DNA from: Bryopsis sp. KO-2023
Taxonomy: Eukaryota > Chlorophyta > Ulvophyceae > Bryopsidales > Bryopsidaceae
Assembly: GCA_030272585.1 (NCBI GenBank)
Contig: BSYQ01000006.1
Coordinates: forward strand, 5,977,001-6,041,000
DNA: 64,000 nt
Direction of reading: 5' to 3'
Below, piece after piece: positions 1-64,000 of the stretch (its first letter is position 1; each line of letters opens with the position of its first letter). The notes beneath the pieces are model-generated. The model was not told where the DNA came from. It saw nothing but the letters and a program-made list of their open reading frames with translations, and searched no databases. The position numbers and the translations under genes are program-made.

Positions 1-2524
1 CTGAAGCAAAAACGTCATTTTGAAAACACAGCTCAGTTGTATGTCGATAGAGCTATATTTGCAACAGAAAATCGACCAAGAGAAAGGCATTTTGTATTAG
101 TCATCATATCAGAGTGTGGCAGTTTGAATGGAGGCCATTGAACGACTTACCTCAGCCACAGCAAACCTAAGCCTGGTAACCTCGACCTTCTCATTGGGGG
201 CGGCGCTGGCAGACTGGGGGGTTGCGTTTCTGTTGATTCCGACGGTAATGGGGGGCCTCTGAACGATTGCTCCAGTTTTGGGGTCCCTGTATTTGACGTC
301 CACTCTCAAAACGTTTTGGTTGGAGGTTGCTGATCCAGCGGGCACCGACATGTCGACCAAAATGTCCCTCGTTTCATCAGCGAACAAATCGGCGAACTTG
401 ATCCTGTTATTACACCCCAAAGAAATACATCAAGTGTTATGTTAGGATGCCCTGCTGTTGTCCAAATATTGGAGGGCTTCTCTTATCTTTTTGGTTAAAT
501 GAGAAAGGCTTTTTTTGAAGCAACAGTGTTTCTGAGTTCAAATCCCACCCAGCGCAGATGGGAGTTTGGTCATATCGATATGAAACAGAGCTTTGTGGAG
601 TAATCAAGAAACTTCTTATTTCATTCTAAGAGAATCAACATGGGAAAATGGAAACAAATGAAAAAAAACTCACTTCCAAGAGCTGGGGCTTGGATCCACA
701 ATTCCACCAGCCTTCACAGAGGTGATCGAAGCTCCGGAAAGTGGGGTCAAAGTGGCCTCGATGTTTTGCGCAGTCACGGTCAAAAGGCCTCCCAAGATTT
801 CTCCAAACACTGGAGCGATTTTGGTTTCATCATTCACAAAAACGTACTGTGCACACAGACAATGCAGCAACCTTTCTCAGCAACAACAAAAAAGTGCAGT
901 AAAAGAAAAGACACATTCGTTTAATTCACTTCTGTCCAGCATCGTTTCCAGCATCAGAGGTATTGCATTGAATTGGCGTGCGATAAGTAAATAAGTATAA
1001 ATTGATATGTCAAAATTTCAATTCCCCCCAGAAAAAATAAACGAGGAAAAAACTCTTGCAATGAAATACAGATATTTTTTGATTTTTTGATTTTCCTAAC
1101 CTGGCCCTTTCCGGCATCTGCGATCTTCATCAGGAAATCGGAATCATGGTCGTTTCCAAAGCCCAATGTGTAAACAGTAGGAGGAACCTCGCCGTCCAGA
1201 CTGCCCTTCATTTGGTTAACGATCTGGTTGATATCCCTGATGCCTTTTTCAAGAAAAACACCGACAGAAAACCCATTTAAAACGCATGCTTTGTCTATCA
1301 CACACACCCCAGTATGTTTTTCCACAACAGATTCTAGAGCTCAAAAGAAATAGGAAACAATGATAGGTTGTTTGAAAGGCTGACCTGCAGTGGGGAGTCC
1401 ATCCGTGAAAAGAATGACCGATTTCACGTTTCCGGTGCCGATGTCCGCATTGTTTTGCTGATCGATACCCTTGAACAGCCCCCCAGACAAATTCGTGGCG
1501 CCGGAAGCAGCAATGGCCCTGACTTGATCCCGTAATGTGGTTTTCACAGCTGGAGTGACTCTGGCCAAACGCCCATCCTCTCTGACCTGCAATATTCCAT
1601 CCAGCAGGACTTTGGTGGCCGTCAGACTGACAGGTATCGTTTTGCCTTTCCGGTTTCACTTTTATGTGTTTCCGCTGCTGATACAGTCTGCTTGAGGAAA
1701 AAAGCTGTGGACTGATTACATTTGGGGCAATTTTGTACCAAAAAAAATCGAAAAACAAATGCACAAAAACTCACATCTGAGGCGTAGGAGACGATTCCCA
1801 AGGAATCCTGGCCCTGCAGTTTTTCGACCAAAAATTCAGTGCTCTTTTTCAGCAGCTGGATCTTCGATCCACTCATCGATCCGGAGCGATCCAAAACAGC
1901 TGTCACTGAAACAGCAGCCCTGTCGGCAATGCTTCCTTTTGGCGCCTAGTATATATCCCAACACACACACACAACAGTAAAAACCCAATGAAAAATGATC
2001 AAAAACTCAACAAGTTGAATAACTAATCAAAACTTCTCATACAACAAGAAGGATTTGTAAGAAGAATTTTTTGGGAGGTCTTGATATTTCGATCGGTGCT
2101 TGTTTGAACACTTTTAAGTATGTCGAATTGGACAATCCAAAATGCATATGATATATTTCTCAACCACCGACCTGGATTGTCACAACGAATGATGCCCGGG
2201 TTGTGGAAACAGGATAGGAGGTAAATTCCTTTGTGGTGCTCACAGCCAGGGTGCCACCTATTTAAAAATAATAATAAAAAAAAACAATTCAAAAAACCCA
2301 CAAAAAAACAATTCAAAGCCAAACAGGAAGAACACCCCATCGATATTTTCTCCAACAACTCTGAATCAGAAGAACACACTGAACCCCGAGGAATCAAAAT
2401 TTGATTTGAACCATCATTTTATTTTTGCAGTACCTTGCAGCAGCCTCCTGTTGGCACTGACACATGCGAATTCTTGGATAGCCAGCAGAGCTACCACGAA
2501 AGTAGCAAACCTTGTCGCACCCAT
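1..2524 (-). CDS. Secreted VWA-domain protein, 3' end beyond the window
   Basis: Seven exons can be chained in phase on the minus strand: 2524-2434, 2257-2172, 1945-1771, 1645-1385, 1243-1101, 846-674 and 403-151. The last ends at a GTAAGT donor, so the gene continues past the left edge. The protein opens with a signal peptide (MGATRFATFVVALLAIQEF, cleavage probably near VSA). A von Willebrand factor A domain follows, with the metal-ion-dependent adhesion site: DRSGSMS, a Thr in the GATNLSGG segment, and FTDGLPT. After the VWA fold comes a beta-rich segment (YRDPKTG, EVTRLRFAVAE) like that after VWA in plant and bacterial secreted VWA proteins. VWA domains bind proteins through a divalent cation, so an extracellular adhesion or matrix role is likely but inferred. 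The intron 3 donor (GTTTTT) is weak and was chosen because it alone keeps the frame and restores the VWA strand sequence. Confidence 0.82.
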
Positions 2525-3179
2525 TTTGTTTTTTTCCTGTGGATGGCTTTCCTTTTCCAGTGGTTCAGGTTTCAGGACTGAGTGTGCTGATTTTCTTTAT
2601 GATATTGCTGTTCATACCAGAAAAAAAAAATGTTATAAAAATGATTAGTGTCAGTCATAGCACCCGATCGGAATCCTGTACAGTGAATGAGAGAGCGTAC
2701 TGCAGCGAAAGACAATCTGTTCGATTTGCATCGAGCGGTTTAAAAAATCGAAAGCTATGGCACGTAATGGGGGTTGATCTGGGGTGGCGTGGGGAACTAT
2801 TCCTCAATCTCGTAGACCGAAACCTTTCTCACCACAACAGAAAACACTAGCACCCACTCAAAAACAGAGACGCCGTTGATCCATCGCAAGAGCAGACAAC
2901 GTCAATTCTTTCAGAAAACCTCCGGAGTCTCCGACACAACTTGACGACTTCCTAAAGCCGCCCAGTAGTTCGCGCGTGAAGGAAACTCTTCTCTAAAGCT
3001 ATCGGAATAACGGAGACCATGAGGTGTTTTTTTCTTCCGAAACTGGAATTCACCACTCCCCATAGAGATCTGTAGTTCGCGATCTACGTTTCGCCGTTCG
3101 GCGGGGCGCTCACCGTTTCTATTTTCTTGGAAGGATTTTGGGTTGATCTTGGCGACCATGGGGGGATGGAGAGAACAGG
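2525..3179. other. Intergenic, probable promoter side of the VWA gene
   Basis: No convincing coding exon is visible. This stretch lies just upstream of the VWA gene start and ends at the left inverted repeat. I see no clear TATA box. Confidence 0.4.
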
Positions 3180-3414
3180 AACTAAGAAGGCCGACGGGTG
3201 GGGCAGTAAACCTGAACTTCCGAGGGAAATTCACGATGAAGCAGTACTACAATGATTGGACAGTACATTGGAAAATAATGGCTCCGATTCTACAGGGAGA
3301 GACGAGAGGTAGTGCAGGCGTTCGAAACACCGTTGTGCGTTGAAACACACTGGAGCGTTGTACCGCACTGACGAAAACACTTGCACTCAGTTGCTATAAT
3401 TGTTTTGACAGAGT
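3180..3414 (+). repeat. Left arm of a 235-bp inverted repeat
   Basis: This stretch is nearly the reverse complement of 6686-6913, with only scattered mismatches and one short gap near the outer end. Both outer ends finish with ACTAAG/CTTAGT. The arm contains a short open stretch (NLNFRGKF, MKQYYNDWTVHWK) that may be an exon fragment. The arms are about 3.3 kb apart, so they could be long terminal inverted repeats of a DNA transposon, or simply an inverted duplication. No target-site duplication is obvious outside the arms. Confidence 0.75.
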
Positions 3415-4269
3415 GAGGTTCAAGCTGAATCTGGGTGAGAAGTTTTAGATGATCGAATGACATGCTGGGGCGACCTTTCAAGAAGTTGATGACAAGAAGG
3501 TGTGGGAAAGTCCCAGGAGACCTGGTCTGTTAAAAAATACATTGAAAGAGAATGGAGCCACTGCTCCGAAATTGAAATTGATTTGTATTCTCGTTGGGGT
3601 TCCCCAACAGCACCGCCGTCAAAAAGAGTTCCAGCCCAGCCTTCAAACAAGCTATCCAGTGATCTTCTGTCCAGCAACTTGGAAAGGGGAGTCGGACCAA
3701 CAAAATGGCTATTCTTTATTCTGCACCGCCCAGGGACGGCCGAGCTCTTCATTGAGGTGGTCCCTCATCTCAGCATAGGTAGAAAACCCTGTCACCGGCT
3801 CCACGAATTCCTTCCAATCCTCATCTATACACAAATCAAAACATTCTATCAAATTCTATCAAATCATTCTCGCAGGAAAAGAACAAAACAATCAAACAAA
3901 CATCAATTACATTGTGTAGGAGAGATATTCTCCTATTTTATTTTCGCAGGAAAAGAAAACTTTGTCGGAGAAAACACCAATGCCCCCAGCAAGCATGAAA
4001 GAAACTGCATCAACAGGTTTCCTCTTAAGCGAAATGGGGTCGATGCATCTGTCCATATTAAAACCTCACATTGTCCTCATCTTTTTCAAATATCAGTTAT
4101 GTTCTCTTTTTTCTGCGGTTATATATATATTTTTTTTGCTCTGGTATATTTTGTTTTGTTTTTTGTTCGGTTATGTTTTCTTTTTCTTTAAAAAAAAAAA
4201 AAAAGAGGGCGTATACATCGCCAATCAAGAAATCTAGCCGGGCAAGGAAGGCTAAGTCATCGACAAAAT

Positions 4270-5019
4270 GGAGAGCTCCTTTTTACTCACGAAGATTTCG
4301 TACGATGGGGGGGCCAGCTGGCAAAAAATCTCGGCACCCACCTCGTTCAACCACAGAGAGGAGTGTGGCAAATGCAATGGCTTGAAAGATTGCTTTCTGA
4401 ATTTGCATATGGCCTCTTTCTGAAACTGGGACTTTCTGTCGAACCCAGCCCTGTATACACACAGCAATGCCCCTGGAGTGATGATGTCCTCTGGGAATGT
4501 TTCTCCAGTTGGAAGCGGGATGCACCCCAACGAGGGGTAAGCTAGTTTGTTTTCTCAGTGATTTTTACCACATTATGGGGAAATCCAGCAGAAAAAAAAA
4601 TGTAGTTGATATTCTCCTGATTGTCTTTTCATATTCGTTCATGGGAAGCTATTTTCATGCCAGAAAGGTTTTGTTTGTTTTCTGTGATTTTTTGAATCAG
4701 ATCATGGAGAAATTTAGCGAAAAATGTGTAGTTGTTCATTTTCCTGAATGTTTTTTCATATTCGTTTGTAGGACGCTATTTTTAGAAAAGAAGGTTTTTT
4801 GAGCGAGGGGTGTGCGATTAGGACTTGCACTTGGCTTTCCACGGATGGAGGGGTGAGTTGGCAGGATGTGGGTGCCGGAGCTCAAATCTATGAATACGGA
4901 GACCATGGTGGAATTTTGATAATGGCAAAATACACCAGCAAGGGCCCCACCTCCAACGTGCGGTTTTCTGCTGATGATGGGAAGCTGGGGTCGAATCCCA
5001 CTCAAGACAGCTTTGAAAG
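4270..5019 (+). pseudogene. VPS10/sortilin-domain fragment, broken
   Basis: Two phase-compatible exons are seen (about 4270-4537 and 4822-about 5019; donor GTAAGC, acceptor GATTAG, split Gly codon). They translate to typical VPS10 ten-bladed-propeller motifs: SYDGGASWQKISAP, a Cys-containing loop, the THSNAPGVMMSSGNV segment, LSTDGGVSWQDVGAG, then YEYGDHGGILIMAKYT. VPS10 proteins are sorting receptors of the Golgi-endosome route. An in-frame TGA sits at 4421-4423, between the Cys loop and THSNAPG. No signal peptide, transmembrane part or remaining blades can be found within a few kb. The fragment lies entirely between the two arms of the 3.2/6.8-kb inverted repeat, so it may be captured cargo. 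An alternative is a live gene with exons I failed to see and a sequencing error at the stop. Confidence 0.6.
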
Positions 5020-5049
5020 TTGGTTTAAGTTAAGATGCTTCCACCACAG

Positions 5050-6680
5050 GCCTAGAAATAGATTTCAAAATCACACACAATGCTAGTCACATTCTTCTCA
5101 CTCTTTCCACTTAGTTGAATTTATTGCTGTCAAGAGAGGGATGCACTCACTCATCCTGTCACTCAACCAAAAAATTAATTACCAGCGAAAATGCCACAAA
5201 TAAAAAATGCTACATACTGTTGTTTATTTTGTGAAGGTTGGAGAAACAAAAATGAGCACTGATGAGTTGCGACATGTTGGTTGAGGGTCTGACCCCCTAC
5301 TTATGGAGGGTAGTATCGTATTGTAATATTACAATTAATTATCAATTATTATGATTAATCCACCCAGTCGTCTACTCGTTCCTGGCCCAACTGTTGGAAC
5401 ATCGGCTCCTGCAGTAATTCAGCACCAACACTGATTCTCCTTTTGTATTCAGTGTCAGTTTTTTTGCATGACACATACTGAAAGCAGTATAATGTCTTGA
5501 AGCAACGTATCTTCGGCATGAATTACTGTGAACCCATTTTGGTAAAATTTTGTGTTTCTCGCGTGTCAAAAGATTAAGATTGAATAATGCACCTAGTCTT
5601 TGGTATTTATTGCCGAAAACTTTTTCTTTTTGAAAAAACTTTTTATTCTCGGAGCGCAAAGCGCAATATCTTTTTTTTCCTGCAATCATAAATCGGTGTA
5701 CAGTTTGTGCATGGATGGGAAGAAATGCACGCCAGTCCTAAGGTTTAGAATATATATTTCTCTGATGTTCACGAATAACATAATTTCCACTCAGCCAAAT
5801 TTGGCTTTTGGCAAACTTTGTTTTCGGATCGACCCAATCACAACCCAGTCCCCACAATTCATACACAATCCAGTGTGCAATCCAAATTCTCTTATCTTCA
5901 TATTGCCTTCAGCAAAGTATAAAATAGGTTTTTTTCATCTTAGTTGATATTTATTTTTGGAAGAGTGCATTTTAATAATCAACTCTCCCTCGTTTTGTAA
6001 GAAGACAGCTGCAGTAATTCGATTTTTAATTTTTTAATTTTTTCTTGGTTTGAAAATAGTACTTTTAAAAATGTATCCATCCAAATATAATTATATTTGT
6101 GTACAGGGAATCTTTTTTTTTGAAAGGCCATCATGTTTTTTTCCTGCAATCAGTATTTGCAAAGAGGAAAGGAAGACATGCGCGCCAATCCCAAGGTTTT
6201 CCCCAAAAAAAACATATGCCAATTCCAGTTGCAGGAATATAGATATTTTCTCTCCTAAAAATAAGAAAGGGAGCTAAGAAAAAGGGAGCTCATAAAAATA
6301 AGGATAAAAATAAGGATAAAAAATTGTTCGGGGATCCACACAATCACAATCCAATGTGTTTGCGATCAACACACCAAAAAAAACTCCTCTTTCTCTCTCA
6401 AAAAATTGTTGATCCACTTCCAAGATACAAAAAAAGAAGTGCACAGTCAATAATTCAGAAAAAAAAACTTGGTCTTCAAGATTGTTGTAACCAAACAAAT
6501 CAAAAAACTAATTGATCTACTTATAAGCGAAAATGTTGAAAATAAAATAAAAAAACTGATAAAAACTGAGCTCATAGTAACTGCAAACTAGGAACCAGAA
6601 GTCCAAACGACCAAATAATCATTCTAAACGATCATGATCATTCAGAATCAAAATCAACTGTAACCAAACCACCCCTACCG
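5050..6680. other. AT-rich spacer without recognisable genes
   Basis: Open frames here are short and interrupted, with many A/T homopolymers. This is the right half of the interval between the inverted repeat arms. No transposase signature was recognised on either strand. Confidence 0.4.
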
Positions 6681-6685
6681 CACTC

Positions 6686-6913
6686 TCTGTCAAAACAATT
6701 ATAGCAACTGAGTGCAAGTGTTTTCGTCAGTGCGGTACAACGCTCCAGTGTGTTTCAACGCACAACGGTGTTTCGAACGCCTGCACTACCTCTCGTCTCT
6801 CCCTGTAGAATCGGAGCCATTATTTTCCAATGTACTGTCCAATCATTGCAGTACTGCTTCACCGTGAATTTCTCTCGGAAGTTCAGGTTTACTGCCCCAC
6901 CCCTCCTTAGTGA
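6686..6913 (-). repeat. Right arm of the 235-bp inverted repeat
   Basis: Reverse-complement partner of 3180-3414; the match runs from the GACAGAG inner end to the CTTAGT outer end. The high identity implies a recent origin or continuing conversion between the arms. Confidence 0.75.
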
Positions 6914-7153
6914 TATTCTGATTTAAAGCAAAGGGGAGGCAGTGTAGGTTTCCCTTTCCTATCCCTTCCACGGAATTCCACACCCAAATCTCCAATCTAT
7001 GTCAAACGCAGTTGGTAGCGAGATCAGCGTCGAAAAGATGCAGGCTCAATACTCAAGACTTCACAATCGCTCAAGACAAATTGAATGACTACAGGAAACC
7101 GTTTCTCGGTTTTATCCCACCGACAGTGTGAGACTTCCTAGCCAAACTCGCGG

Positions 7154-7612
7154 TCATTCTCGTAACTCCTCATAGATATCACTCTTTTTACACATTCCCA
7201 TACTTCGTGTCAAAAACTCCACAGCACAGTTTGTTTTGGGTTTGAGTGAAACACTCAGTGTGGAAGCCAGGGGCGAGAAAGGGCTCCACTGTACTTTGTC
7301 TGATCGACTCCCTGACTTTTTCCTTTTAATTGATTCAAAGATGTCAGGTCTGTTGCTTTGGGCAATGAGCAGAAACGACATGCAGGACAAACCAACTAAC
7401 AAATTCTGGATTGAATATGAACATCTTTAAGTCAATAAGTCAAATGGGCATTCCCTTACATACAACAAAAAAAGTCCTTTGATTTCTACAGCTCCATGTG
7501 TAACACCCTTAATGAAAAATAATGCTCCGAATGACTCATCCCTATTTAATTCACAGTCCAACCTCCTGAACGTCCTAATACTAACTCCCTCAATTTCATG
7601 GATTGACAACAT
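7154..7612 (-). CDS. Possible exons of an uncharacterised gene
   Basis: Two minus-strand stretches have coding-like composition. One lies near 7480-7612 (contains EIEGVSIRTFRRLDCELNRD). The other lies near 7154-7380 (contains FESIKRKKSGSRSDKVQWS). No domain is recognised and I could not establish splice sites with consistent phase. They may be downstream exons of the gene that starts at 9553, or a separate gene. Confidence 0.22.
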
Positions 7613-8533
7613 GTTTCATGTGTAACCCTTGCCTCTTTTCCCCTTCACTTCCTGAAAAATTCCAGTTCACCCTCCGAGCAATATCCTCCCACCCAACCCG
7701 AAAAACAACTCCAAAGTTTCTGAGCATCAGGTGTCGACCCTCTCTGGTTTGTTTACAGGGTCCTGCATCCTCTCAAATTGAAAAAAACTGCCTGGACCAG
7801 AAAAAACACCCACACCAAATCCTATGGGGTTTGAAACAGTGTGGCAGAGAGTAAGCATTTTTTTTTTCTTCTGAATTACATGTACCATTCGGTTTACACC
7901 GAAAAGGACAAGGACCAACAACAAGGAAAAAAAAAACCTGTTTGCCCCTTCTACAGCTTGGCATCAGGAAAATCCCCTCCCCCCCCCCTTGTGAAATTTT
8001 TCTCCTTGGTGATATTGCCAACATATATAGAACTGCTGTGGGGAATTCCAGCTGGGACGCACTGTCAAATATCCCTTTTCTTTTTCTCGGAGCCAGCTGC
8101 ATGTACCATCCCCTTGCCAAAATCCTCCATGAATGCGAGTTTCGAGCACCATGCGATTTCCAGAAGCAAACCCACCAGAACAGAAAGACAACTGCCTTCA
8201 ACAGTATTTTTTTTCCAGATTCATAACCGATTGCTGGGAACTGAACTGTCTGCTGTTCATTGAATTCCAGGCCAGAAGGAGAGTCCCTCAAACAAACAGG
8301 GATACTCCACCTCTCTTGACCCCGCTTTTGAAAACCGAAATGCAAAGCGTTGCCTCGTTGTTCAGGCTCCGAATAAAACTCTGTCCCAATTGATATCTAC
8401 GCCGCCTTCAAAAGAAAGCACCTTATGAGAGCATCAGCCACTTCATCTCCTTCTTCACCCATCCATTAGCAAAACCCACTTGTAACTCCACAGATCCTCA
8501 AGATATATCCATGTGCTTTCTTTGTACCAAGGT

Positions 8534-8794
8534 TCATTTTGGAAAAAGGACAGCCAATTGACAGGCGGCAGCATAACATTCCCCCTCGCCGAATCTCAGT
8601 TGTCCCCTTCTCATTTTTGATTTCTTTGCTTGCCAGAGGTGCTGGTCAGACTTCATATCGCCCATATCGCATTGGGCATCCCATTGCAGTGGCAGCCATA
8701 TTGCTGCAACTTGGACAGAAAAAAATACCAGTCTGTCATAGAATTGCTTCACCACATCATCCACACTTCCCATTCCAGGCAGCTCCCAGTTCAA
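8534..8794 (-). CDS. Possible exon of an uncharacterised gene
   Basis: An 86-codon open stretch on the minus strand contains VDDVVKQFYDRLVFFSVQ and MGDMKSDQHLWQAKKSKM. Composition is protein-like, but there is no recognised family and no proven splice sites. It lies downstream of the small gene at 9066-9553 on the same strand and could belong to it if that gene is spliced before its apparent stop. Confidence 0.22.
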   Translation of the reverse strand: MNWELPGMGSVDDVVKQFYDRLVFFSVQVAAIWLPLQWDAQCDMGDMKSDQHLWQAKKSKMRRGQLRFGEGECYAAACQLAVLFPK

Positions 8795-9065
8795 CTTTCT
8801 TTCTTAGCAATGGTTTTTTTTTGAGCGAAATGGTTTTTTTTGGAGCGTTTTTGGAGTTTCCCCCTTGGTCCTCCTTTTCCCTTTACCACTCCAGCAACTC
8901 TAGGAAAAACTTTTTCCCAAAGCCTTCTTTGATCTTCAATCACCTGTTTAAAAAAACACATGACCTCGACGACGCAACAGATTTTTCGCTTTTCGCGTGA
9001 AAAAGAAGCGAAAGATTAAGAAACGAAAAGAAGGAAAAAAGCCAACTTACCGTTCGCTCTTAGCT

Positions 9066-9553
9066 CTAACGCATATTACGCAGAGAACGCTTCATAGTCC
9101 GACGCATTTTTCGGCGCATCCGGTTAAGCCCATCATCGCCATCGATCGCAATTCCATCGCCGCCGTCTTCTTGGGCTACTTCATCTTCCTCCCTTCTTCG
9201 AACCACCCCCCTTCGCTGCTGATCGGCGTTCTCCTCCCGGTTTTCACCCACTGCTTCGACCTGTCGGTCTCCCTGCCCATCGCCCTCGAGAGCTGCCGCT
9301 GCCGCACGATCTTCATGCGCGCGCTCCAGGACTTGAATAATCCTGTCTATCCGGTCCTGACCAATCCAATTCAAACAAGCGTTTAACCAAAGAAAGCGAG
9401 ACGAAATAGATCAGAAAAGTAGACGAGGAGAAAGGAGGCGCTTACGGCGTGTTGGGTGATGTCCCACAATCCCGCAGTTGTCCTCCGCAAAACAGTGCGC
9501 AAGTCGCGCAAGCGTCGGCAGACCGCGTCCAGACGATCCTGTGCCTCCTCCAT
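9066..9553 (-). CDS. Small charged, coiled-coil-like protein, two exons
   Basis: Exon 1 (9553-9446) encodes 36 residues beginning MEEAQDRLDAVCRRLRDL, and exon 2 (9356-9066) continues in phase to a TAG. The exon 1/intron junction is GCC|GTAAGC and the acceptor is GGTCAG. The product is about 132 residues. It is rich in Arg, Glu and Asp, with heptad-like Leu/Ile spacing in RIDRIIQVLERAHEDR and a basic C-terminal end. The start is set in a CpG-rich stretch, as expected for a promoter-proximal exon here. No family was recognised. A consensus donor (ACG|GTAAGT) lies about 30 bp after the stop, so either the 3' UTR is spliced or an alternative donor before the stop leads to the exons at 8.5 and 7.2-7.6 kb. 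Confidence 0.45.
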
Positions 9554-9699
9554 CTCCTTGTTTCCTTCTTTCGTCCCTTTTTCCGCAAAAACGACCAGAA
9601 AAACACCGATGCCAGTGCGCGCAAAGACAGAAACAACGCGAAAAAGAGGTCGGCGCGCGCGTTAAGAACCAAGCTGATGCTTAATTAAAGTCGAAATCA

Positions 9700-10060
9700 A
9701 TCAAATTTCACCATTGCGTTCCTGGGCCAGACTGAAACCGAATCGTCGCACCGCCAAGGAAGCGGAGAATCTACGATTCGCCATGTAGGGGACTCATTAA
9801 CTCGTGCTGTCTTTCTAGATACATAGACTGCGTCGTTAGTGCCTCTGCAATGACTTTCACAACTGCAGGGTCAATCGCCGGCGCAACACTTCTTGTACTG
9901 TTGCTGTCTGCTTTTGTGGATTTGTATCAATGGGATCAATTAATTACTAATTACTAATTATATATAATATATATTTATATATATATTTACTATATTTATT
10001 ACTGGTAAGTTTTCATCCTCAAATGACAGGAAAAGAAATACCTTCAGTGAGGGAAGTCTT
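9700..10060. other. Intergenic, AT microsatellite
   Basis: No coding exon is visible. It includes a TAATTA/TATATA-rich tract near 9935-10000. Confidence 0.5.
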
Positions 10061-10066
10061 GATATG

Positions 10067-10820
10067 TCAAGGTTTACCCTCCCTTACCAACTGGAGTAAC
10101 CTGAAAAAATGGACAAGTAGTAAGTAGTGCAAGTCTGGCTGATCAAAGTCACTCACGGATGTCTCCCCATCAGTTCTCTGATGCCAACAATGATTCTGTG
10201 CGAGTGGGTCTCTTTTGTTTTGAAAGGAATCGAACGTGGTTGAGTTGGCCAAAAAAACAAACAAACACTTGAGTTCATTCACACATGAGCAACCAATCAT
10301 CCAAGTAAGAGCCTTTCCTCATTTCAGGATCCATGCGACTGGAATCCCCACCCATGCCGCATACCAGACGTCAAAACATGGCCAAACGTGATTTCACAGC
10401 ACTGGGACCAAACCACACTGGACTACTGTCAGATGAATGAACTCTCAACACACAGCTGCATGATGCATCCAGAATATCAAGCACGGCACAAATCACCCCA
10501 CTGCCCTGTCCCCCCCCCCACCCCAAGGATTAAGATTTCACACCTCCACCGAGGCTGACAGAACCTTCCACGTCATGCGAAAGACTGTAGCAAAGCTTCT
10601 TGAATTTCGCCCTGTTTTCCTCCACCAATGCCCCTTTCTGGACATCGCCCTTCTCCATTCGAATGTTCTTGTTTGGAATCGGGTGCACATGACACTCAGA
10701 GAATATGATTTCGGATATGAACCAGGAACCAGATTCATTTTCGAATTTCGTGTTGCTCTCAATAAAAGAACTAGCTTCAGCTCGAGGGTCAAGAGAGGAA
10801 GTCATGGAAAAAACACACAT
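10067..10820 (-). CDS. Possible exons of an uncharacterised minus-strand gene
   Basis: An open stretch at about 10540-10810 has strongly coding-like composition (TSSLDPRAEASSFIESN ... GALVEENRAKFKKLCYSLS) and ends near a possible GT donor after a Gly-rich turn. A second stretch at about 10160-10240 (FQNKRDPLAQNHCWHQRTD) ends at TCC|GTGAGT. No domain was recognised and the order of exons is unproven. Confidence 0.3.
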
Positions 10821-11730
10821 CCATGCCCCAGGAAATTCAATAATTGATTGGGGAAGAATTTATGCATTTTGACTATCTCGACCTTTTCTAATGGGGCCTT
10901 TGCACATCTTTTGCCAAATAGAGCTATATTGGTTTTTTCAAGGTCTGAAATTCATTCATTCATTCATTCTAATTCATTAAAGGTCTCAAAGTTTTAGCCG
11001 TTGATCGTCTTACAGCACTGCCAATCCATGGAATCTTGACATTGGGCGCAGGTCTGACTAGCCTGCTGGGCGAACAAACAAACAAACAAACATCAACAAC
11101 TCGTTGGTTCGTCAGCTAACGTTGAGCATGTGGGTCAACCCCCATTTTTTCTGACTGGATTGAGAAAACATTGTGTTATTTCTGTATGGAGCGCATGATG
11201 GCAGGCTACATCAGGCTTTTGACCTTGGTGCAGCACAATCGATACATTTCAAATAAACAATTCGATTTGATTGTTAATTAACTTGTGTCTGTTATTTTGA
11301 CAAGTACAACTGGGATTTTGAGAAATCTGTCCTACCAGAAGGCCACTCTGTTCACGAGACATGTGAATGGGTGGTCCAGATTGAGCAACACCCATGTTAA
11401 CTGCCATCGAGTTATTATTGTTATTATTGTTGCCCGTGAGTTGTTTGTCGATTGTTTGGAGTTCTGTGAGGTGCAGGATGGTGGTCCAACCTTTCCATTG
11501 AGTTATTTTTTTTAGAGACCAATGTCAGAAGCTTTTGTGTTGGGATCAGGGCAGGATGGCACGGCATCCTTCTATTTTGGATTTGCTTATTTTTTTCCCC
11601 TTTCTCGAATATTACCTCTCATTATTTGTTTCATTCGGGCACAATATAAACAGAGAGCAGGGGGCCACGTTGATCCCCAAGATCTCGAACAAATGCTGTC
11701 CGTTCAAGAATTTAAAAAAAATCACACATG
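10821..11730. other. Intergenic or unresolved
   Basis: Contains short ATTC and AAAC microsatellites (near 10955 and 11075). A short Cys-containing minus-strand stretch near 11000-11060 may be an exon. Nothing else can be supported. Confidence 0.35.
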
Positions 11731-13814
11731 TTACAATTTGCTCCTGTACGTTGCCCGGCCAATATTCTTGGTGCTTCCTTCCAGTTTCTTGGAGAGTTTC
11801 GTGACCAGCTCCGGCGGCACCATTGGCTCTCTTTGCAGCCAGTGTCCTCCATCTGCAACCACCACCGAGCCCGTAACGTAGCTACAGGAAAAACAGCCAG
11901 GAATTGTCAGCCCCGAAATCTACAGAAATCCTTGTACATATCCTTAAAACATAGAACCCCTGTAATATCGAGGCCATCGTTGCAGCCACATTTGAAAACA
12001 TGTTGAGGAACCTCCCCGTTTCTTGGACAAAAAAAAAAAACACAGAAAAAAGCCAACTACAACATGAGAAGAGCAAACAAGAAAACCTGATGGTTTTACT
12101 AATCACCTGGCAGCATTGGATGCCAGAAAGACACACACCAGCCCCATTTCTGTTTTCGTCCCCATTCTTCCCAACGGCACTGAGCTGCCCACTTTCTGGG
12201 CTCCACTCCCATCAGCAGTAGGTGCCAACTTTGCCATACCTAGAAAAATACGCCCAGGAAAAAAGTTTGATCAACAAACAGGTCAACAAAGGCTGGGAAA
12301 AAAGGAATGATAAAAAAAAGTGGTTCCAGAAAGCTGTCCAGCAACAGAATGCTCAAAAGCAATGGTCGATTAATTAACGCCACCCAAACAATTTAGATAA
12401 TCTTAACACCAGCAGCCTTCCATTGCTTCTATCGATTTCATTCCACAGAAAAACCAAGCACCATCAGCCAATTGCGAATGCTCCCTCCCTGCCAGACACC
12501 CATCGGAGTTGATTTCCTAATCTGCATACCTGCAGTGTCAGCAATCGGCCCAGGAGCCACTGAGTTCACTCGAACACCCTCAGGGCCCCACTCCAAAGCC
12601 AAACTTCTCGTCAAACTGTCGATTGCCGACTTTGCAGCGGAAGCGTGGGCTTGAAACCAGGTTGCTCCATAGTGCAGATTGGCACTGATGTTGATAATGG
12701 AGCCTTTCGCAGCTTTCAGATGAGGAAAGCTAGCTCGGCAAATATTAAATGTCCCTCCGGCATCGATTTCCATTACTGCAACACATGCCAGCAGAAATCG
12801 CCATTCTTCTTCAAGTTTCACGACCACTTTATCATTCACGGTTTACACCAAATAAAGCTTCCTGGTTTCCCCCGATGGCTCCATCAAAGTAGATTTTATT
12901 TTTTTTCTTTTCCAAGTTACTTCGCAACACTGTACAATTGGGTGGAGAGGTTTCAGCCCTATTGTGTGCAAAAATCCTTTTGCAGAACTCCATAACTCCA
13001 TTTCCGCCTTTGATGTAACCCCATTGCCCACCAGTTTTGAATCCGTTGGAGGTCAAGTCTTGAGCTCTGCTCAGAAAGTTCCCAGCTGCTGAATTCACTA
13101 CGATGTCCAGCTTTCCACCGAAAGCTTTCAAGGTTTGCTCCACTGCGATTTCGCAACTTTTTCCATCTCGGACATCCCCCACCACGTAGGTGGCCCTGAC
13201 TCCTTGGGCCCTCAACACAGCCACGGCCTCCTCCAGAACAGCAGATCGACGGCCCATCAGAGAGACGCAAGCACCATGGAATCCTGCAGAAATGACATTA
13301 GTGCGATTTTGTTGATGGTTCAGCAAAGGAAAAAGTAAGGCAATAGTTTACCATTACTGTTTTCCTCTGATCGTCCCAAACGGTTGATTAAGAAGTTGAA
13401 AGAATTGATTCGTCCTTTCGAACAACACCCCGCGAAAGAAAATACACCCCCGAAATTCTTACCAAACTGCCTTGCAATTTCCAGGCCGATTCCTGAGCCC
13501 CCCCCAGTGATCAGCGCAACCTGCACATCAATCGCTCCATGTTAGTTTTTTTTTTGCCAGATCTGTGCTTCAGCATCACCTACTGTTCTATAAATAGAAT
13601 CAAGGTGACGGTTTTCTCTGTGCCAACAAAATTTCAAAATCTAATGAAGAGATCCTACTTGTGGAAATGTCTTCAAAAAGCAACAACAAAAATACACACA
13701 TCTTGGCAATTTCGGAGTAAACTAGAGAAGTCCCTTGACTGACACACGCACTTGCCCGTCCAAAACGTCTTTCCTGAAAGGCGACGTCCATTCGGAGTCA
13801 CGTGACGACTCCAT
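11731..13814 (-). CDS. DECR2: Peroxisomal 2,4-dienoyl-CoA reductase (SDR family)
   Basis: Six exons join in phase: 13814-13752, 13520-13463, 13283-13032, 12775-12530, 12239-12107 and 11881-11731. They give about 300 residues. This short-chain dehydrogenase/reductase has the nucleotide-binding TGGGSGIG motif near residue 27, then NSAAGNFL, the HASAAKSA active-site helix (no Tyr-x-x-x-Lys, as in DECR-type enzymes), and the NSVAPGPI segment. The order and spacing match animal DECR2 and its plant peroxisomal counterpart SDRB. The protein ends in Ser-Lys-Leu, a perfect peroxisomal targeting signal 1. The family reduces 2,4-dienoyl-CoA with NADPH during beta-oxidation of unsaturated fatty acids. 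The first exon encodes only 21 residues (SPFRKDVLDGQ joins directly to VALITGGG). The gene is divergent from the SRR1 gene, with about 260 bp between starts. Confidence 0.93.
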
Positions 13815-14070
13815 CGTCCGGCAGCCGTTCGGGTTACGAGTTTCGATCAAACGTCTTTCTAACAGAAAAAAACCCTGAGTATCTGACAAACGAAAATCAA
13901 AATACCAGGCGAAGAAAAAGATGGGCAGAAAATACGCTGTTGTCCAGCAGCTCATGCAAAGAAGGAAAAAAACTGACAGCGAGGCTGCGTCATGTCTGTC
14001 ATCGTTCGTGCGCAGAGACGTTTAAATTTGAAATGGAGGCGTAATTTTTGCCATAGGGTTGGCGGCGAAC
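13815..14070. promoter_or_regulatory. Probable bidirectional promoter, DECR2/SRR1
   Basis: Only about 256 bp separate the divergent start codons at 13814 (-) and 14071 (+). The stretch and the adjoining first exons are richer in CpG than their surroundings. No TATA box was identified. Inferred from layout only. Confidence 0.45.
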
Positions 14071-16451
14071 ATGGAATCGAGTGGAGGCTGGCGAATAGCG
14101 AAACGAAAGAAGGGTCGCAGATCGAGGAAGCGAACCACGGGTGCGCAGAAATTTTCCACGTAATTTTGTTCTCCTTTGGGAAAGAAAGGCTGCGAGATGC
14201 CAGCCCCGTAGACTGCTCGTCTTTCGGGCCTTGCACCGCTGAGCACTCGGGCGATGATTTAGACCATCGCTTGAGTTTCGCAAGTGTGCGATATCGCTGA
14301 CGGATGGAGCTCCATTGATTGGCGTGACGGTCAGGAGTCCGCTCGTCGCTCCTCCGTTGAACATCCCTTTTACACCATACATATTTGCAATAATACACCC
14401 ACTCCATCGTTTGCAAGTTTGACTTCAACAGGGGATTCTGGTCCTTGGGCTACTGTCGATTCAAGCTGATCTGAAAGTTGTTTCTTTTTAAGAATAGCCT
14501 CTGCACCTGCTTTGTCCCTTTAAACAATTAGTCATTTTTTAAACATATCTGGGATAGATGGTGTTATTTTTCCAGTTTGCATTACAGCTGGTTTATGGCT
14601 TTCTTGTGTTTCAGTGCCCCTTGAACATGTCGAACCAGCAGAGCAGGGGGCCCCATCCGAAGATGATTTGGAAAAGACAATACAGTGGGTCAGTTCTGCA
14701 AGGTAACTTCCTTTAGTTACGTTAAGAAAACTAGGAACACTTTTAACTGTTGATTCCACTTTTTTTTAACTGTGAGAAAGAATGATGATTTTGAATTGTC
14801 AGGTCGTGCTAGGATGACGCAAATTTCACTCGTAACTATTTCGTTTTGTTTTGTTTTTGGGAGGATTGCTCGAAGTCAAAAGTTGTGGAAAAGACTTCAG
14901 GGCTCCACAGCCATAGATAGAAATTAGGAATAGGAGAATTGGAAGCATCTATCAAATATTTGATTTTTTTTTGTTTAATTTTGATTATTCAGTTTTGCTG
15001 TCGTGTTTTTTAGTTTTAGTTTTTGATTTTGTGAACATAACGTTCTGTTTCATTTCATTGTAGTTTTATCGTATTTCTATTTTGCACAAACTTACTTTGA
15101 ATTTGATCACTTGAAAATATACGTATATACTCGCCAATTTTTAAAATTAGGTTTACTGGTTGCGTGTGTAGGTGTGAAATTCAAGGTTCAAAAATGTGGG
15201 CACAGTTCAGAGAATTATTTTCTGAAGTTGTTCTCAACAGGGGTTTGGCCACCCCATTCGATTGTACAGTGATCTATGGCCTCGGTGGGCTATCCTCCTT
15301 CGTGTCAAGGTATCAGGTGCACCCTGGCCTTTCCCATACTCGGTGGATTGTTCGCTTCTCTGTGGTGCAACGAACAAGAAAGCCCATTGAGATCATGTGT
15401 TCCTATGTCAGACCAGGGAATGATATCCGAGAATTTAGTCCTGCTGTGATGTGGTGTTTAGCTAGGACTGGTATTGGAGCTCAGGGACTGGCTGGCTCTC
15501 GGAAGAATCGAAACCTTCGACCCGATATTCACCGAAAGGGATAAATTGGTGATGCAGCGGCTTGGAGTTGATGTTCTGGGAAGCAATGAAAGAGGGGCCA
15601 GGGTGGCCAAGGCACCAACTCTTGTCTACATGGCTCATTGCGAGGTGATATTCTTGATTGGTTTTAGGTTAGGATTCAATCTTTTCCAAGGTGAATTTCC
15701 AAGGCTGCAATCCAGGCTGACCTCTCCAGAGCAGTAGTTATCTGATTCTCGATGGCTGTGATTTTGCCCCATCCAGTCCCCCACTCCTGTTGGAACAGTA
15801 CTCTTCCAGGAAATTAAATAGCACAAGTTGTGAAGGCAATCAGCCAGAAAATCTCTGGCAAATGTTTTTGCTGAGTTTTGGTAGCTTGTCTTCCCAGGCA
15901 GACTTGCATGAGAATCTGATATCGGCAAATCGCCAAGCAAATTCTCTCCATAATTTGGTGATGATCGGGAACGATTTGTACAAGTACAAGGAGCTGTTTG
16001 ATGGCGGACCAAAACCACAATACCCAGAGCCCGTGACACTGTTGGAATTGTGCCATCAAGGTGAATACATGATGCTTGCTTGTACTTCCTTGGATTGGTA
16101 TGCAATCTGAAGAAAAAGATGTTGGTTCTTGTGTCCAATCTGACAGCCCATGGATTTATGGCTGTGGTGGAATTTCCACTTCTCTGCCTAGGACTCTGGA
16201 CGTTTGGTTGGAGGTGAAACAAATCCCCAAAGTTGAAGCAGCAGCCATTCATTTATTTTATTTTTTGGGGGGGGTGGGGTGGGGAATAATAAAATGGAAG
16301 CAATGAAATGAGGATTTCGAACTGTACCGTCTCAGTGACTTGTGTTTTGATGCTTGCAGGGAGGGTCATCAGCCACCCATTGGAGGAGCTAGATCTGATG
16401 GACACGAGGGCATTTAACGACACTTCCCTTCAGATCTTCCGCACCTCTTGA
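14071..16451 (+). CDS. SRR1: SRR1-domain protein
   Basis: The 3' part is a phase-consistent chain: 14615-14702, 15172-15316, 15480-15644, 15898-16060 and 16360-16451. Key SRR1 blocks are seen in order: SKMWAQFRELF, the YGLGGLSSFVSRYQ block, ETFDPIFTERDKLVMQRLG, then APTLVYMAHCE, ADLHENLISANRQ, and NLVMIGNDLYKY. It ends ...FRTS. SRR1 (SENSITIVITY TO RED LIGHT REDUCED) family proteins are known in plants, animals and fungi. The Arabidopsis member acts in phytochrome B signalling and the circadian clock, and the yeast member has been tied to heme. The proposed first exon (from ATG 14071) encodes a basic GGWRIAKRKKGRRSRKR segment like the start of SRR1 proteins. How exon 1 reaches 14615, and whether 14180-14470 is coding, is unresolved. 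One acceptor (TTGGAG before 15480) lacks a strong pyrimidine tract. Confidence 0.85.
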
Positions 16452-16872
16452 AACAAGGCCAATCAGCCGAGAGGATGATGTGCTGTCCAGGAATGGATAA
16501 GAAGCTCTTGAATCTAACTGTGGGAAAGGGGTTGCCGGTTGCCTTTCGGTCTAATGTAGTTTGTACAACTATGTAAGTTGCTCTCCTGTAGCAAAATGTG
16601 CATGGTCACCCGCATTTAGAACATTCAAACAATACCTGATTTTGCATCTGACTTCTTCCACTCACTACTTTCTCGACTCGAGGGAAGTCCAACCCCAGTT
16701 GGTTTTCCTCAACCAGACGACAAGCCCCACCTTCTCCAGACGTACAGAACATTCTCGGCTGGAAGAATCTCACACGTGTGACGTGCACGTGGGTTTCTGG
16801 CATCCGCTTTTTTTTCTTTCATAATTCCCCTCTTTCGCATCGTTATACACCTTTTTTTCCGCCAATTCCGAA

Positions 16873-17652
16873 ATGCTCGCCCTCCGATCACACACGCAGT
16901 GCATCGCTTCCGTGGTGTCCCCTCTTGGATCTTCGGCCATCAAGCGTTGCTTTCTTTCGAAACCCAGCCGAACGGTTTCCGACAGGAGGGGTTGCAATAT
17001 GGCGGCCAAGGCCTCGCTAGGGATCTGGGTCAAAGGTGATCCCGAGAACAAAGTTCTAGGGGACTGCCCGTTTTCGCACAGGGCGCTGTTGACGATGGAG
17101 GAAAAGAAACTCGAGTACGAGAGGGACTATATCGATTTCGCAAAGAAGCCTGATTGGCTGTTGGAGGTGAATCCGGAGGGCAGCGTTCCGGTATTGAAGG
17201 ATGGCGAAAAATGGGTCGTCGACTCTGGAACGATTGTGGAATACTTGGAAGAGAATTACCCGCTGCCCTCCGTCCCTGCGGACGAGGAGGGGGACCAAGC
17301 CACCGGGGGCGTTTTCAAAGCGTTTCGCGAGTTTCTGTTCAACAAGGAGGATTCGGAAGAGAAAGAAAAGGAAGCCGCGCTCGTCGTTGAGTTGGCCAAA
17401 GTGGATGCTCTGTTGAAGAAAAGAGGGGGGCCTTTTTTGGGGGGCGAAAGTTTCAACGCTGCCGACGCCTCTGTTTTGCCGAAGCTGTACCACATGAAAA
17501 CTGCACTGGGGGAATACAAGAAATGGACCATCCCAGATTCGTTGCCCAATCTGTTGTCGTACATTGCCAAAGCTGCAGAGAGGCCAAGCTGGAAAAACAC
17601 CGATTATGGAACTGACATGATTCTGAAAGGCTGGGGAAAGCATTTCAGTTAA
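16873..17652 (+). CDS. DHAR: Dehydroascorbate reductase, probably organelle-targeted
   Basis: A single uninterrupted frame of 259 codons encodes a GST-like enzyme. It has the DHAR signature LGDCPFSHRALLTMEEKK, where CPFS holds the catalytic Cys, then NPEGSVPVLKDGEKWVVDS (cis-Pro and glutathione-binding segment). The C-terminal helical domain contains the PKLYHMKTALGEYKKW block typical of plant DHARs. The reaction is glutathione-dependent recycling of dehydroascorbate to ascorbate. About 42 residues precede the conserved start of the domain. They are rich in Ser, Arg and Lys with few acidic residues, consistent with a plastid or mitochondrial transit peptide. A second in-frame ATG (MAAKASLG) near 16999 would give a cytosolic form. 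It is compact and intronless, unlike its neighbours, and lies in tandem about 420 bp after SRR1. Confidence 0.95.
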   Translation: MLALRSHTQCIASVVSPLGSSAIKRCFLSKPSRTVSDRRGCNMAAKASLGIWVKGDPENKVLGDCPFSHRALLTMEEKKLEYERDYIDFAKKPDWLLEVNPEGSVPVLKDGEKWVVDSGTIVEYLEENYPLPSVPADEEGDQATGGVFKAFREFLFNKEDSEEKEKEAALVVELAKVDALLKKRGGPFLGGESFNAADASVLPKLYHMKTALGEYKKWTIPDSLPNLLSYIAKAAERPSWKNTDYGTDMILKGWGKHFS

Positions 17653-18026
17653 ATCCGAAATAGGGGGCTGGAAGCAAAGCTTGGTTCACTGTTGGGGAAG
17701 AAATTAAACGATAATTTCATCAGGATTTTTCTTCGAAAAGGCTGAACCCAGCTGGGGGGGGGATTCTTTGATCGTTTTCATGTACTGGAATTTGTTTTTT
17801 CTTCAGTTTTTTTCTTTTTCTTTTCGGTTGGCCAACATTGTATTGATTTGAAAGAACTCTTTGTGTAGAATGAAATATCATGCCGAAAAAAATAATTAAA
17901 TTAAATATATAAATAAATAAATATAATATTTATATATTATAAATAAATAATTAAAATAAACTGAAATGTCAGACCTGGTATATAAAATACCATTGGATTG
18001 GAGTGATCCCGTCATCTCTGTATTCT
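17653..18026. other. 3' flank, AT-rich
   Basis: The DHAR downstream region. A nearly pure A/T tract runs about 17888-17962. No coding exon is seen. Confidence 0.5.
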
Positions 18027-20337
18027 TCAGCACTCTATGAGCTTTTCACCACAGGTGGTTTCGAGGAATAGGAGGAAAGGTCGCATTGATGTCACACTCA
18101 AATGAGATATTGTACGCGTGTTATTTAAAAAAAACGAAATAATCCTCACCCAACAGGATAGTCCACATGATTCAACCGACATTGGTCCCAAAACTCCTTG
18201 GAGAGTCGCAAGTGCATTTAGCAACTTAAACAAACAATCTGGATGTGGAATATAGCTTCACTCTCTTACCTCTTTCAAAAACTATTGTTTCCGTACTGTC
18301 GCTTTTCTGTCTTCTGGAATAAATGACAAAAGTCAGATCAAAGAGTCCGGCTTGTCGGAAGAAAGGTTGGGGTTTTTTTTTAATCGGTTAGTGCCTGTCG
18401 TGTTTTGGTGGTGGGCTTTACATTCATGATCCCGGCGCCAAATGTTTTGGGGAGGGGACTTCTAACTAGTTATAACTGTGGTAAAAATAGCTGCTGGCTA
18501 TTATCTATTTTTATTATTGCTTTTCTTTCAAGGGGGGTAGGGGGCTGCCTATTACTTAAACAAGAGGATCGTTTCGTTTCGTTAGCAATCTGTGACGAGC
18601 TTTTTTTCACCTCCAAAATACTGAAACAGACATTCCTTGGATGGATTATCAAAAACATGCTTCCCCTGAGCAGTTGCTACCTGATGCAACAAACATCTAA
18701 TCTTAAAATCACACTTTCCCTGATTGACCCTAACTGGGAAATGGCTTCCAAGTTCACAAACTGAACCTGGCAGCACTTTGCCATGTCCTCCACAAGCTCC
18801 TTGAGAGTCTCGTTTTGTGGAAACGAAATCGATCTCGCAAGAATGAAATTAGGCATGAAAAGCTGGTTCTCAAAAGGAGGCGCGACTAAATCCAACGTCT
18901 CTGCTCTGATTTTTTAGGTCGGTGAACCGTTAATTGACAAGAGGAGCATGCTCCTCTTGTGCAAGTGGAAAGATTCCAGGAAAAAATCAAAGTCATAAAA
19001 AAAAACTCACGGTTAAAGAAAATAAAATTGAGGGAACTCAAATTGTGGGAAATACACATTTTAATTGATACAATATCAGTCCTTCCAGTTGCTACTCTTG
19101 TTGAACTAATTTTTACTTCCAAGATTGTGGAACATTCGATCAAAGCATGAAAGAAAAATTGGGTTCATTGCCAATATATATATCACTATTTTTTGTCAGG
19201 AAATAGGTGGGCTGGTGCTGACCTTTCTGTGAAAATCCCTGTCCCCTGTTCCTTGGTGTTTCAGTGCTTTTCTTGTTCTGTGGTAATCATGAGTGGCCAT
19301 TCATTCATACATCAACTCTTGTTCTGTGGGAAGGGTCAAGGTGAGCTGTATTAACTTGTTCAGGGACTACTGATTGTGGGTGTGTTCTGTCATGTTGTTA
19401 AAGGTCCATCGCTTCACTCTATGCAATCTTAACCTTCCGAACCTTTGGAAGGTTTTTAAATGCATAGCAACGATTTCATAGGGGAGGTGGCTGCATGATT
19501 CTCTTAAAGCAGGGGGCCGCTCGCATAATCTGCAAGGAGCAATCGTTTTGGAACAAACAGCCTGTCAGGATTCTTTTTAGTTGTTATTTTACAATTCAAA
19601 TGTGTTTTTTGAATTGCCTGCAAGGGAGAAAGTGAGAAGAATTAATTTTTATTTCGATTCGTCCCTCCTTCCATTAATGTTTTCCTGGTTGATCATGGCT
19701 GTCTCTTTCCCAACCTCTTCAAATAAACAGCAAAAACACATATCACTTCATTTCGAACCGGCCAACATCGTTCTTTCCTTTTCTTATCAGGACATACAAA
19801 CAAACAAGCTTTCCTCACTGTGGGCACGAAGTTAAATCCCTGACCTGACAAGAAAAAACTTAATCAAGAGAAGGGAAAGAAGAGAAAAAATCAATTAAGT
19901 AAATAAAATGTGCATCACTGTGTTTTTATTATTGATTTTCTGTGGGCCATGAGAGGTATCGAATCAAGACATGCACCACCAGGGGTAAAGCCCGACCATC
20001 TTAAATGTAAGGCTTTTTTAAAAACCTTTTCCATCTCGGTCACATGGAAAGTTTCAACTCTGGGAGTCGAGTCTGGAGGCTGTGAAAGCCCAAACATATG
20101 CGCTGTCGCTGTGACGGTTGATCTTGGCCTGGTTGAATCAAGGAAGATAATGACCACGATTTTCTTCTGTCGCCAGCTCAAACGGTTAGGGTAACCAAAG
20201 GTCAGAGGCGAGTCCACAGCTTGCCGCCACTGGCTGACCCTCATATAGAAAGACGACGACCACTCTTGCTCCGAGCTTTCTTCTTTCCGCTCTTCAGAGA
20301 TTCCTTGAGGTATGGTAACTGTGGTGGTGTTGGGCAT
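18027..20337 (-). CDS. Uncharacterised multi-exon gene
   Basis: The probable first exon, 20337-20026 (104 codons, MPNTTTVTIPQGISEERKEE...), is clearly coding-like and ends at an AAAAG|GTTTTT donor. Downstream on the same strand are further coding-like stretches. One is near 18744-18898 (APPFENQLFMPNFILARSIS, then ETLKELVEDMAKCCQ). Others lie near 19060-19143 and 18050-18233. I did not recognise a family and could not prove the splice chain, so the full span is a guess. Its start is only 138 bp from the start of the giant gene on the other strand, suggesting a shared promoter. Confidence 0.35.
18937..18960. repeat. 24-bp perfect palindrome
   Basis: The 12-base arm ACAAGAGGAGCA is followed immediately by its exact reverse complement, with no spacer. 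It lies in a probable intron or intergenic segment. The function is unknown. Confidence 0.9.
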
Positions 20338-20475
20338 ATCGCGGCATCCCTGTCCGTCGCCATTATTCTTGACAGAAGTCTGTTTGTGGACAGCAAAACT
20401 TTTCCCTGTCCATCTTTGAAGGTACTACTACTTTGTGGTGCATCTATCATCTGTTGGGAGCGACAAGTCTCAGCA

Positions 20476-23400
20476 ATGAGCTGGGATCACTACAAGTCAA
20501 AGCGTGACAACGGCGCGCCGCTGTGCGCGCTGCTAATACTGGTGTTGGTGTCCTCTGCGTGGGGACAACAGGCCTGTCCCAACCAACGAGCTGGCCCTTG
20601 TTTCGGAAAAAATGAAGGAGACGCCTGCGAGAACCCTGGCGCAGGATTCTGCGCCTCCAGCGAGTTCTCCGTGTGTGTTTGTGACACAGAGCCCGCCGCT
20701 GCGACCTGTGAGTACCTCAGAAAATAGCCATCTTAGCCTCTTCGGGATAACAGATTCTTACCAATGGCCTTTTCTTGTGGCTCGCTGCATTTGTAGCATC
20801 CGTCAGGCACAGATCGTGGTGGCGCGAAAAGGCGAACTCTTCTAGCCATGAATTCTACCCAAACACGGTGTTGGAAGGGCTACTGAATTATCAGACAGAC
20901 GAGAACTTCACGCTGTTCAACACTGTGGACTGCCCGTTCTGTCCCGAAGCATATCAAAACTGCATCGGATGCACAGGACCCAATCACATGTCAGTACCAG
21001 TTTTTAGGGATGTGGAAGTCTCCCTTTCCTGCCAGGTGTTGACCCCGAAGGGAGTAGCAAGCATTTCTACCAGTGACCTAATCACCAGGCTCAAGACAAT
21101 ATTCAACGTCGAAGAAAATGCACTCAGCGTTTTGATGGAGGACTTGTCGACACCGCCACCTCCTCCCTCGATCCCACTCTGCCCACCTCTGCCCCCTCCA
21201 GCGTAATTTTCTAACTTTGAACACTTGAATTGAAATGGTTTATGTTGATGACATTTCTATGTACACATACCCTGACAAAAAAAACACAAGAATCAGATGG
21301 CTTGGGTAAGATAGCTGAAGCTGCTTGTTTTTAGCTTGGTGTCCAGGAAACCCACGTCGCCGCCACCTCCATGCATAGTGTTAATCCTTTTGACAGATAT
21401 GAGTACCAGACCTCGGTAATAACAGCTTGTGTTGCAAACGCAGTCCCCACGGTCCACCACCACCATTACCTCCCGGACCTCCCCTGCCTCCTACTCCATC
21501 CCCTCCATCGCCACCCCAACCTCCCCTGCCTCCTACTCCATTCCCTCCATCGCCACCCCGACCTCCCCTACCTCCTACTCCATCCCCTCCATCGCCACCC
21601 CGGCCTCCGTTTCCCCCAACTCCGCCCCCTCCATCGCCACCCCGACCTCCGTTTCCCCCAACTCCGGCCCCTCCATCACCACCCCGACCTCCATTTCCGC
21701 CTTATCCATCGCCTCCAAGGTCAGTATCGAATGCCATCCCTATCATGCCATCAAGTTCAAGCATATGGTTGTTTGCGACAAGCACTTCTTGTTACCTTCA
21801 CAGTTACCCTCACGCCTTTCACGAACGCCACAATCGTCAACGCAGATCTGCCCCAGTTATCCACATGTAAAATTACCCTTGTTACGCTTGCAGACAAAGC
21901 TCGATACTCATTGCCCCTGCCCCAGCCCCAGCCCCGAGCATCCCGACAATTTCGCCATCTATTCCACCACCACCTATTCCCTTGCCAGCAACAGCTCCGG
22001 CTGCTCTGTCTCCAGCTCCGACATCTCCATCAGCTCCAGCACCGTTTGAACTGGCTCCGGCGCCCTCATCTCTCCCCCCGCTGCCTTTACCCAGGTAAAC
22101 CAGCGTTCCTGACTAAAGTTTTGAACGCTTTTCCCGTATTTGTTTCTGTTGTGGCAGTCCCCAACAGCAATCCCATGTGAGGAGATGCATCTTTTCTGCC
22201 AATTAAACTTTATGCTATGCTCTTTTTTGAATCCTGTGATGATTGACCTATTTTGTTGTGCATGTCCTTCGTCCAGGGACCTTCCACCACTTCCCGCTCC
22301 CTCAGCCCCAGCTCCATCTCCGAGTCCCCTAGATATATGCTCACGTCCGCTTACGGATCCTAGAAGGCTTATTGAGTACTTGCGCTTATGTGCTCCACGA
22401 CCTGTAACTCTACCATCACCTGCACCATCCCCAGCTCCGGCCGCCCTGGATCCAGCTCCAACATTTCCACCACCTCCAGCACCGTTAGACCTAGCTCCGG
22501 CCCCAGCTCCGGCGCCCTCATCTCTCCCCCCGATTCCACTACCCAGGTCAGTGTGTCCCTGACTCAACTTAAGATCAATCTTCCTGGCAAGAAACATCCA
22601 TTTATACAATATGACCCCCAAAATCAACATACAGTCCCCTACATCAACCCCCTGTGCTGCCACCTTCAATGCCTGCGTTCCACTATCATTTGAGTCCTGT
22701 GATAATTTGACTGTATCCTTATTATTTCTTCTTCATTCAGAGACCTTCCCCTTCCAACGCCCTCAGCCCCAGCCCCAGCTCCGGCCGACCAGTCGCCACC
22801 TCCAACATTTCCACCGCCTCCAGCGCCGTTTGTGGTAGCTCCGACCCCAGCTCCAAGCACCCCACCACCACCTGTTCCCTCCCCAGCCCCAGCTCCGGCG
22901 GACCCAGCGCCACCTCCAACATTTCCACCACCACCTCTAGCGCCGTTTGTGCTAGCTCCGGCCCCAGCTCCGGCGCCCTCGTCTCTCCCCCCGATTCCAT
23001 TACCCAGGTCACCCACGTTCAGAACCTGACTCAATTTTGGAGAATTTCCCAATGTTATCTGAATCCTGTGAGGATTAACTTGTTTAGTGATGTGTGGCCT
23101 CCGTTCAGTGACGTCCCACCCCCACCTTCAACAACGCCAGCCCCGGCCCCAGCCCCGGCCCCAGCCCCCAGCCCCCCACCACCATCTGTTCCCTCCCCAG
23201 CCCCAGCGCCGACGGACCCAGCGCCACCTCCAACATTTCCACCACCTCCAGCGCCGTTTGTGCTAGCTCCGGCCCCAGCTCCAACCACCCCACCACCACC
23301 TGTTTCCTCCCCAGCCCCAGCCCCGGCGGACCCAGCGCCACCTCCAACATTTCCACCACCTCCAGCCCCGGCCCCAGCTCCAGCTCCAACCACCCCACCC

Positions 23401-26400
23401 CCATCTGTTCCCTCCCCAGCCCCAGCGCCGACGGACCCAGCGCCACCTCCAACATTTCCACCACCTCCAGCGCCGCTTGTGCTAGCTCCGGCCCCAGCTC
23501 CAACCACCCCACCACCACCTGTTTCCTCCCCAGCCCCAGCCCCGGCGGACCCAGCGCCACCTCCAACATTTCCACCACCTCCAACCCCGGCCCCAGCTCC
23601 AGCTCCAGCTCCAACCACCCCACCCCCACCTGTTCCCTCCCCAGCCCCAGCCCCGGCGGACCCAGCGCCACCTCCAACATTTCCACCACCTCCAGCCCCG
23701 GCCCCACCTCCAGCTCCAGCTCCAACCACCCCACCCCCATCTGTTCCCTCCCCAGCCCCAGCACCGGTGGACCGGGCGCCACCTCCAACATTTCCACCAT
23801 CCCCACCGCCGTTTGAGCTGGCTCCGGCCCCAGCTCCGGAGCCCTCGTCCCTCCCCCCGATTCCATTACCCAGGTCACCCACGTTCGAAACCTGACTCAA
23901 TTTTGGAGACTTTCCCAATATCATCTGAATCTTGTGAGGATTGACTTGTTTAGTGATGTGTGGCCTTCGTTCAGTGACGTCCCACCCCCACCTTCACCAA
24001 CGCCAGCCCCGGCCCCAGCTCCAGCTCCAGCTCCAACCACCCCACCACCACCTATTCCCTCGCCAGCCCCAGCTCCGGCCAACCGGTCGCCACCTCCAAC
24101 ATTTCCACCGCCTCCAGCGCCGTTTGTGGTAGCTCCGACCCCAGCTCCAAGCACCCCACCTCCATCACCATTTATTCCACCACCACCTATTCCCTCCCCG
24201 TCCCCAGCGCCGGCGGATCTAGCGCCACCTCCAACATTTCCACCTTCCGCACCGCCGTTTGAGCTAGCTCCGGCCCCGGCTCCAGCGCCCTCGTCCCTGC
24301 CCCCGATTCCGTTACCCAGGTCACCCACGTTCAAAACCTAACTCAATTTTGGAAAATTTCCCAATATTTTCTGAATCCTGTGAGAATTAACTTGTTTAGT
24401 GATGTGTGGCCTCCGTTCAGTGACGTCCCACCCCCACCTTCAACAACGCCAGCCCCGGCCCCGGCCCCAGCCCCAGCTCCAAGCACCCCACCACCAACTG
24501 TTCCCTCCCCAGTCCCAGCTCCGGTCCACCTCGCGCCACCTCCAACATTTCCACCATCCCCACCGCCGTTTGAGCTGGCTCCGGCCCCAGCTCCGGAGCC
24601 CTCGTCCCTCCCCCCAATTCCGTTACCCAGGTCAGTACATCCGTGACTCAACTTCCAAAATTTTACCAATGTCTTCTGAATTATGTGAGGATGAACGTTT
24701 TTCGTGGTGTATGACCTTCGCTCAGAAGCTTTCCACCACCCCCAGTCCCAGCTCCAGCTCCAAGCACCCCACCACCATCCCCATTCATTCCACCACCACC
24801 TATTCCCTCGCCAGCCCCAACTCTGGCCAACCGGTCGCCACCTCCAATATTTCCACCTTCCCCACCGCCGTTTGAGCTAGCTCCAGCCCCGGCTCCGGCG
24901 CCCTCATCTCTCCCCCCAATTCCACAACCCAGGTCAGTGTCCTGACTGAGCTTTCGAACATATCCCAGGGTACAACAGTCTACATCAACCCCATTTATTC
25001 CATATTCAATACCTGCACTCTGCTATCATGTGAATCCTTTGATTGATATTTTTGGTCGTGGTGGTTGTTTGTCAGATACCTTCCACCACTATCATCCCCC
25101 TCCGTCCCAGGCCCTGCCCCAGGCCCAAGCACGTCGGCGCCTTCTCAAATATTTCCACCACCTCCAGCGCCGTTTGAGCCAGCTGACGCCCCCTCATCTC
25201 TGACCTCGTTTCCTCCCCCTAGGTCAGATGCGTTCTTGACTCAAAATTGAAGATTTTCCCTTTTACCAGGGCACCACCCTTCAGTGCCGACATACAAGTT
25301 GAATAACAACAATAACAAATATTATTAAAAAGGCTTAGCTTGACAATGCATTCGTTTCTACTGCGGAAGTTCCCCCCGGGTGGGCCCACCAGTCCCATAT
25401 ATTCTGCCACCTCCAAAATTCGCACTGTTCTTTGATGTGAATTCTATGAGATGAACATGTTTCGTCGTGTATGTTCTTTGTTCAGAGACCTTCCACCGCT
25501 TCCAGCGGCGGCTCCAAGCATCGCCCCATCATCGCCATTCATTCCACCACCTCCAATTCCCTCGCCAGCCCCAGCTCCGACCGCCTGGGCGCCATCTCCA
25601 ACATTTCCTCCACCTCCAGCACCTTTTGTGATAGCTCCGACCCCAGCTCCGGCGCCCTCATCTCTCCCCCCGATTCCACTACCCAGGTCAGTTGCGACAT
25701 GTTGATGATTTTGGTGCCGCTTTTGTTTTTTCTCAGCCCCCGCTCCAGTCCATTACTTTGAAGGTCGAATTCGACCCTCTTCAACACTAGAAATTATTTC
25801 TGTATGAATAATGTTGTAAGAGAGGTCAGAGAACTCGTTCCCACAACAGCAAATTTGATGTTGCATTTTAGCCCTTCTCCACCTGTTCCAAACCCCCCAG
25901 TTCCGACCCCCCCGGTTCCTCTTCCACCAGTTCCACCTGCACCTCTTCCTCCTTCACCTGTTCCTCCTTCACCTGTTCCTCCTTCACCTGTTCCACCCCC
26001 ACCACGTCGTCCAACAAGGTAAGCTCTACAGCTGTGATTGCTCGTCAGTTTGGGAATCCAATGAAAAATATTGAAATGGAAAGTGGTGGTACCAGCCCTC
26101 CGCCGCCTCCACTGCCATCGCCGCCGTCTCCACCCAGGTGAGTTGCCGTGATAATACACAACTTTTAATGCATCTGCCTCGGTATTCGTTTTCCATCGTG
26201 TATCAGAAACCTCCACCTCTGCTTTCGTGCAAGTACATCCCTTTCTTAAGCGGATATGTATCTGAATACCTTACACAAATATATCTCGTTGGAGTTTGGT
26301 TGCCTGTATCTTCCTGGTTCTTATTCTGTTAAAGGTCAAAGGCAAATTTCCCAGACTTGCCTTATGTCTGGCGTATGCAAAAAAAATATTTCAACTTCCT

Positions 26401-29400
26401 CTGCATTTCCTTTTTTTTGGTAAAGCAATGGCAACACGAAGCTGGTTCAAGGTTGTAGGGATTATGAATTTGAAATAAGGGGTATCTGGTGTTCTTTTCT
26501 TAGCCCTCCACCTCCACCACCACCTCCCGATTGTTTACTTGCACCTCTACCATCGTCATCAACGCTGATATCCATGGATACATCTGTCTTGTGGACAGAT
26601 GATACAGTTGGCGATGGATTAAAAGGGCTAAACGTGGCTCAAGTTGTCGAAGATATGGTGAGTCATTTCTCATGTGTTCACAATACAAGACGCGCGTGTA
26701 TCTTGGTTGATCCAGCTTCTTACAAATTAGACCATGTTGGTGGCGAGAGCAATATCGTATTTACAGGAGATTGATGAGATCCTGGGGACGATAGAAAAAA
26801 CGTGCTCGAGATCAGCAAGAGTTCAGATTCAATTCAGCAACATTGACGGAGGGAATGACCCACATATCGATGCGCTCATGCAAGCCGTATCAGCTGGTCA
26901 AATTGCTGCTGGAGGATGGGAAGCTGAGATTCCTCTACCTCTCCCGGAAGAAGAGTCATTTGGTAGGGACTTGCTGGTACCAAATGACCAAGTCATTTGG
27001 CAAGTCATTTTTTTTTTTATGTTGAAAAAATTTCTATGGTTGGTTTTGAACAATTGGTGGCTGTTCTCTTGTCAATCGATGGATGCTAATGTTTCTTGCT
27101 TTTTCCTGATCAGGAATGTTTACAATCCCCGTCAACTTGAAACCATACTCACAGGATTTGTGCGTTGCGTTTAATGGGGTAAGCCTTGTTTCGATAAGCG
27201 TTTTCTCTTTGAAGTTGAAATTCCATACAAATTCTTAGGTTCGAAATCTTTCTTGAAGGGAACAAATTGTATCGAAGACAATGTCGGGATGTGTCTTTAC
27301 CCCGATGTCACGAATCTTCAAAATGCGTGCTTTGCGCTGAATGAGGTAAACGATTCGATACCAATAACGTTTCTTTTCAAATGTTTCACTCTCCTGTGTT
27401 TTCTTTCACTTTCCTCCACCCGTAATCCAACGCCCAAAGTACTTGTATTTGCTGTTTTTCAGACGACATGCACGATGTCGAGACTGTGCACCCTTGCCAA
27501 TATTCCGGACATTGCCGAAATCACTACAGCGCACTCAATGTTCAACAATGGTATCATCTCGAAACAGCGCCATGCGAGCATGGTGGAAGAGTTGCAAAAA
27601 AATGCAACGGAGTTCTGCGTGCCAAAGGAGTTTGCCGATTGTGCGGAAAACGCCCTGCCTCAAGGTATTCCACCATTCAAATGCATTTGAATGTAGATAT
27701 ATACTCGGTTGCTTTATTCCTTCACACCTGATCTTAACACTCGTCATTCGTGTTTGGCACAGGAACGCAGTGCCCCGATTTTTGCCCCTACGTTTCCTTG
27801 CCAATAACGGATTGGAGACCGTTGTGCGATGGCAATGCAGACACTTGCTGCAAGTACGGTACAAACTTGGAGACGTGTTCAGAAGCGCAGCTGGTGAGTC
27901 TGGGGAAAAGCCATAAACTTATCTGATGTCTCGTTTTCATTGTAAACACTATCACCACGTTTAAACTAAACTGCCACAGGAGGATGGTTACTGCGTCTGG
28001 TCGGAAGAAGACAGAGTGTGCTCGCTGGCTAATATGGAATGCAATGGTGAAACCGCACGAGTGACGGAGCTTCATGGACAGTGCCAGACGACGGGATTCT
28101 GTGCTGATCTCGCTAATATGAGAAGTCAAAACAACACCGCCATGTGCGCCAAGGATGGATCTGGTCCAGGTGTGGAGGACTATCTTGTGCTGCTTGCAAA
28201 GCTTGGAATGCAATGCAGAGAGAAAAAAAAATTCCCTTGTCGCCTTGACAATGAGGTCAACAATGTGGTGCATAGGTTTGGACATGTGCTCTGGAGCCGA
28301 CGATCAAAGTCAAGAGTGCTTCTTTTGCAAATTGTCTGTGGACACCCTGATGAGGCAGGTAGAGCTTGAGACGACGGTGAGCACCCAGTGCAACCAGGAG
28401 TCTGACGTCCCAGGAGTCTGCCAGGAGCAAGCCAGGATTATTGCTCACCACGACTCCTTCTGCAAAGCCAACGAAAAGCCCTTCAAGTCGGCGCTCTTCT
28501 CTTACTCGTCGGAAACAAGGAAGAATGCAACCGCGGCGTGTTTGGATCACGGTGAATTGGAATCTCAGATGTCAGTTTTTGTTCCTGTTGTGGCTTGGCA
28601 GCTTGTTAACTTTTGCTCTTGTTTGCGAGCAGAGCTTTGTCTCTCTGAGGACAATGGGGGATGCTCGATTTGTGAAGACACTCTTGCGATGGCTTTCGCA
28701 ACAACAGGCGGGAACATGACAGCTTTGGTTCTTCTCAACAATGTCGCAGAGCTGTGTTTCTGGGCTGTATCCACGCACCACCCACTCATGGATTTGGTGT
28801 ATGAGCCTGAAGACGAAATCTGTTTCAAGTCGGAGGGGTGCAGCACAATTGTGAGGAAGGATAGCACGGGAAAGATTGTATTGTCTTCTCCCTCGCTTCA
28901 TACTTTTTCAAATGATGTACTTTTTGTGGCTGGTAGGATGGCTGCATTCAGGAACCATTATGCAGCCCGGCCGACAACCACCCAGCGGCAGACGTTTGCG
29001 CGTTGCAGCACGAACAGGTTCTATGACCATTCAAGTCGAATACACCTTGCATGGATTCCTTTTGAGGGGAAATAGCGTGTCTCAATTTTTTTTGTCGTGC
29101 ACCCCAGGCGTCCTGCAACCTCCAGAGCGACTGTGTGTTCGTGTTGGAAAAGGCAGAGAACGGCACGGAAACAACTTGTGAGAGGGTTGGAGTTGCGATC
29201 TTGACGTACGGTCTCGAGTACGTCAAGAATGCGACGAACGCGGCATACGCGATCGGGGGGTGTTCGCTCGAGTGTGGTAAGTTCGGTGTAGTCAGTTTTA
29301 TCTTCGAGCTTTGATACTCTGCTTGTAGCTCGTAGCAGCACCAAATTGCTTGCCTACTTCACAGGTGAGGGATGTCAGCGCTGTGATGAGTCGATCCAGG

Positions 29401-32400
29401 ACATATCAGTTCTAGTAGCTGGTGTGGAGGGGACCGACCTCAGTGCAGCCGAAGCGGTCGAGACCTCGTGCAAGAACCTCCCAGACGTCCTGCCTCAATC
29501 CAGAAAGGTATTTGTGGCAAAAGCGACAGAGTCTTATTTACTTCTTTCTTGCTCGCGATCGCGTAAAACAAACCTGACGACTCTCTGTGCTGCAGGGTCG
29601 TTGCTTGTCCAAGAGCAGGGCCAAGTGCACGGAAGCAAGGTCTGAAAAGACCTGTGGAGAGTTTGAGTGCGTGTACAGGTAGGCGGACTAAGAGCCACAC
29701 TAGACACCAATCCATTTGTTGTGGCAGGGTCGTTTAGCTACATGTGCTCGTAGTTCCTATTGTCGCCACCATACCAACGCCGAATTCTGCGATTCAATCG
29801 GGATGGAGAGCGAAAGCGAAATGGGAGCCACGTGCAGAGCACAACAGACTTGTTCCTCGTCCTTGTCGGATTTGGTGAGCCCGACACCGCTGGAGGCTTG
29901 TGGAACCAAAGGTGAGGTTGTCAGAGGGATTTCCAACCGAAGTCGGGGCGATTCGATGGCTCTTTGACACAATTGTTTCTTTCCACAGAAATCAACATGT
30001 GCCCAGGAGACCTGTGCGATGCTTGCGTGGCGAAGATAAAGCAGCTTCAAACTAGAGCACCTGAGGACTCCATATGTCCGCTGAGTGGCGAGGTATGTGC
30101 AGTTCCTGGAATATTCTCTTCTTCTTGTTTCCCCGTTCTGATGCACTGATCTTTGTGGGTAGATATCCCAAGAGCACGCCTGTATCGGCACACTCGTGGA
30201 ACTGGAGCTTCTTCAAGCGTCTTGTGGCGACTTGAAGGCGTTTTTCAACTCTCTATTGAATTCATCCTACGTTGATGCATGCAGTCAGAGAGGTAAATAA
30301 TACAGTCGAGTTGTCTGTGTGTGTTATGTGTTGCACTTCATTCGCCACCTGAAAGTTCTTATTCATTCTACAGGTACCATAGAAGAGGAGAGTGGCGATT
30401 GTGCATCAGCGTCTCGCATGATTCATGGTCTGTTACAGAGTGGCCACTTTGCCAACAGCACCCAGGGAGTAGCTGAGATATGCTTAGGAGTTGACGGCGA
30501 CATGGCAGACTTGGATAAAATGTGCGTCATGTCCGAAGGCACATTGCGGGAACAATTGGGTTATTGTGGAAAAAATAGAAAAAGAAGATAAGACGTACTG
30601 AAAAATGCCAAGAGGAGTTGAAGCACCCATCCTCTTGGCAATATCAATTTGGCCATTTCAAAAGAAACATGTTCCTTGAAATTTTCGATGTGGTGACAGT
30701 GATTCCAAGTATGGCCACTTGTATTGCGATCCAAGAGGCAACCAATGCTGCGAGAGCATTGGGGACGATCAGACTGGAATTACTCCAGCAGAGTCAACAT
30801 GTGTGGACAAAGGCTATTGCGAGTACGAGTCCCAGTGCTTCTTAGAGCAAGACGGATGCACTGAGGCGTTTGAGAAATCGCACCTTTTGTACGGACTCGG
30901 AGTATGTCCAACATCGTGCACTTTCGTTCCAAGTTTAGAGCCTGCAGCTCGACTGACGGTAGGATATGCAAAAGACAGATATGATCACGGATGCAGCGTG
31001 AAAAATTGAGAACGAAGCACCATAGCCAAGTATAATACAATATACTGAGTATTGTGAACACACTACAGGAACAGAATGGATGGGGAATATGCGTGGATGA
31101 AACAGGAAGAGAAGCGTGCGAAACAACGAAAGATTGTACCAGCACTAAAGGATGCTCTGAGCGCCCGGTATGTACAAATTTTCGAAAGGTCGCAGTGCTT
31201 GGAACTATGATCGATGAAATTTGGATGAAATTTTGTGTCCTGCGACCGCAGTCTTGTACAGTAGAAAAAGGAAAAGACTTCAGATGCAACGGAGACGACG
31301 ATGTGTGCTGCGTATGGAGCACCTCAGAAACCTTTACATTGTCTCAAGAAAAGGAATGCAGCGCGAAAGGAGAAAGCTGCGGGGTGCACAAGAACTGTGT
31401 GCGAATGTTAGACCCCTGCAACACCAAGCAGCAACAATGGGACTGCATCAACGACAATCGATGCGAATGGACGCCTTACAAAGACAAATGTGCGATCATG
31501 CTCTAGTTTCGAGGCTTTGGTGTGGTTGGCTAGGATGGGTCGTGACTGATTGTGTTTCTGGAACAGATAACCCTGTCTCAGGGAAATGCAGCAGTGTGGA
31601 TGACGTGTGCCGAGACTTGAGCCAGTCATTGTGTAGCGATTTTACACTTGATGGTGAGAAAGTATGCGCCCTTGTCGATCGCTGTGAAACGTCTTGCTCT
31701 ACAAATGATCCATGCTGCGGTTTGGACGCTGAGACGTGCGGGGACACGAAGGGATGCCTTGTCAAAGACCAATGCTCACCCCGCCAAGATTACTGTAGAT
31801 TCTTGTAAGCCAGCCGCGTTTCTTCACGTTTTCAATTGGCTAGAAGTGCTCGTTGGATGTGGATTGACTGGAGGGTTGGACATGTGCTTTTCAGTGATGA
31901 TGCAAAGACCTGCGCGACTAGGGACACTTGCATGTGGGAAGAGGAAGTTCAACAATGTTCAACGAGGGGATCTGAGTGCGCTGCGTCGCTGTCACCATTT
32001 GAGTGCAACGTACAAACTCTGAACGAAAGACCGCTTTGCAGAGTGGAAGCCACCTGTGTGGATGAGTGCGCTCCTTGTGGGCAGTGCATAGACTTCATGA
32101 CAAAGGCTGCAATCGATATCAGAAATGAAACCGACGCAGGCGTGATAGCTCGGGTGGGTACATAAAAGGGTCCCTTTTGTTGGCTTGTCGTCCCTGTTGC
32201 TTGGATCTAACGTTGTATCATTCGACATCAGGCGATCACCACAGCTTGCGACATGGCTGGCTTCGGTCTGCTTCAATGCAAGGCGCTGGAGGAGGACATA
32301 CTTTTCAGCAATCAAGGATCCTTAGGAAAAAGACCTGCTGCCATTTGCACGAAACTGAGCCAGTGCACTTCAGAATGCAAAATTGGGGTCGAAGGGAGCA

Positions 32401-35400
32401 AGGCCGCTCTCGATCTGTGCACTGCGAATGGTCTTTCGACAGGGAACGCTGTCGTTTCCGGCACATCCAGTGAAGGATTGTGCAACAGCAATGCAGAATG
32501 CAATTCAGAGTTTTGCAGCTTCAAGGATCCAGCGAGCGTATGCTCTTGTGACCCTGAAACGGGAAATGACAAGTGAGTACACGAAACAGCACAAAGCCAG
32601 CCATTCTCACACCATACAAAAATTCGTACACCACGTGGGAAAAGTATGACGACTCTTTTCCAGGTGCAAGCCGGCAGGGAGCTGTGAACCGTTCTGTGAT
32701 CAATACGCAACACAAATCCAGAGTTTCAACAGCCGCTACGATATTTGCGCTACGTTGGACGACTGCGCCGCTGGATTTACTTGTCAAACCACCAACCAGT
32801 GTCTGGAGATGAGCTGTTCGGAGGCCACAGGTTCGCTCGTGCTCTTTCTCAAATCAATGTCACAAGGGAAATGAACGTTTGGAACTATAAAACACAAAAG
32901 TGCTACCCAGGAAAAAAGATTGCTTTTGAAAACTGGAATTAGAAATTTAAAACAAAGTCGCTGAGATGAATTGAAAAAAGGTCGCACCAATGTTCGAACA
33001 ACTGTCAGCTAAGGTCATTTACTGATCAGGCTTAAAGGTGGGCACTTGCAGCGGATTCTGCGTTCCTGCGGAGAGGACAATCATAGCGGCGAAGTTCAGC
33101 GAAAAAGGAGATGAGATTGAAGTCGAGCTAAATTCCCCAGCGAAACCAGTGAAGCTGGCATGTTCTGAGATATTTGCTACTGACACCGTGAAGCTATTGG
33201 GACCTGCGTATTGTTCCGCACATGGCAAGAAACTCATTATATCAATGACGGGAAATGTCACCATAAATGTGGCAGATGAAATAACTATCCTTGGGGGCCA
33301 AACAAAATTGTCTGATGTTTTGGGTGTCCCCTTCACTGGATCTGGGACTGTGGAGGGTTGCATATCATGCACACCCAAAGCGAAAGTCGTTTATCCCAGG
33401 ACAATTTCTCAAGGGTGTCCAGGATCTGAAGAGGCGGTTACCTTCGATGGAACATACTCTGTTGGCACCGGGGGACGTGCTCTGGGCTACAGTTGGCATC
33501 TCGATCCTTCGGATTGCTTCCGGTCGTCGACCCAAGGCTCTTTTGGGAGTTTTTCAGGCTGTCAACATTTGACGGACGCGATCAATGGACAAAGGTGGGC
33601 ACATCTTAAGAGATGTTGTGTTTTATGTTACAATGTCTCGCCTGTTGGTTGTGGTTACCAGACCAAATTATTACAGTTTGGTAATGCTCCTAGCGTTTGT
33701 TCGTGTGCAGGAATAATGGAATGATAAAGGTGGAAGCTTCAACAGTCTCAGCGCTTGCGGCGGGCGATTACAAGTTTTTCTTTACTGCCACGAATTTCCT
33801 GGCCAAGAACACCACAATAGAAGTGATCATCACGAAGGCACCAAATCCCGTTCCAGTCGTGGGTATTCCGGGTGGTTCTGATCTCCGGTTCTTCCCATCC
33901 AGAGGAATCAAGGTGGAGGCGTATGCTTTCGCAAATTTTGTTTGTGACGGGTACACAATGGAATACCTGTGGACATCGATCACCAATTGGACTGCCCTGC
34001 CTTCTGAAGGCTTTAAGCGCAAAGACTTGATTCTATCCGCACCTGTCCCAGCGTTGCCAGAGAACGACTATGGATTGCTGCTCACGGCGTATCTCAAAGA
34101 CGAGAACGGAACAACATTGGGAACAACTTCTACGAAGGTCACCCTGTCCGCACAGGGATCCCCACTGATAGCGAGAATTGATGGCCCCTACGGAAATGTA
34201 GTGGTGGAAAACGAGATTTGCTTGGATGCATCCGGCTCCTTCGACCCAGAAGATCCGCAAGGCATCCGCCCAATTGCCGTTGAATGGATTTGCTCCCTAG
34301 AAGCAGTCGGTGGAAAACCATGCTTCAGTGGCAAGGAACAACCAGTCGTAGAGGGTGGCAGATTGTGCGTTCCACGAAGCCTGTTGACTGTAGGGTCACG
34401 ATACGTCTACACCGCCCAAATCTCGAAAGTGGACGCTGGCCAGGCAGGCTCGGTGACCAGGAGCGCCTCTGCTACGACGACATTCGTGCCTTTGGCACCG
34501 GATAGTGTCATTCCCACTGGAGCCGCAAAGTTGCTATGTGGTTCTGAGAAATGCCCATCACTGCTGAGCCCGGGAGAGGATGTGAATCTGATGGTGGTGG
34601 TCGACCCTGAACATGTCAACTCTACGAGTATAGAGTGGGCATGTGACGGGATTGACAATTTGGAAGAAGCTGCTTGGTGGGGCACCAACTCCACCATATT
34701 GGTGATTAAACCAAATACGTTCGAGGGAGGAACCGAAGCCAAGTGTACTGCATTTTTGTCGAGCACTGAGACGACGACAAAGGGGGAGGCGGAGATATTG
34801 TTCAAAATGAGTGCGCCTCCAATATGTGTATCCGCCACCCAGGAATGCTTGTTGGTTGCCCAGACTTCTGCGAGTTCCAAGTATCCTGAAGCGGTTTTCA
34901 CAGCCAGGGTCCAGGATGTCACAAGCACCGACTCGGACGTGACATTTATATTCGGTGAAATTGTCGACGACGTCTTCGTAACATATAAGAAAGGGAGTGA
35001 GACCCAGTACGAATTTGAAGGACTGGAGGAAGGGGAGCATACGATAGTCGTTCAGTGCCACGACTGGTATGGGTCCTCCATTGAACTCAAAAAGAATATT
35101 ACCATTGAGGCCCCGGAAGAAAATTTTACGATCGGGGAAAGTGCTTTTGCCAGTGCGAAAGCTGGTGCCGAACTTGGTCAGCGCTGCCAGGATCCTATAA
35201 AGGTGTTAACAGCGGCTAGAAGAGGAGTGGCACTTTTAAAGAGAGCGGAAAGTGGATCAACGCTAAATGAAACAGAAGGGAAAACACTGGCAAAATCTTT
35301 CGCCACCGCAGCAATGTCCCAGGTCCCAACAAACGTGGATGAAGTCGACCCTGACTCGTTTTTGGTGAGTCTTGGAGTTTTTAGCGACATTTCGCAAAGT

Positions 35401-37073
35401 GGATATGCAGAGGCGGATCTTGTGGAAGACATTATTGATGCAGCGACAACGGGGCTTACAGCCATGGAGATCAATGACAAGCCTTGCCCTGGGGATGAGT
35501 GTGGGCTGAACGTTCTCAACATTATCGCATCCACAATTAACAAACGCAAAGGTAGAAATGGAAGAAACCCCAACCGGTTCTACGCGAAATTCAAAAAAGC
35601 CGTCAGGAAGTCGACGAAGCTCGCCTGCGGGGGGATGCGACCAGGAAGTCCGATCCAAACGGTGTCGTCTTCTGCCGATGTCGACGCAATTACCACTGCG
35701 TGTGGGAGGGAAAGACTCAGAGGACTGGATGGAGGAAAAATGAGAGCCGGGCACAGAAAATCACAAAAGATTAGAAGGGGTCTCAAAGCGTTTCTGACGG
35801 AGCAACCATTGGTTGCATTCCCTCCCAACTTTTCGTCGGCCTGTGGCGAATTCTGTGAAAATGATGAGACAAACATTTTGCTTGAGTTCTATAAGGACAC
35901 GTCTGCACACTCGGGCGTCATTGGCCAGCCGATATCGAATCCAGACGCTTCTGAGGTTGAAATCGTATCTGGAATACTGGACATCCAATTGCCAGACCAC
36001 AAGGGAGGGAACCAGCTCTGCCCAACTGATGCCTGTGGCCCCATGGTTGTCAGCATTCCTGTAGACACAGCTAAGTTTGAGACTGACAAAGAGACAGTTT
36101 GCCTGGGAATAGAGGATGGAAGGCTTGTCGGGGAAAATGGAAACGGAGGATTTTCATTCGTGGAATATGACCCGAGCGCAGGAATAGCAGTCTGCAACTC
36201 AACAAGGTTGGGTGAAGTCTTCGTTACCCAGTTCAGACTGCCCCCACCGGCTGCTTCCCCTCCGCCGCCTCCAAACGCACTTGGAGTAAGACGCCCACCT
36301 CCACCTGGGGCCATTGCATCCGGTCCTCCGCCGCCAGTTACGGCCCGTAACAATTTCATTTTGAAATCGGTAAGTCGTCCGTCATATTTTTAAGCCGTAT
36401 AAAGTACTACCAAAGTTTTTTTGGCTCCGTTTCCTCGGCGCCTTGAGACATTCTGAGGTGTGTGGGTTTATTTGAACAGGTGAAAGCCACCCTGACATTC
36501 AATAGGAAATATGACATTTTCAAGAACGATGTGCACCTTCTCCCCGAACTCAAAAAGAAGATTGTGGACTACATCGGAAGCTCAGAGGATTACGTTCGCG
36601 TGTTCAATCTCCGCCCTGGTGACCGCGATGGTATTTCTATTGATATCGAGGTGGACTTTCCATTCTCAGTTCCAGATGAGGAAATACTACAGTTTGGCTG
36701 GATCCTGCAAACGCAGCCCGAGGCTATACTAGGCTTAACCTTTTTGGACGTCTATGGCGTCCCCGTTGTGAAATTTTCGTCCAAAGGTAAGCCACGAGTC
36801 GGTTTTGGGACTTGTATTCCACAGCGAACTGAGAAAAAGAGGAGTTGTTCTTGCTGCTACCTCAGTTCTCTGTTGTTTTGAGTTCGGAAGGCCATGTCTT
36901 CAGGTGCAACCGAGCCATCCCCAAAACCCAAGACGGGAGCGATCGTTGGGGGAGTTTTTGGTGCGCTGGCCTTCCTGGTAATCGTGACTGTGGTTGCGGT
37001 GTGGGTGATCAGGAGGTACAAGAAGAAGGTTCGGGAAGACTTGCATGAGAAACAGCCGTTCAACATGGTTTGA
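20476..37073 (+). CDS. Giant modular surface glycoprotein: Pro-rich array, Cys-rich region, REJ-like ectodomain, one TM
   Basis: The start is the ATG at 20476, where MSWDHYKSKRD leads into a clear signal peptide (hydrophobic LCALLILVLVSSAWG). Exon 1 (20476-20707) and exon 2 (20797-21202) encode a Cys-containing head. Thirteen proline-rich exons follow (21347-26137). Phase-consistent exons continue at 26504-26657, 26767-26962, 27114-27178, 27259-27345, 27463-27664, 27763-27893 and 27980 onward into a long Cys-rich part. The REJ-like block is at about 33038-33593 plus a 2.66-kb exon at 33711-36369. It closes with exons 36480-36786 and 36904-37073. The final exon holds a single transmembrane helix (GAIVGGVFGALAFLVIVTVV), a basic stop-transfer (RRYKKKVRED) and a short tail. 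I read it as one type I membrane protein of several thousand residues, probably for adhesion or sensing at the cell surface. It could be two genes, but no stop or start interrupts the chain where I can follow it. Confidence 0.72.
20797..21202 (+). other. N-terminal Cys-containing head of the giant gene (exon 2)
   Basis: Exon 2 encodes a non-repetitive segment with paired cysteines (DCPFCPEAYQNCIGCTG), a beta-like stretch (DVEVSLSCQVLTPKG) and the first Pro run (PPPPPSIPLCPPLPPPA). The layout of a globular head before a Pro-rich shaft resembles algal hydroxyproline-rich glycoproteins such as pherophorins, but I did not find a full pherophorin domain. Confidence 0.6.
21347..26137 (+). repeat. 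Array of 13 phase-matched proline-rich exons
   Basis: Exons: 21347-21415, 21444-21719, 21894-22094, 22277-22546, 22741-23007, 23109-23873, 23975-24319, 24421-24630, 24726-24932, 25076-25222, 25486-25686, 25872-26018 and 26096-26137. Every length is a multiple of three, and every exon begins and ends after the second base of a codon (mostly AG|N for Arg or Ser). Most begin with a DLPPLP- or DVPPPP-like start and end in PAPSSLPPIPLPR. The second exon of the array instead carries PPSPPRPP-type repeats. Introns around 23.0-24.7 kb are also alike (TGAATCCTGTGAGGATT ... GATGTGTGGCC), showing that whole intron-exon units were duplicated. The encoded shaft is about 1,050 residues of APAP, PPP and SPP motifs, typical of hydroxyproline O-glycosylated wall proteins. 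Confidence 0.85.
26504..33000 (+). other. Cysteine-rich region of the giant gene, many small exons
   Basis: After a last PPPPPPP exon (26504-26657) the protein becomes non-repetitive and Cys-rich. Clear blocks include NCIEDNVGMCLYPDVTN, CPDFCPYVSLPITDWRPLC, CADLANMRSQNNTAMCAKDG, CCESIGDDQTGITPAESTC, NDPCCGLDAETCGDTKGC and CAPCGQCIDFMTKAA. Spacing of paired and vicinal Cys suggests disulfide-bonded modules, possibly degenerate repeats of one unit. Exon boundaries after 28.2 kb were only partly resolved. One junction that keeps the frame is GATCACG|GTGAAT at 28551 to the acceptor before 28633. No named Cys-rich family was recognised. Confidence 0.6.
33038..36369 (+). other. REJ/polycystin-1-like ectodomain of the giant gene
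   Basis: The exon at about 33038-33593 has the VGTCSGFCVP start and alternating beta-strand pattern that precede REJ modules in algal and polycystin-1-type proteins. The large exon 33711-36369 contains PKD/REJ-type strands (ICLDASGSFDPEDPQGIRPI, IAVEWICSLEAVGG, SRYVYTAQISKVDAG). An alpha-helical stretch follows (IKVLTAARRGVALLKRAESG ... TGLTAMEIND), and then a C-terminal Cys pair with FVEYDPSAGIAVCNSTRLGE that resembles the end of a GAIN domain. The exon ends in a Pro-rich linker (PPPAASPPPPPNA ... RRPPPPGAIASGPPPP). REJ modules are known in polycystin-1 and sea urchin sperm receptors. The assignment here is by pattern, not by search. Confidence 0.7.
36480..37073 (+). other. SEA-like segment, transmembrane helix and cytoplasmic tail
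   Basis: Exon 36480-36786 (starts VKATLTFNRKYDIF, includes LPELKKKIVDYIGSSEDYV and FNLRPGD) has the alternating strand-helix-strand pattern of a SEA-like fold. It is a juxtamembrane module in many surface glycoproteins. Exon 36904-37073 encodes the Ser/Pro linker, the only transmembrane helix and about 20 cytoplasmic residues. The tail is too short for the PLAT or channel parts of polycystins, so this is not a polycystin channel. Confidence 0.6.
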
Positions 37074-38321
37074 GTTTCATTAGAGAAATGTGCGTTACCA
37101 CGGAGTAACAAGACAGAAGGGGAGAGAGGGCATTTAGTTTTTTCTATGGGTTTTTGATCAACATTCTGTCTGCTGTAACGCAAGATCGCTCCCAAACACA
37201 ACACTTTCCTGTTCCCTCACGCCATTGGCTGATATTTGTGTTCGGCACCATTTAGCAACTCCAGACTGATTTTGATCACTCTAGCTTCCATACTGTACTT
37301 TTGAAAAGATTAGGAGGGGGCACAACGAGTCTGGATTTATTGTGTCGTGTTTTCTTGAGTGTTCAGCGCAAAAAATTCAAAATCCTTCATTCGAGCTCAT
37401 CACTCTCCTATTCTGCTAATTTTTTATTTCAAGTCTCTCCGGAATTCAGAGTATGTAAAATCTGCCTGGGATAAAATTCTCAATTAATATATTTCAGCTA
37501 ATGTTACTTGAATTTTGGAACTGTGGCACTGATCAGGTTTTTATGAAGATCACAGCAGAAACATTTTCCACAATTCCTTGATAAAGTGGTGAGGTGGACA
37601 TTTACACACAGTACAATCATTCGGCATCGATCACTTTTAAACGCTGACTGTGTCGAATTCACATCCTTATTTCTTGAAAAGTACCACCTCCTCCCATGAC
37701 AGACGACCGAGAGGGGATGTTCTAACCAAGTACCACAATCAAGAGTTCTAAAGCAAAGAAAGAATAAAAAAAGAAAACCGATCTCAAAAGGAACAAAAGC
37801 GAAAATACGTGCTAGCCTAACACGTATTCGGATCCCAGCGCTGGGATCCCCACCTGTTTCTGTTTCTCTTTCGCCCATCTCTCGAGCCCCTTGGTTTTCA
37901 CGCTGCAAAACACTACCAGGCGTCGAGTGAAATTCGAAAGGGACCGACGCTTGCACATCGCTGCACCAGAGCTCAGGCTTTGACCAGCTCGCGCCTTGTG
38001 CATGTCGGGAACACACGCAAGAACATCTCTACGTCAACCACAGGCGCTGCCGAGAAAGAAACCGCAACACCTATACTGATGTTGCGTGTTTGAAAAGAGT
38101 GCGCTATCATCCCAGAAAGAACGAAGGGTAGTTTTTGTCATATCTGTGGTGGGGTTTTCTCATATGCCCAGGAGATATGGTACCATGGACCATGTCATGC
38201 GAAGTACCAACTGCTCTTACCGCTCGACGGAGCAATACAGGTCCTCTTGCCATTTAAAGGGCACCAACCCCCTTTCCTTAGGCTTTTTTTTTCTCAAGCA
38301 CTTTTCTTGAGAGTTCGCAAT
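37074..38321. other. Intergenic region with two palindromic elements
   Basis: Open frames on the minus strand (about 37504-38016) lack convincing protein composition. A spaced inverted repeat (ATACGTG/CACGTAT, about 37805-37827) lies beside a perfect palindrome at 37830-37849. Confidence 0.5.
37830..37849. repeat. 20-bp perfect palindrome
   Basis: GGATCCCAGC followed directly by its reverse complement GCTGGGATCC. It is adjacent to a second inverted repeat with CACGT cores, so the pair could be protein-binding sites. Inference only. Confidence 0.9.
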
Positions 38322-39282
38322 ATGAGAAGCCTTACTAGACAATCTTCCAGGGGGCAAGGACTGATGCAAGCTCGTCCCTACCCCACTTTCCAGCAAACAT
38401 GCGTTCCGCTGGTTCCAACAAGAGCCATGCGTCTACCTTGCACAAAAAGCGGGGCATTCAGTGCTCACCCAGACGCACTCCGGCGTCGGCGCGAGGCAGA
38501 ATTGAGGTCTGTGTTTGGGTTTCTTACTTCGCTTGAAACGCTGCCAGGCTCTGGGGCTATTATTATGACACAAGTATCATGCTGTCAACAGGCAGAAGAC
38601 AAGGATGAGAGAACTTGCAGAGCTCTCCAGGAGTCTGACATGCGGGTGAGCTCTTGTGCCTTGCACGTTTTGTTGGGTTGGCACTTGCTCGGACGACGAA
38701 ACATGTGAAGTCGTATATACCGCTAAGCTGCTTTATGTGTTTTGTTCTTTTTTTTTCATTTGTCTCTTCTCTTTCAGAGGAGCCGATGGTCCTGCAAATA
38801 TCATCGAGGTCGGATCTGTCTCCGAATTGGACCGACGCGTTTCAAACTCGTTGGGGGGAGACACCCTGGTCTATTTTAAGACCCGTTCATGCGAGTCGTG
38901 TCTGAGGCTCTTGCCCAACCTTACGCTGGTTGCGGGCAAGAACCCCGGCGTCACGTTCCTGATTGTTGATGTCCACGGAGAGGATGTCACAAGAGTACGT
39001 CGAGAGAGGAATATAACCAAAATACCTTTCTTTGAACTGCACAGAGAAGGGAGTATCGTCTCCAAAGGCTCATGGAACGATATTAGTATGTTGAAGGCTT
39101 TGGGCAACCGTGGAGTCGGCCCCCAATGCACCCTGTGGGAGCCACAGTCGAAAGCGCGCTCTTTGGGGGGCTGGCAAGGAGTGGTGCTTTCGATTGATGA
39201 AAAAAGGATGAGGCGAGACCAGGGGAGAGGGGAAAGGAACAGGGAACGGAGGGAAAGCAGAGATACTGTCGAAAGACAGTGA
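38322..39282 (+). CDS. Thioredoxin-like protein, at least two exons
   Basis: The exon beginning near 38778 encodes a thioredoxin-fold domain: GDTLVYFKTRSCESCLRLLP carries a CxxC (CESC) active site after the central strand, then VTFLIVDVHGEDVTRVR, and NITKIPFFELHREGS supplies the cis-proline Ile-Pro. The frame runs on through a basic tail (GRGERNRERRESRD) to a TGA at 39280. An upstream exon with ATG at 38322 has a Ser/Arg-rich start that could be a transit peptide and ends at a good CGG|GTGAGC donor. However, its phase does not join the TTTCAG acceptor at 38777, so the true first exon or junction differs. Thioredoxin-fold proteins reduce or isomerise disulfides. The specific partner is unknown. 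Confidence 0.6.
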
Positions 39283-39289
39283 AAAATAT

Positions 39290-41139
39290 TGTAATGAGAT
39301 TATATGTAATCCAAACAGCGTTTGAGTGAGAGAAAAAAGGAATGCCACGGGCTGTGTTCGGGCGACAGGTTTTATACGATCAGAACAAACCCGGTATGTG
39401 ACCTGATAAGGAGAAGTCAGAAAAGGACCAATGGAAATGTTGCTCAAGCTTTTTAAAAGCTTGATAACACTGGTCACTGTTGTGAAGACCTTCCAAAAGC
39501 ATCGATACTACGACTTCGACAGGACCCCTGAAATTCGACTTGATACTGCGTTCGCTACAATGAACGCCAAGCGTCTTTCACGATAGCACAAACGAAAAGG
39601 GACCGGTGAGCCCAAACGCACCGCACTGTGTTTCAACAATGCAGCAACAGGGGCACATAAAAACGATGTCGCTCTTTTTCAAAACCATGAAGAAGAATCG
39701 GATGCACTCACTCAACTTCCTCGTAACCAATATCCCCACACTCTCCTGCTGCTGCTCCACTATCCGCACTGTTGACCAACAGCAGGGGTCTATCTCGACA
39801 CAACACCGTTAGCAAAGTCCCGAGGAACAAGGAACGTCAATCTAAAAACCAATTCTCTCCATGCATTCTGCCTTGACAATGCCGCTACAGGCACACAGCC
39901 AAAAGATGTCAATTCAGACATAACCCCTTTTTTTTTTTCCAGTTTCATTGCGATCTATCGATACATAAATCTCCAACACATAGTTACACAGACCAATTTC
40001 CGCGGACGAACTCATCATCGTTTTCGTGGGGACTATCGTGAGCCGGTGCGTCGCCTATTTTTCGCTTTGAGAAGCTGCGGTTTCAGAAAGGATCGTAAAC
40101 ATGACAGGATTTCTTTATGCGTGGGATGTGCACGAGGAGAAGCGGTGGCATCGACCGGGAAAAGCGCCTCTTGCAGGAAACCAAGAAATCAAGAAAGAAA
40201 ACTTGTAAAGAAACTGGTAACTTGTCTGTGAACAGGGTCGATTCTGGTGTAGATTGCTCGCATCGCAGACATCGTCGCATCAGCGCCTTGATGTCCTCAA
40301 AAAAGCGGTTTTTTTTACCCAACATAGTTTGATGTTTTTTTGTTTGTCTACTCCACTGGGGAGGATGAAAAAAACAAGATACAATCGCAGATAAATGCGT
40401 CGTCTGATGTATTTCCACCGTTGATAGAAACAACGCAATAGCAAGCGCGTGCGCGTCAGCGCCCTCTGACTTCCCGGAATGAATTTTCTCACCAGGGTTT
40501 TTTTGAGAGCTCTACATAGTTTTCTAACAAAAATCTCCCCTTGCTCCGCACAGCAACTACCCAAGTGAGTAACACCTTTGCGCAATACTAAACAAAAATC
40601 CAAATCAGACCATACCACAACAAAAAAAGAAGACTGTTCACTCTAAAAGCATCCTAGTGTGAGACCCAAGTGAGCTTTTTACATGGGAACAGTGTGTGTA
40701 TGAATCAATCAATAATTACAACCCACAGCAAAAACCCCCAAACCCAGAGCCATCGCCCTCCATGATGCTGGATACTAGTTTGTTTTGTTGAGTGTCTTGC
40801 TGATGTCTTGTGGGTTTTGGGACACCTGCTCGGGTGTCCAACTGTCACCATGGTGCACCTTCACCTCTTTAACAGTATCAAAGGATCAATTGCTAATCTT
40901 GGAAATTGTTTCATATACGTCCAGAACAAGCCAGCAACACTAACTCAAACCAATAAAAAACCCAGCACACCTGCCGACGGCAAACGATGGAACATATTTG
41001 GAACATATTTGCGCCTGAATGAATTGGGTAAGCTCTTCACAGACTCCTGAATTTTGTTCTAACCGTCTGGAAAAAGTCTAAAAGCATTAACTGAACTTAA
41101 GCAAAAAGCTGAGAGTTGGTTGGGGAGGCAGGAACAGAA
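39290..41139. other. Intergenic, no gene supported
   Basis: Open frames are short on both strands and lack recognisable motifs. There are T homopolymers near 39930 and 40305. The end near 41.1 kb is the AP-2 sigma upstream region. Confidence 0.45.
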
Positions 41140-41571
41140 ATGATTCGCTTCCTTCTTTTCCAAAACACGTCGGGATGCACCCGAATATCGAAGTATTACA
41201 CCCCCTTGAGCGACAACGAGAAAGTCAAAACCGAGTACGAAGTTTTCAAGGTTCTTCGCAACCGTCCAGAAAACACCCACGCGAGCTTCGTGGAGTTTGG
41301 GGTGGATCAGCTCATATACAAAAAGTACGGGAGCGTCTATGTGGTGATGTGCTGCGATTCGATGTGCAACGAGCTTTGCATGCTGGAGGCGCTGCATTTG
41401 ATGCTGGAAACGATCAATGAATTCTTTTCCAACCACCTGTGTGAATTGGACCTCATATTTGGGTTTCACAAGATCTACTTGATGCTCGATGAATTCATCC
41501 TGGGGGGGGAAATTGTGGAGACCAGCAAAAGAGTCATGCTCGACCGCTTGAAAGAATTGGACGAAATGTAA
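41140..41571 (+). CDS. AP2S1: AP-2 clathrin adaptor complex, sigma subunit
   Basis: A single open exon of 143 codons starts MIRFLLFQNTSGCTRISKYY and contains the small-adaptin longin fold landmarks: KTEYEVFKVLRNRPENTHAS, the ELDLIFGFHKIYLMLDEFIL block, and a GGEIVETSKR tail. Length (143 versus about 142) and the VVMCCDSMCNELCMLEALH segment match AP-2 sigma rather than AP-1 sigma (which ends longer) or AP-3 sigma. The subunit sits in the AP-2 core and binds dileucine sorting signals during clathrin-mediated endocytosis. The ATG at 41140 is the conserved family start; the frame upstream of it is not homologous. It is intronless, like DHAR. Confidence 0.96.
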   Translation: MIRFLLFQNTSGCTRISKYYTPLSDNEKVKTEYEVFKVLRNRPENTHASFVEFGVDQLIYKKYGSVYVVMCCDSMCNELCMLEALHLMLETINEFFSNHLCELDLIFGFHKIYLMLDEFILGGEIVETSKRVMLDRLKELDEM

Positions 41572-41810
41572 CACTGTGTTCATTGATCGATTGATTGACA
41601 CACGCAACGGGTGCTTCATTCTGACGAAAATTTCTGGAATCCTTTGCTTCAATTGTTTCTCCGTTTTTTTTTGTTTTTTTTTCAGTCTTGGAATTCAACC
41701 TCAACTGGCTATTTAAGGTGAGAACACCATGAGTGGTGGAACAAAACGATGCCTTACATTACAATCAGAAACGGGACATATTGTCGTGTATCAACCCTAA
41801 TATCGAAGAA

Positions 41811-43110
41811 GGGGCTTTCAACCGTCGACCTCAGGTCGACGAACAAGGGGAAAATAAATTTGAACCTTCAAGGTTTCCACACTATCGTGCTCAGAAACAT
41901 GCAAAAATAGTTTCAACGCAAAAATACTCCACGCTGGCCTCCCAAAGAAAAAGAGAGAATCATTTGTCGTGGGAAGAGTGTCCGCCGCCACCACCACCTC
42001 CGCGGCCGCCGCCACCACCGGTGGTACCACCCCCACGACCACCACCTCCGCCGCCACCTCGTCCGCCACCTCCGCCGCCGCTTCCGACAACACGCAGCAT
42101 TCGACTCACTGCAAAGCGGAACCAGAATGTGTCAGCCAGCGAAAAGCTTTGTTTCTGAACAAAAACGTGGCATATATCACGAACACGTATCATGAAAAAC
42201 ACAGCACGAATGCTCACTTCTTTTGCCGCCGTTTCCACCATCTCCACCTCGACCTCCTTGACCAGGTTCGCCAGGTTCACCTTTTCCACCGCCATCACCA
42301 CCATTGCCTCCGCCTCCGCCTCCACCGCCTCCGCCATTGCCCCCTCTTCCACCGCGGCCAAGCAGACCGCGCTTCACTGCAAAGCAGAACAAAATGTAAG
42401 CTTCCCCAGCCAATGTTTCAAAAACGGCGACGACGAAGGTACCGCAGCAACGGCTTACATGCCAGCAGATCAGCGTTGTCATCTTTGCTGGTTGGGGAAG
42501 CTTGAATGGTGGCAACCATCAGACCAACAACGAGGAACACAGCCAAGGCTTTGATCATTTTTGGTGTCGACGAGACAGCAGAACAATTCTCTGTTATTCA
42601 GAGGAAAGGCGCGGAAACAATTTTGACCTTTGCAGCTTGACCGCAGAATATATAGCCAGGCCGTTCAGTCTTGTGAGGCATCCTCACAAGACTCACGAGA
42701 GCTTTTCGTCAGGTTAGACCTAACATCATTCATTGATTGAGTGGCGACACTCAAGGCGTCTTGTTCTCAAACAACGTTGTAATCATCGAATCATTGTATC
42801 ACAAGACGTCAAGAATGCCTCTCGTCGTGCATTTTGCTACCCCAACGTCTTTTCAGCAACCCAATCAACCAGTGATCGACATTTTCAGCATCTGAATTAC
42901 AACATGATTCGTACGATTCAAAGACAACGCTATGATGTGACTCCTTTCCACAGCACCACACAAAAACCCAAATCAGACCATAAGACAACTCAAGAATACA
43001 CCTGGTTCATTTTCAAAGAATCACCCTATTGTAAAACCTGAGTAAAGATTTCCCTTGGGATCACTTCTGTACTGGTGACTATCCAGGAACAGACAATGCC
43101 AATTCACAAC
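41811..43110 (-). repeat. Left arm of a large inverted segmental duplication
   Basis: It matches the reverse complement of about 62640-64000 at high identity, including a complete Gly-rich gene, its introns, its promoter and flanking DNA. The inner boundary on this side is near 43110 (GATCACTTCTGTACTGGTGA...). An indel separates about 42950-43020 from the rest. The 41811 end coincides with the window edge in the other copy, so the real repeat may be longer. Confidence 0.9.
41960..42558 (-). CDS. Secreted glycine-rich protein, copy 1
   Basis: Three exons in phase: 42558-42459, 42376-42218 and 42108-41960, about 135 residues. A signal peptide (MIKALAVFLVVGLMVATIQA) is followed by a short acidic piece (SPTSKDDNADLL), a basic Gly-rich block (LKRGLLGRGGRGGNGGG...) with collagen-like GEPGEPGQGG, and a second Gly-rich block opening SRMLRVVGSGG and ending HSSHDK. 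It is probably a cell-wall or extracellular glycine-rich protein. The KR pairs before the Gly blocks could be processing sites (inference). It is an inverted near-copy of the gene at 63222-63850 and has a shorter Gly tract in exon 3, including a TTG interruption. Confidence 0.85.
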
Positions 43111-44716
43111 CCTCGGCACAACCCTTAATCGATTTCACAGCATCGATTGATTGCTCTTGTCAAGCTGACCTCGAACTCTTGCATGGTTTCCTCTTGATGG
43201 CGTTTGAGGGAAGTCTGGTATGTGGAGCGAACATGTACCCGGATGGAATCTGGACCCATGTGCTTTTCAAATTTGATGCCAGCTTGGTTGGGATGATGAG
43301 CTCAAGGGAAGTATCGACTCAGCGTATCCTCAGGCAATATGTAATAATTGTTGTTGTTGTTGTTGTTGAATCAGAACCCAACTTTCTGGAAATGAAGTTT
43401 GTTTTGTTATGGAAGATCCGTACATTTGAAGACAGAGAAGGTTATTTTCAAATGCGTGTGAGGCTGAAATCATATGTTTGTGTGCCACAGAAAGTGGCGA
43501 AATGCTTTTTTGGGAAAAAAAAAGTGGAGGGGGGGGGGAGAATATCTGGGAAAGAATTATCGGTGTCTAATCTGAAAAAATCCAAGCTTTTGAAACCCTT
43601 TTTTTTCGCTATAGAATTCGTTTTCCTTTTTCCTTTTTCCTTTTTGTAACTTCTTTTTTTCAACTGGATTTTGAAAAGGAACGAAAAAAGAAAGCAAAAA
43701 GAAATCTTAACGAAGTCAAAGCGAGTCGGCGGGAGAGTGATCACAAAGAGCAACTTGTTGGAGGGATTGGGTAGATTGGGATGGATTTTTGAATGCAAGA
43801 CAAAAAATGGGGTGTGCGCGTCTATGTATTTTTGGATGCTGCCTGCCTGGCAATTGTTTTTGATAAAACATTGTAACAAAAAAAACTCGTTTGCAAAAAG
43901 AATTTTCTGCACAAAATGTGGCCACGATAAAATTAAAATATTTAGAGATGCTGCCTAAGTCTCCACCACACTTACCTTTCTCCCAATTGACCAACTTTTT
44001 ATTCAGCAATTACTCACCTCAAACTGATGCACCCTAATGTCCTGGCATATCTGACCATTGTGGCCTGAGGGTTTCAAGGACTCTTTCCATTATAATGAAA
44101 CTAATAAAACTTCTCAGTTTCACGCATTTTCTAGTTTTTCTGACATTGAAGGATTAATTTTTGATTGGAGTAATCGTCTGGAACATTGGTTGCGATAGGG
44201 GCGAGTGGCCCCTCAGGCAGTATGTAATTATTATTGTTGTTGTTGTTGTTCTAGTTTTTCTGGGTTTTCTGTTTGTCGACTTTACTGTGAGAGATGTTTG
44301 GATCCAACTCTGAAATGTCAGACCGCACGTAGGAAAAATGTCACGTGTTGCGGCAACCCTGGCAGGGTTGCATCCAGACGGCCCCGGTGCTCTCAAGTAT
44401 TGTGTTCTAGAAGATTCAAGACCTTCAAGGAGAGGGTAACTGGCGAGCGGTTCAACCGAGTTGTCGAGCTCCTTGAATTAGAATTGGAGAATTGTGCTCT
44501 TGCCCTCTACCTCCGTTGCTATGTTTTCGACCTAACGATCATGTGCTGGTGCAGCCACGATGTGCTCTGACAACACGGAGTCAGATCCTGCCTCACCTGG
44601 CGTAGGCACACCTTTCGTTGAGAGTACACAGGTCATTTTAAGGGCCGTTTTGTAGAGGCGCTCGAAATCTTTGCACTTTGTCGCGCACTTCAGAAACATC
44701 GAGTCGTTCCAAAGCT
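43111..44716. other. Spacer with GTT microsatellites and duplicated upstream DNA
   Basis: No gene is supported. A motif CCTCAGGCA-R-TATGTAAT followed by (GTT)n occurs at about 43328 and again at 44211. From about 43957 the sequence is the upstream part of a tandem duplicate (partner starts near 46033). Confidence 0.5.
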
Positions 44717-45202
44717 ATGACCTTCAGAAGCGTGCTGCTTATCAGCAGCCTTTTATGCTTGGAATCTGTCATGGGTCTCCAGGTGTACCTCCGCCAGCTC
44801 ACGATCCACAAGAGCCGCGGCAGGATGGATGGCAGTCCGGAGGTTTACTTAAGATGCTCAAAGAATCAGTTTATAGTGGATCTACCAGTTGTCAGGAATG
44901 TGGGGAAAAAGTATGTTTTCAGGGAAGAGGGCGTCGCTGCAACGAGCATCGATATAGGGTTTTGCACGAGTTGCACCCTCATGGGGAAAGGCTATTTCTC
45001 CAGAGACCAGGAATATGGCAATGTGAACATCTGTCAAGAGCATTTTGCACCTTGGGGACGCATGTCTGTTTCAATAGACAACAAGTTTGACGCGGTGTTC
45101 GAGTGTCTGGCATGTTTGCCACGCACCCCCTCTGTCCGACAAGTGCACTCACCATCGTCTTGGAGTACGTTTGAGATCTCCTGCCAGCCTTGTCCCTTTT
45201 AA
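44717..45202 (+). CDS. Small secreted Cys-containing protein, tandem copy A
   Basis: A single open exon of 161 residues. The signal peptide includes SVLLISSLLCLESVMG. The mature part starts VYLRQLTIHKSRGRMDG and has a beta-rich pattern (PEVYLRCSKNQF, GKKYVFREEG), a TSCTL motif, and conserved Cys ending CLACLPRTPS ... SCQPCPF. The fold looks C2- or beta-sandwich-like, but I do not recognise the family. It shares about half of its residues with copy B at 46460, including promoter and 3' flank, so it arose by tandem duplication. Confidence 0.75.
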   Translation: MTFRSVLLISSLLCLESVMGLQVYLRQLTIHKSRGRMDGSPEVYLRCSKNQFIVDLPVVRNVGKKYVFREEGVAATSIDIGFCTSCTLMGKGYFSRDQEYGNVNICQEHFAPWGRMSVSIDNKFDAVFECLACLPRTPSVRQVHSPSSWSTFEISCQPCPF

Positions 45203-45763
45203 GGTCTGGAGGGGGCTGAAGCCTGTTGCTCCTGTATCCCCATTCACAAACACCATCTGGACCAGCATGGAACGTGTTTGTACGCGAGTACTGGGCTTCC
45301 ATTGGAAGCATCCAAACCAATTCAAAGACGGTGTTTTTATATTTGGAGAGGAAATGATGAATGACCATATGTTCCAATTGCATAAAAGAGACAGGTATAC
45401 TGGGTGGTGAGCTTTTTGCTAGAAGCGACTTGACGACAAGGTTTTGTTTGAGCAATAAGAAAGATGAATAGCATTTGGGGGTTTATACATTCGGTTTCGG
45501 CTAGGCTACTCGTTCCTGGCAGTAGAGGCTGGTCGTTGGTTGGGGGGGGGGGAGGGTTACCTTTTCGTACACGGTTTTGTCCTTATTGTGGCCCACCTTG
45601 GATTGAAGATAAAACCAAACCAGACTTATTTTTCGATGTTTGTTTTTTCGAATCTACCTCTTAGATTTCGAGATTTGTTTGTTTTCTATATTTTGATTAG
45701 GGACTTTTTTGTTGACCAGATCAAGGATGGGTACCTCTTTTTTTCCGATCTGCATATGCTCTA

Positions 45764-45863
45764 AGATGTCATATTCTCTGGAACTGTTAATATTTTTTGA
45801 CCTCCTCCTCTGAAGATGTCATATTCTCTGGAACTGTTAATATTTTTTGACCTCCTCCTCTGA
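45764..45863. repeat. 50-bp direct tandem repeat, two copies
   Basis: The segment from AAGATGTCATATTCTCTGG to CCTCCTCCTCTG is repeated exactly with a period of 50 bp (first copy about 45763-45812, second 45813-45862). It lies between the two tandem gene copies. Confidence 0.95.
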
Positions 45864-46459
45864 AAATATCGCACAGAAGTTAAAGAAAACATTGGATGTG
45901 GATTCTTTCTGATGGATTTGGAATTCTACTCCAATACGAGATATACACTACATCACGAAGCTTCTCGAGCTCATCATCCCAGGCTGCTATCATAAGATGA
46001 TGTTGTAGTGCACACCCCAAATTTTTTACAAACATAAGTCCCCACCACACTTCTCTTTCTCCCAAATGACCCACTATGTATTGAGCGATGACTGGAAGCA
46101 ACTCTGACATGTTAGGCCGCAGGACCTGACATTCAAGACACTCATTTCATGCTTATGGCAATAGAGATGTTTGCGTTCCCGGCTGTTTAGTGCCCAACCT
46201 TCGGAGTGGCGAGCGGTCGATCGAGCTCACGAACTCTTTAATTTCGAATCAGATTCTTCTCCGTTGCGTGTGTTATTGATCTCTCCACCACGTGCTTCCA
46301 CACATACGATGTGCTCTGACAACACGGAGTCAGATCCCAACACCTTTCGTTGAGAGTACACAGGTCATTTTAAAGGTCGTTTTGTAGAGTCTTTGCACTT
46401 TGTCGCGCACTTCAGACGCGTTGAGTCGTTTTTAGATTGCTCACGTTCAAAGCAGGGCA

Positions 46460-46954
46460 ATGAGCTACAGAAGCGTGCTGCTTATCAGCAGCCTCTTATG
46501 CTTGGAATCTGTCATGGGCATGCGTCTACCAGTTTACCTAAACGAGATCACGGTCCACAAGAGCCACGACCGGATGGATGATAACCCGGATATATACTTG
46601 AAGTGCTCCACGAACCCATATTGGGTGGTTCTCCCGGGTGTAAGAAAAGTGGGGAAAACGTACAACTTCAGTGGAGAGGGTGTCCCTGTAACGAGCATCA
46701 ACGAAGGCTCCTGCACGACGTGCACTCTCGTGGAGAAAGACAGTTTCTCCAGTGACGACGAGTACGGGACAGTGGAGATCTGTGAAAAAGATTTTCTTCC
46801 TGGGGGACGCATGTCTGTTTCTGTGGGCAACGAGTTTGAAGCAGAGTTTGAGTGTCTGGCATGTTTGCCACGCACTCCGTTAGTCCGACGGGGACAGTCA
46901 TCATCGTCTTGTGCTGTGACTCTAGATGTCTCCTGCCCGCCTTGTTTCTGTTGA
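46460..46954 (+). CDS. Small secreted Cys-containing protein, tandem copy B
   Basis: A single open exon of 164 residues, paralogous to copy A. It has the same SVLLISSLLCLESVMG signal core, then VYLNEITVHKSHDRMDDNP, VGKTYNFSGEGVPVTS, CTTCTLVEKDSF, the GGRMSVSVG segment, CLACLPRTPLVRR, and a CPPCFC end. Cys positions and the CLACLPRTP block are identical between copies, while several surface positions differ. This suggests function was kept with divergence in exposed residues. The gene is intronless and preceded by the same GTACACAGGTCATTTTAA upstream block as copy A. Confidence 0.75.
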   Translation: MSYRSVLLISSLLCLESVMGMRLPVYLNEITVHKSHDRMDDNPDIYLKCSTNPYWVVLPGVRKVGKTYNFSGEGVPVTSINEGSCTTCTLVEKDSFSSDDEYGTVEICEKDFLPGGRMSVSVGNEFEAEFECLACLPRTPLVRRGQSSSSCAVTLDVSCPPCFC

Positions 46955-48987
46955 TATATTTGGAGGGTTTTTTATTGATAGTGGGGTAAATGTATGTTGC
47001 TCCTGCCCTGGTCCCTTTTCTCAAACACCATCCGGACCAGCATGGAAAGTGTTTGTACGCGAGTGCTGGGCTTCCACTGAAAGGATCCAAACAAAGTTAG
47101 AGATGCTGATTTTGTATTTGGAAATGATCATGCATGACCACATGTCCAAATTGTGCAATAGAGACAGGTACATGCTGGGTGGGGGTTTGTTTGTGCACTT
47201 TTTAAAACAGGAATAGCACTGTGGGAAATGATCTCATGCTGATACACGACATTCCCTTTTACCAAAAACATCCACCCAGGTGGTGGATAATCCTGCTATA
47301 CTATTCAAAAACACACTCTTTTTCATTTTCACAGAAGCGTATTATCCTCAGGAGCCTGGTAAGAATAAACAAGAGACAAACACTAAATCCCTTATAATTA
47401 AACCCCAGCCAGAAATACATCACCAGAATCAAGTTTTCCCCCTGGTGTTCAACAGTTGTTTTGAAGAAAAACAAAAAGGAATATTATGTTTGCAAGGGAA
47501 CCCCTCCTTTCCTTGAACCCTAAAGTGGCCGATTTTGATTTCACCTTTCCAACCCTCCTAATTATCACAACAGAATTTGCCGAGAGAATAATCACCAACC
47601 CCCCGAAATTTTTTACCCCCCCCCCAAAAAAAACAGAGGGGGAAAGATTCGTCATATTGCTTCCTTTGAAAAACCACCTGTTGGATAATTAAGAAAACAA
47701 GAAGAATTCTCCAGTCAATTTCCTTTTCTTTTTCCCAAAACCACAGGCCACTTGTTTTCTTGGCTTGTTTCTTTCTAGTTTTCTTTTTTTTCTTCTTTTT
47801 TTTATGTTTTGCTTTTCCGTACTGAAAGCAACATATTACAACAACGATTGAGGGGGGTCTGGAAAGAAAAAAAAGAAATTAAAAAAAAAACACCAAAAGG
47901 AGGTAAGGGAGTGCATTTGATAAATCGACACACTCACACTTTTTCCTCTTTTTTTTTTTAATATATATAATCTAGACCACAGGTTTCTTTTTTTTGTATT
48001 GCCCAGCACATATTTTTCTTATGTATGAATTCTATCATAAGTTTCAGCAACTCGAAACTTGAACATGTGTTTTTTTTGAGCTCACAGATCTGGGCCTATC
48101 CCACTGCAATAGTAAAAGAATAACCTAATCAAAAAAGGGTTCCAAAAAAAAAGAAAAATTAAAACGCAACAAAAAACCACTTCCTTCTTTTGCTTCTTTC
48201 TTTTTTTTCCCCCTTTTTTTTCTCTTTTATCTCACGTCTCTTTTCTTTTTCTGTTTTTTTTTTTATAACAATAATATCTCTCAACAAAACTTTTTAACAA
48301 AACTCCCAAGCCACCGGACGAAAAAAAAACAAAAAAAAACAAGAAAAATGAAAATAAAAACCAAAACAAAAGAAAATATAAAAAACACACCACAAGGAAC
48401 CCCATAGTAGGATGTATTTCTCTTTTCCCTTTTTTTACTGATACAAGTGGGGCTTTTTCTTTCTCGTTTTCTGCAATCGGGTGTGCAGAATTTTATGTAA
48501 TATTTCTAAGCAACTAAAATTTTACCCACAGCTACTAAACCCAAGAAGGAAAAAAACACACAAATAAAAACAAAAATAAAAATAATAGTTAAAAAAAAAG
48601 AAGATATCCTTGATTGCTTTGTTTTCGTCAATTAGCTCGCGGACTGCTTTTTCTTCTTCTTTTTTTTTTCCTTTCTTTTTTCTTTTTCCCACCTCCCCGG
48701 GAAACCCCATCCGTTCGAGAACACAACATTGACGATTTTTTCTTTTTTGGTTTTTCCTTGTCTTTTGTAAACTTGATTGGACCAGAACCCATCCTCCGGT
48801 CAATTTCCCAAGTAAGCTTCTTTTTTTAATTTTTTTATATAGTTTTTTCCTTCAATTTTTTCGATTCCCTCTCTCTCTCTCTCCCAATTTTTTCAATTTT
48901 TTTTCCCTCCCCCCGTCCATCCTTTCTTTCCGTAACCCCACCGCTCCTTGTTTCAATTTTTTTTCCCCTTAATCTTTTTAAAATCAA
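46955..48987. other. Duplicated 3' flank, then T/A-rich spacer
   Basis: Up to about 47190 the DNA is the duplicated downstream flank of copy B. The rest is dominated by poly(T), poly(A) and C-then-A runs (for example 47616-47633), with no coding exon supported. It ends at the TON2-like stop codon. Confidence 0.5.
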
Positions 48988-50819
48988 TCAACTTAATTCG
49001 ACCTCACCGTTTTCATGCCGCCAAAATTCCCACATATCCGCAAGCATCCCAAACACGTTTGCAGCTTTCCCCGATCTTTCCAAATCTTGTCTATACATTT
49101 TGCCAAACACCTTAGGATTCACCATTTCGAAAATCTCATTGACCACATTTTCACACATGTTTGGATCTTCGCTGCCCTCCTGCTGGCATTCCACCCAGAC
49201 ATCAAAAACCTCCCGAAAAAACATGTGAATATCCACGTGCGTCAAGTACCCTTTCTTCTCGATATCAAAAATCGGGAAAAAATAGCGGATCGCTGCCGGG
49301 GCACCCTTGTCTCTCCATGCAATGACGAATTCTGCAAATTTTTCCAGGTCCATTTCACGACCGGCGGTGTTGGTGCTGCGTGGGGTAGTTTTGACGATCC
49401 GCTCCTCGAACAATCGATGGAGAAACAGAGGTGTGAACTTGGCGCCCTGAAATGCTAGCAAGTCTCCGACGACCAGACGTCGGTGGCCTCGCGAATCCAA
49501 CTCACGAAAAGCATCGATGATCGTTTCGATGGACTGGAGCCAAAAAAAAACAACACATCCACGATTGTTCAGAGTTTGCTTTCCCAGATATTGAACCACC
49601 CACGTTTCTGGGCGAATTGACAAGTGAAGCAATCTCTTGTTCGTTTTTCCTTTAAAAAATGGGGTTGAAGGCGGTTCTTTTTTTTTGTCCGTGAGAATAA
49701 TTCACAATTCTGCCTCGAGATCGCAACCCGCTTCTTGTGACGAAGAAGTCACAAGTCTGACATAGTCTCGGATGCCAACTCACTAGTATTCTCAGGGAAA
49801 TCGTGTGTGTCACAAAAAGAGGGGAAAAAAACAGATTTGAAAGGAAGGTAATGCCATACCTTTCTGGAGAACCAGTTGTTTCCATCCGGATCATCGAAGC
49901 CGTCTTTCTCCAGGGCCCCTCTGACTCTTTGCAATTCCTCCATCACTGGACTTACTAAAAGATCCACCGTCCTCATGATCCCATTTCGGCCATGATGAAA
50001 AACGAACTTCGCAGCCGCCACCTGAAAAACAACCCCCCCGCCCGGGTTCAAATCCAAGAAACAAGCAAAGATTCCACTGCATTTTCCAAGAGAATTATCG
50101 TTAATACTTATTGAAAAAAATTGGAAAAAATTGAGAAAATGCTATTGCACCTGTCTGGCCCGAAAGAGCATCATTGTGTCGGTGTCCTGTCCCTCGAACA
50201 CTTGGATTTCCTCCAGAAAGTCCTCCAAAGCTTTGCCAGTGAGATGACCGTTGGCAAATTTATCATGGTAGCAGAGCTCAATATTCTTCCATCCGAAAAA
50301 AGAAAGAAAAAATCCACACAACACATCAGATTTCTTTCCCGTTTTCTCAAATTCCTGGTCAAACACCAGCCTGGTAGTGACTTTTTGGATGCTTTTCCTT
50401 CTCTCAAGTGTCCTGCATTTTTTAAAACGGAGCCCGTCCGCAGTGGAAATGATTAATCCAGATTGACAAAATATGCCCAAAGAATTACCCAAAAAAAAAC
50501 AGAAAAAAAGAAAAAAACACCCTTCAGATCTTCCACGTCCCCTCACCAACTTTTTCATTTGAACAAATCTTTGAATGTAATCCCCCGCAACTTCAACGGG
50601 GACCGCCCCTCCGAATGCTTGCAGCTTGAGAAACGTAGTGGCTAAGAAACACCTGTCCAGTTCGCCCCCCCACAAATCCCGGCACCTCTCCCTCACACGC
50701 CACATTCCTTCAAAATCCATGTAGTCCTCTCCGTTCTCATCAGTCAGACTGGATTCCTCCCTCAGCCAATCCACCACCAGGCTGACATCGTCCGCAGTCA
50801 GCAAATTGCTAGCTAATTT
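48988..50819 (-). CDS. TON2: TON2/FASS-type PP2A B'' regulatory subunit (PPP2R3C family), 5' end unresolved
   Basis: Four in-phase exons: 50819-50547, 50285-50151, 50021-49860 and 49533-48988 (stop TGA at 48990-48988). Conserved blocks in order: LLTADDVSLVVDWLREE, MDFEGMWRVRERC, HDKFANGHLTGKALEDF (EF-hand-like), AAAKFVFHHGRNGIMRTVDL, then DPDGNNWFSRKSIETIIDAF, GREMDLEKFAEFVIAW, IFDIEKKGYLTHVDIHMFFR (second EF-hand-like), and a MLADMWEFWRHENGE end. Block order matches plant TON2/FASS and animal PPP2R3C, which target protein phosphatase 2A. In plants TON2 organises cortical microtubules and the preprophase band. The N-terminal exons lie between 50820 and about 52130 but could not be fixed. A candidate start (MTVADQAEHVNGVGFETEP, minus strand near 52040) is possible. 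Confidence 0.88.
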
Positions 50820-52706
50820 CTGCCAAACCAATGGGGGCAATCAATGTAAAACATCAGCACCAACACTGCAACTCAACTTTTTTTCCCCTCGCTGGGTTCT
50901 TGATGGACTACCACTGTCCATGAAAAATGGGGGGAAAAAAGGCACCACCATAAAGCTAGCACTTAGCCCCATAACCCCTCCCATAACCCAGCATGAGAAC
51001 AGGCTGTCGTTTCCGCTGCTTTCGGACGAAAAAGATGTAAACTAACCCTCCCCCAAGAAAAAAGAGTAACTGAAAAAAGATGCTGCACCCACCCTGCCCT
51101 CCTGGCTCATCTCAATCTGCCCTTCACTTTTTCCAAAACCCAGCTCAATGATTGATCACACCTCAAGTTTGAGAGTGAAAGCTGCAGGCCTGTAGCTTTC
51201 CTCGCCAGCGTCCATCTCCCTCTGCAATCATCGCCCGCCAAAACGTAACGTGTAATGCATCACGCCTTGGTGTGTGTGTTTTTTTCGGCTCTACGGTATG
51301 CTAAGAAAACTGGGCCAAGAAATTATCGATCCCATGCACAGCAAAATGTCACTATGGTCGAAAATTTCCTAGTTATATCAAATATTGCCCTATTCGCCCC
51401 CCGAAAAAGCAAAATAAGAATGAAAGTAACTATTGTCAGGCCATTTATTCCAGCTCTAGGCAGCATCATGTTGTAGTTGAGTTTTCTCCCTGCCTGGGCG
51501 ATTGATTTTCTCACAAAGGCCAGGTTGGATTGGGATATCATGATGTCATTGAAACACTCATGCCAAAAATTCACCAACAGATTTGAGTGAGTTGGATCAT
51601 ATCAACGTTACTAACACTGGGTCTACTTTTCGATATTTTTTCAGGGGGTGCGCTTGGGCGTTTTTTATATCCGTGCAGAATGCGGTGCGGGGCGAGCGAT
51701 TAGAACACCACCACAAACGAAAAATGAAAAAACTTTCACCTCACCGACTTCAACAGCCAGCTTGGGCAAACGGAAAACGTGCAACTGGACGAGGTGCTCG
51801 CCCCTGTTTCCACCGTCGAATCCACACGCCTCCCTGCGTCGAACACACGAAACCTAAGAAAAACATCCCTCTGGACGGATGTGAATCGCAAACCCAGCAA
51901 CACTCCAACGAACGAGGCTTCTTCTCCTGCAAATTCTCATTCGCGAGCCCCACGTACCCGCGGAGTCGATGAAATTGCAAGGCGTCGGTTCGGTTTCGAA
52001 CCCCACCCCGTTCACGTGCTCCGCTTGGTCGGCGACCGTCATCTTCCTCCAGTCACGAAGAGTTCCAGACACAGCTTTCGCGCTATAGCGAAATACGTCA
52101 GCCGTTCTGAGTCGAAACAGAAGCACCGTCGAGCCGTGGCCCCAGATCGCGCCACAAGCGTTTTCTTACCACAGAACTCTGCAGCATTCGGTTTTCTGTT
52201 GCGAATCATGGCCACGTGTACCCCCCATCAGCCGATATTACTCTTCGCTCCAGCAACGAAACGAAAACACACACACGCGCACACACACACATCGATTTCG
52301 TTGGGACCGACGGATTTTCTTTCCTCGTCACAGCCCCCCGACGGTGGCTAGCAACTTTCGAGGCCGCGATTCTTTTCGAGTTCTCTTTCCGTGTCGTTGA
52401 TCGCGAAACCCGAAGGTTCAGGAAGAAGCCACAACGCGGGCTGTGTCCTCCGAAGTACACACTCTTCTCAGATTTCTAATCGAAAAGGCGACCCGTTGGG
52501 ACCGCGTTGGCATCACACCTATTGGAGCGCTTTCGCCATCCCGTTTTTCTCTTTTGGATTTCCCAAACGTAACCAATCGAAAAAGCGAACCGTGTTCTTT
52601 CGGTTTGGTCGACAGTTTGCGGCCTAAGAGGGAGCGTATTTCCCTGTCAACTCTGTTTTTTTTGCCGTTTTTCGAGTCAAGAACAGAAGGCTTGTCCGAC
52701 AGAGCG
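50820..52706. other. Divergent upstream region of TON2 and SAC9, CpG-rich
   Basis: The region is CpG-rich between about 51.7 and 52.7 kb, with no single convincing protein on either strand. It probably holds 5' exons and UTRs of the TON2-like gene (minus) and the promoter of SAC9 (plus). It includes a CA/CG dinucleotide tract near 52268-52290. Confidence 0.4.
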
Positions 52707-55700
52707 ATGACCGATCCCAACCCGCGCGGTTGGCGTCTCAGGGACGAGTCTCTGGTGCTCGTGTTGCAGGTTTTACCTGCTGAACGGCACTTCTTATTGA
52801 TTTCTTTAGCGACGAGGTGCAGTTGATTACATGGTCTATAAAGGAAAACACAACACAGTCGTCTCCTCTGGAATTTCTTTCTGTTCAACCAGAAGTGAAG
52901 TTTCTTTCACGTTTTTCAAGAAGTCAGAAAAAAAGTGGGCACAAGTTCATTTGCCGATTCAATGCACTGAGGGGACAAAGAACCAACACATTTTTTGAGA
53001 AGACGTGACGAGAATCCAGCTGAGCGAAAGGAATAAAAAAAACGAGACAGCAGGGAGAAAATAAAGTCTTGTGGTAACTTCGTGGGTTAGAAATAACGTT
53101 CGAAAGATCTTTTTAACTTGCAACAGGGAGGACGTCCAGTTGGTGCGTTTCGACCCTGTGAGTGGAGCGCTCAGTTTCAGGGGAGAAAAAGGGTTCGACG
53201 TTTTTGACAGCGACGTGAGTGACCTTCCCTTCCAATTCATTTTTTTGTTGCACCTAGGCTCCCCAAAATAAACAAATTCTTCACAAGACAAGAATTTTTC
53301 TGCTCAATCTCTTTCCATCTTTCTTTTTTATTCTGGATTGTGCACAATGTGTGAATATTTTGCATGTTAAGCATTTGTTTATTCCATTCATTGTTTTTTT
53401 TTCCATTTTCCAGGGAGAAGCATTGTCCTACTTGAAATTGCAAGGAAGTGTGAAGGTGAAATTAGTTTATTCCTATTTCATTTCCAGTTCAGGATTGCAT
53501 TGGAATATATCCCCATTTTAAAATAATTGTTGAAATGCACAAGCTCTTTTTTTGCCTTCCAACCGACATTAATGCGCTTTGTTTTTAATCCAATTTTCTG
53601 CTTATTTTATTTTATAAATATACACGTCTTTTTTTTCTTCACGGAGCAAACAAAGAGACTTTGGGTTTCCAGGGCGATAGGATACTTGTTTTTCATGGAA
53701 AACAAAAAATACAAATTCTTGACTTGAAATATCTGTGACTGTGTTTTTTTATTTTTGATGCACTTCATCTTCCCCCCCCCCAAAAAAAAAAATCTAAAAA
53801 GTAAAAAAAATCTAAAAAAACCTAAGAACAGAAGGAACAAAAAAAAGGAAGTGGTACACCACATATTATTGGATTAGCCTGTTGACTAATCCGTTTTGTT
53901 TTTTTTCGAATGACAGCATCTTGGAAAGGGAAAATCAGCCCTTGGATATGTGGTGGTGGGGAACACTGGACTTCTTTTGCTTGCGGAGAATGCAAGCGTT
54001 TCAGCATTGCTACCAGGAGGCCACCAAATTAGAACCGTGACTAATACCGCTTGGTACAGGATCCCTTGTCAGGTGATTGATTGACTGACAAAGTTAATTT
54101 TACATTTAGAAAAATTAAAAAAGATGCTTACACAAATTATTACAAACACCAATTCTGTTGGATACCTTGCAGGGGTTGAATAGAGGTTTTATTATCTCAA
54201 GAGATTTTTTTTTATGCATGAGTATTTTCTTTTGTAACATTGGGGTGTGTTTTGGTTTGGTTTTTTCCAGGCAGATATTGGAGAAAAGTATGGCTTGACA
54301 CGGGAGGAACTGGATGAAAAAGCAAAAAAAATCACTGATTTCCCAATTAATGGTGAGCTGTTTTGGAGGACTACCAATTCCTCTAAGAAAACTGAGTTTT
54401 GCATTGCATTTGGGAACATCCTTCCCCTGGGTGAAAACGAAGTAAAATTGAAAATAAAACATAAAACCACATAAAAAGTAAAACAGAATGCCTTGAAAGT
54501 ACTGATGTCTGACTCTTCGTTCCTTATTTCCCATTTTTTGTTGGGGGCAGAAATATATGTGCCTGGTAGTCGACCCAAGAAATCAATCGCTCGATCAGTC
54601 AGTCAGTAATGTGATGGGTTCTGACACATTTCTTTCATTGGGGTTCTTTTGGTCCTATTTTTTTTTTCCAGGTGCACACTGGTACTGTGAAACGGTCGAT
54701 GTCAGCCGACCTTTTCCCAGCGAAAAGCCTGTGACAGATCCATCCTTCCAATTTGTATGGAACGCTTGGTTGAGCGAATCGTTCAGATCAGTTGGCCTCG
54801 ATAAGCAGTGCCCTGCACTCCTCCAGGTAGTTTCGGCCCAGCTTCCAATTTTTTTTTACTTTATTTAAAAAAATTGTGGAGGTCAATAAATCAGTTTTAA
54901 GTTTTGTTAACTTTATTTTTAAAATCGAGTGGTCGATCAATCTAGATGTGGATTTCTAGAATCTAGAACTGAGGTTTTTTTGCCTGTCTTTTTTTGGTAA
55001 GGGTACAGCTGAAATTCGAGAGCTGGAGGATGTGACAGGTGAATCCTTCAATCTGGTTTTGGTTTCCAGAAGAAGCAGGTTGCACCCTGGAACTCGATAC
55101 ATCGCAAGGTTAGCTAACCCCCCCCCCCCCAAAAAAAAAGGAAGAAAATTATTAAGCATGTCAGTGGAGTGATGTTTTTTTGTGTTTTTTTTTCTCCCAA
55201 AGAGAAACATAACAGCAGATGCAATACGTGTTTCGAAAAGAACTATCTGGTGGTTTTGCACAGGGTGAAACGAAGTATCTATTATGCAGCGTCACATTTA
55301 AAACCTACATGTTTTGAAACTTCGTTGGAATTGTTGTCCTGTGTCAATTATGTGCAATGAAATTGGGCTGCGTGCGCAAGGTCTCAAAAAAAATAAAAAT
55401 GAATAAATATTTCAAAATCCCCTTAATAACAGATTTTCATGAACCATGTGATCATCCAGGGGGGGATTAAATTGTCAGTTGTGTGTTTGTGTTCTGACAG
55501 AGGTTTGAATGATGAGGGGGAACCCGGAAATGAAATTGAGTGCGAGCAAATCATATGGAGAACTGGGGAGACTGGAGATGACCCCATACCATGGAGCCGT
55601 TATGCATGGAGAAGGGGGACCGTTCCCATCCGCTGGGGGGTCACCATAAGAAACGGAGGCTTGGGAGAGGCGGAAATCAGCATTCGAAGGGAGAAAACTT

Positions 55701-58700
55701 TCATGGGCACCAAGGAGTAGGTTTTTGTTTTCCTGGGATGTGTGGATTTTTTTTTTGTTGATTTAGTTTGCACATGTGTTTATTTCACATGAAGGTTTGA
55801 CATGTTTTTGATATTACCAGTCCACCATGGCTCCGAAAAATAGAGGGAAGCTGCTTTTCATTAGAGACGATGCGGCTCCCTTTATGGTTTTTCTTCGCAT
55901 GTTTCGTTTTGAAAGCATTGTTCTAATTAATTAGTTAGTTAGTTAGTTAATGCCTGCATATCCCTCCAACAAGTTTTTTTGCTTTTTTGCTTGAATTTAT
56001 ACATTCATTTTCTCAATTGGTCGATTGTGCGTGAAGGTATGTTCGGCGTGTCCAAAAGAGGTTCTGTCCTGACTACGAATTGGAACAAGGAATAGAAGCA
56101 GAAAGCAGCCGGTCTGCTGACTCTTCCACAGCTTCAACATCAGGTAGAGGTAAAGTCGATTCAAGAGCATCTTTTGTCAACTTAAATTCCTGACATGATG
56201 AAAAATGTCCTGTCGAAAGAAAATGTCGGAAATGATGGACCTTTTTTCCACACAAATGGAAGCAAAAAAGGGTGGGAACAGAATAAAAAGGACACTGAAA
56301 ATTGGAATGAATATGCAGCGAAGAATGGGGTAAAACAGACATTCCCCCCCCCACCCATATCAGCTGTTGAACCCCCAGGTTCAATAGAAGGTCCAATTTG
56401 AACTCTTCGTGTCGAGAAGCGTTTCGATTTTGACATGCATGGACCTTCTTGCTGGTAGGCTACTCAGCATTCGATGACAGGTCGAGAAAACTTGCAGCTC
56501 CTGGACCTGGAGTGGATCCTTCCAAAAGCGTACCTGTGGCTTTCGTTTCCTTGTTGAGAAAAGGGACCCCAGATCGAGACCGCAGCGAAGGAAAACTTGC
56601 CACAGCATTCGATCAAGTGAGTTTGCGAATGTCTCATTTCCCAAAAAGAAATTTTTTGACCTGATTTCCAAATAGAGTGGAGAATAATCAACCAAAATTT
56701 TGCAAAAAAACAATAATGAACTCTGTTCGTAAAGACTGTCCTGTTCTCTTTCTTTTTTTATTCAAAGAGGTCAAAAAGCTTCTTCCCCAGTTTAGTCTAG
56801 TTATTTTGGAGTTCCTTGCATTTGCTTGTTTAACATCCAATAAATTTAATTTAGGACTTTTTTCTCAAAAGACGAAGAATTGATTGTTGTTTGCAGGCTT
56901 TGCTGCTAATGCGAAGAGAGTGCCAGCTGCCTACCACCTATTTTGCATTAGATTGGCATGAAATGGATAAGCAATTGGGGACTTGTCAAGTTATAGAGGC
57001 ACTTTGGAGCTTGATGAAAAGCACTGTCGAATCTCATGGCTTTGCTGCTGGCCATTTTATTCCACAGTCTGTAGATCAAAAAGGTACTCGTCTTTTTTTT
57101 TCTTTTTTTTTTCCGTTTTTTTCGGTTTTTTTTTTTTTTTTGGGGGGGGGGGGGGGGATTTTCAAAAATATTTAGCCTCATCGAACAATTTTGGCCAGAA
57201 TGAAAGCATTTTAAACATTTAAATATTCATGACAAATGATGTATTTATGGACATTGTTTTTATACCTGTGGGCATCTGTGAACTTTGCATTTCGAGTTTA
57301 TTTGGAAAAATGGCACGTCTTTATAAATTTGATGAAAGTTTGTTCCCTTCGCCCCTTCGCCCCCTGGATGCATTTCAAATAAAGTTTTTGTAATATCTTC
57401 TCACCCTTTTATTTTTATTTTTTGCAAAGTCGGTGAAGTGGATGAATCGAGAAGGACATGGTGGGGTGGCCGTCTCAGTATGTGCTGGCTGAGTCAGCAA
57501 AAAGGCGTCGCAAGGTGATCTTTTACTGACGAGCACTAATTTTCCTTTCGAATATAGGAAGAGGGGGGAAGGAGGGGGGGATCTTGCTTTATGTTGTAAC
57601 CACTAACCCCTGTTTTTTTTTTCTTTTTGTAGGTATAATTGTGCGGATTCCTTGGATAGAACTAATGTCGCCAGCTTCTTTATGTCCGTCCAGGTACGCA
57701 CTACTTCTTTCGCTCACCCCCTCCCCCCCCCAAAAAAAAATAAAATGAAAAAGATCATAGTAAAATGATATGGAACTCGTATTTCCCCATATTTTCCTGC
57801 TTATTTGCACCAACTACATGAGTCTGAATACCATCAAAAGGAAAAAAGCAAAAATCCAAGAAAACGTTCTGTATGTATTAATGGATGTTGATGGGACCCC
57901 TGATATTATTGTATATCTTTTCTTGGTTGCTGTTTTAGATTTTCGTCGAGCAGTGCAGACGGATGGGTTTGACTGTAGTATCGGACGGAAAAGGATTCAA
58001 TGTGGGGGAAAGAGTGCAAGGAAGGTTCAAAGGAAAACTGTGGGGAAAACCACCTGCCACCTCAAATGCAAAGCAACCTCCACACAGGTGTGTACCCTAC
58101 TGTACATATTATCTTATCGTTCCTCAACTTTTATCTCTTTTTTTCCTTTTCTTTTTTTTTTAGGGGGTCTAATTCTAGACAATTTGTTCCGGAAAGTTCC
58201 GACAGTAATCAATGGTTTTAAAGGCAGTTTGAATCAAGCCCTTGTTTTAGAATCGTCTCCCTTGTTTTAGAATCGTCTCGCTGGGGAAAGCGTCAGTAGC
58301 AAGTACATTTGTTTGGCCATGATTTGATTCAATCGCCGTCTCCTGTGGGTCTTTTTTTTCTAACACGATAATTACTTGATTTAGGTCACTTTCTCCTGAG
58401 CCCAAAACGCAGTTCCGGTCACATTCACCTCGGCTTCGCTCAAAAACTCCTCCACCACCAGAAGTCAGACTCCCTGAGGTACTTCCTTGAGCAACAAACC
58501 AATCTCCTTCCATGAATTTCAACAGAGAAGTATGCTATTTTTTCACAGGATCTTTTTTTCCCAGTTGAACCACCCATGGTGGGTTTTAGTTTCCCCTGTT
58601 TCTTTGCTGTTGAACTGGAGATTTCATATTTTGACTGAGTTCCAGTAATTTCCTTGGAAGGGCTGGGAAAGACGAAGGGATGATGTGACTGGCAACGTCT

Positions 58701-60220
58701 ACTACATTGATCACAAGAACAAGTAAGACAGCCTACTGGGTTTTTATTTCTTCTTCTTATGTTTACCTATACATACATTTTTTTAATGAACATAATACAT
58801 ATATGTAACTTTTCTGGGAAGGGGTGGGGGGCCGCTTAACTCAGTGACATCTTGTCTTTCAATTGTGAGCGTATCAAGGCATTTTCATGATACGGTCAAA
58901 AAAGGCATTCCTTGACGAAAGTGCTAGCTCCATTTTTATTTTTATTTTATTTTTTTCTTGCTAACCCATCCCAACAGAAAGGAGAAAAAATAGACATTAT
59001 TCTATGAAACATCAGAATTCTTTCGAAGGCAGGAAATGCCTAATTCAAAATTATCCCAGGTTTTTTCTTCTTTTCCGTACCGTGAGAGATTCTTGCACTT
59101 CGTTGTGTTGTTTTTTTCCCCTCCCCATAATGTTTATTTTTTATTACAGTATTATTCACTTGTTCGTTTGCCCTCCCACCCTATTTTCAGACGAACAAGC
59201 TGGACCCCTCCCGAAACTGTGAAGAGTTTCGCCAAACCTGCTTCAGTCTCCACCAAAGGCTCCAGCAACGGCACCAGATCAAATCCCCAGCCGACTGGAC
59301 TGAGGCCCTACGAATTGCTGGAGGCGAAAGTCGACATCTTCAAGAAAAAAGTGCTGCCGGAAGCCCTCACCACCTTCGCCGAAATCTTTTTGATGAGCGG
59401 GGACCGAAACGCTTTCTTCTACACTGGCTCCCAAGCCATGCACTCCGAGAAAATCATGATTTTTGAGGTGGGGGAAAGACACTTCAAAAGCCAGGGGACG
59501 GCGGAATGAACCATTGGCGTACTGTACTCCCCCAATGGTTATTTTTCCAGATCATGTAGCAGCAGTTTTTTTTTCCCTTTGTTTTTTGAGGGGGTTGAGA
59601 GTTTTGTTCGTGTTTTGTGGTGTTTTGACCAGCCGGAGACCAGCCAACTTCGAAAATCGGGAGCTGGGGGGATTAGTAATTGGTCCATAGCCATCTCACG
59701 CCGATACAACAACGTCATGAGGGACAACGATCGCCAAGCTCAAATCGAAATGTTTCTCGGATTATACCCAGAAAAGCATTTCCTCACTTCTCACCCCACC
59801 CTGGGGAACACCCAGTCGGGGCCTCTACTCTACAAAGCCCCCAGCTGCTTGCCTTTGGACCACCCTGATACGGACGACGATGATGAATTGATTTCTCAAA
59901 TGAGTTACCCCCCTCCGTTGACCCTGTCAAACTCCACCGAAACGGATTTGAAGTCCCACCCCATTCTACCATACAGCCATTCAAACACAGATTTGGACGT
60001 CATGGAGCGAGAGCTGCCTCCCTCTATGGATGATCAAGTCTGGGCCAGACGGAGCTTCAGTGAATCCACTCTGGGGCACAGGAATTTTCGATTGTTGGAG
60101 AAAGAGGTCGGAGGGGGGGGAATTCCGAAAAGCGATCAAAATGACGTAGAAAATTTAATGGAAAGTCAACAGGGGCTAAGGGAAGTTCCGGTCGATGTTT
60201 CTCCATTGGCACTGGATTGA
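52707..60220 (+). CDS. SAC9: SAC9-type phosphoinositide phosphatase with WW domain
   Basis: Eighteen exons join in phase: 52707-52769, 53131-53214, 53414-53455, 53917-54072, 54271-54352, 54672-54826, 55002-55108, 55501-55716, 56037-56143, 56459-56616, 56897-57083, 57430-57514, 57633-57693, 57939-58087, 58385-58478, 58661-58722, 59191-59467 and 59633-60220, about 890 residues. SAC landmarks: GALSFRGEKGFDVFDSD, HWYCETVDVSRPFPSEKP, SRLHPGTRYIARGLND, RYAWRRGTVPIRWG, and the catalytic CX5R(T) motif in RYNCADSLDRTN. It continues FVEQCRRMG as in plant SAC9. A WW domain follows (GWERRRDDVTGNVYYIDHKN ... TSWTPP), then the FYTGSQAMHSEKI block. The family dephosphorylates phosphoinositides, and plant SAC9 limits PI(4,5)P2 at the plasma membrane and endosomes. 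Exons 1-3 are least certain. The protein ends soon after the post-WW block, far shorter than Arabidopsis SAC9. Confidence 0.9.
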
Positions 60221-61179
60221 ATGATTTTTCGATCGGTGGGTCGATTTTGTGTGTGTGTGTTTGTTGGCTGCTGGTTCCGTTTTCTGAATCATAGAGATAT
60301 ATATCTTTGCTTTTGTCAGTTTTCTTGTGAGGGGGGGTGGGTGGGGGTCCTAATGGAAGTGTTTTATTTATTTCCATTGGCATTATTTTCAACCTCGGAA
60401 ATTATGTGTAGAAGATATTCACAAAAAGCATCCAATGTCAAGAAAAAGGAAGGCTAAAAAAAGACCACGAACGAAAGAATGCTTGCAGCTTCTAATTGGT
60501 TGACCTCATATTATTGGTTGCTTTTTTTTTTCTCAAGCTCTGTCAAGATGTGTGCATTATTGCACCGGGGGGAAGGGCCACATTGAAACATTTTCGCATT
60601 TTTGATTTCTTGATCTATTTGAAAAAGACACGAAGGGAGGAAAACGCTGGAGATGAGAACTAGGGGGTGTAAATTTAAGGCTTAGATTTCCAAAACCAGA
60701 GTGTCTGTAAAACAGAAGTTAGGGTTGGAAGTCAAGGTTTAGATTTCCAAAACCAGAGAACCTGTACAACAGAAGTTAGGGTTGGAAGTAAAGGTGTTTG
60801 AATGGTATTTTGTGGATGTGTAGTTCTTATTTTGCTACATTGTGTGCAAAATAATTGTGTGTGTGTGGGGGGGGGGGGGGGGTCGGAAGGATTGCAGCTA
60901 ATTTTGCATTGAAGGGGCCATTCTATAATGAATGAAGTCTAGTTGTTTATGCCCCACCCTGGAAGCAAGGGCAGGCCGGGGAACATAGCCCCAGCCTGTG
61001 CATGTGAGAGCTATTGCTTTGACCTGCCAGTTTCATGTAGAAGTGGGGCAGTGAATTGACCCAGTTTCTGGCATACTCCCCACTCTTTTTTGACCAAACC
61101 TCCCTCGAGCACAATGGCTGCGAAAAGCCCAAATGTTTGTGCATGAAAAGTCAACTGGCCATCGATAACATTGCTGGAT
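60221..61179. other. Intergenic with simple and tandem repeats
   Basis: Contains a two-copy 56-bp tandem repeat (60678-60793) and a GT-then-G run near 60858-60885. No coding exon is supported. Confidence 0.5.
60678..60793. repeat. 56-bp tandem repeat, two imperfect copies
   Basis: The unit runs from TTAGATTTCCAAAACCAGAG to ACAGAAGTTAGGGTTGGAAG, repeated head to tail with a few substitutions. Confidence 0.9.
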
Positions 61180-61764
61180 ATGTCGGTGGCTAAAAGGTTC
61201 GCCAGAAAAAGTCGAGCACTATGGGCTTGCGCGCGCAACTCGCAGAGGCCAAAGCTATCCTTAGCATCAGGTCGCGAGGGCAAGGACTTGAAAGTTCTCG
61301 GCGAAAGAAAAAACTGCAAGCTCCCTGGAGCGCCATTTTTCCGGACTCAGGAGGATGTGAAAAAGATATGCAACAGAGTAGATGAAGCCAAGAAATCGGC
61401 GGCGGTCATCGAAAGACTCGATTGCGAGAAAGCACTACTACGAGGGAACTTCCAGTGAGTGAGGAAATATCCAAACCCAGTCCCTTTTCTGTCTTTCTCT
61501 ATTGAAAGAAAAAAAAGGTCCCTTGTGTGGCTGTGTGTATACCTTACACTGGCTGTGTTTTGTGTCGATTAACGATCGTTAAGGTGTGAGGCATGGAGGG
61601 AAACTGGGCTCGTTGAATGCTTGCAGTGCATGGATCCCTTATCCAACCTTTGGATCGCAAAAGGAATGAATCGATATGGCCATCAGAATCAAGGCGGACA
61701 TACAAATGTGAACAGTGGATGGATTGATGTGACTCAGCGACCCAGTCAGGCTAACACATGCTGA
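61180..61764 (+). CDS. Small two-exon protein, possibly mitochondrial
   Basis: Exon 1 (61180-61454) and exon 2 (61584-61764) join with a split Gln codon (CA|G) across GTGAGT and GTTAAG sites, giving about 151 residues. The N-terminus (MSVAKRFARKSRALWACARN) is Arg/Lys-rich with almost no acidic residues, as in a mitochondrial presequence. A helical stretch with regularly placed Cys follows (VKKICNRVDEAKKSAA, ERLDCEKALL, CEAWRETGLVECLQCMD). The Cys spacing is reminiscent of helical-hairpin Cys proteins but does not fit a twin CX9C motif. No family was recognised. An alternative 3' exon near 62038-62246, ending ...ELLYRAWEE, is open and could belong to a splice variant. Confidence 0.5.
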
Positions 61765-62639
61765 CAGGAAATTCATGAGGATGCATGCATGTCCATGTTA
61801 TGGAGCAGCCAACCAGGTCTCCAATCAAAACCAACAAAAATCTCTTTCAACCAGGGTAGGTGTCAATATTTCCTTGCTCTACTGCATTTTCGTTTTTGGT
61901 GGCAGTTTGGGGAGAGTTACAGCAGAGGATCCCACCTTCAAGTGACAAAGCCATTCATTGTGTTTGATCGTTGTGTTCAAGGTGCACAGCATCAAAAAAT
62001 TTAAAGGGGGCCCACTCACTTGTTTTCCTTCCTTCAGGCTCCAGGGGCCCCTTCCTCGAACCTGAAAAACAGCACACACAAACAAGTCACCAAACAGGAG
62101 CCCACCCACCCACCCGTCCAGTGCCGCGAGGCCTTGGTCCAAGAAGAAGAAATTTATTCAAGCCTTCCTCAATTCATTGGCTGAAACAGGAAATCGCTGA
62201 AGGAAAAGAACAGGAGGAGTTGCTTTATAGGGCCTGGGAGGAGTGAGCATTTTCCATTTGATAAACCGACCAGAAAAGTCACTACCTCATTTGTCAAGTG
62301 ATGATTTATCTCTTTTCCCTAATACATCGTTTGGAAGCAATGTTGTTTGGTACAAACAACATGAGGCCCACCCCCCAGAAATTTTTTTTAACTAGTTCAC
62401 CTTCTTTGCCCCTTTTCGCAGAAAGGGAAATGAATGGTGGAGATCAGAAACACACATTTGTAAAAAAGGTTCATGTACATATGCAAGTGATGGAACCACC
62501 TCGTCAGCCACTTGCCCCACCAGTACCTCCACCAACACTGGCCTTGGCTGCTCCTTGTTGATCTCCCAGCCAGGAATGCTTCTACCTTGAGGCTGTGATT
62601 GTGTGAGTGGGGATATCACGACAGTAGGCACAGTACCTG
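61765..62639. other. Downstream region with one possible extra exon
   Basis: An open stretch at about 62038-62246 follows a TTCCTTCAG acceptor and ends EIAEGKEQEELLYRAWEE then TGA. It may be the last exon of a variant of the preceding gene. The rest shows nothing. Confidence 0.3.
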
Positions 62640-63122
62640 TGAGCTGGCATTGTCGGTTCCTGGATAATCACCAGTACAGAAGTGATCCCAGGGGAAGTCT
62701 TCACTCAGGTTTTACAATAGGTTGATTCTTTGAAAATGAACCAGTTTTATTCATTTGTTGTGTTCTGGTCTGGTTTGGGTTCTTGTGCAGTAGTTTGGAA
62801 AGGAGTCAAACAAACGAACGTCAAATTTCATTGGAAGGAAGTCACATCATAGTGCTGTCTTTGAATCGTACGAATTATGTTGTAATTCAGTTGCTGAATG
62901 TGTCGATCACTGGTTGATTGGGTTGCTGAAAAGACGTTGGGGTCGCAAAATGCACGACGAGAGGCATTCTTGACGTCTTGTGGTGCAATGATTCGATGAT
63001 TACAACGTTGTTTGAGAACAAGACGCCTTGAGTGTCGACACTCAATCAATCAATGATGTTTGTTCTAACCTGACGAAAAGCTCTCGTGAGTCTTGGGGCA
63101 CCCTCACAAGACTGAACGGCCT

Positions 63123-63131
63123 GGCTATATA
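63123..63131 (+). promoter_or_regulatory. TATA box of Gly-rich gene copy 2
   Basis: A TATATATT element lies about 95 bp before the ATG at 63222, in a block conserved in the left arm (about 42648-42656, opposite strand). Conservation with the gene supports a core promoter, though both are inside a recent duplication. Confidence 0.6.
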
Positions 63132-63221
63132 TTCTGCGGTCAAGCTGCAAAGGTCAAAATTGTTTCCGCGCCTTTCCTCTGAATAACAGAGAATTGTTCT
63201 GCTGTCTCGTCGACACCAAAA

Positions 63222-63850
63222 ATGATCAAAGCCTTGGCTGTGTTCCTCGTTGTTGGTCTGATGGTTGCCACCATTCAAGCTTCCCCAACCAGCAAAGATG
63301 ACAACGCTGATCTGCTGGCATGTAAGCCGTTGCTGCGGTACCTTCGTCGTCGCCGTTTTTGAAACATTGGCTGGGAAAGCTTACATTTCGTTCTGCTTTG
63401 CAGTGAAGCGTGGTCTGCTTGGCCGCGGTGGAAGAGGGGGCAATGGCGGAGGCGGAGGCGGTGGAGGTGGAGGCAATGGCGGTGATGGCGGTGGAAAAGG
63501 TGAACCTGGCGAACCTGGTCAAGGAGGTCGAGGTGGAGATGGTGGAAACGGCGGCAAAAGAAGTGAGCATTCGTGCTGTGTTTTTCATGATGTGTGTTCG
63601 TGATATATGCCACGTTTTTGTTCAGAAACAAAACTTTTCGCTGGCTGACACATTCTGGTTCCGCTTTGCAGTGAGTCGAATGCTGCGTATTGTCGGAAGC
63701 GGCGGCGGAGATGGCGGACGAGGTGGTGGCGGCGGAGGTGGCGGACGAGGTGGCGGACGAGGTGGCGGCGGAGGTGGTGGTCGTGGGGGTGGTGGTGGTG
63801 GCGGCCGCGGAGGTGGTGGTGGTGGCGGACACTCTTCCCACGACAAATGA
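63222..63850 (+). CDS. Secreted glycine-rich protein, copy 2
   Basis: Exons 63222-63321, 63404-63562 and 63672-63850 join in phase to about 145 residues. The signal peptide MIKALAVFLVVGLMVATIQA and the SPTSKDDNADLL segment are identical to copy 1, as is most of exon 2 (LKRGLLGRGGRGG, GEPGEPGQGG). Exon 3 differs: SRMLRIVGSGGGDGG and ten more residues of Gly/Arg repeat (GGGRGGG units) before the shared HSSHDK end. It is probably an extracellular or wall structural protein, or a precursor of Gly-rich basic peptides. Glycine-rich signal-peptide proteins occur widely in plants and algae, so a specific role cannot be given. Confidence 0.88.
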
Positions 63851-64000
63851 TTCTCTCTTTTTTTCTTTGGGAGGCCAGCGTGGAGTATTTTTGCGTTGAA
63901 AGTATTTTTGCATGTTTCTGAGCACGATAGTGTGGAAACCTTGAAGGTTCAAATTTATTTCCCCCTTGTTCGTCGACCTGAGGTCGACGGTTGAAAGCCC

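Follow-up and report, generated by a model that had tools for sequence, protein, structure and literature searches.

A giant gene on the plus strand

The window, that is, the whole 64,000-nucleotide stretch of Bryopsis sp. KO-2023 DNA that was analysed (C6:5977001-6041000, in a host genome searched over 91,088,769 bases in 28 contigs), contains on its plus strand a giant gene that a splice-aware Viterbi model reads from an ATG at 20476 to a TGA at 37073, with ~40 exons encoding ~3,860 aa. The model combined codon and splice-site scores, and exons conserved in paralogs served for its training. With its start left free, the splice chain itself chose the ATG at 20476 and ended at the TGA at 37073 with a score of 1019; for ten other combinations of stretch and strand in the window, used as controls (five partly overlapping stretches on both strands), the scores lay at 82-162, and the antisense of the giant-gene stretch reached 385. 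The chain bears out the initial annotation, which had placed a series of domains in one orientation over 16.6 kb. Note that because the training of the codon model partly overlaps its target, in that this gene and its paralogs were included, the splice score is support for the chain and not proof of it. When the shaft codons were omitted from the model, the start and end were identical (score 694, 42 exons) and several exon borders within the proline-rich shaft moved, so that these borders are less sure than the presence of the shaft; poor-scoring splice sites also exist in the shaft, for example at the intron between exons 2 and 3. The first model had 38 exons and 3,926 aa, and removal by hand of two in-frame introns (27346-27462 and 28552-28632) gave the present one of 40 exons and 3,860 aa.

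In the modelled protein a signal peptide and a knob are followed by a head (from residue 79), the shaft (195-1261), and a post-shaft domain with a Cys-rich stalk (from 1262). A saposin-like domain begins at residue 2426, the last exon before the REJ exon at 2628, and the REJ exon at 2817; the end strand of a GAIN-like block lies at 3649, a SEA-like domain begins at 3703, and a membrane helix begins at 3816, the protein ending at 3860. Around the giant gene, the window holds a plus-strand frame for glutathione S-transferase upstream of it (16825-17649), a short-chain dehydrogenase exon on the minus strand (12835-13347), a weak thioredoxin-like frame (38650-39279), and an exon of a clathrin adaptor small chain (41113-41568; PF01217, 1e-34). 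Light-harvesting genes are numerous in the host genome, with 107 exon matches to PF00504. One LHCII protein, outside the point where two frames were joined to read it, is nearly identical to Bry-Lhcb1 (8hlv) and matches 9jzr_d (Lhcb-d) equally well, and the Codium-type protein 7wlm scores lower, so that by sequence the source is most probably a Bryopsis.

Single exons bridge the parts of the gene

There is very probably one gene in the stretch 20476-37073: the head is joined to the shaft, and the shaft to the stalk, within single exons, and paralogs keep the exon series. In the window copy the head and the start of the shaft share the exon at 20797-21202, and the end of the shaft and the post-shaft domain share the exon at 26504-26657. 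Bridging exons of both kinds are also present in the paralogs C14b, C14d, C14e, C14f, and C14g, and in the paralog C16a a single exon (8370-8931 in its own group coordinates) carries the head together with an entire short shaft. Downstream of the shaft, exon-by-exon tblastn matched the stalk and REJ exons in identical order in seven of seven paralogs, and the SEA-like exon in five of the seven at that threshold; for C16a and C16c the gene models supplied the SEA-like and helix exons. In the paralog C10a the REJ domain, GAIN-like block, linker, SEA-like domain, and helix form one open frame of 1,064 aa, and in C10b the SEA-like domain and helix sit in the next open frame.

Two adjoining genes, one for a secreted proline-rich protein and one for a REJ protein, could have been misread as one, given that the gene structure is known from DNA alone, that the algorithm can force a splice chain across gaps, and that part of the shaft splice sites are weak. 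We rejected this two-gene reading as highly improbable. The junctions are bridged by single exons, with the shaft and post-shaft domain joined in one exon in the window and in five C14 copies and the head and whole shaft joined in one exon in C16a, and the exon series is kept in seven paralogs. The single gene proposed at the outset thus stands, and the worry voiced with it, of a gene break at 26.1-33.0 kb, is answered by the paralogs with the same exon series.

A proline-rich shaft of variable length and motif

The shaft of the window protein begins in exon 2 (20797-21202), in which a Cys-containing head runs into it, continues through 12 exons that are wholly shaft (21444-26137, all phase 2-2 in the model), and ends in exon 15 (26504-26657), where the post-shaft domain starts. 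Including its ends in exons 2 and 15 it comprises 1,067 aa, of which 524 (49%) are Pro, close to the figure of about 1,050 residues in the initial annotation. It is rich in AP, SP, and TP with contiguous Pro runs, and contains AP/TP-rich repeat modules, 94 [AST]P[AST]P motifs, and nine SP3+ motifs; the longest Pro run is eight, and parts of the shaft show tandem duplication at the DNA level. The shaft is thus of the type of hydroxyproline-rich glycoproteins (HRGPs), being Pro-rich with S/A/T-P glycomotifs, as had been proposed for it.

Shafts were linked to a head or stalk in seven of the ten loci with an intact REJ exon (the window, C16a, C14b, C14d, C14e, C14f, and C14g) and range from 67 to 1,067 aa. 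The shafts of C14b, C14d, C14e, and C14g are 627-648 aa long with 74-76% Pro, and contain 0-2 [AST]P[AST]P motifs and 66-70 SP3+ motifs; that of C16a is 67 aa by border definition and 107 by sliding window. (The C14f model reads part of the shaft outside the Pro-rich frame, which is nevertheless open there.) No model of C16c has a linked shaft, though Pro-rich open frames occur at group coordinates 4837-6213 on contig C16, ~6 kb upstream of the first stalk exon with a match. In C10a and C10b no shaft was found in the ~8 kb read upstream of the REJ exon, a stretch into which the stalk frames extend far, and a shaft could lie beyond it. Because three of the ten intact loci yielded no linked shaft, the shaft may not be common to the family.

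Isolated and contiguous hydroxyprolines receive different sugars, and the predicted sugar type therefore differs between the window and C14 shafts: by this rule the window shaft would carry mostly arabinogalactan and the C14 shafts mostly arabinosides. At the 0.31 nm per residue derived from the figures for the rod of Chlamydomonas MST3 (429 residues, 133 nm; PMC11015965), the window shaft would form a rod of ~330 nm.

Knob, head, and Cys-rich stalk

Exon 1 (20476-20707), the start of which is the ATG found by the free-start chain, encodes a signal peptide (hydropathy peak 1.71 from residue 16) and a Cys-rich knob with no Pfam match up to E 5. The head is 24-28% identical in five paralogs, and a Pfam search of it gave neither a lectin nor any other known binding domain. 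For a pherophorin-type head we likewise found no support: the head has no Pfam match of this kind, and a genome search with PF12499 (DUF3707), which we take to be the pherophorin domain, came back empty, as did its control.

The post-shaft domain and Cys-rich stalk occupy ~22 exons up to the REJ exon (26767-33594), which are supported by exon-by-exon tblastn matches in seven paralogs. From the shaft end to the REJ exon there are 136 Cys in 1,555 aa, no Pfam match better than E 1.5 was obtained for this region, and a 607-aa piece of a paralog stalk had no match in the PDB. Within the stalk, at 32055-32366 (with an intron at 32154-32231 inside), lies a six-Cys domain that the initial annotation had missed: a profile of four family members matches NK-lysin (1nkl) with an E of 1e-7, 1nkl being the sole saposin-type chain among the matches up to E 5. 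The Cys spacing in the window copy is C-x2-C-x27-C-x9-C-x22-C-x5-C, and a saposin-type Cys regular expression fits six of eight models (the window and five C14 copies, not C16a or C16c). The saposin family in Pfam was not matched at E up to 10; the other weak matches there were to Fer4_17 (0.0035) and NinF (0.024), in one member each.

Just one saposin-like domain is supported, further repeats in the stalk having been sought and rejected, and the stalk has in addition a less strong internal similarity, of a different sort (columns 836-1092 against 967-1187, with an hhalign probability of 85). No internal homology among the head, post-shaft, and SEA-like domains was found by hhalign.

The membrane-proximal base

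The REJ exon (33711-36369) encodes a REJ domain, a GAIN-like block, and a short Pro-rich linker. The REJ domain (33949-35121) matches PF02010 with an E of 1.8e-20 (73.4 bits against a cut-off of 25), in agreement with the REJ-like domain of the initial annotation, and all eight aligned family members match above the Pfam cut-off. The PKD domain PF00801 was found in five of the eight at E up to 5 (best 2.8e-6), the window copy not being one of them. AlphaFold2 (AF2) modelled the REJ exon with a mean pLDDT of 68, with 128 of 886 residues under 50, as mostly strands to residue 466, seven helices between 476 and 640, and mostly strands from 648 to 842. Strands, helices, and strands are the order expected of a REJ domain followed by a GAIN domain, and it is from this order of secondary structure that the block at ~35137-36237 may be called GAIN-like. 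In a Foldseek search with the REJ exon model, the best 50 matches listed included tandem Ig, cadherin, and complement chains with query TM-scores of 0.09-0.13; such tandem beta-sandwich matches fit the REJ part and say nothing on GAIN. Neither the REJ exon nor the SEA-like exon had a credible relative in the PDB.

GPS, whose motif is HL[ST], was not recognisable: PF01825 had no match in the genome (where the control was also silent) and was absent among the families listed for the eight members at E up to 5, and at the expected end strand the alignment reads GE[VM][FL]V with no HL[ST]. The polycystin-1-like character proposed for the ectodomain holds for REJ, stands for GAIN as a matter of secondary-structure order, and finds no counterpart in a GPS profile or, in the window copy, in PF00801.

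A SEA-like domain lies next to the membrane (36480-36786). Its identification draws on the alignment and on the AF2 model of the corresponding domain of C16a, which has a pLDDT of 91 and the predicted order strand-helix-strand-strand-helix, its GS motif falling in the turn from the second strand (39-45) to the third (49-55). The SEA fold is beta-alpha-beta-beta-alpha, and G^S[VI]VV occupies the turn that joins strands 2 and 3, so that the C16a prediction has both the fold and the motif. By profile, PF01390 (SEA) was found only in C10b and below the curated cut-off (E 4.9e-4; 20.6 bits against 26.4); it was not among the families listed for the eight aligned members, and a genome-wide search with it was empty, with a silent control. 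FAZ1_cons also matched seven of the eight members, below its cut-off (best E 2.1e-5; 24.8 bits against 27.5). Together, the predicted fold and the C10b match favour the SEA-like segment of the initial annotation. Eight of nine paralogs keep the cleavage-type motif GS[IV][IV]V; the site has this form in seven of the eight aligned members and reads GSVVV in C10a and GSVIA in C10b. In the window copy there is an insertion at this site and GS[IV][IV]V is absent.

The last exon (36904-37073), of which the like is found in seven paralogs, encodes a transmembrane helix (~36936-37010; hydropathy 2.89) and a basic tail of 20 residues, the TGA (37071-37073) standing 20 codons after the helix. This is the one strong C-terminal hydrophobic helix besides the signal peptide. 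Extra helices at model residues 1424 and 1732 were rejected, since these weaker hydropathy peaks were translated introns, and the single membrane pass described earlier is thereby upheld. The window protein has no PLAT match in Pfam and lacks the combination of PLAT, 11 helices, and channel region of the PKD1 family.

Shaft and base together raise the possibility of a wall-to-membrane tether or tension sensor, in which an AP-rich arabinogalactan-type shaft embedded in the wall of the giant coenocyte would pull on the SEA/GAIN-like base. The shaft is of HRGP type and varies both in motif (94 [AST]P[AST]P in the window copy as opposed to 0-2 in C14b, C14d, C14e, and C14g) and in length (67 to 1,067 aa), and animal SEA and GAIN domains are mechanosensitive. 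We nevertheless place this role on the unlikely side, since the window protein has no wall-binding domain in Pfam and its cytoplasmic tail is very short.

A family of REJ genes, with purifying selection on the C14 REJ exons

PF02010 has 13 matches in the host genome, which is a lower bound, and these define at least 12 REJ loci: ten with an intact REJ exon, the window included, and two broken ones (C14h and C14i). The nine intact paralogs (C16a, C16c, C14b, C14d, C14e, C14f, C14g, C10a, and C10b, a count that leaves out the two broken loci and four further places on contig C2) all have the REJ domain, the SEA-like domain, one helix, and a stop. (In the automatic paralog models the first and last exons are unreliable, and only the parts named here were used.) The architecture is thus real and conserved within the host genome. 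The family, the saposin-like domain, and the absence of the SEA motif from the window copy all go beyond what the initial annotation had described.

Among the REJ exons of five C14 copies dN/dS was 0.09-0.15 in ten of ten pairs, and these exons are under purifying selection; in pairs that include the window copy synonymous sites are saturated, so that dN/dS carries no information. The selection on C14 bears on a role in gamete recognition, in which the protein would be an adhesin of the kind that SpREJ1 and the male REJ protein of Ectocarpus are thought to be (gamete or cell recognition). In favour of a gamete adhesin are the REJ domain, the single pass shared with SpREJ1 (PMC1934368), a male-gamete REJ gene in a brown alga (PMC4700764), and the clustering of REJ copies on contig C14. 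The low dN/dS argues against fast-evolving gamete recognition for the C14 copies, and no lectin domain was found in Pfam. On balance we regard a gamete adhesin as quite possible, at somewhat less than an even chance.

Comparison with known rod and REJ proteins

With its REJ ectodomain and one helix the window protein is a single-pass REJ protein, a type already known from SpREJ1, 8, and 9, which are predicted to pass the membrane once (PMC1934368). SpREJ1 (suREJ1, of the PKD1 family) resembles it in its REJ ectodomain and one predicted membrane helix, and is a heavily glycosylated surface protein, as the window protein would be from its shaft motifs; unlike the window protein it has EGF and C-type lectin domains and GPS (PMC1934368). 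The window protein, in which no lectin or EGF domain was found in Pfam, differs in turn by its proline shaft, its Cys-rich stalk, its saposin-like and SEA-like domains, and the lack of a recognisable GPS. Polycystin-1 and PKDREJ share with it the REJ domain and a GAIN-like block before the membrane, and with some family members PF00801; the window protein is without their PLAT domain, 11 helices, channel, and GPS profile match. In Ectocarpus, a male-gamete REJ protein shows signs of positive selection (PMC4700764). As an algal REJ protein Esi0130_0068 of that species is alike, whereas it has six or seven helices, GPS, and channel similarity, and the part of the source consulted mentions no proline shaft in it (PMC4700764).

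Rods on polycystin-type bases are known as well. In MST3 of Chlamydomonas, the axial HRGP of the mastigoneme, a rod of hydroxyprolines is tied to a membrane domain of polycystin type; like the window protein MST3 has a long N-terminal proline rod pointing outward and a membrane base linked to polycystins (PMC11015965). It differs in its 8,572 residues, in a PKD2-like domain that passes the membrane several times, and in a P13/P11(XXP)3 motif repeated 42 times (PMC11015965); the window protein has neither that membrane domain nor those repeats, and instead has a REJ/SEA-like base, one helix, and other repeats. A flagellar-hair protein, axial or anchoring, as the counterpart of MST3, would follow the same plan of a proline rod on a polycystin-type membrane base (PMC11015965). 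PKD_channel has 20 matches in the genome, none of them in one gene with a REJ match, and the one nearest to a REJ copy (C14:1296459-1296836) is convergent with that copy and ~9 kb from its 3' end; any such pair has a chance of ~0.04 in a uniform simulation, so that the placement is only a lead. Such a role is improbable, given that MST3 has a PKD2-like multi-pass domain where the window protein has one helix, that the main text of the MST3 paper contains no word beginning with REJ (PMC11015965), and that the window shaft repeats differ from the MST3 motifs.

Volvocine pherophorins and sexual agglutinins also carry globular heads on hydroxyproline-rich shafts, and are not known to contain REJ. 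In the openly licensed PMC literature we found no description of a rod and a REJ stalk on one helix and no paper with both 'REJ domain' and 'hydroxyproline', and a text search of a review on the extracellular matrix of green algae gave no match for polycystin or Bryopsis (PMC10762512). The initial annotation knew of no described protein with this full order that ends in one helix without a channel. For the full combination this holds in the literature searched; its components have precedents in the one-pass SpREJ1, 8, and 9 (PMC1934368) and in the rod and polycystin-type domain of MST3 (PMC11015965). The novelty, within that literature, is accordingly the proline rod and REJ stalk on a single helix.

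A probable rod-and-anchor protein at the cell surface

Wall-tension sensing or mating adhesion had been suggested for the protein. The reading that we favour, and consider rather probable, is that of a single-pass cell-surface glycoprotein, a rod-and-anchor adhesin or tether that is not itself a channel. Of the narrower roles within it, gamete or cell recognition is a little likelier than a wall-to-membrane tether, and a filament like a flagellar hair is the least likely. It draws on the splice chain with its controls, the bridging exons, the paralog exon series, and the ends of nine of nine paralogs; on purifying selection on the C14 REJ exons, REJ in eight of eight members, the predicted SEA-like fold, and the saposin-like match; and on the precedents of gamete REJ proteins (SpREJ1 and 3, PMC1934368, and that of Ectocarpus) and of the MST3 rod with its membrane tether. 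Counting against it are the head, in which Pfam showed no known binding domain, the three intact loci that gave no linked shaft, and a GAIN assignment drawn from secondary-structure order.

As predicted from the DNA, the protein consists of a secretion signal, a distal knob and head, the shaft, and a Cys stalk with its saposin-like domain, anchored by REJ, GAIN-like, and SEA-like parts next to one helix with a tail of ~20 residues and no channel. If the shaft prolines are hydroxylated and glycosylated, the shaft would become a stiff polyproline-II rod, which would keep the head at a distance from the membrane; there the head may bind a partner such as the coat of another cell or the wall. A pull or binding event would then be relayed along the disulphide stalk to the base made up of the REJ, GAIN-like, and SEA-like parts. 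Most paralogs have the SEA motif, by which the ectodomain could be cut and then held non-covalently or shed; the window copy, without this motif, should stay uncut. No obvious signalling domain would fit into so short a tail, so that a signal, if there is one, would have to go through a partner, for example one of the separate polycystin-type channels of the genome.

A bolder extension, which we offer tentatively and think unlikely, is that the family forms a set of modular surface sensors, with rods of ~20 to 330 nm and a tunable sugar code (arabinogalactan-type in the window copy, extensin-type in C14) on a conserved REJ/GAIN-like/SEA base. SEA autoproteolysis would serve as a force-release joint in most members, those without the motif would be permanent tethers, and polycystin-type ectodomains would do mechanics in a cell of the plant lineage without a channel of their own. 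Two themes that are usually kept separate meet in the protein: rods of hydroxyproline, as in the walls and cilia of algae, and the REJ ectodomain known from polycystin-1 and sperm receptors. Were these inferences true, a walled giant cell could carry polycystin-like stalks without channels, the family would offer a natural series of rods, varied in sugar code and length, on a common base, and its members would be candidates by which siphonous green algae recognise gametes or sense the wall.

Broken and divergent copies

Both broken copies retain SEA-like and helix pieces. The REJ exon of C14h is split by an insert resembling an LTR retrotransposon, which contains two long open frames and whose end stretch is repeated (C14:1572001-1584000, joined coordinates 2395-7784); the matches at C14:1574015 and C14:1580093 were accordingly counted as a single locus. 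C14i (C14:1834616) is a frame-broken REJ paralog at 1097-5276 of C14:1832001-1838000. At the four places on contig C2 (4492904, 4955528, 5933389, and 6218028) the last pre-REJ exon was matched with no REJ profile match, and these are possibly a divergent or REJ-less branch of the family.
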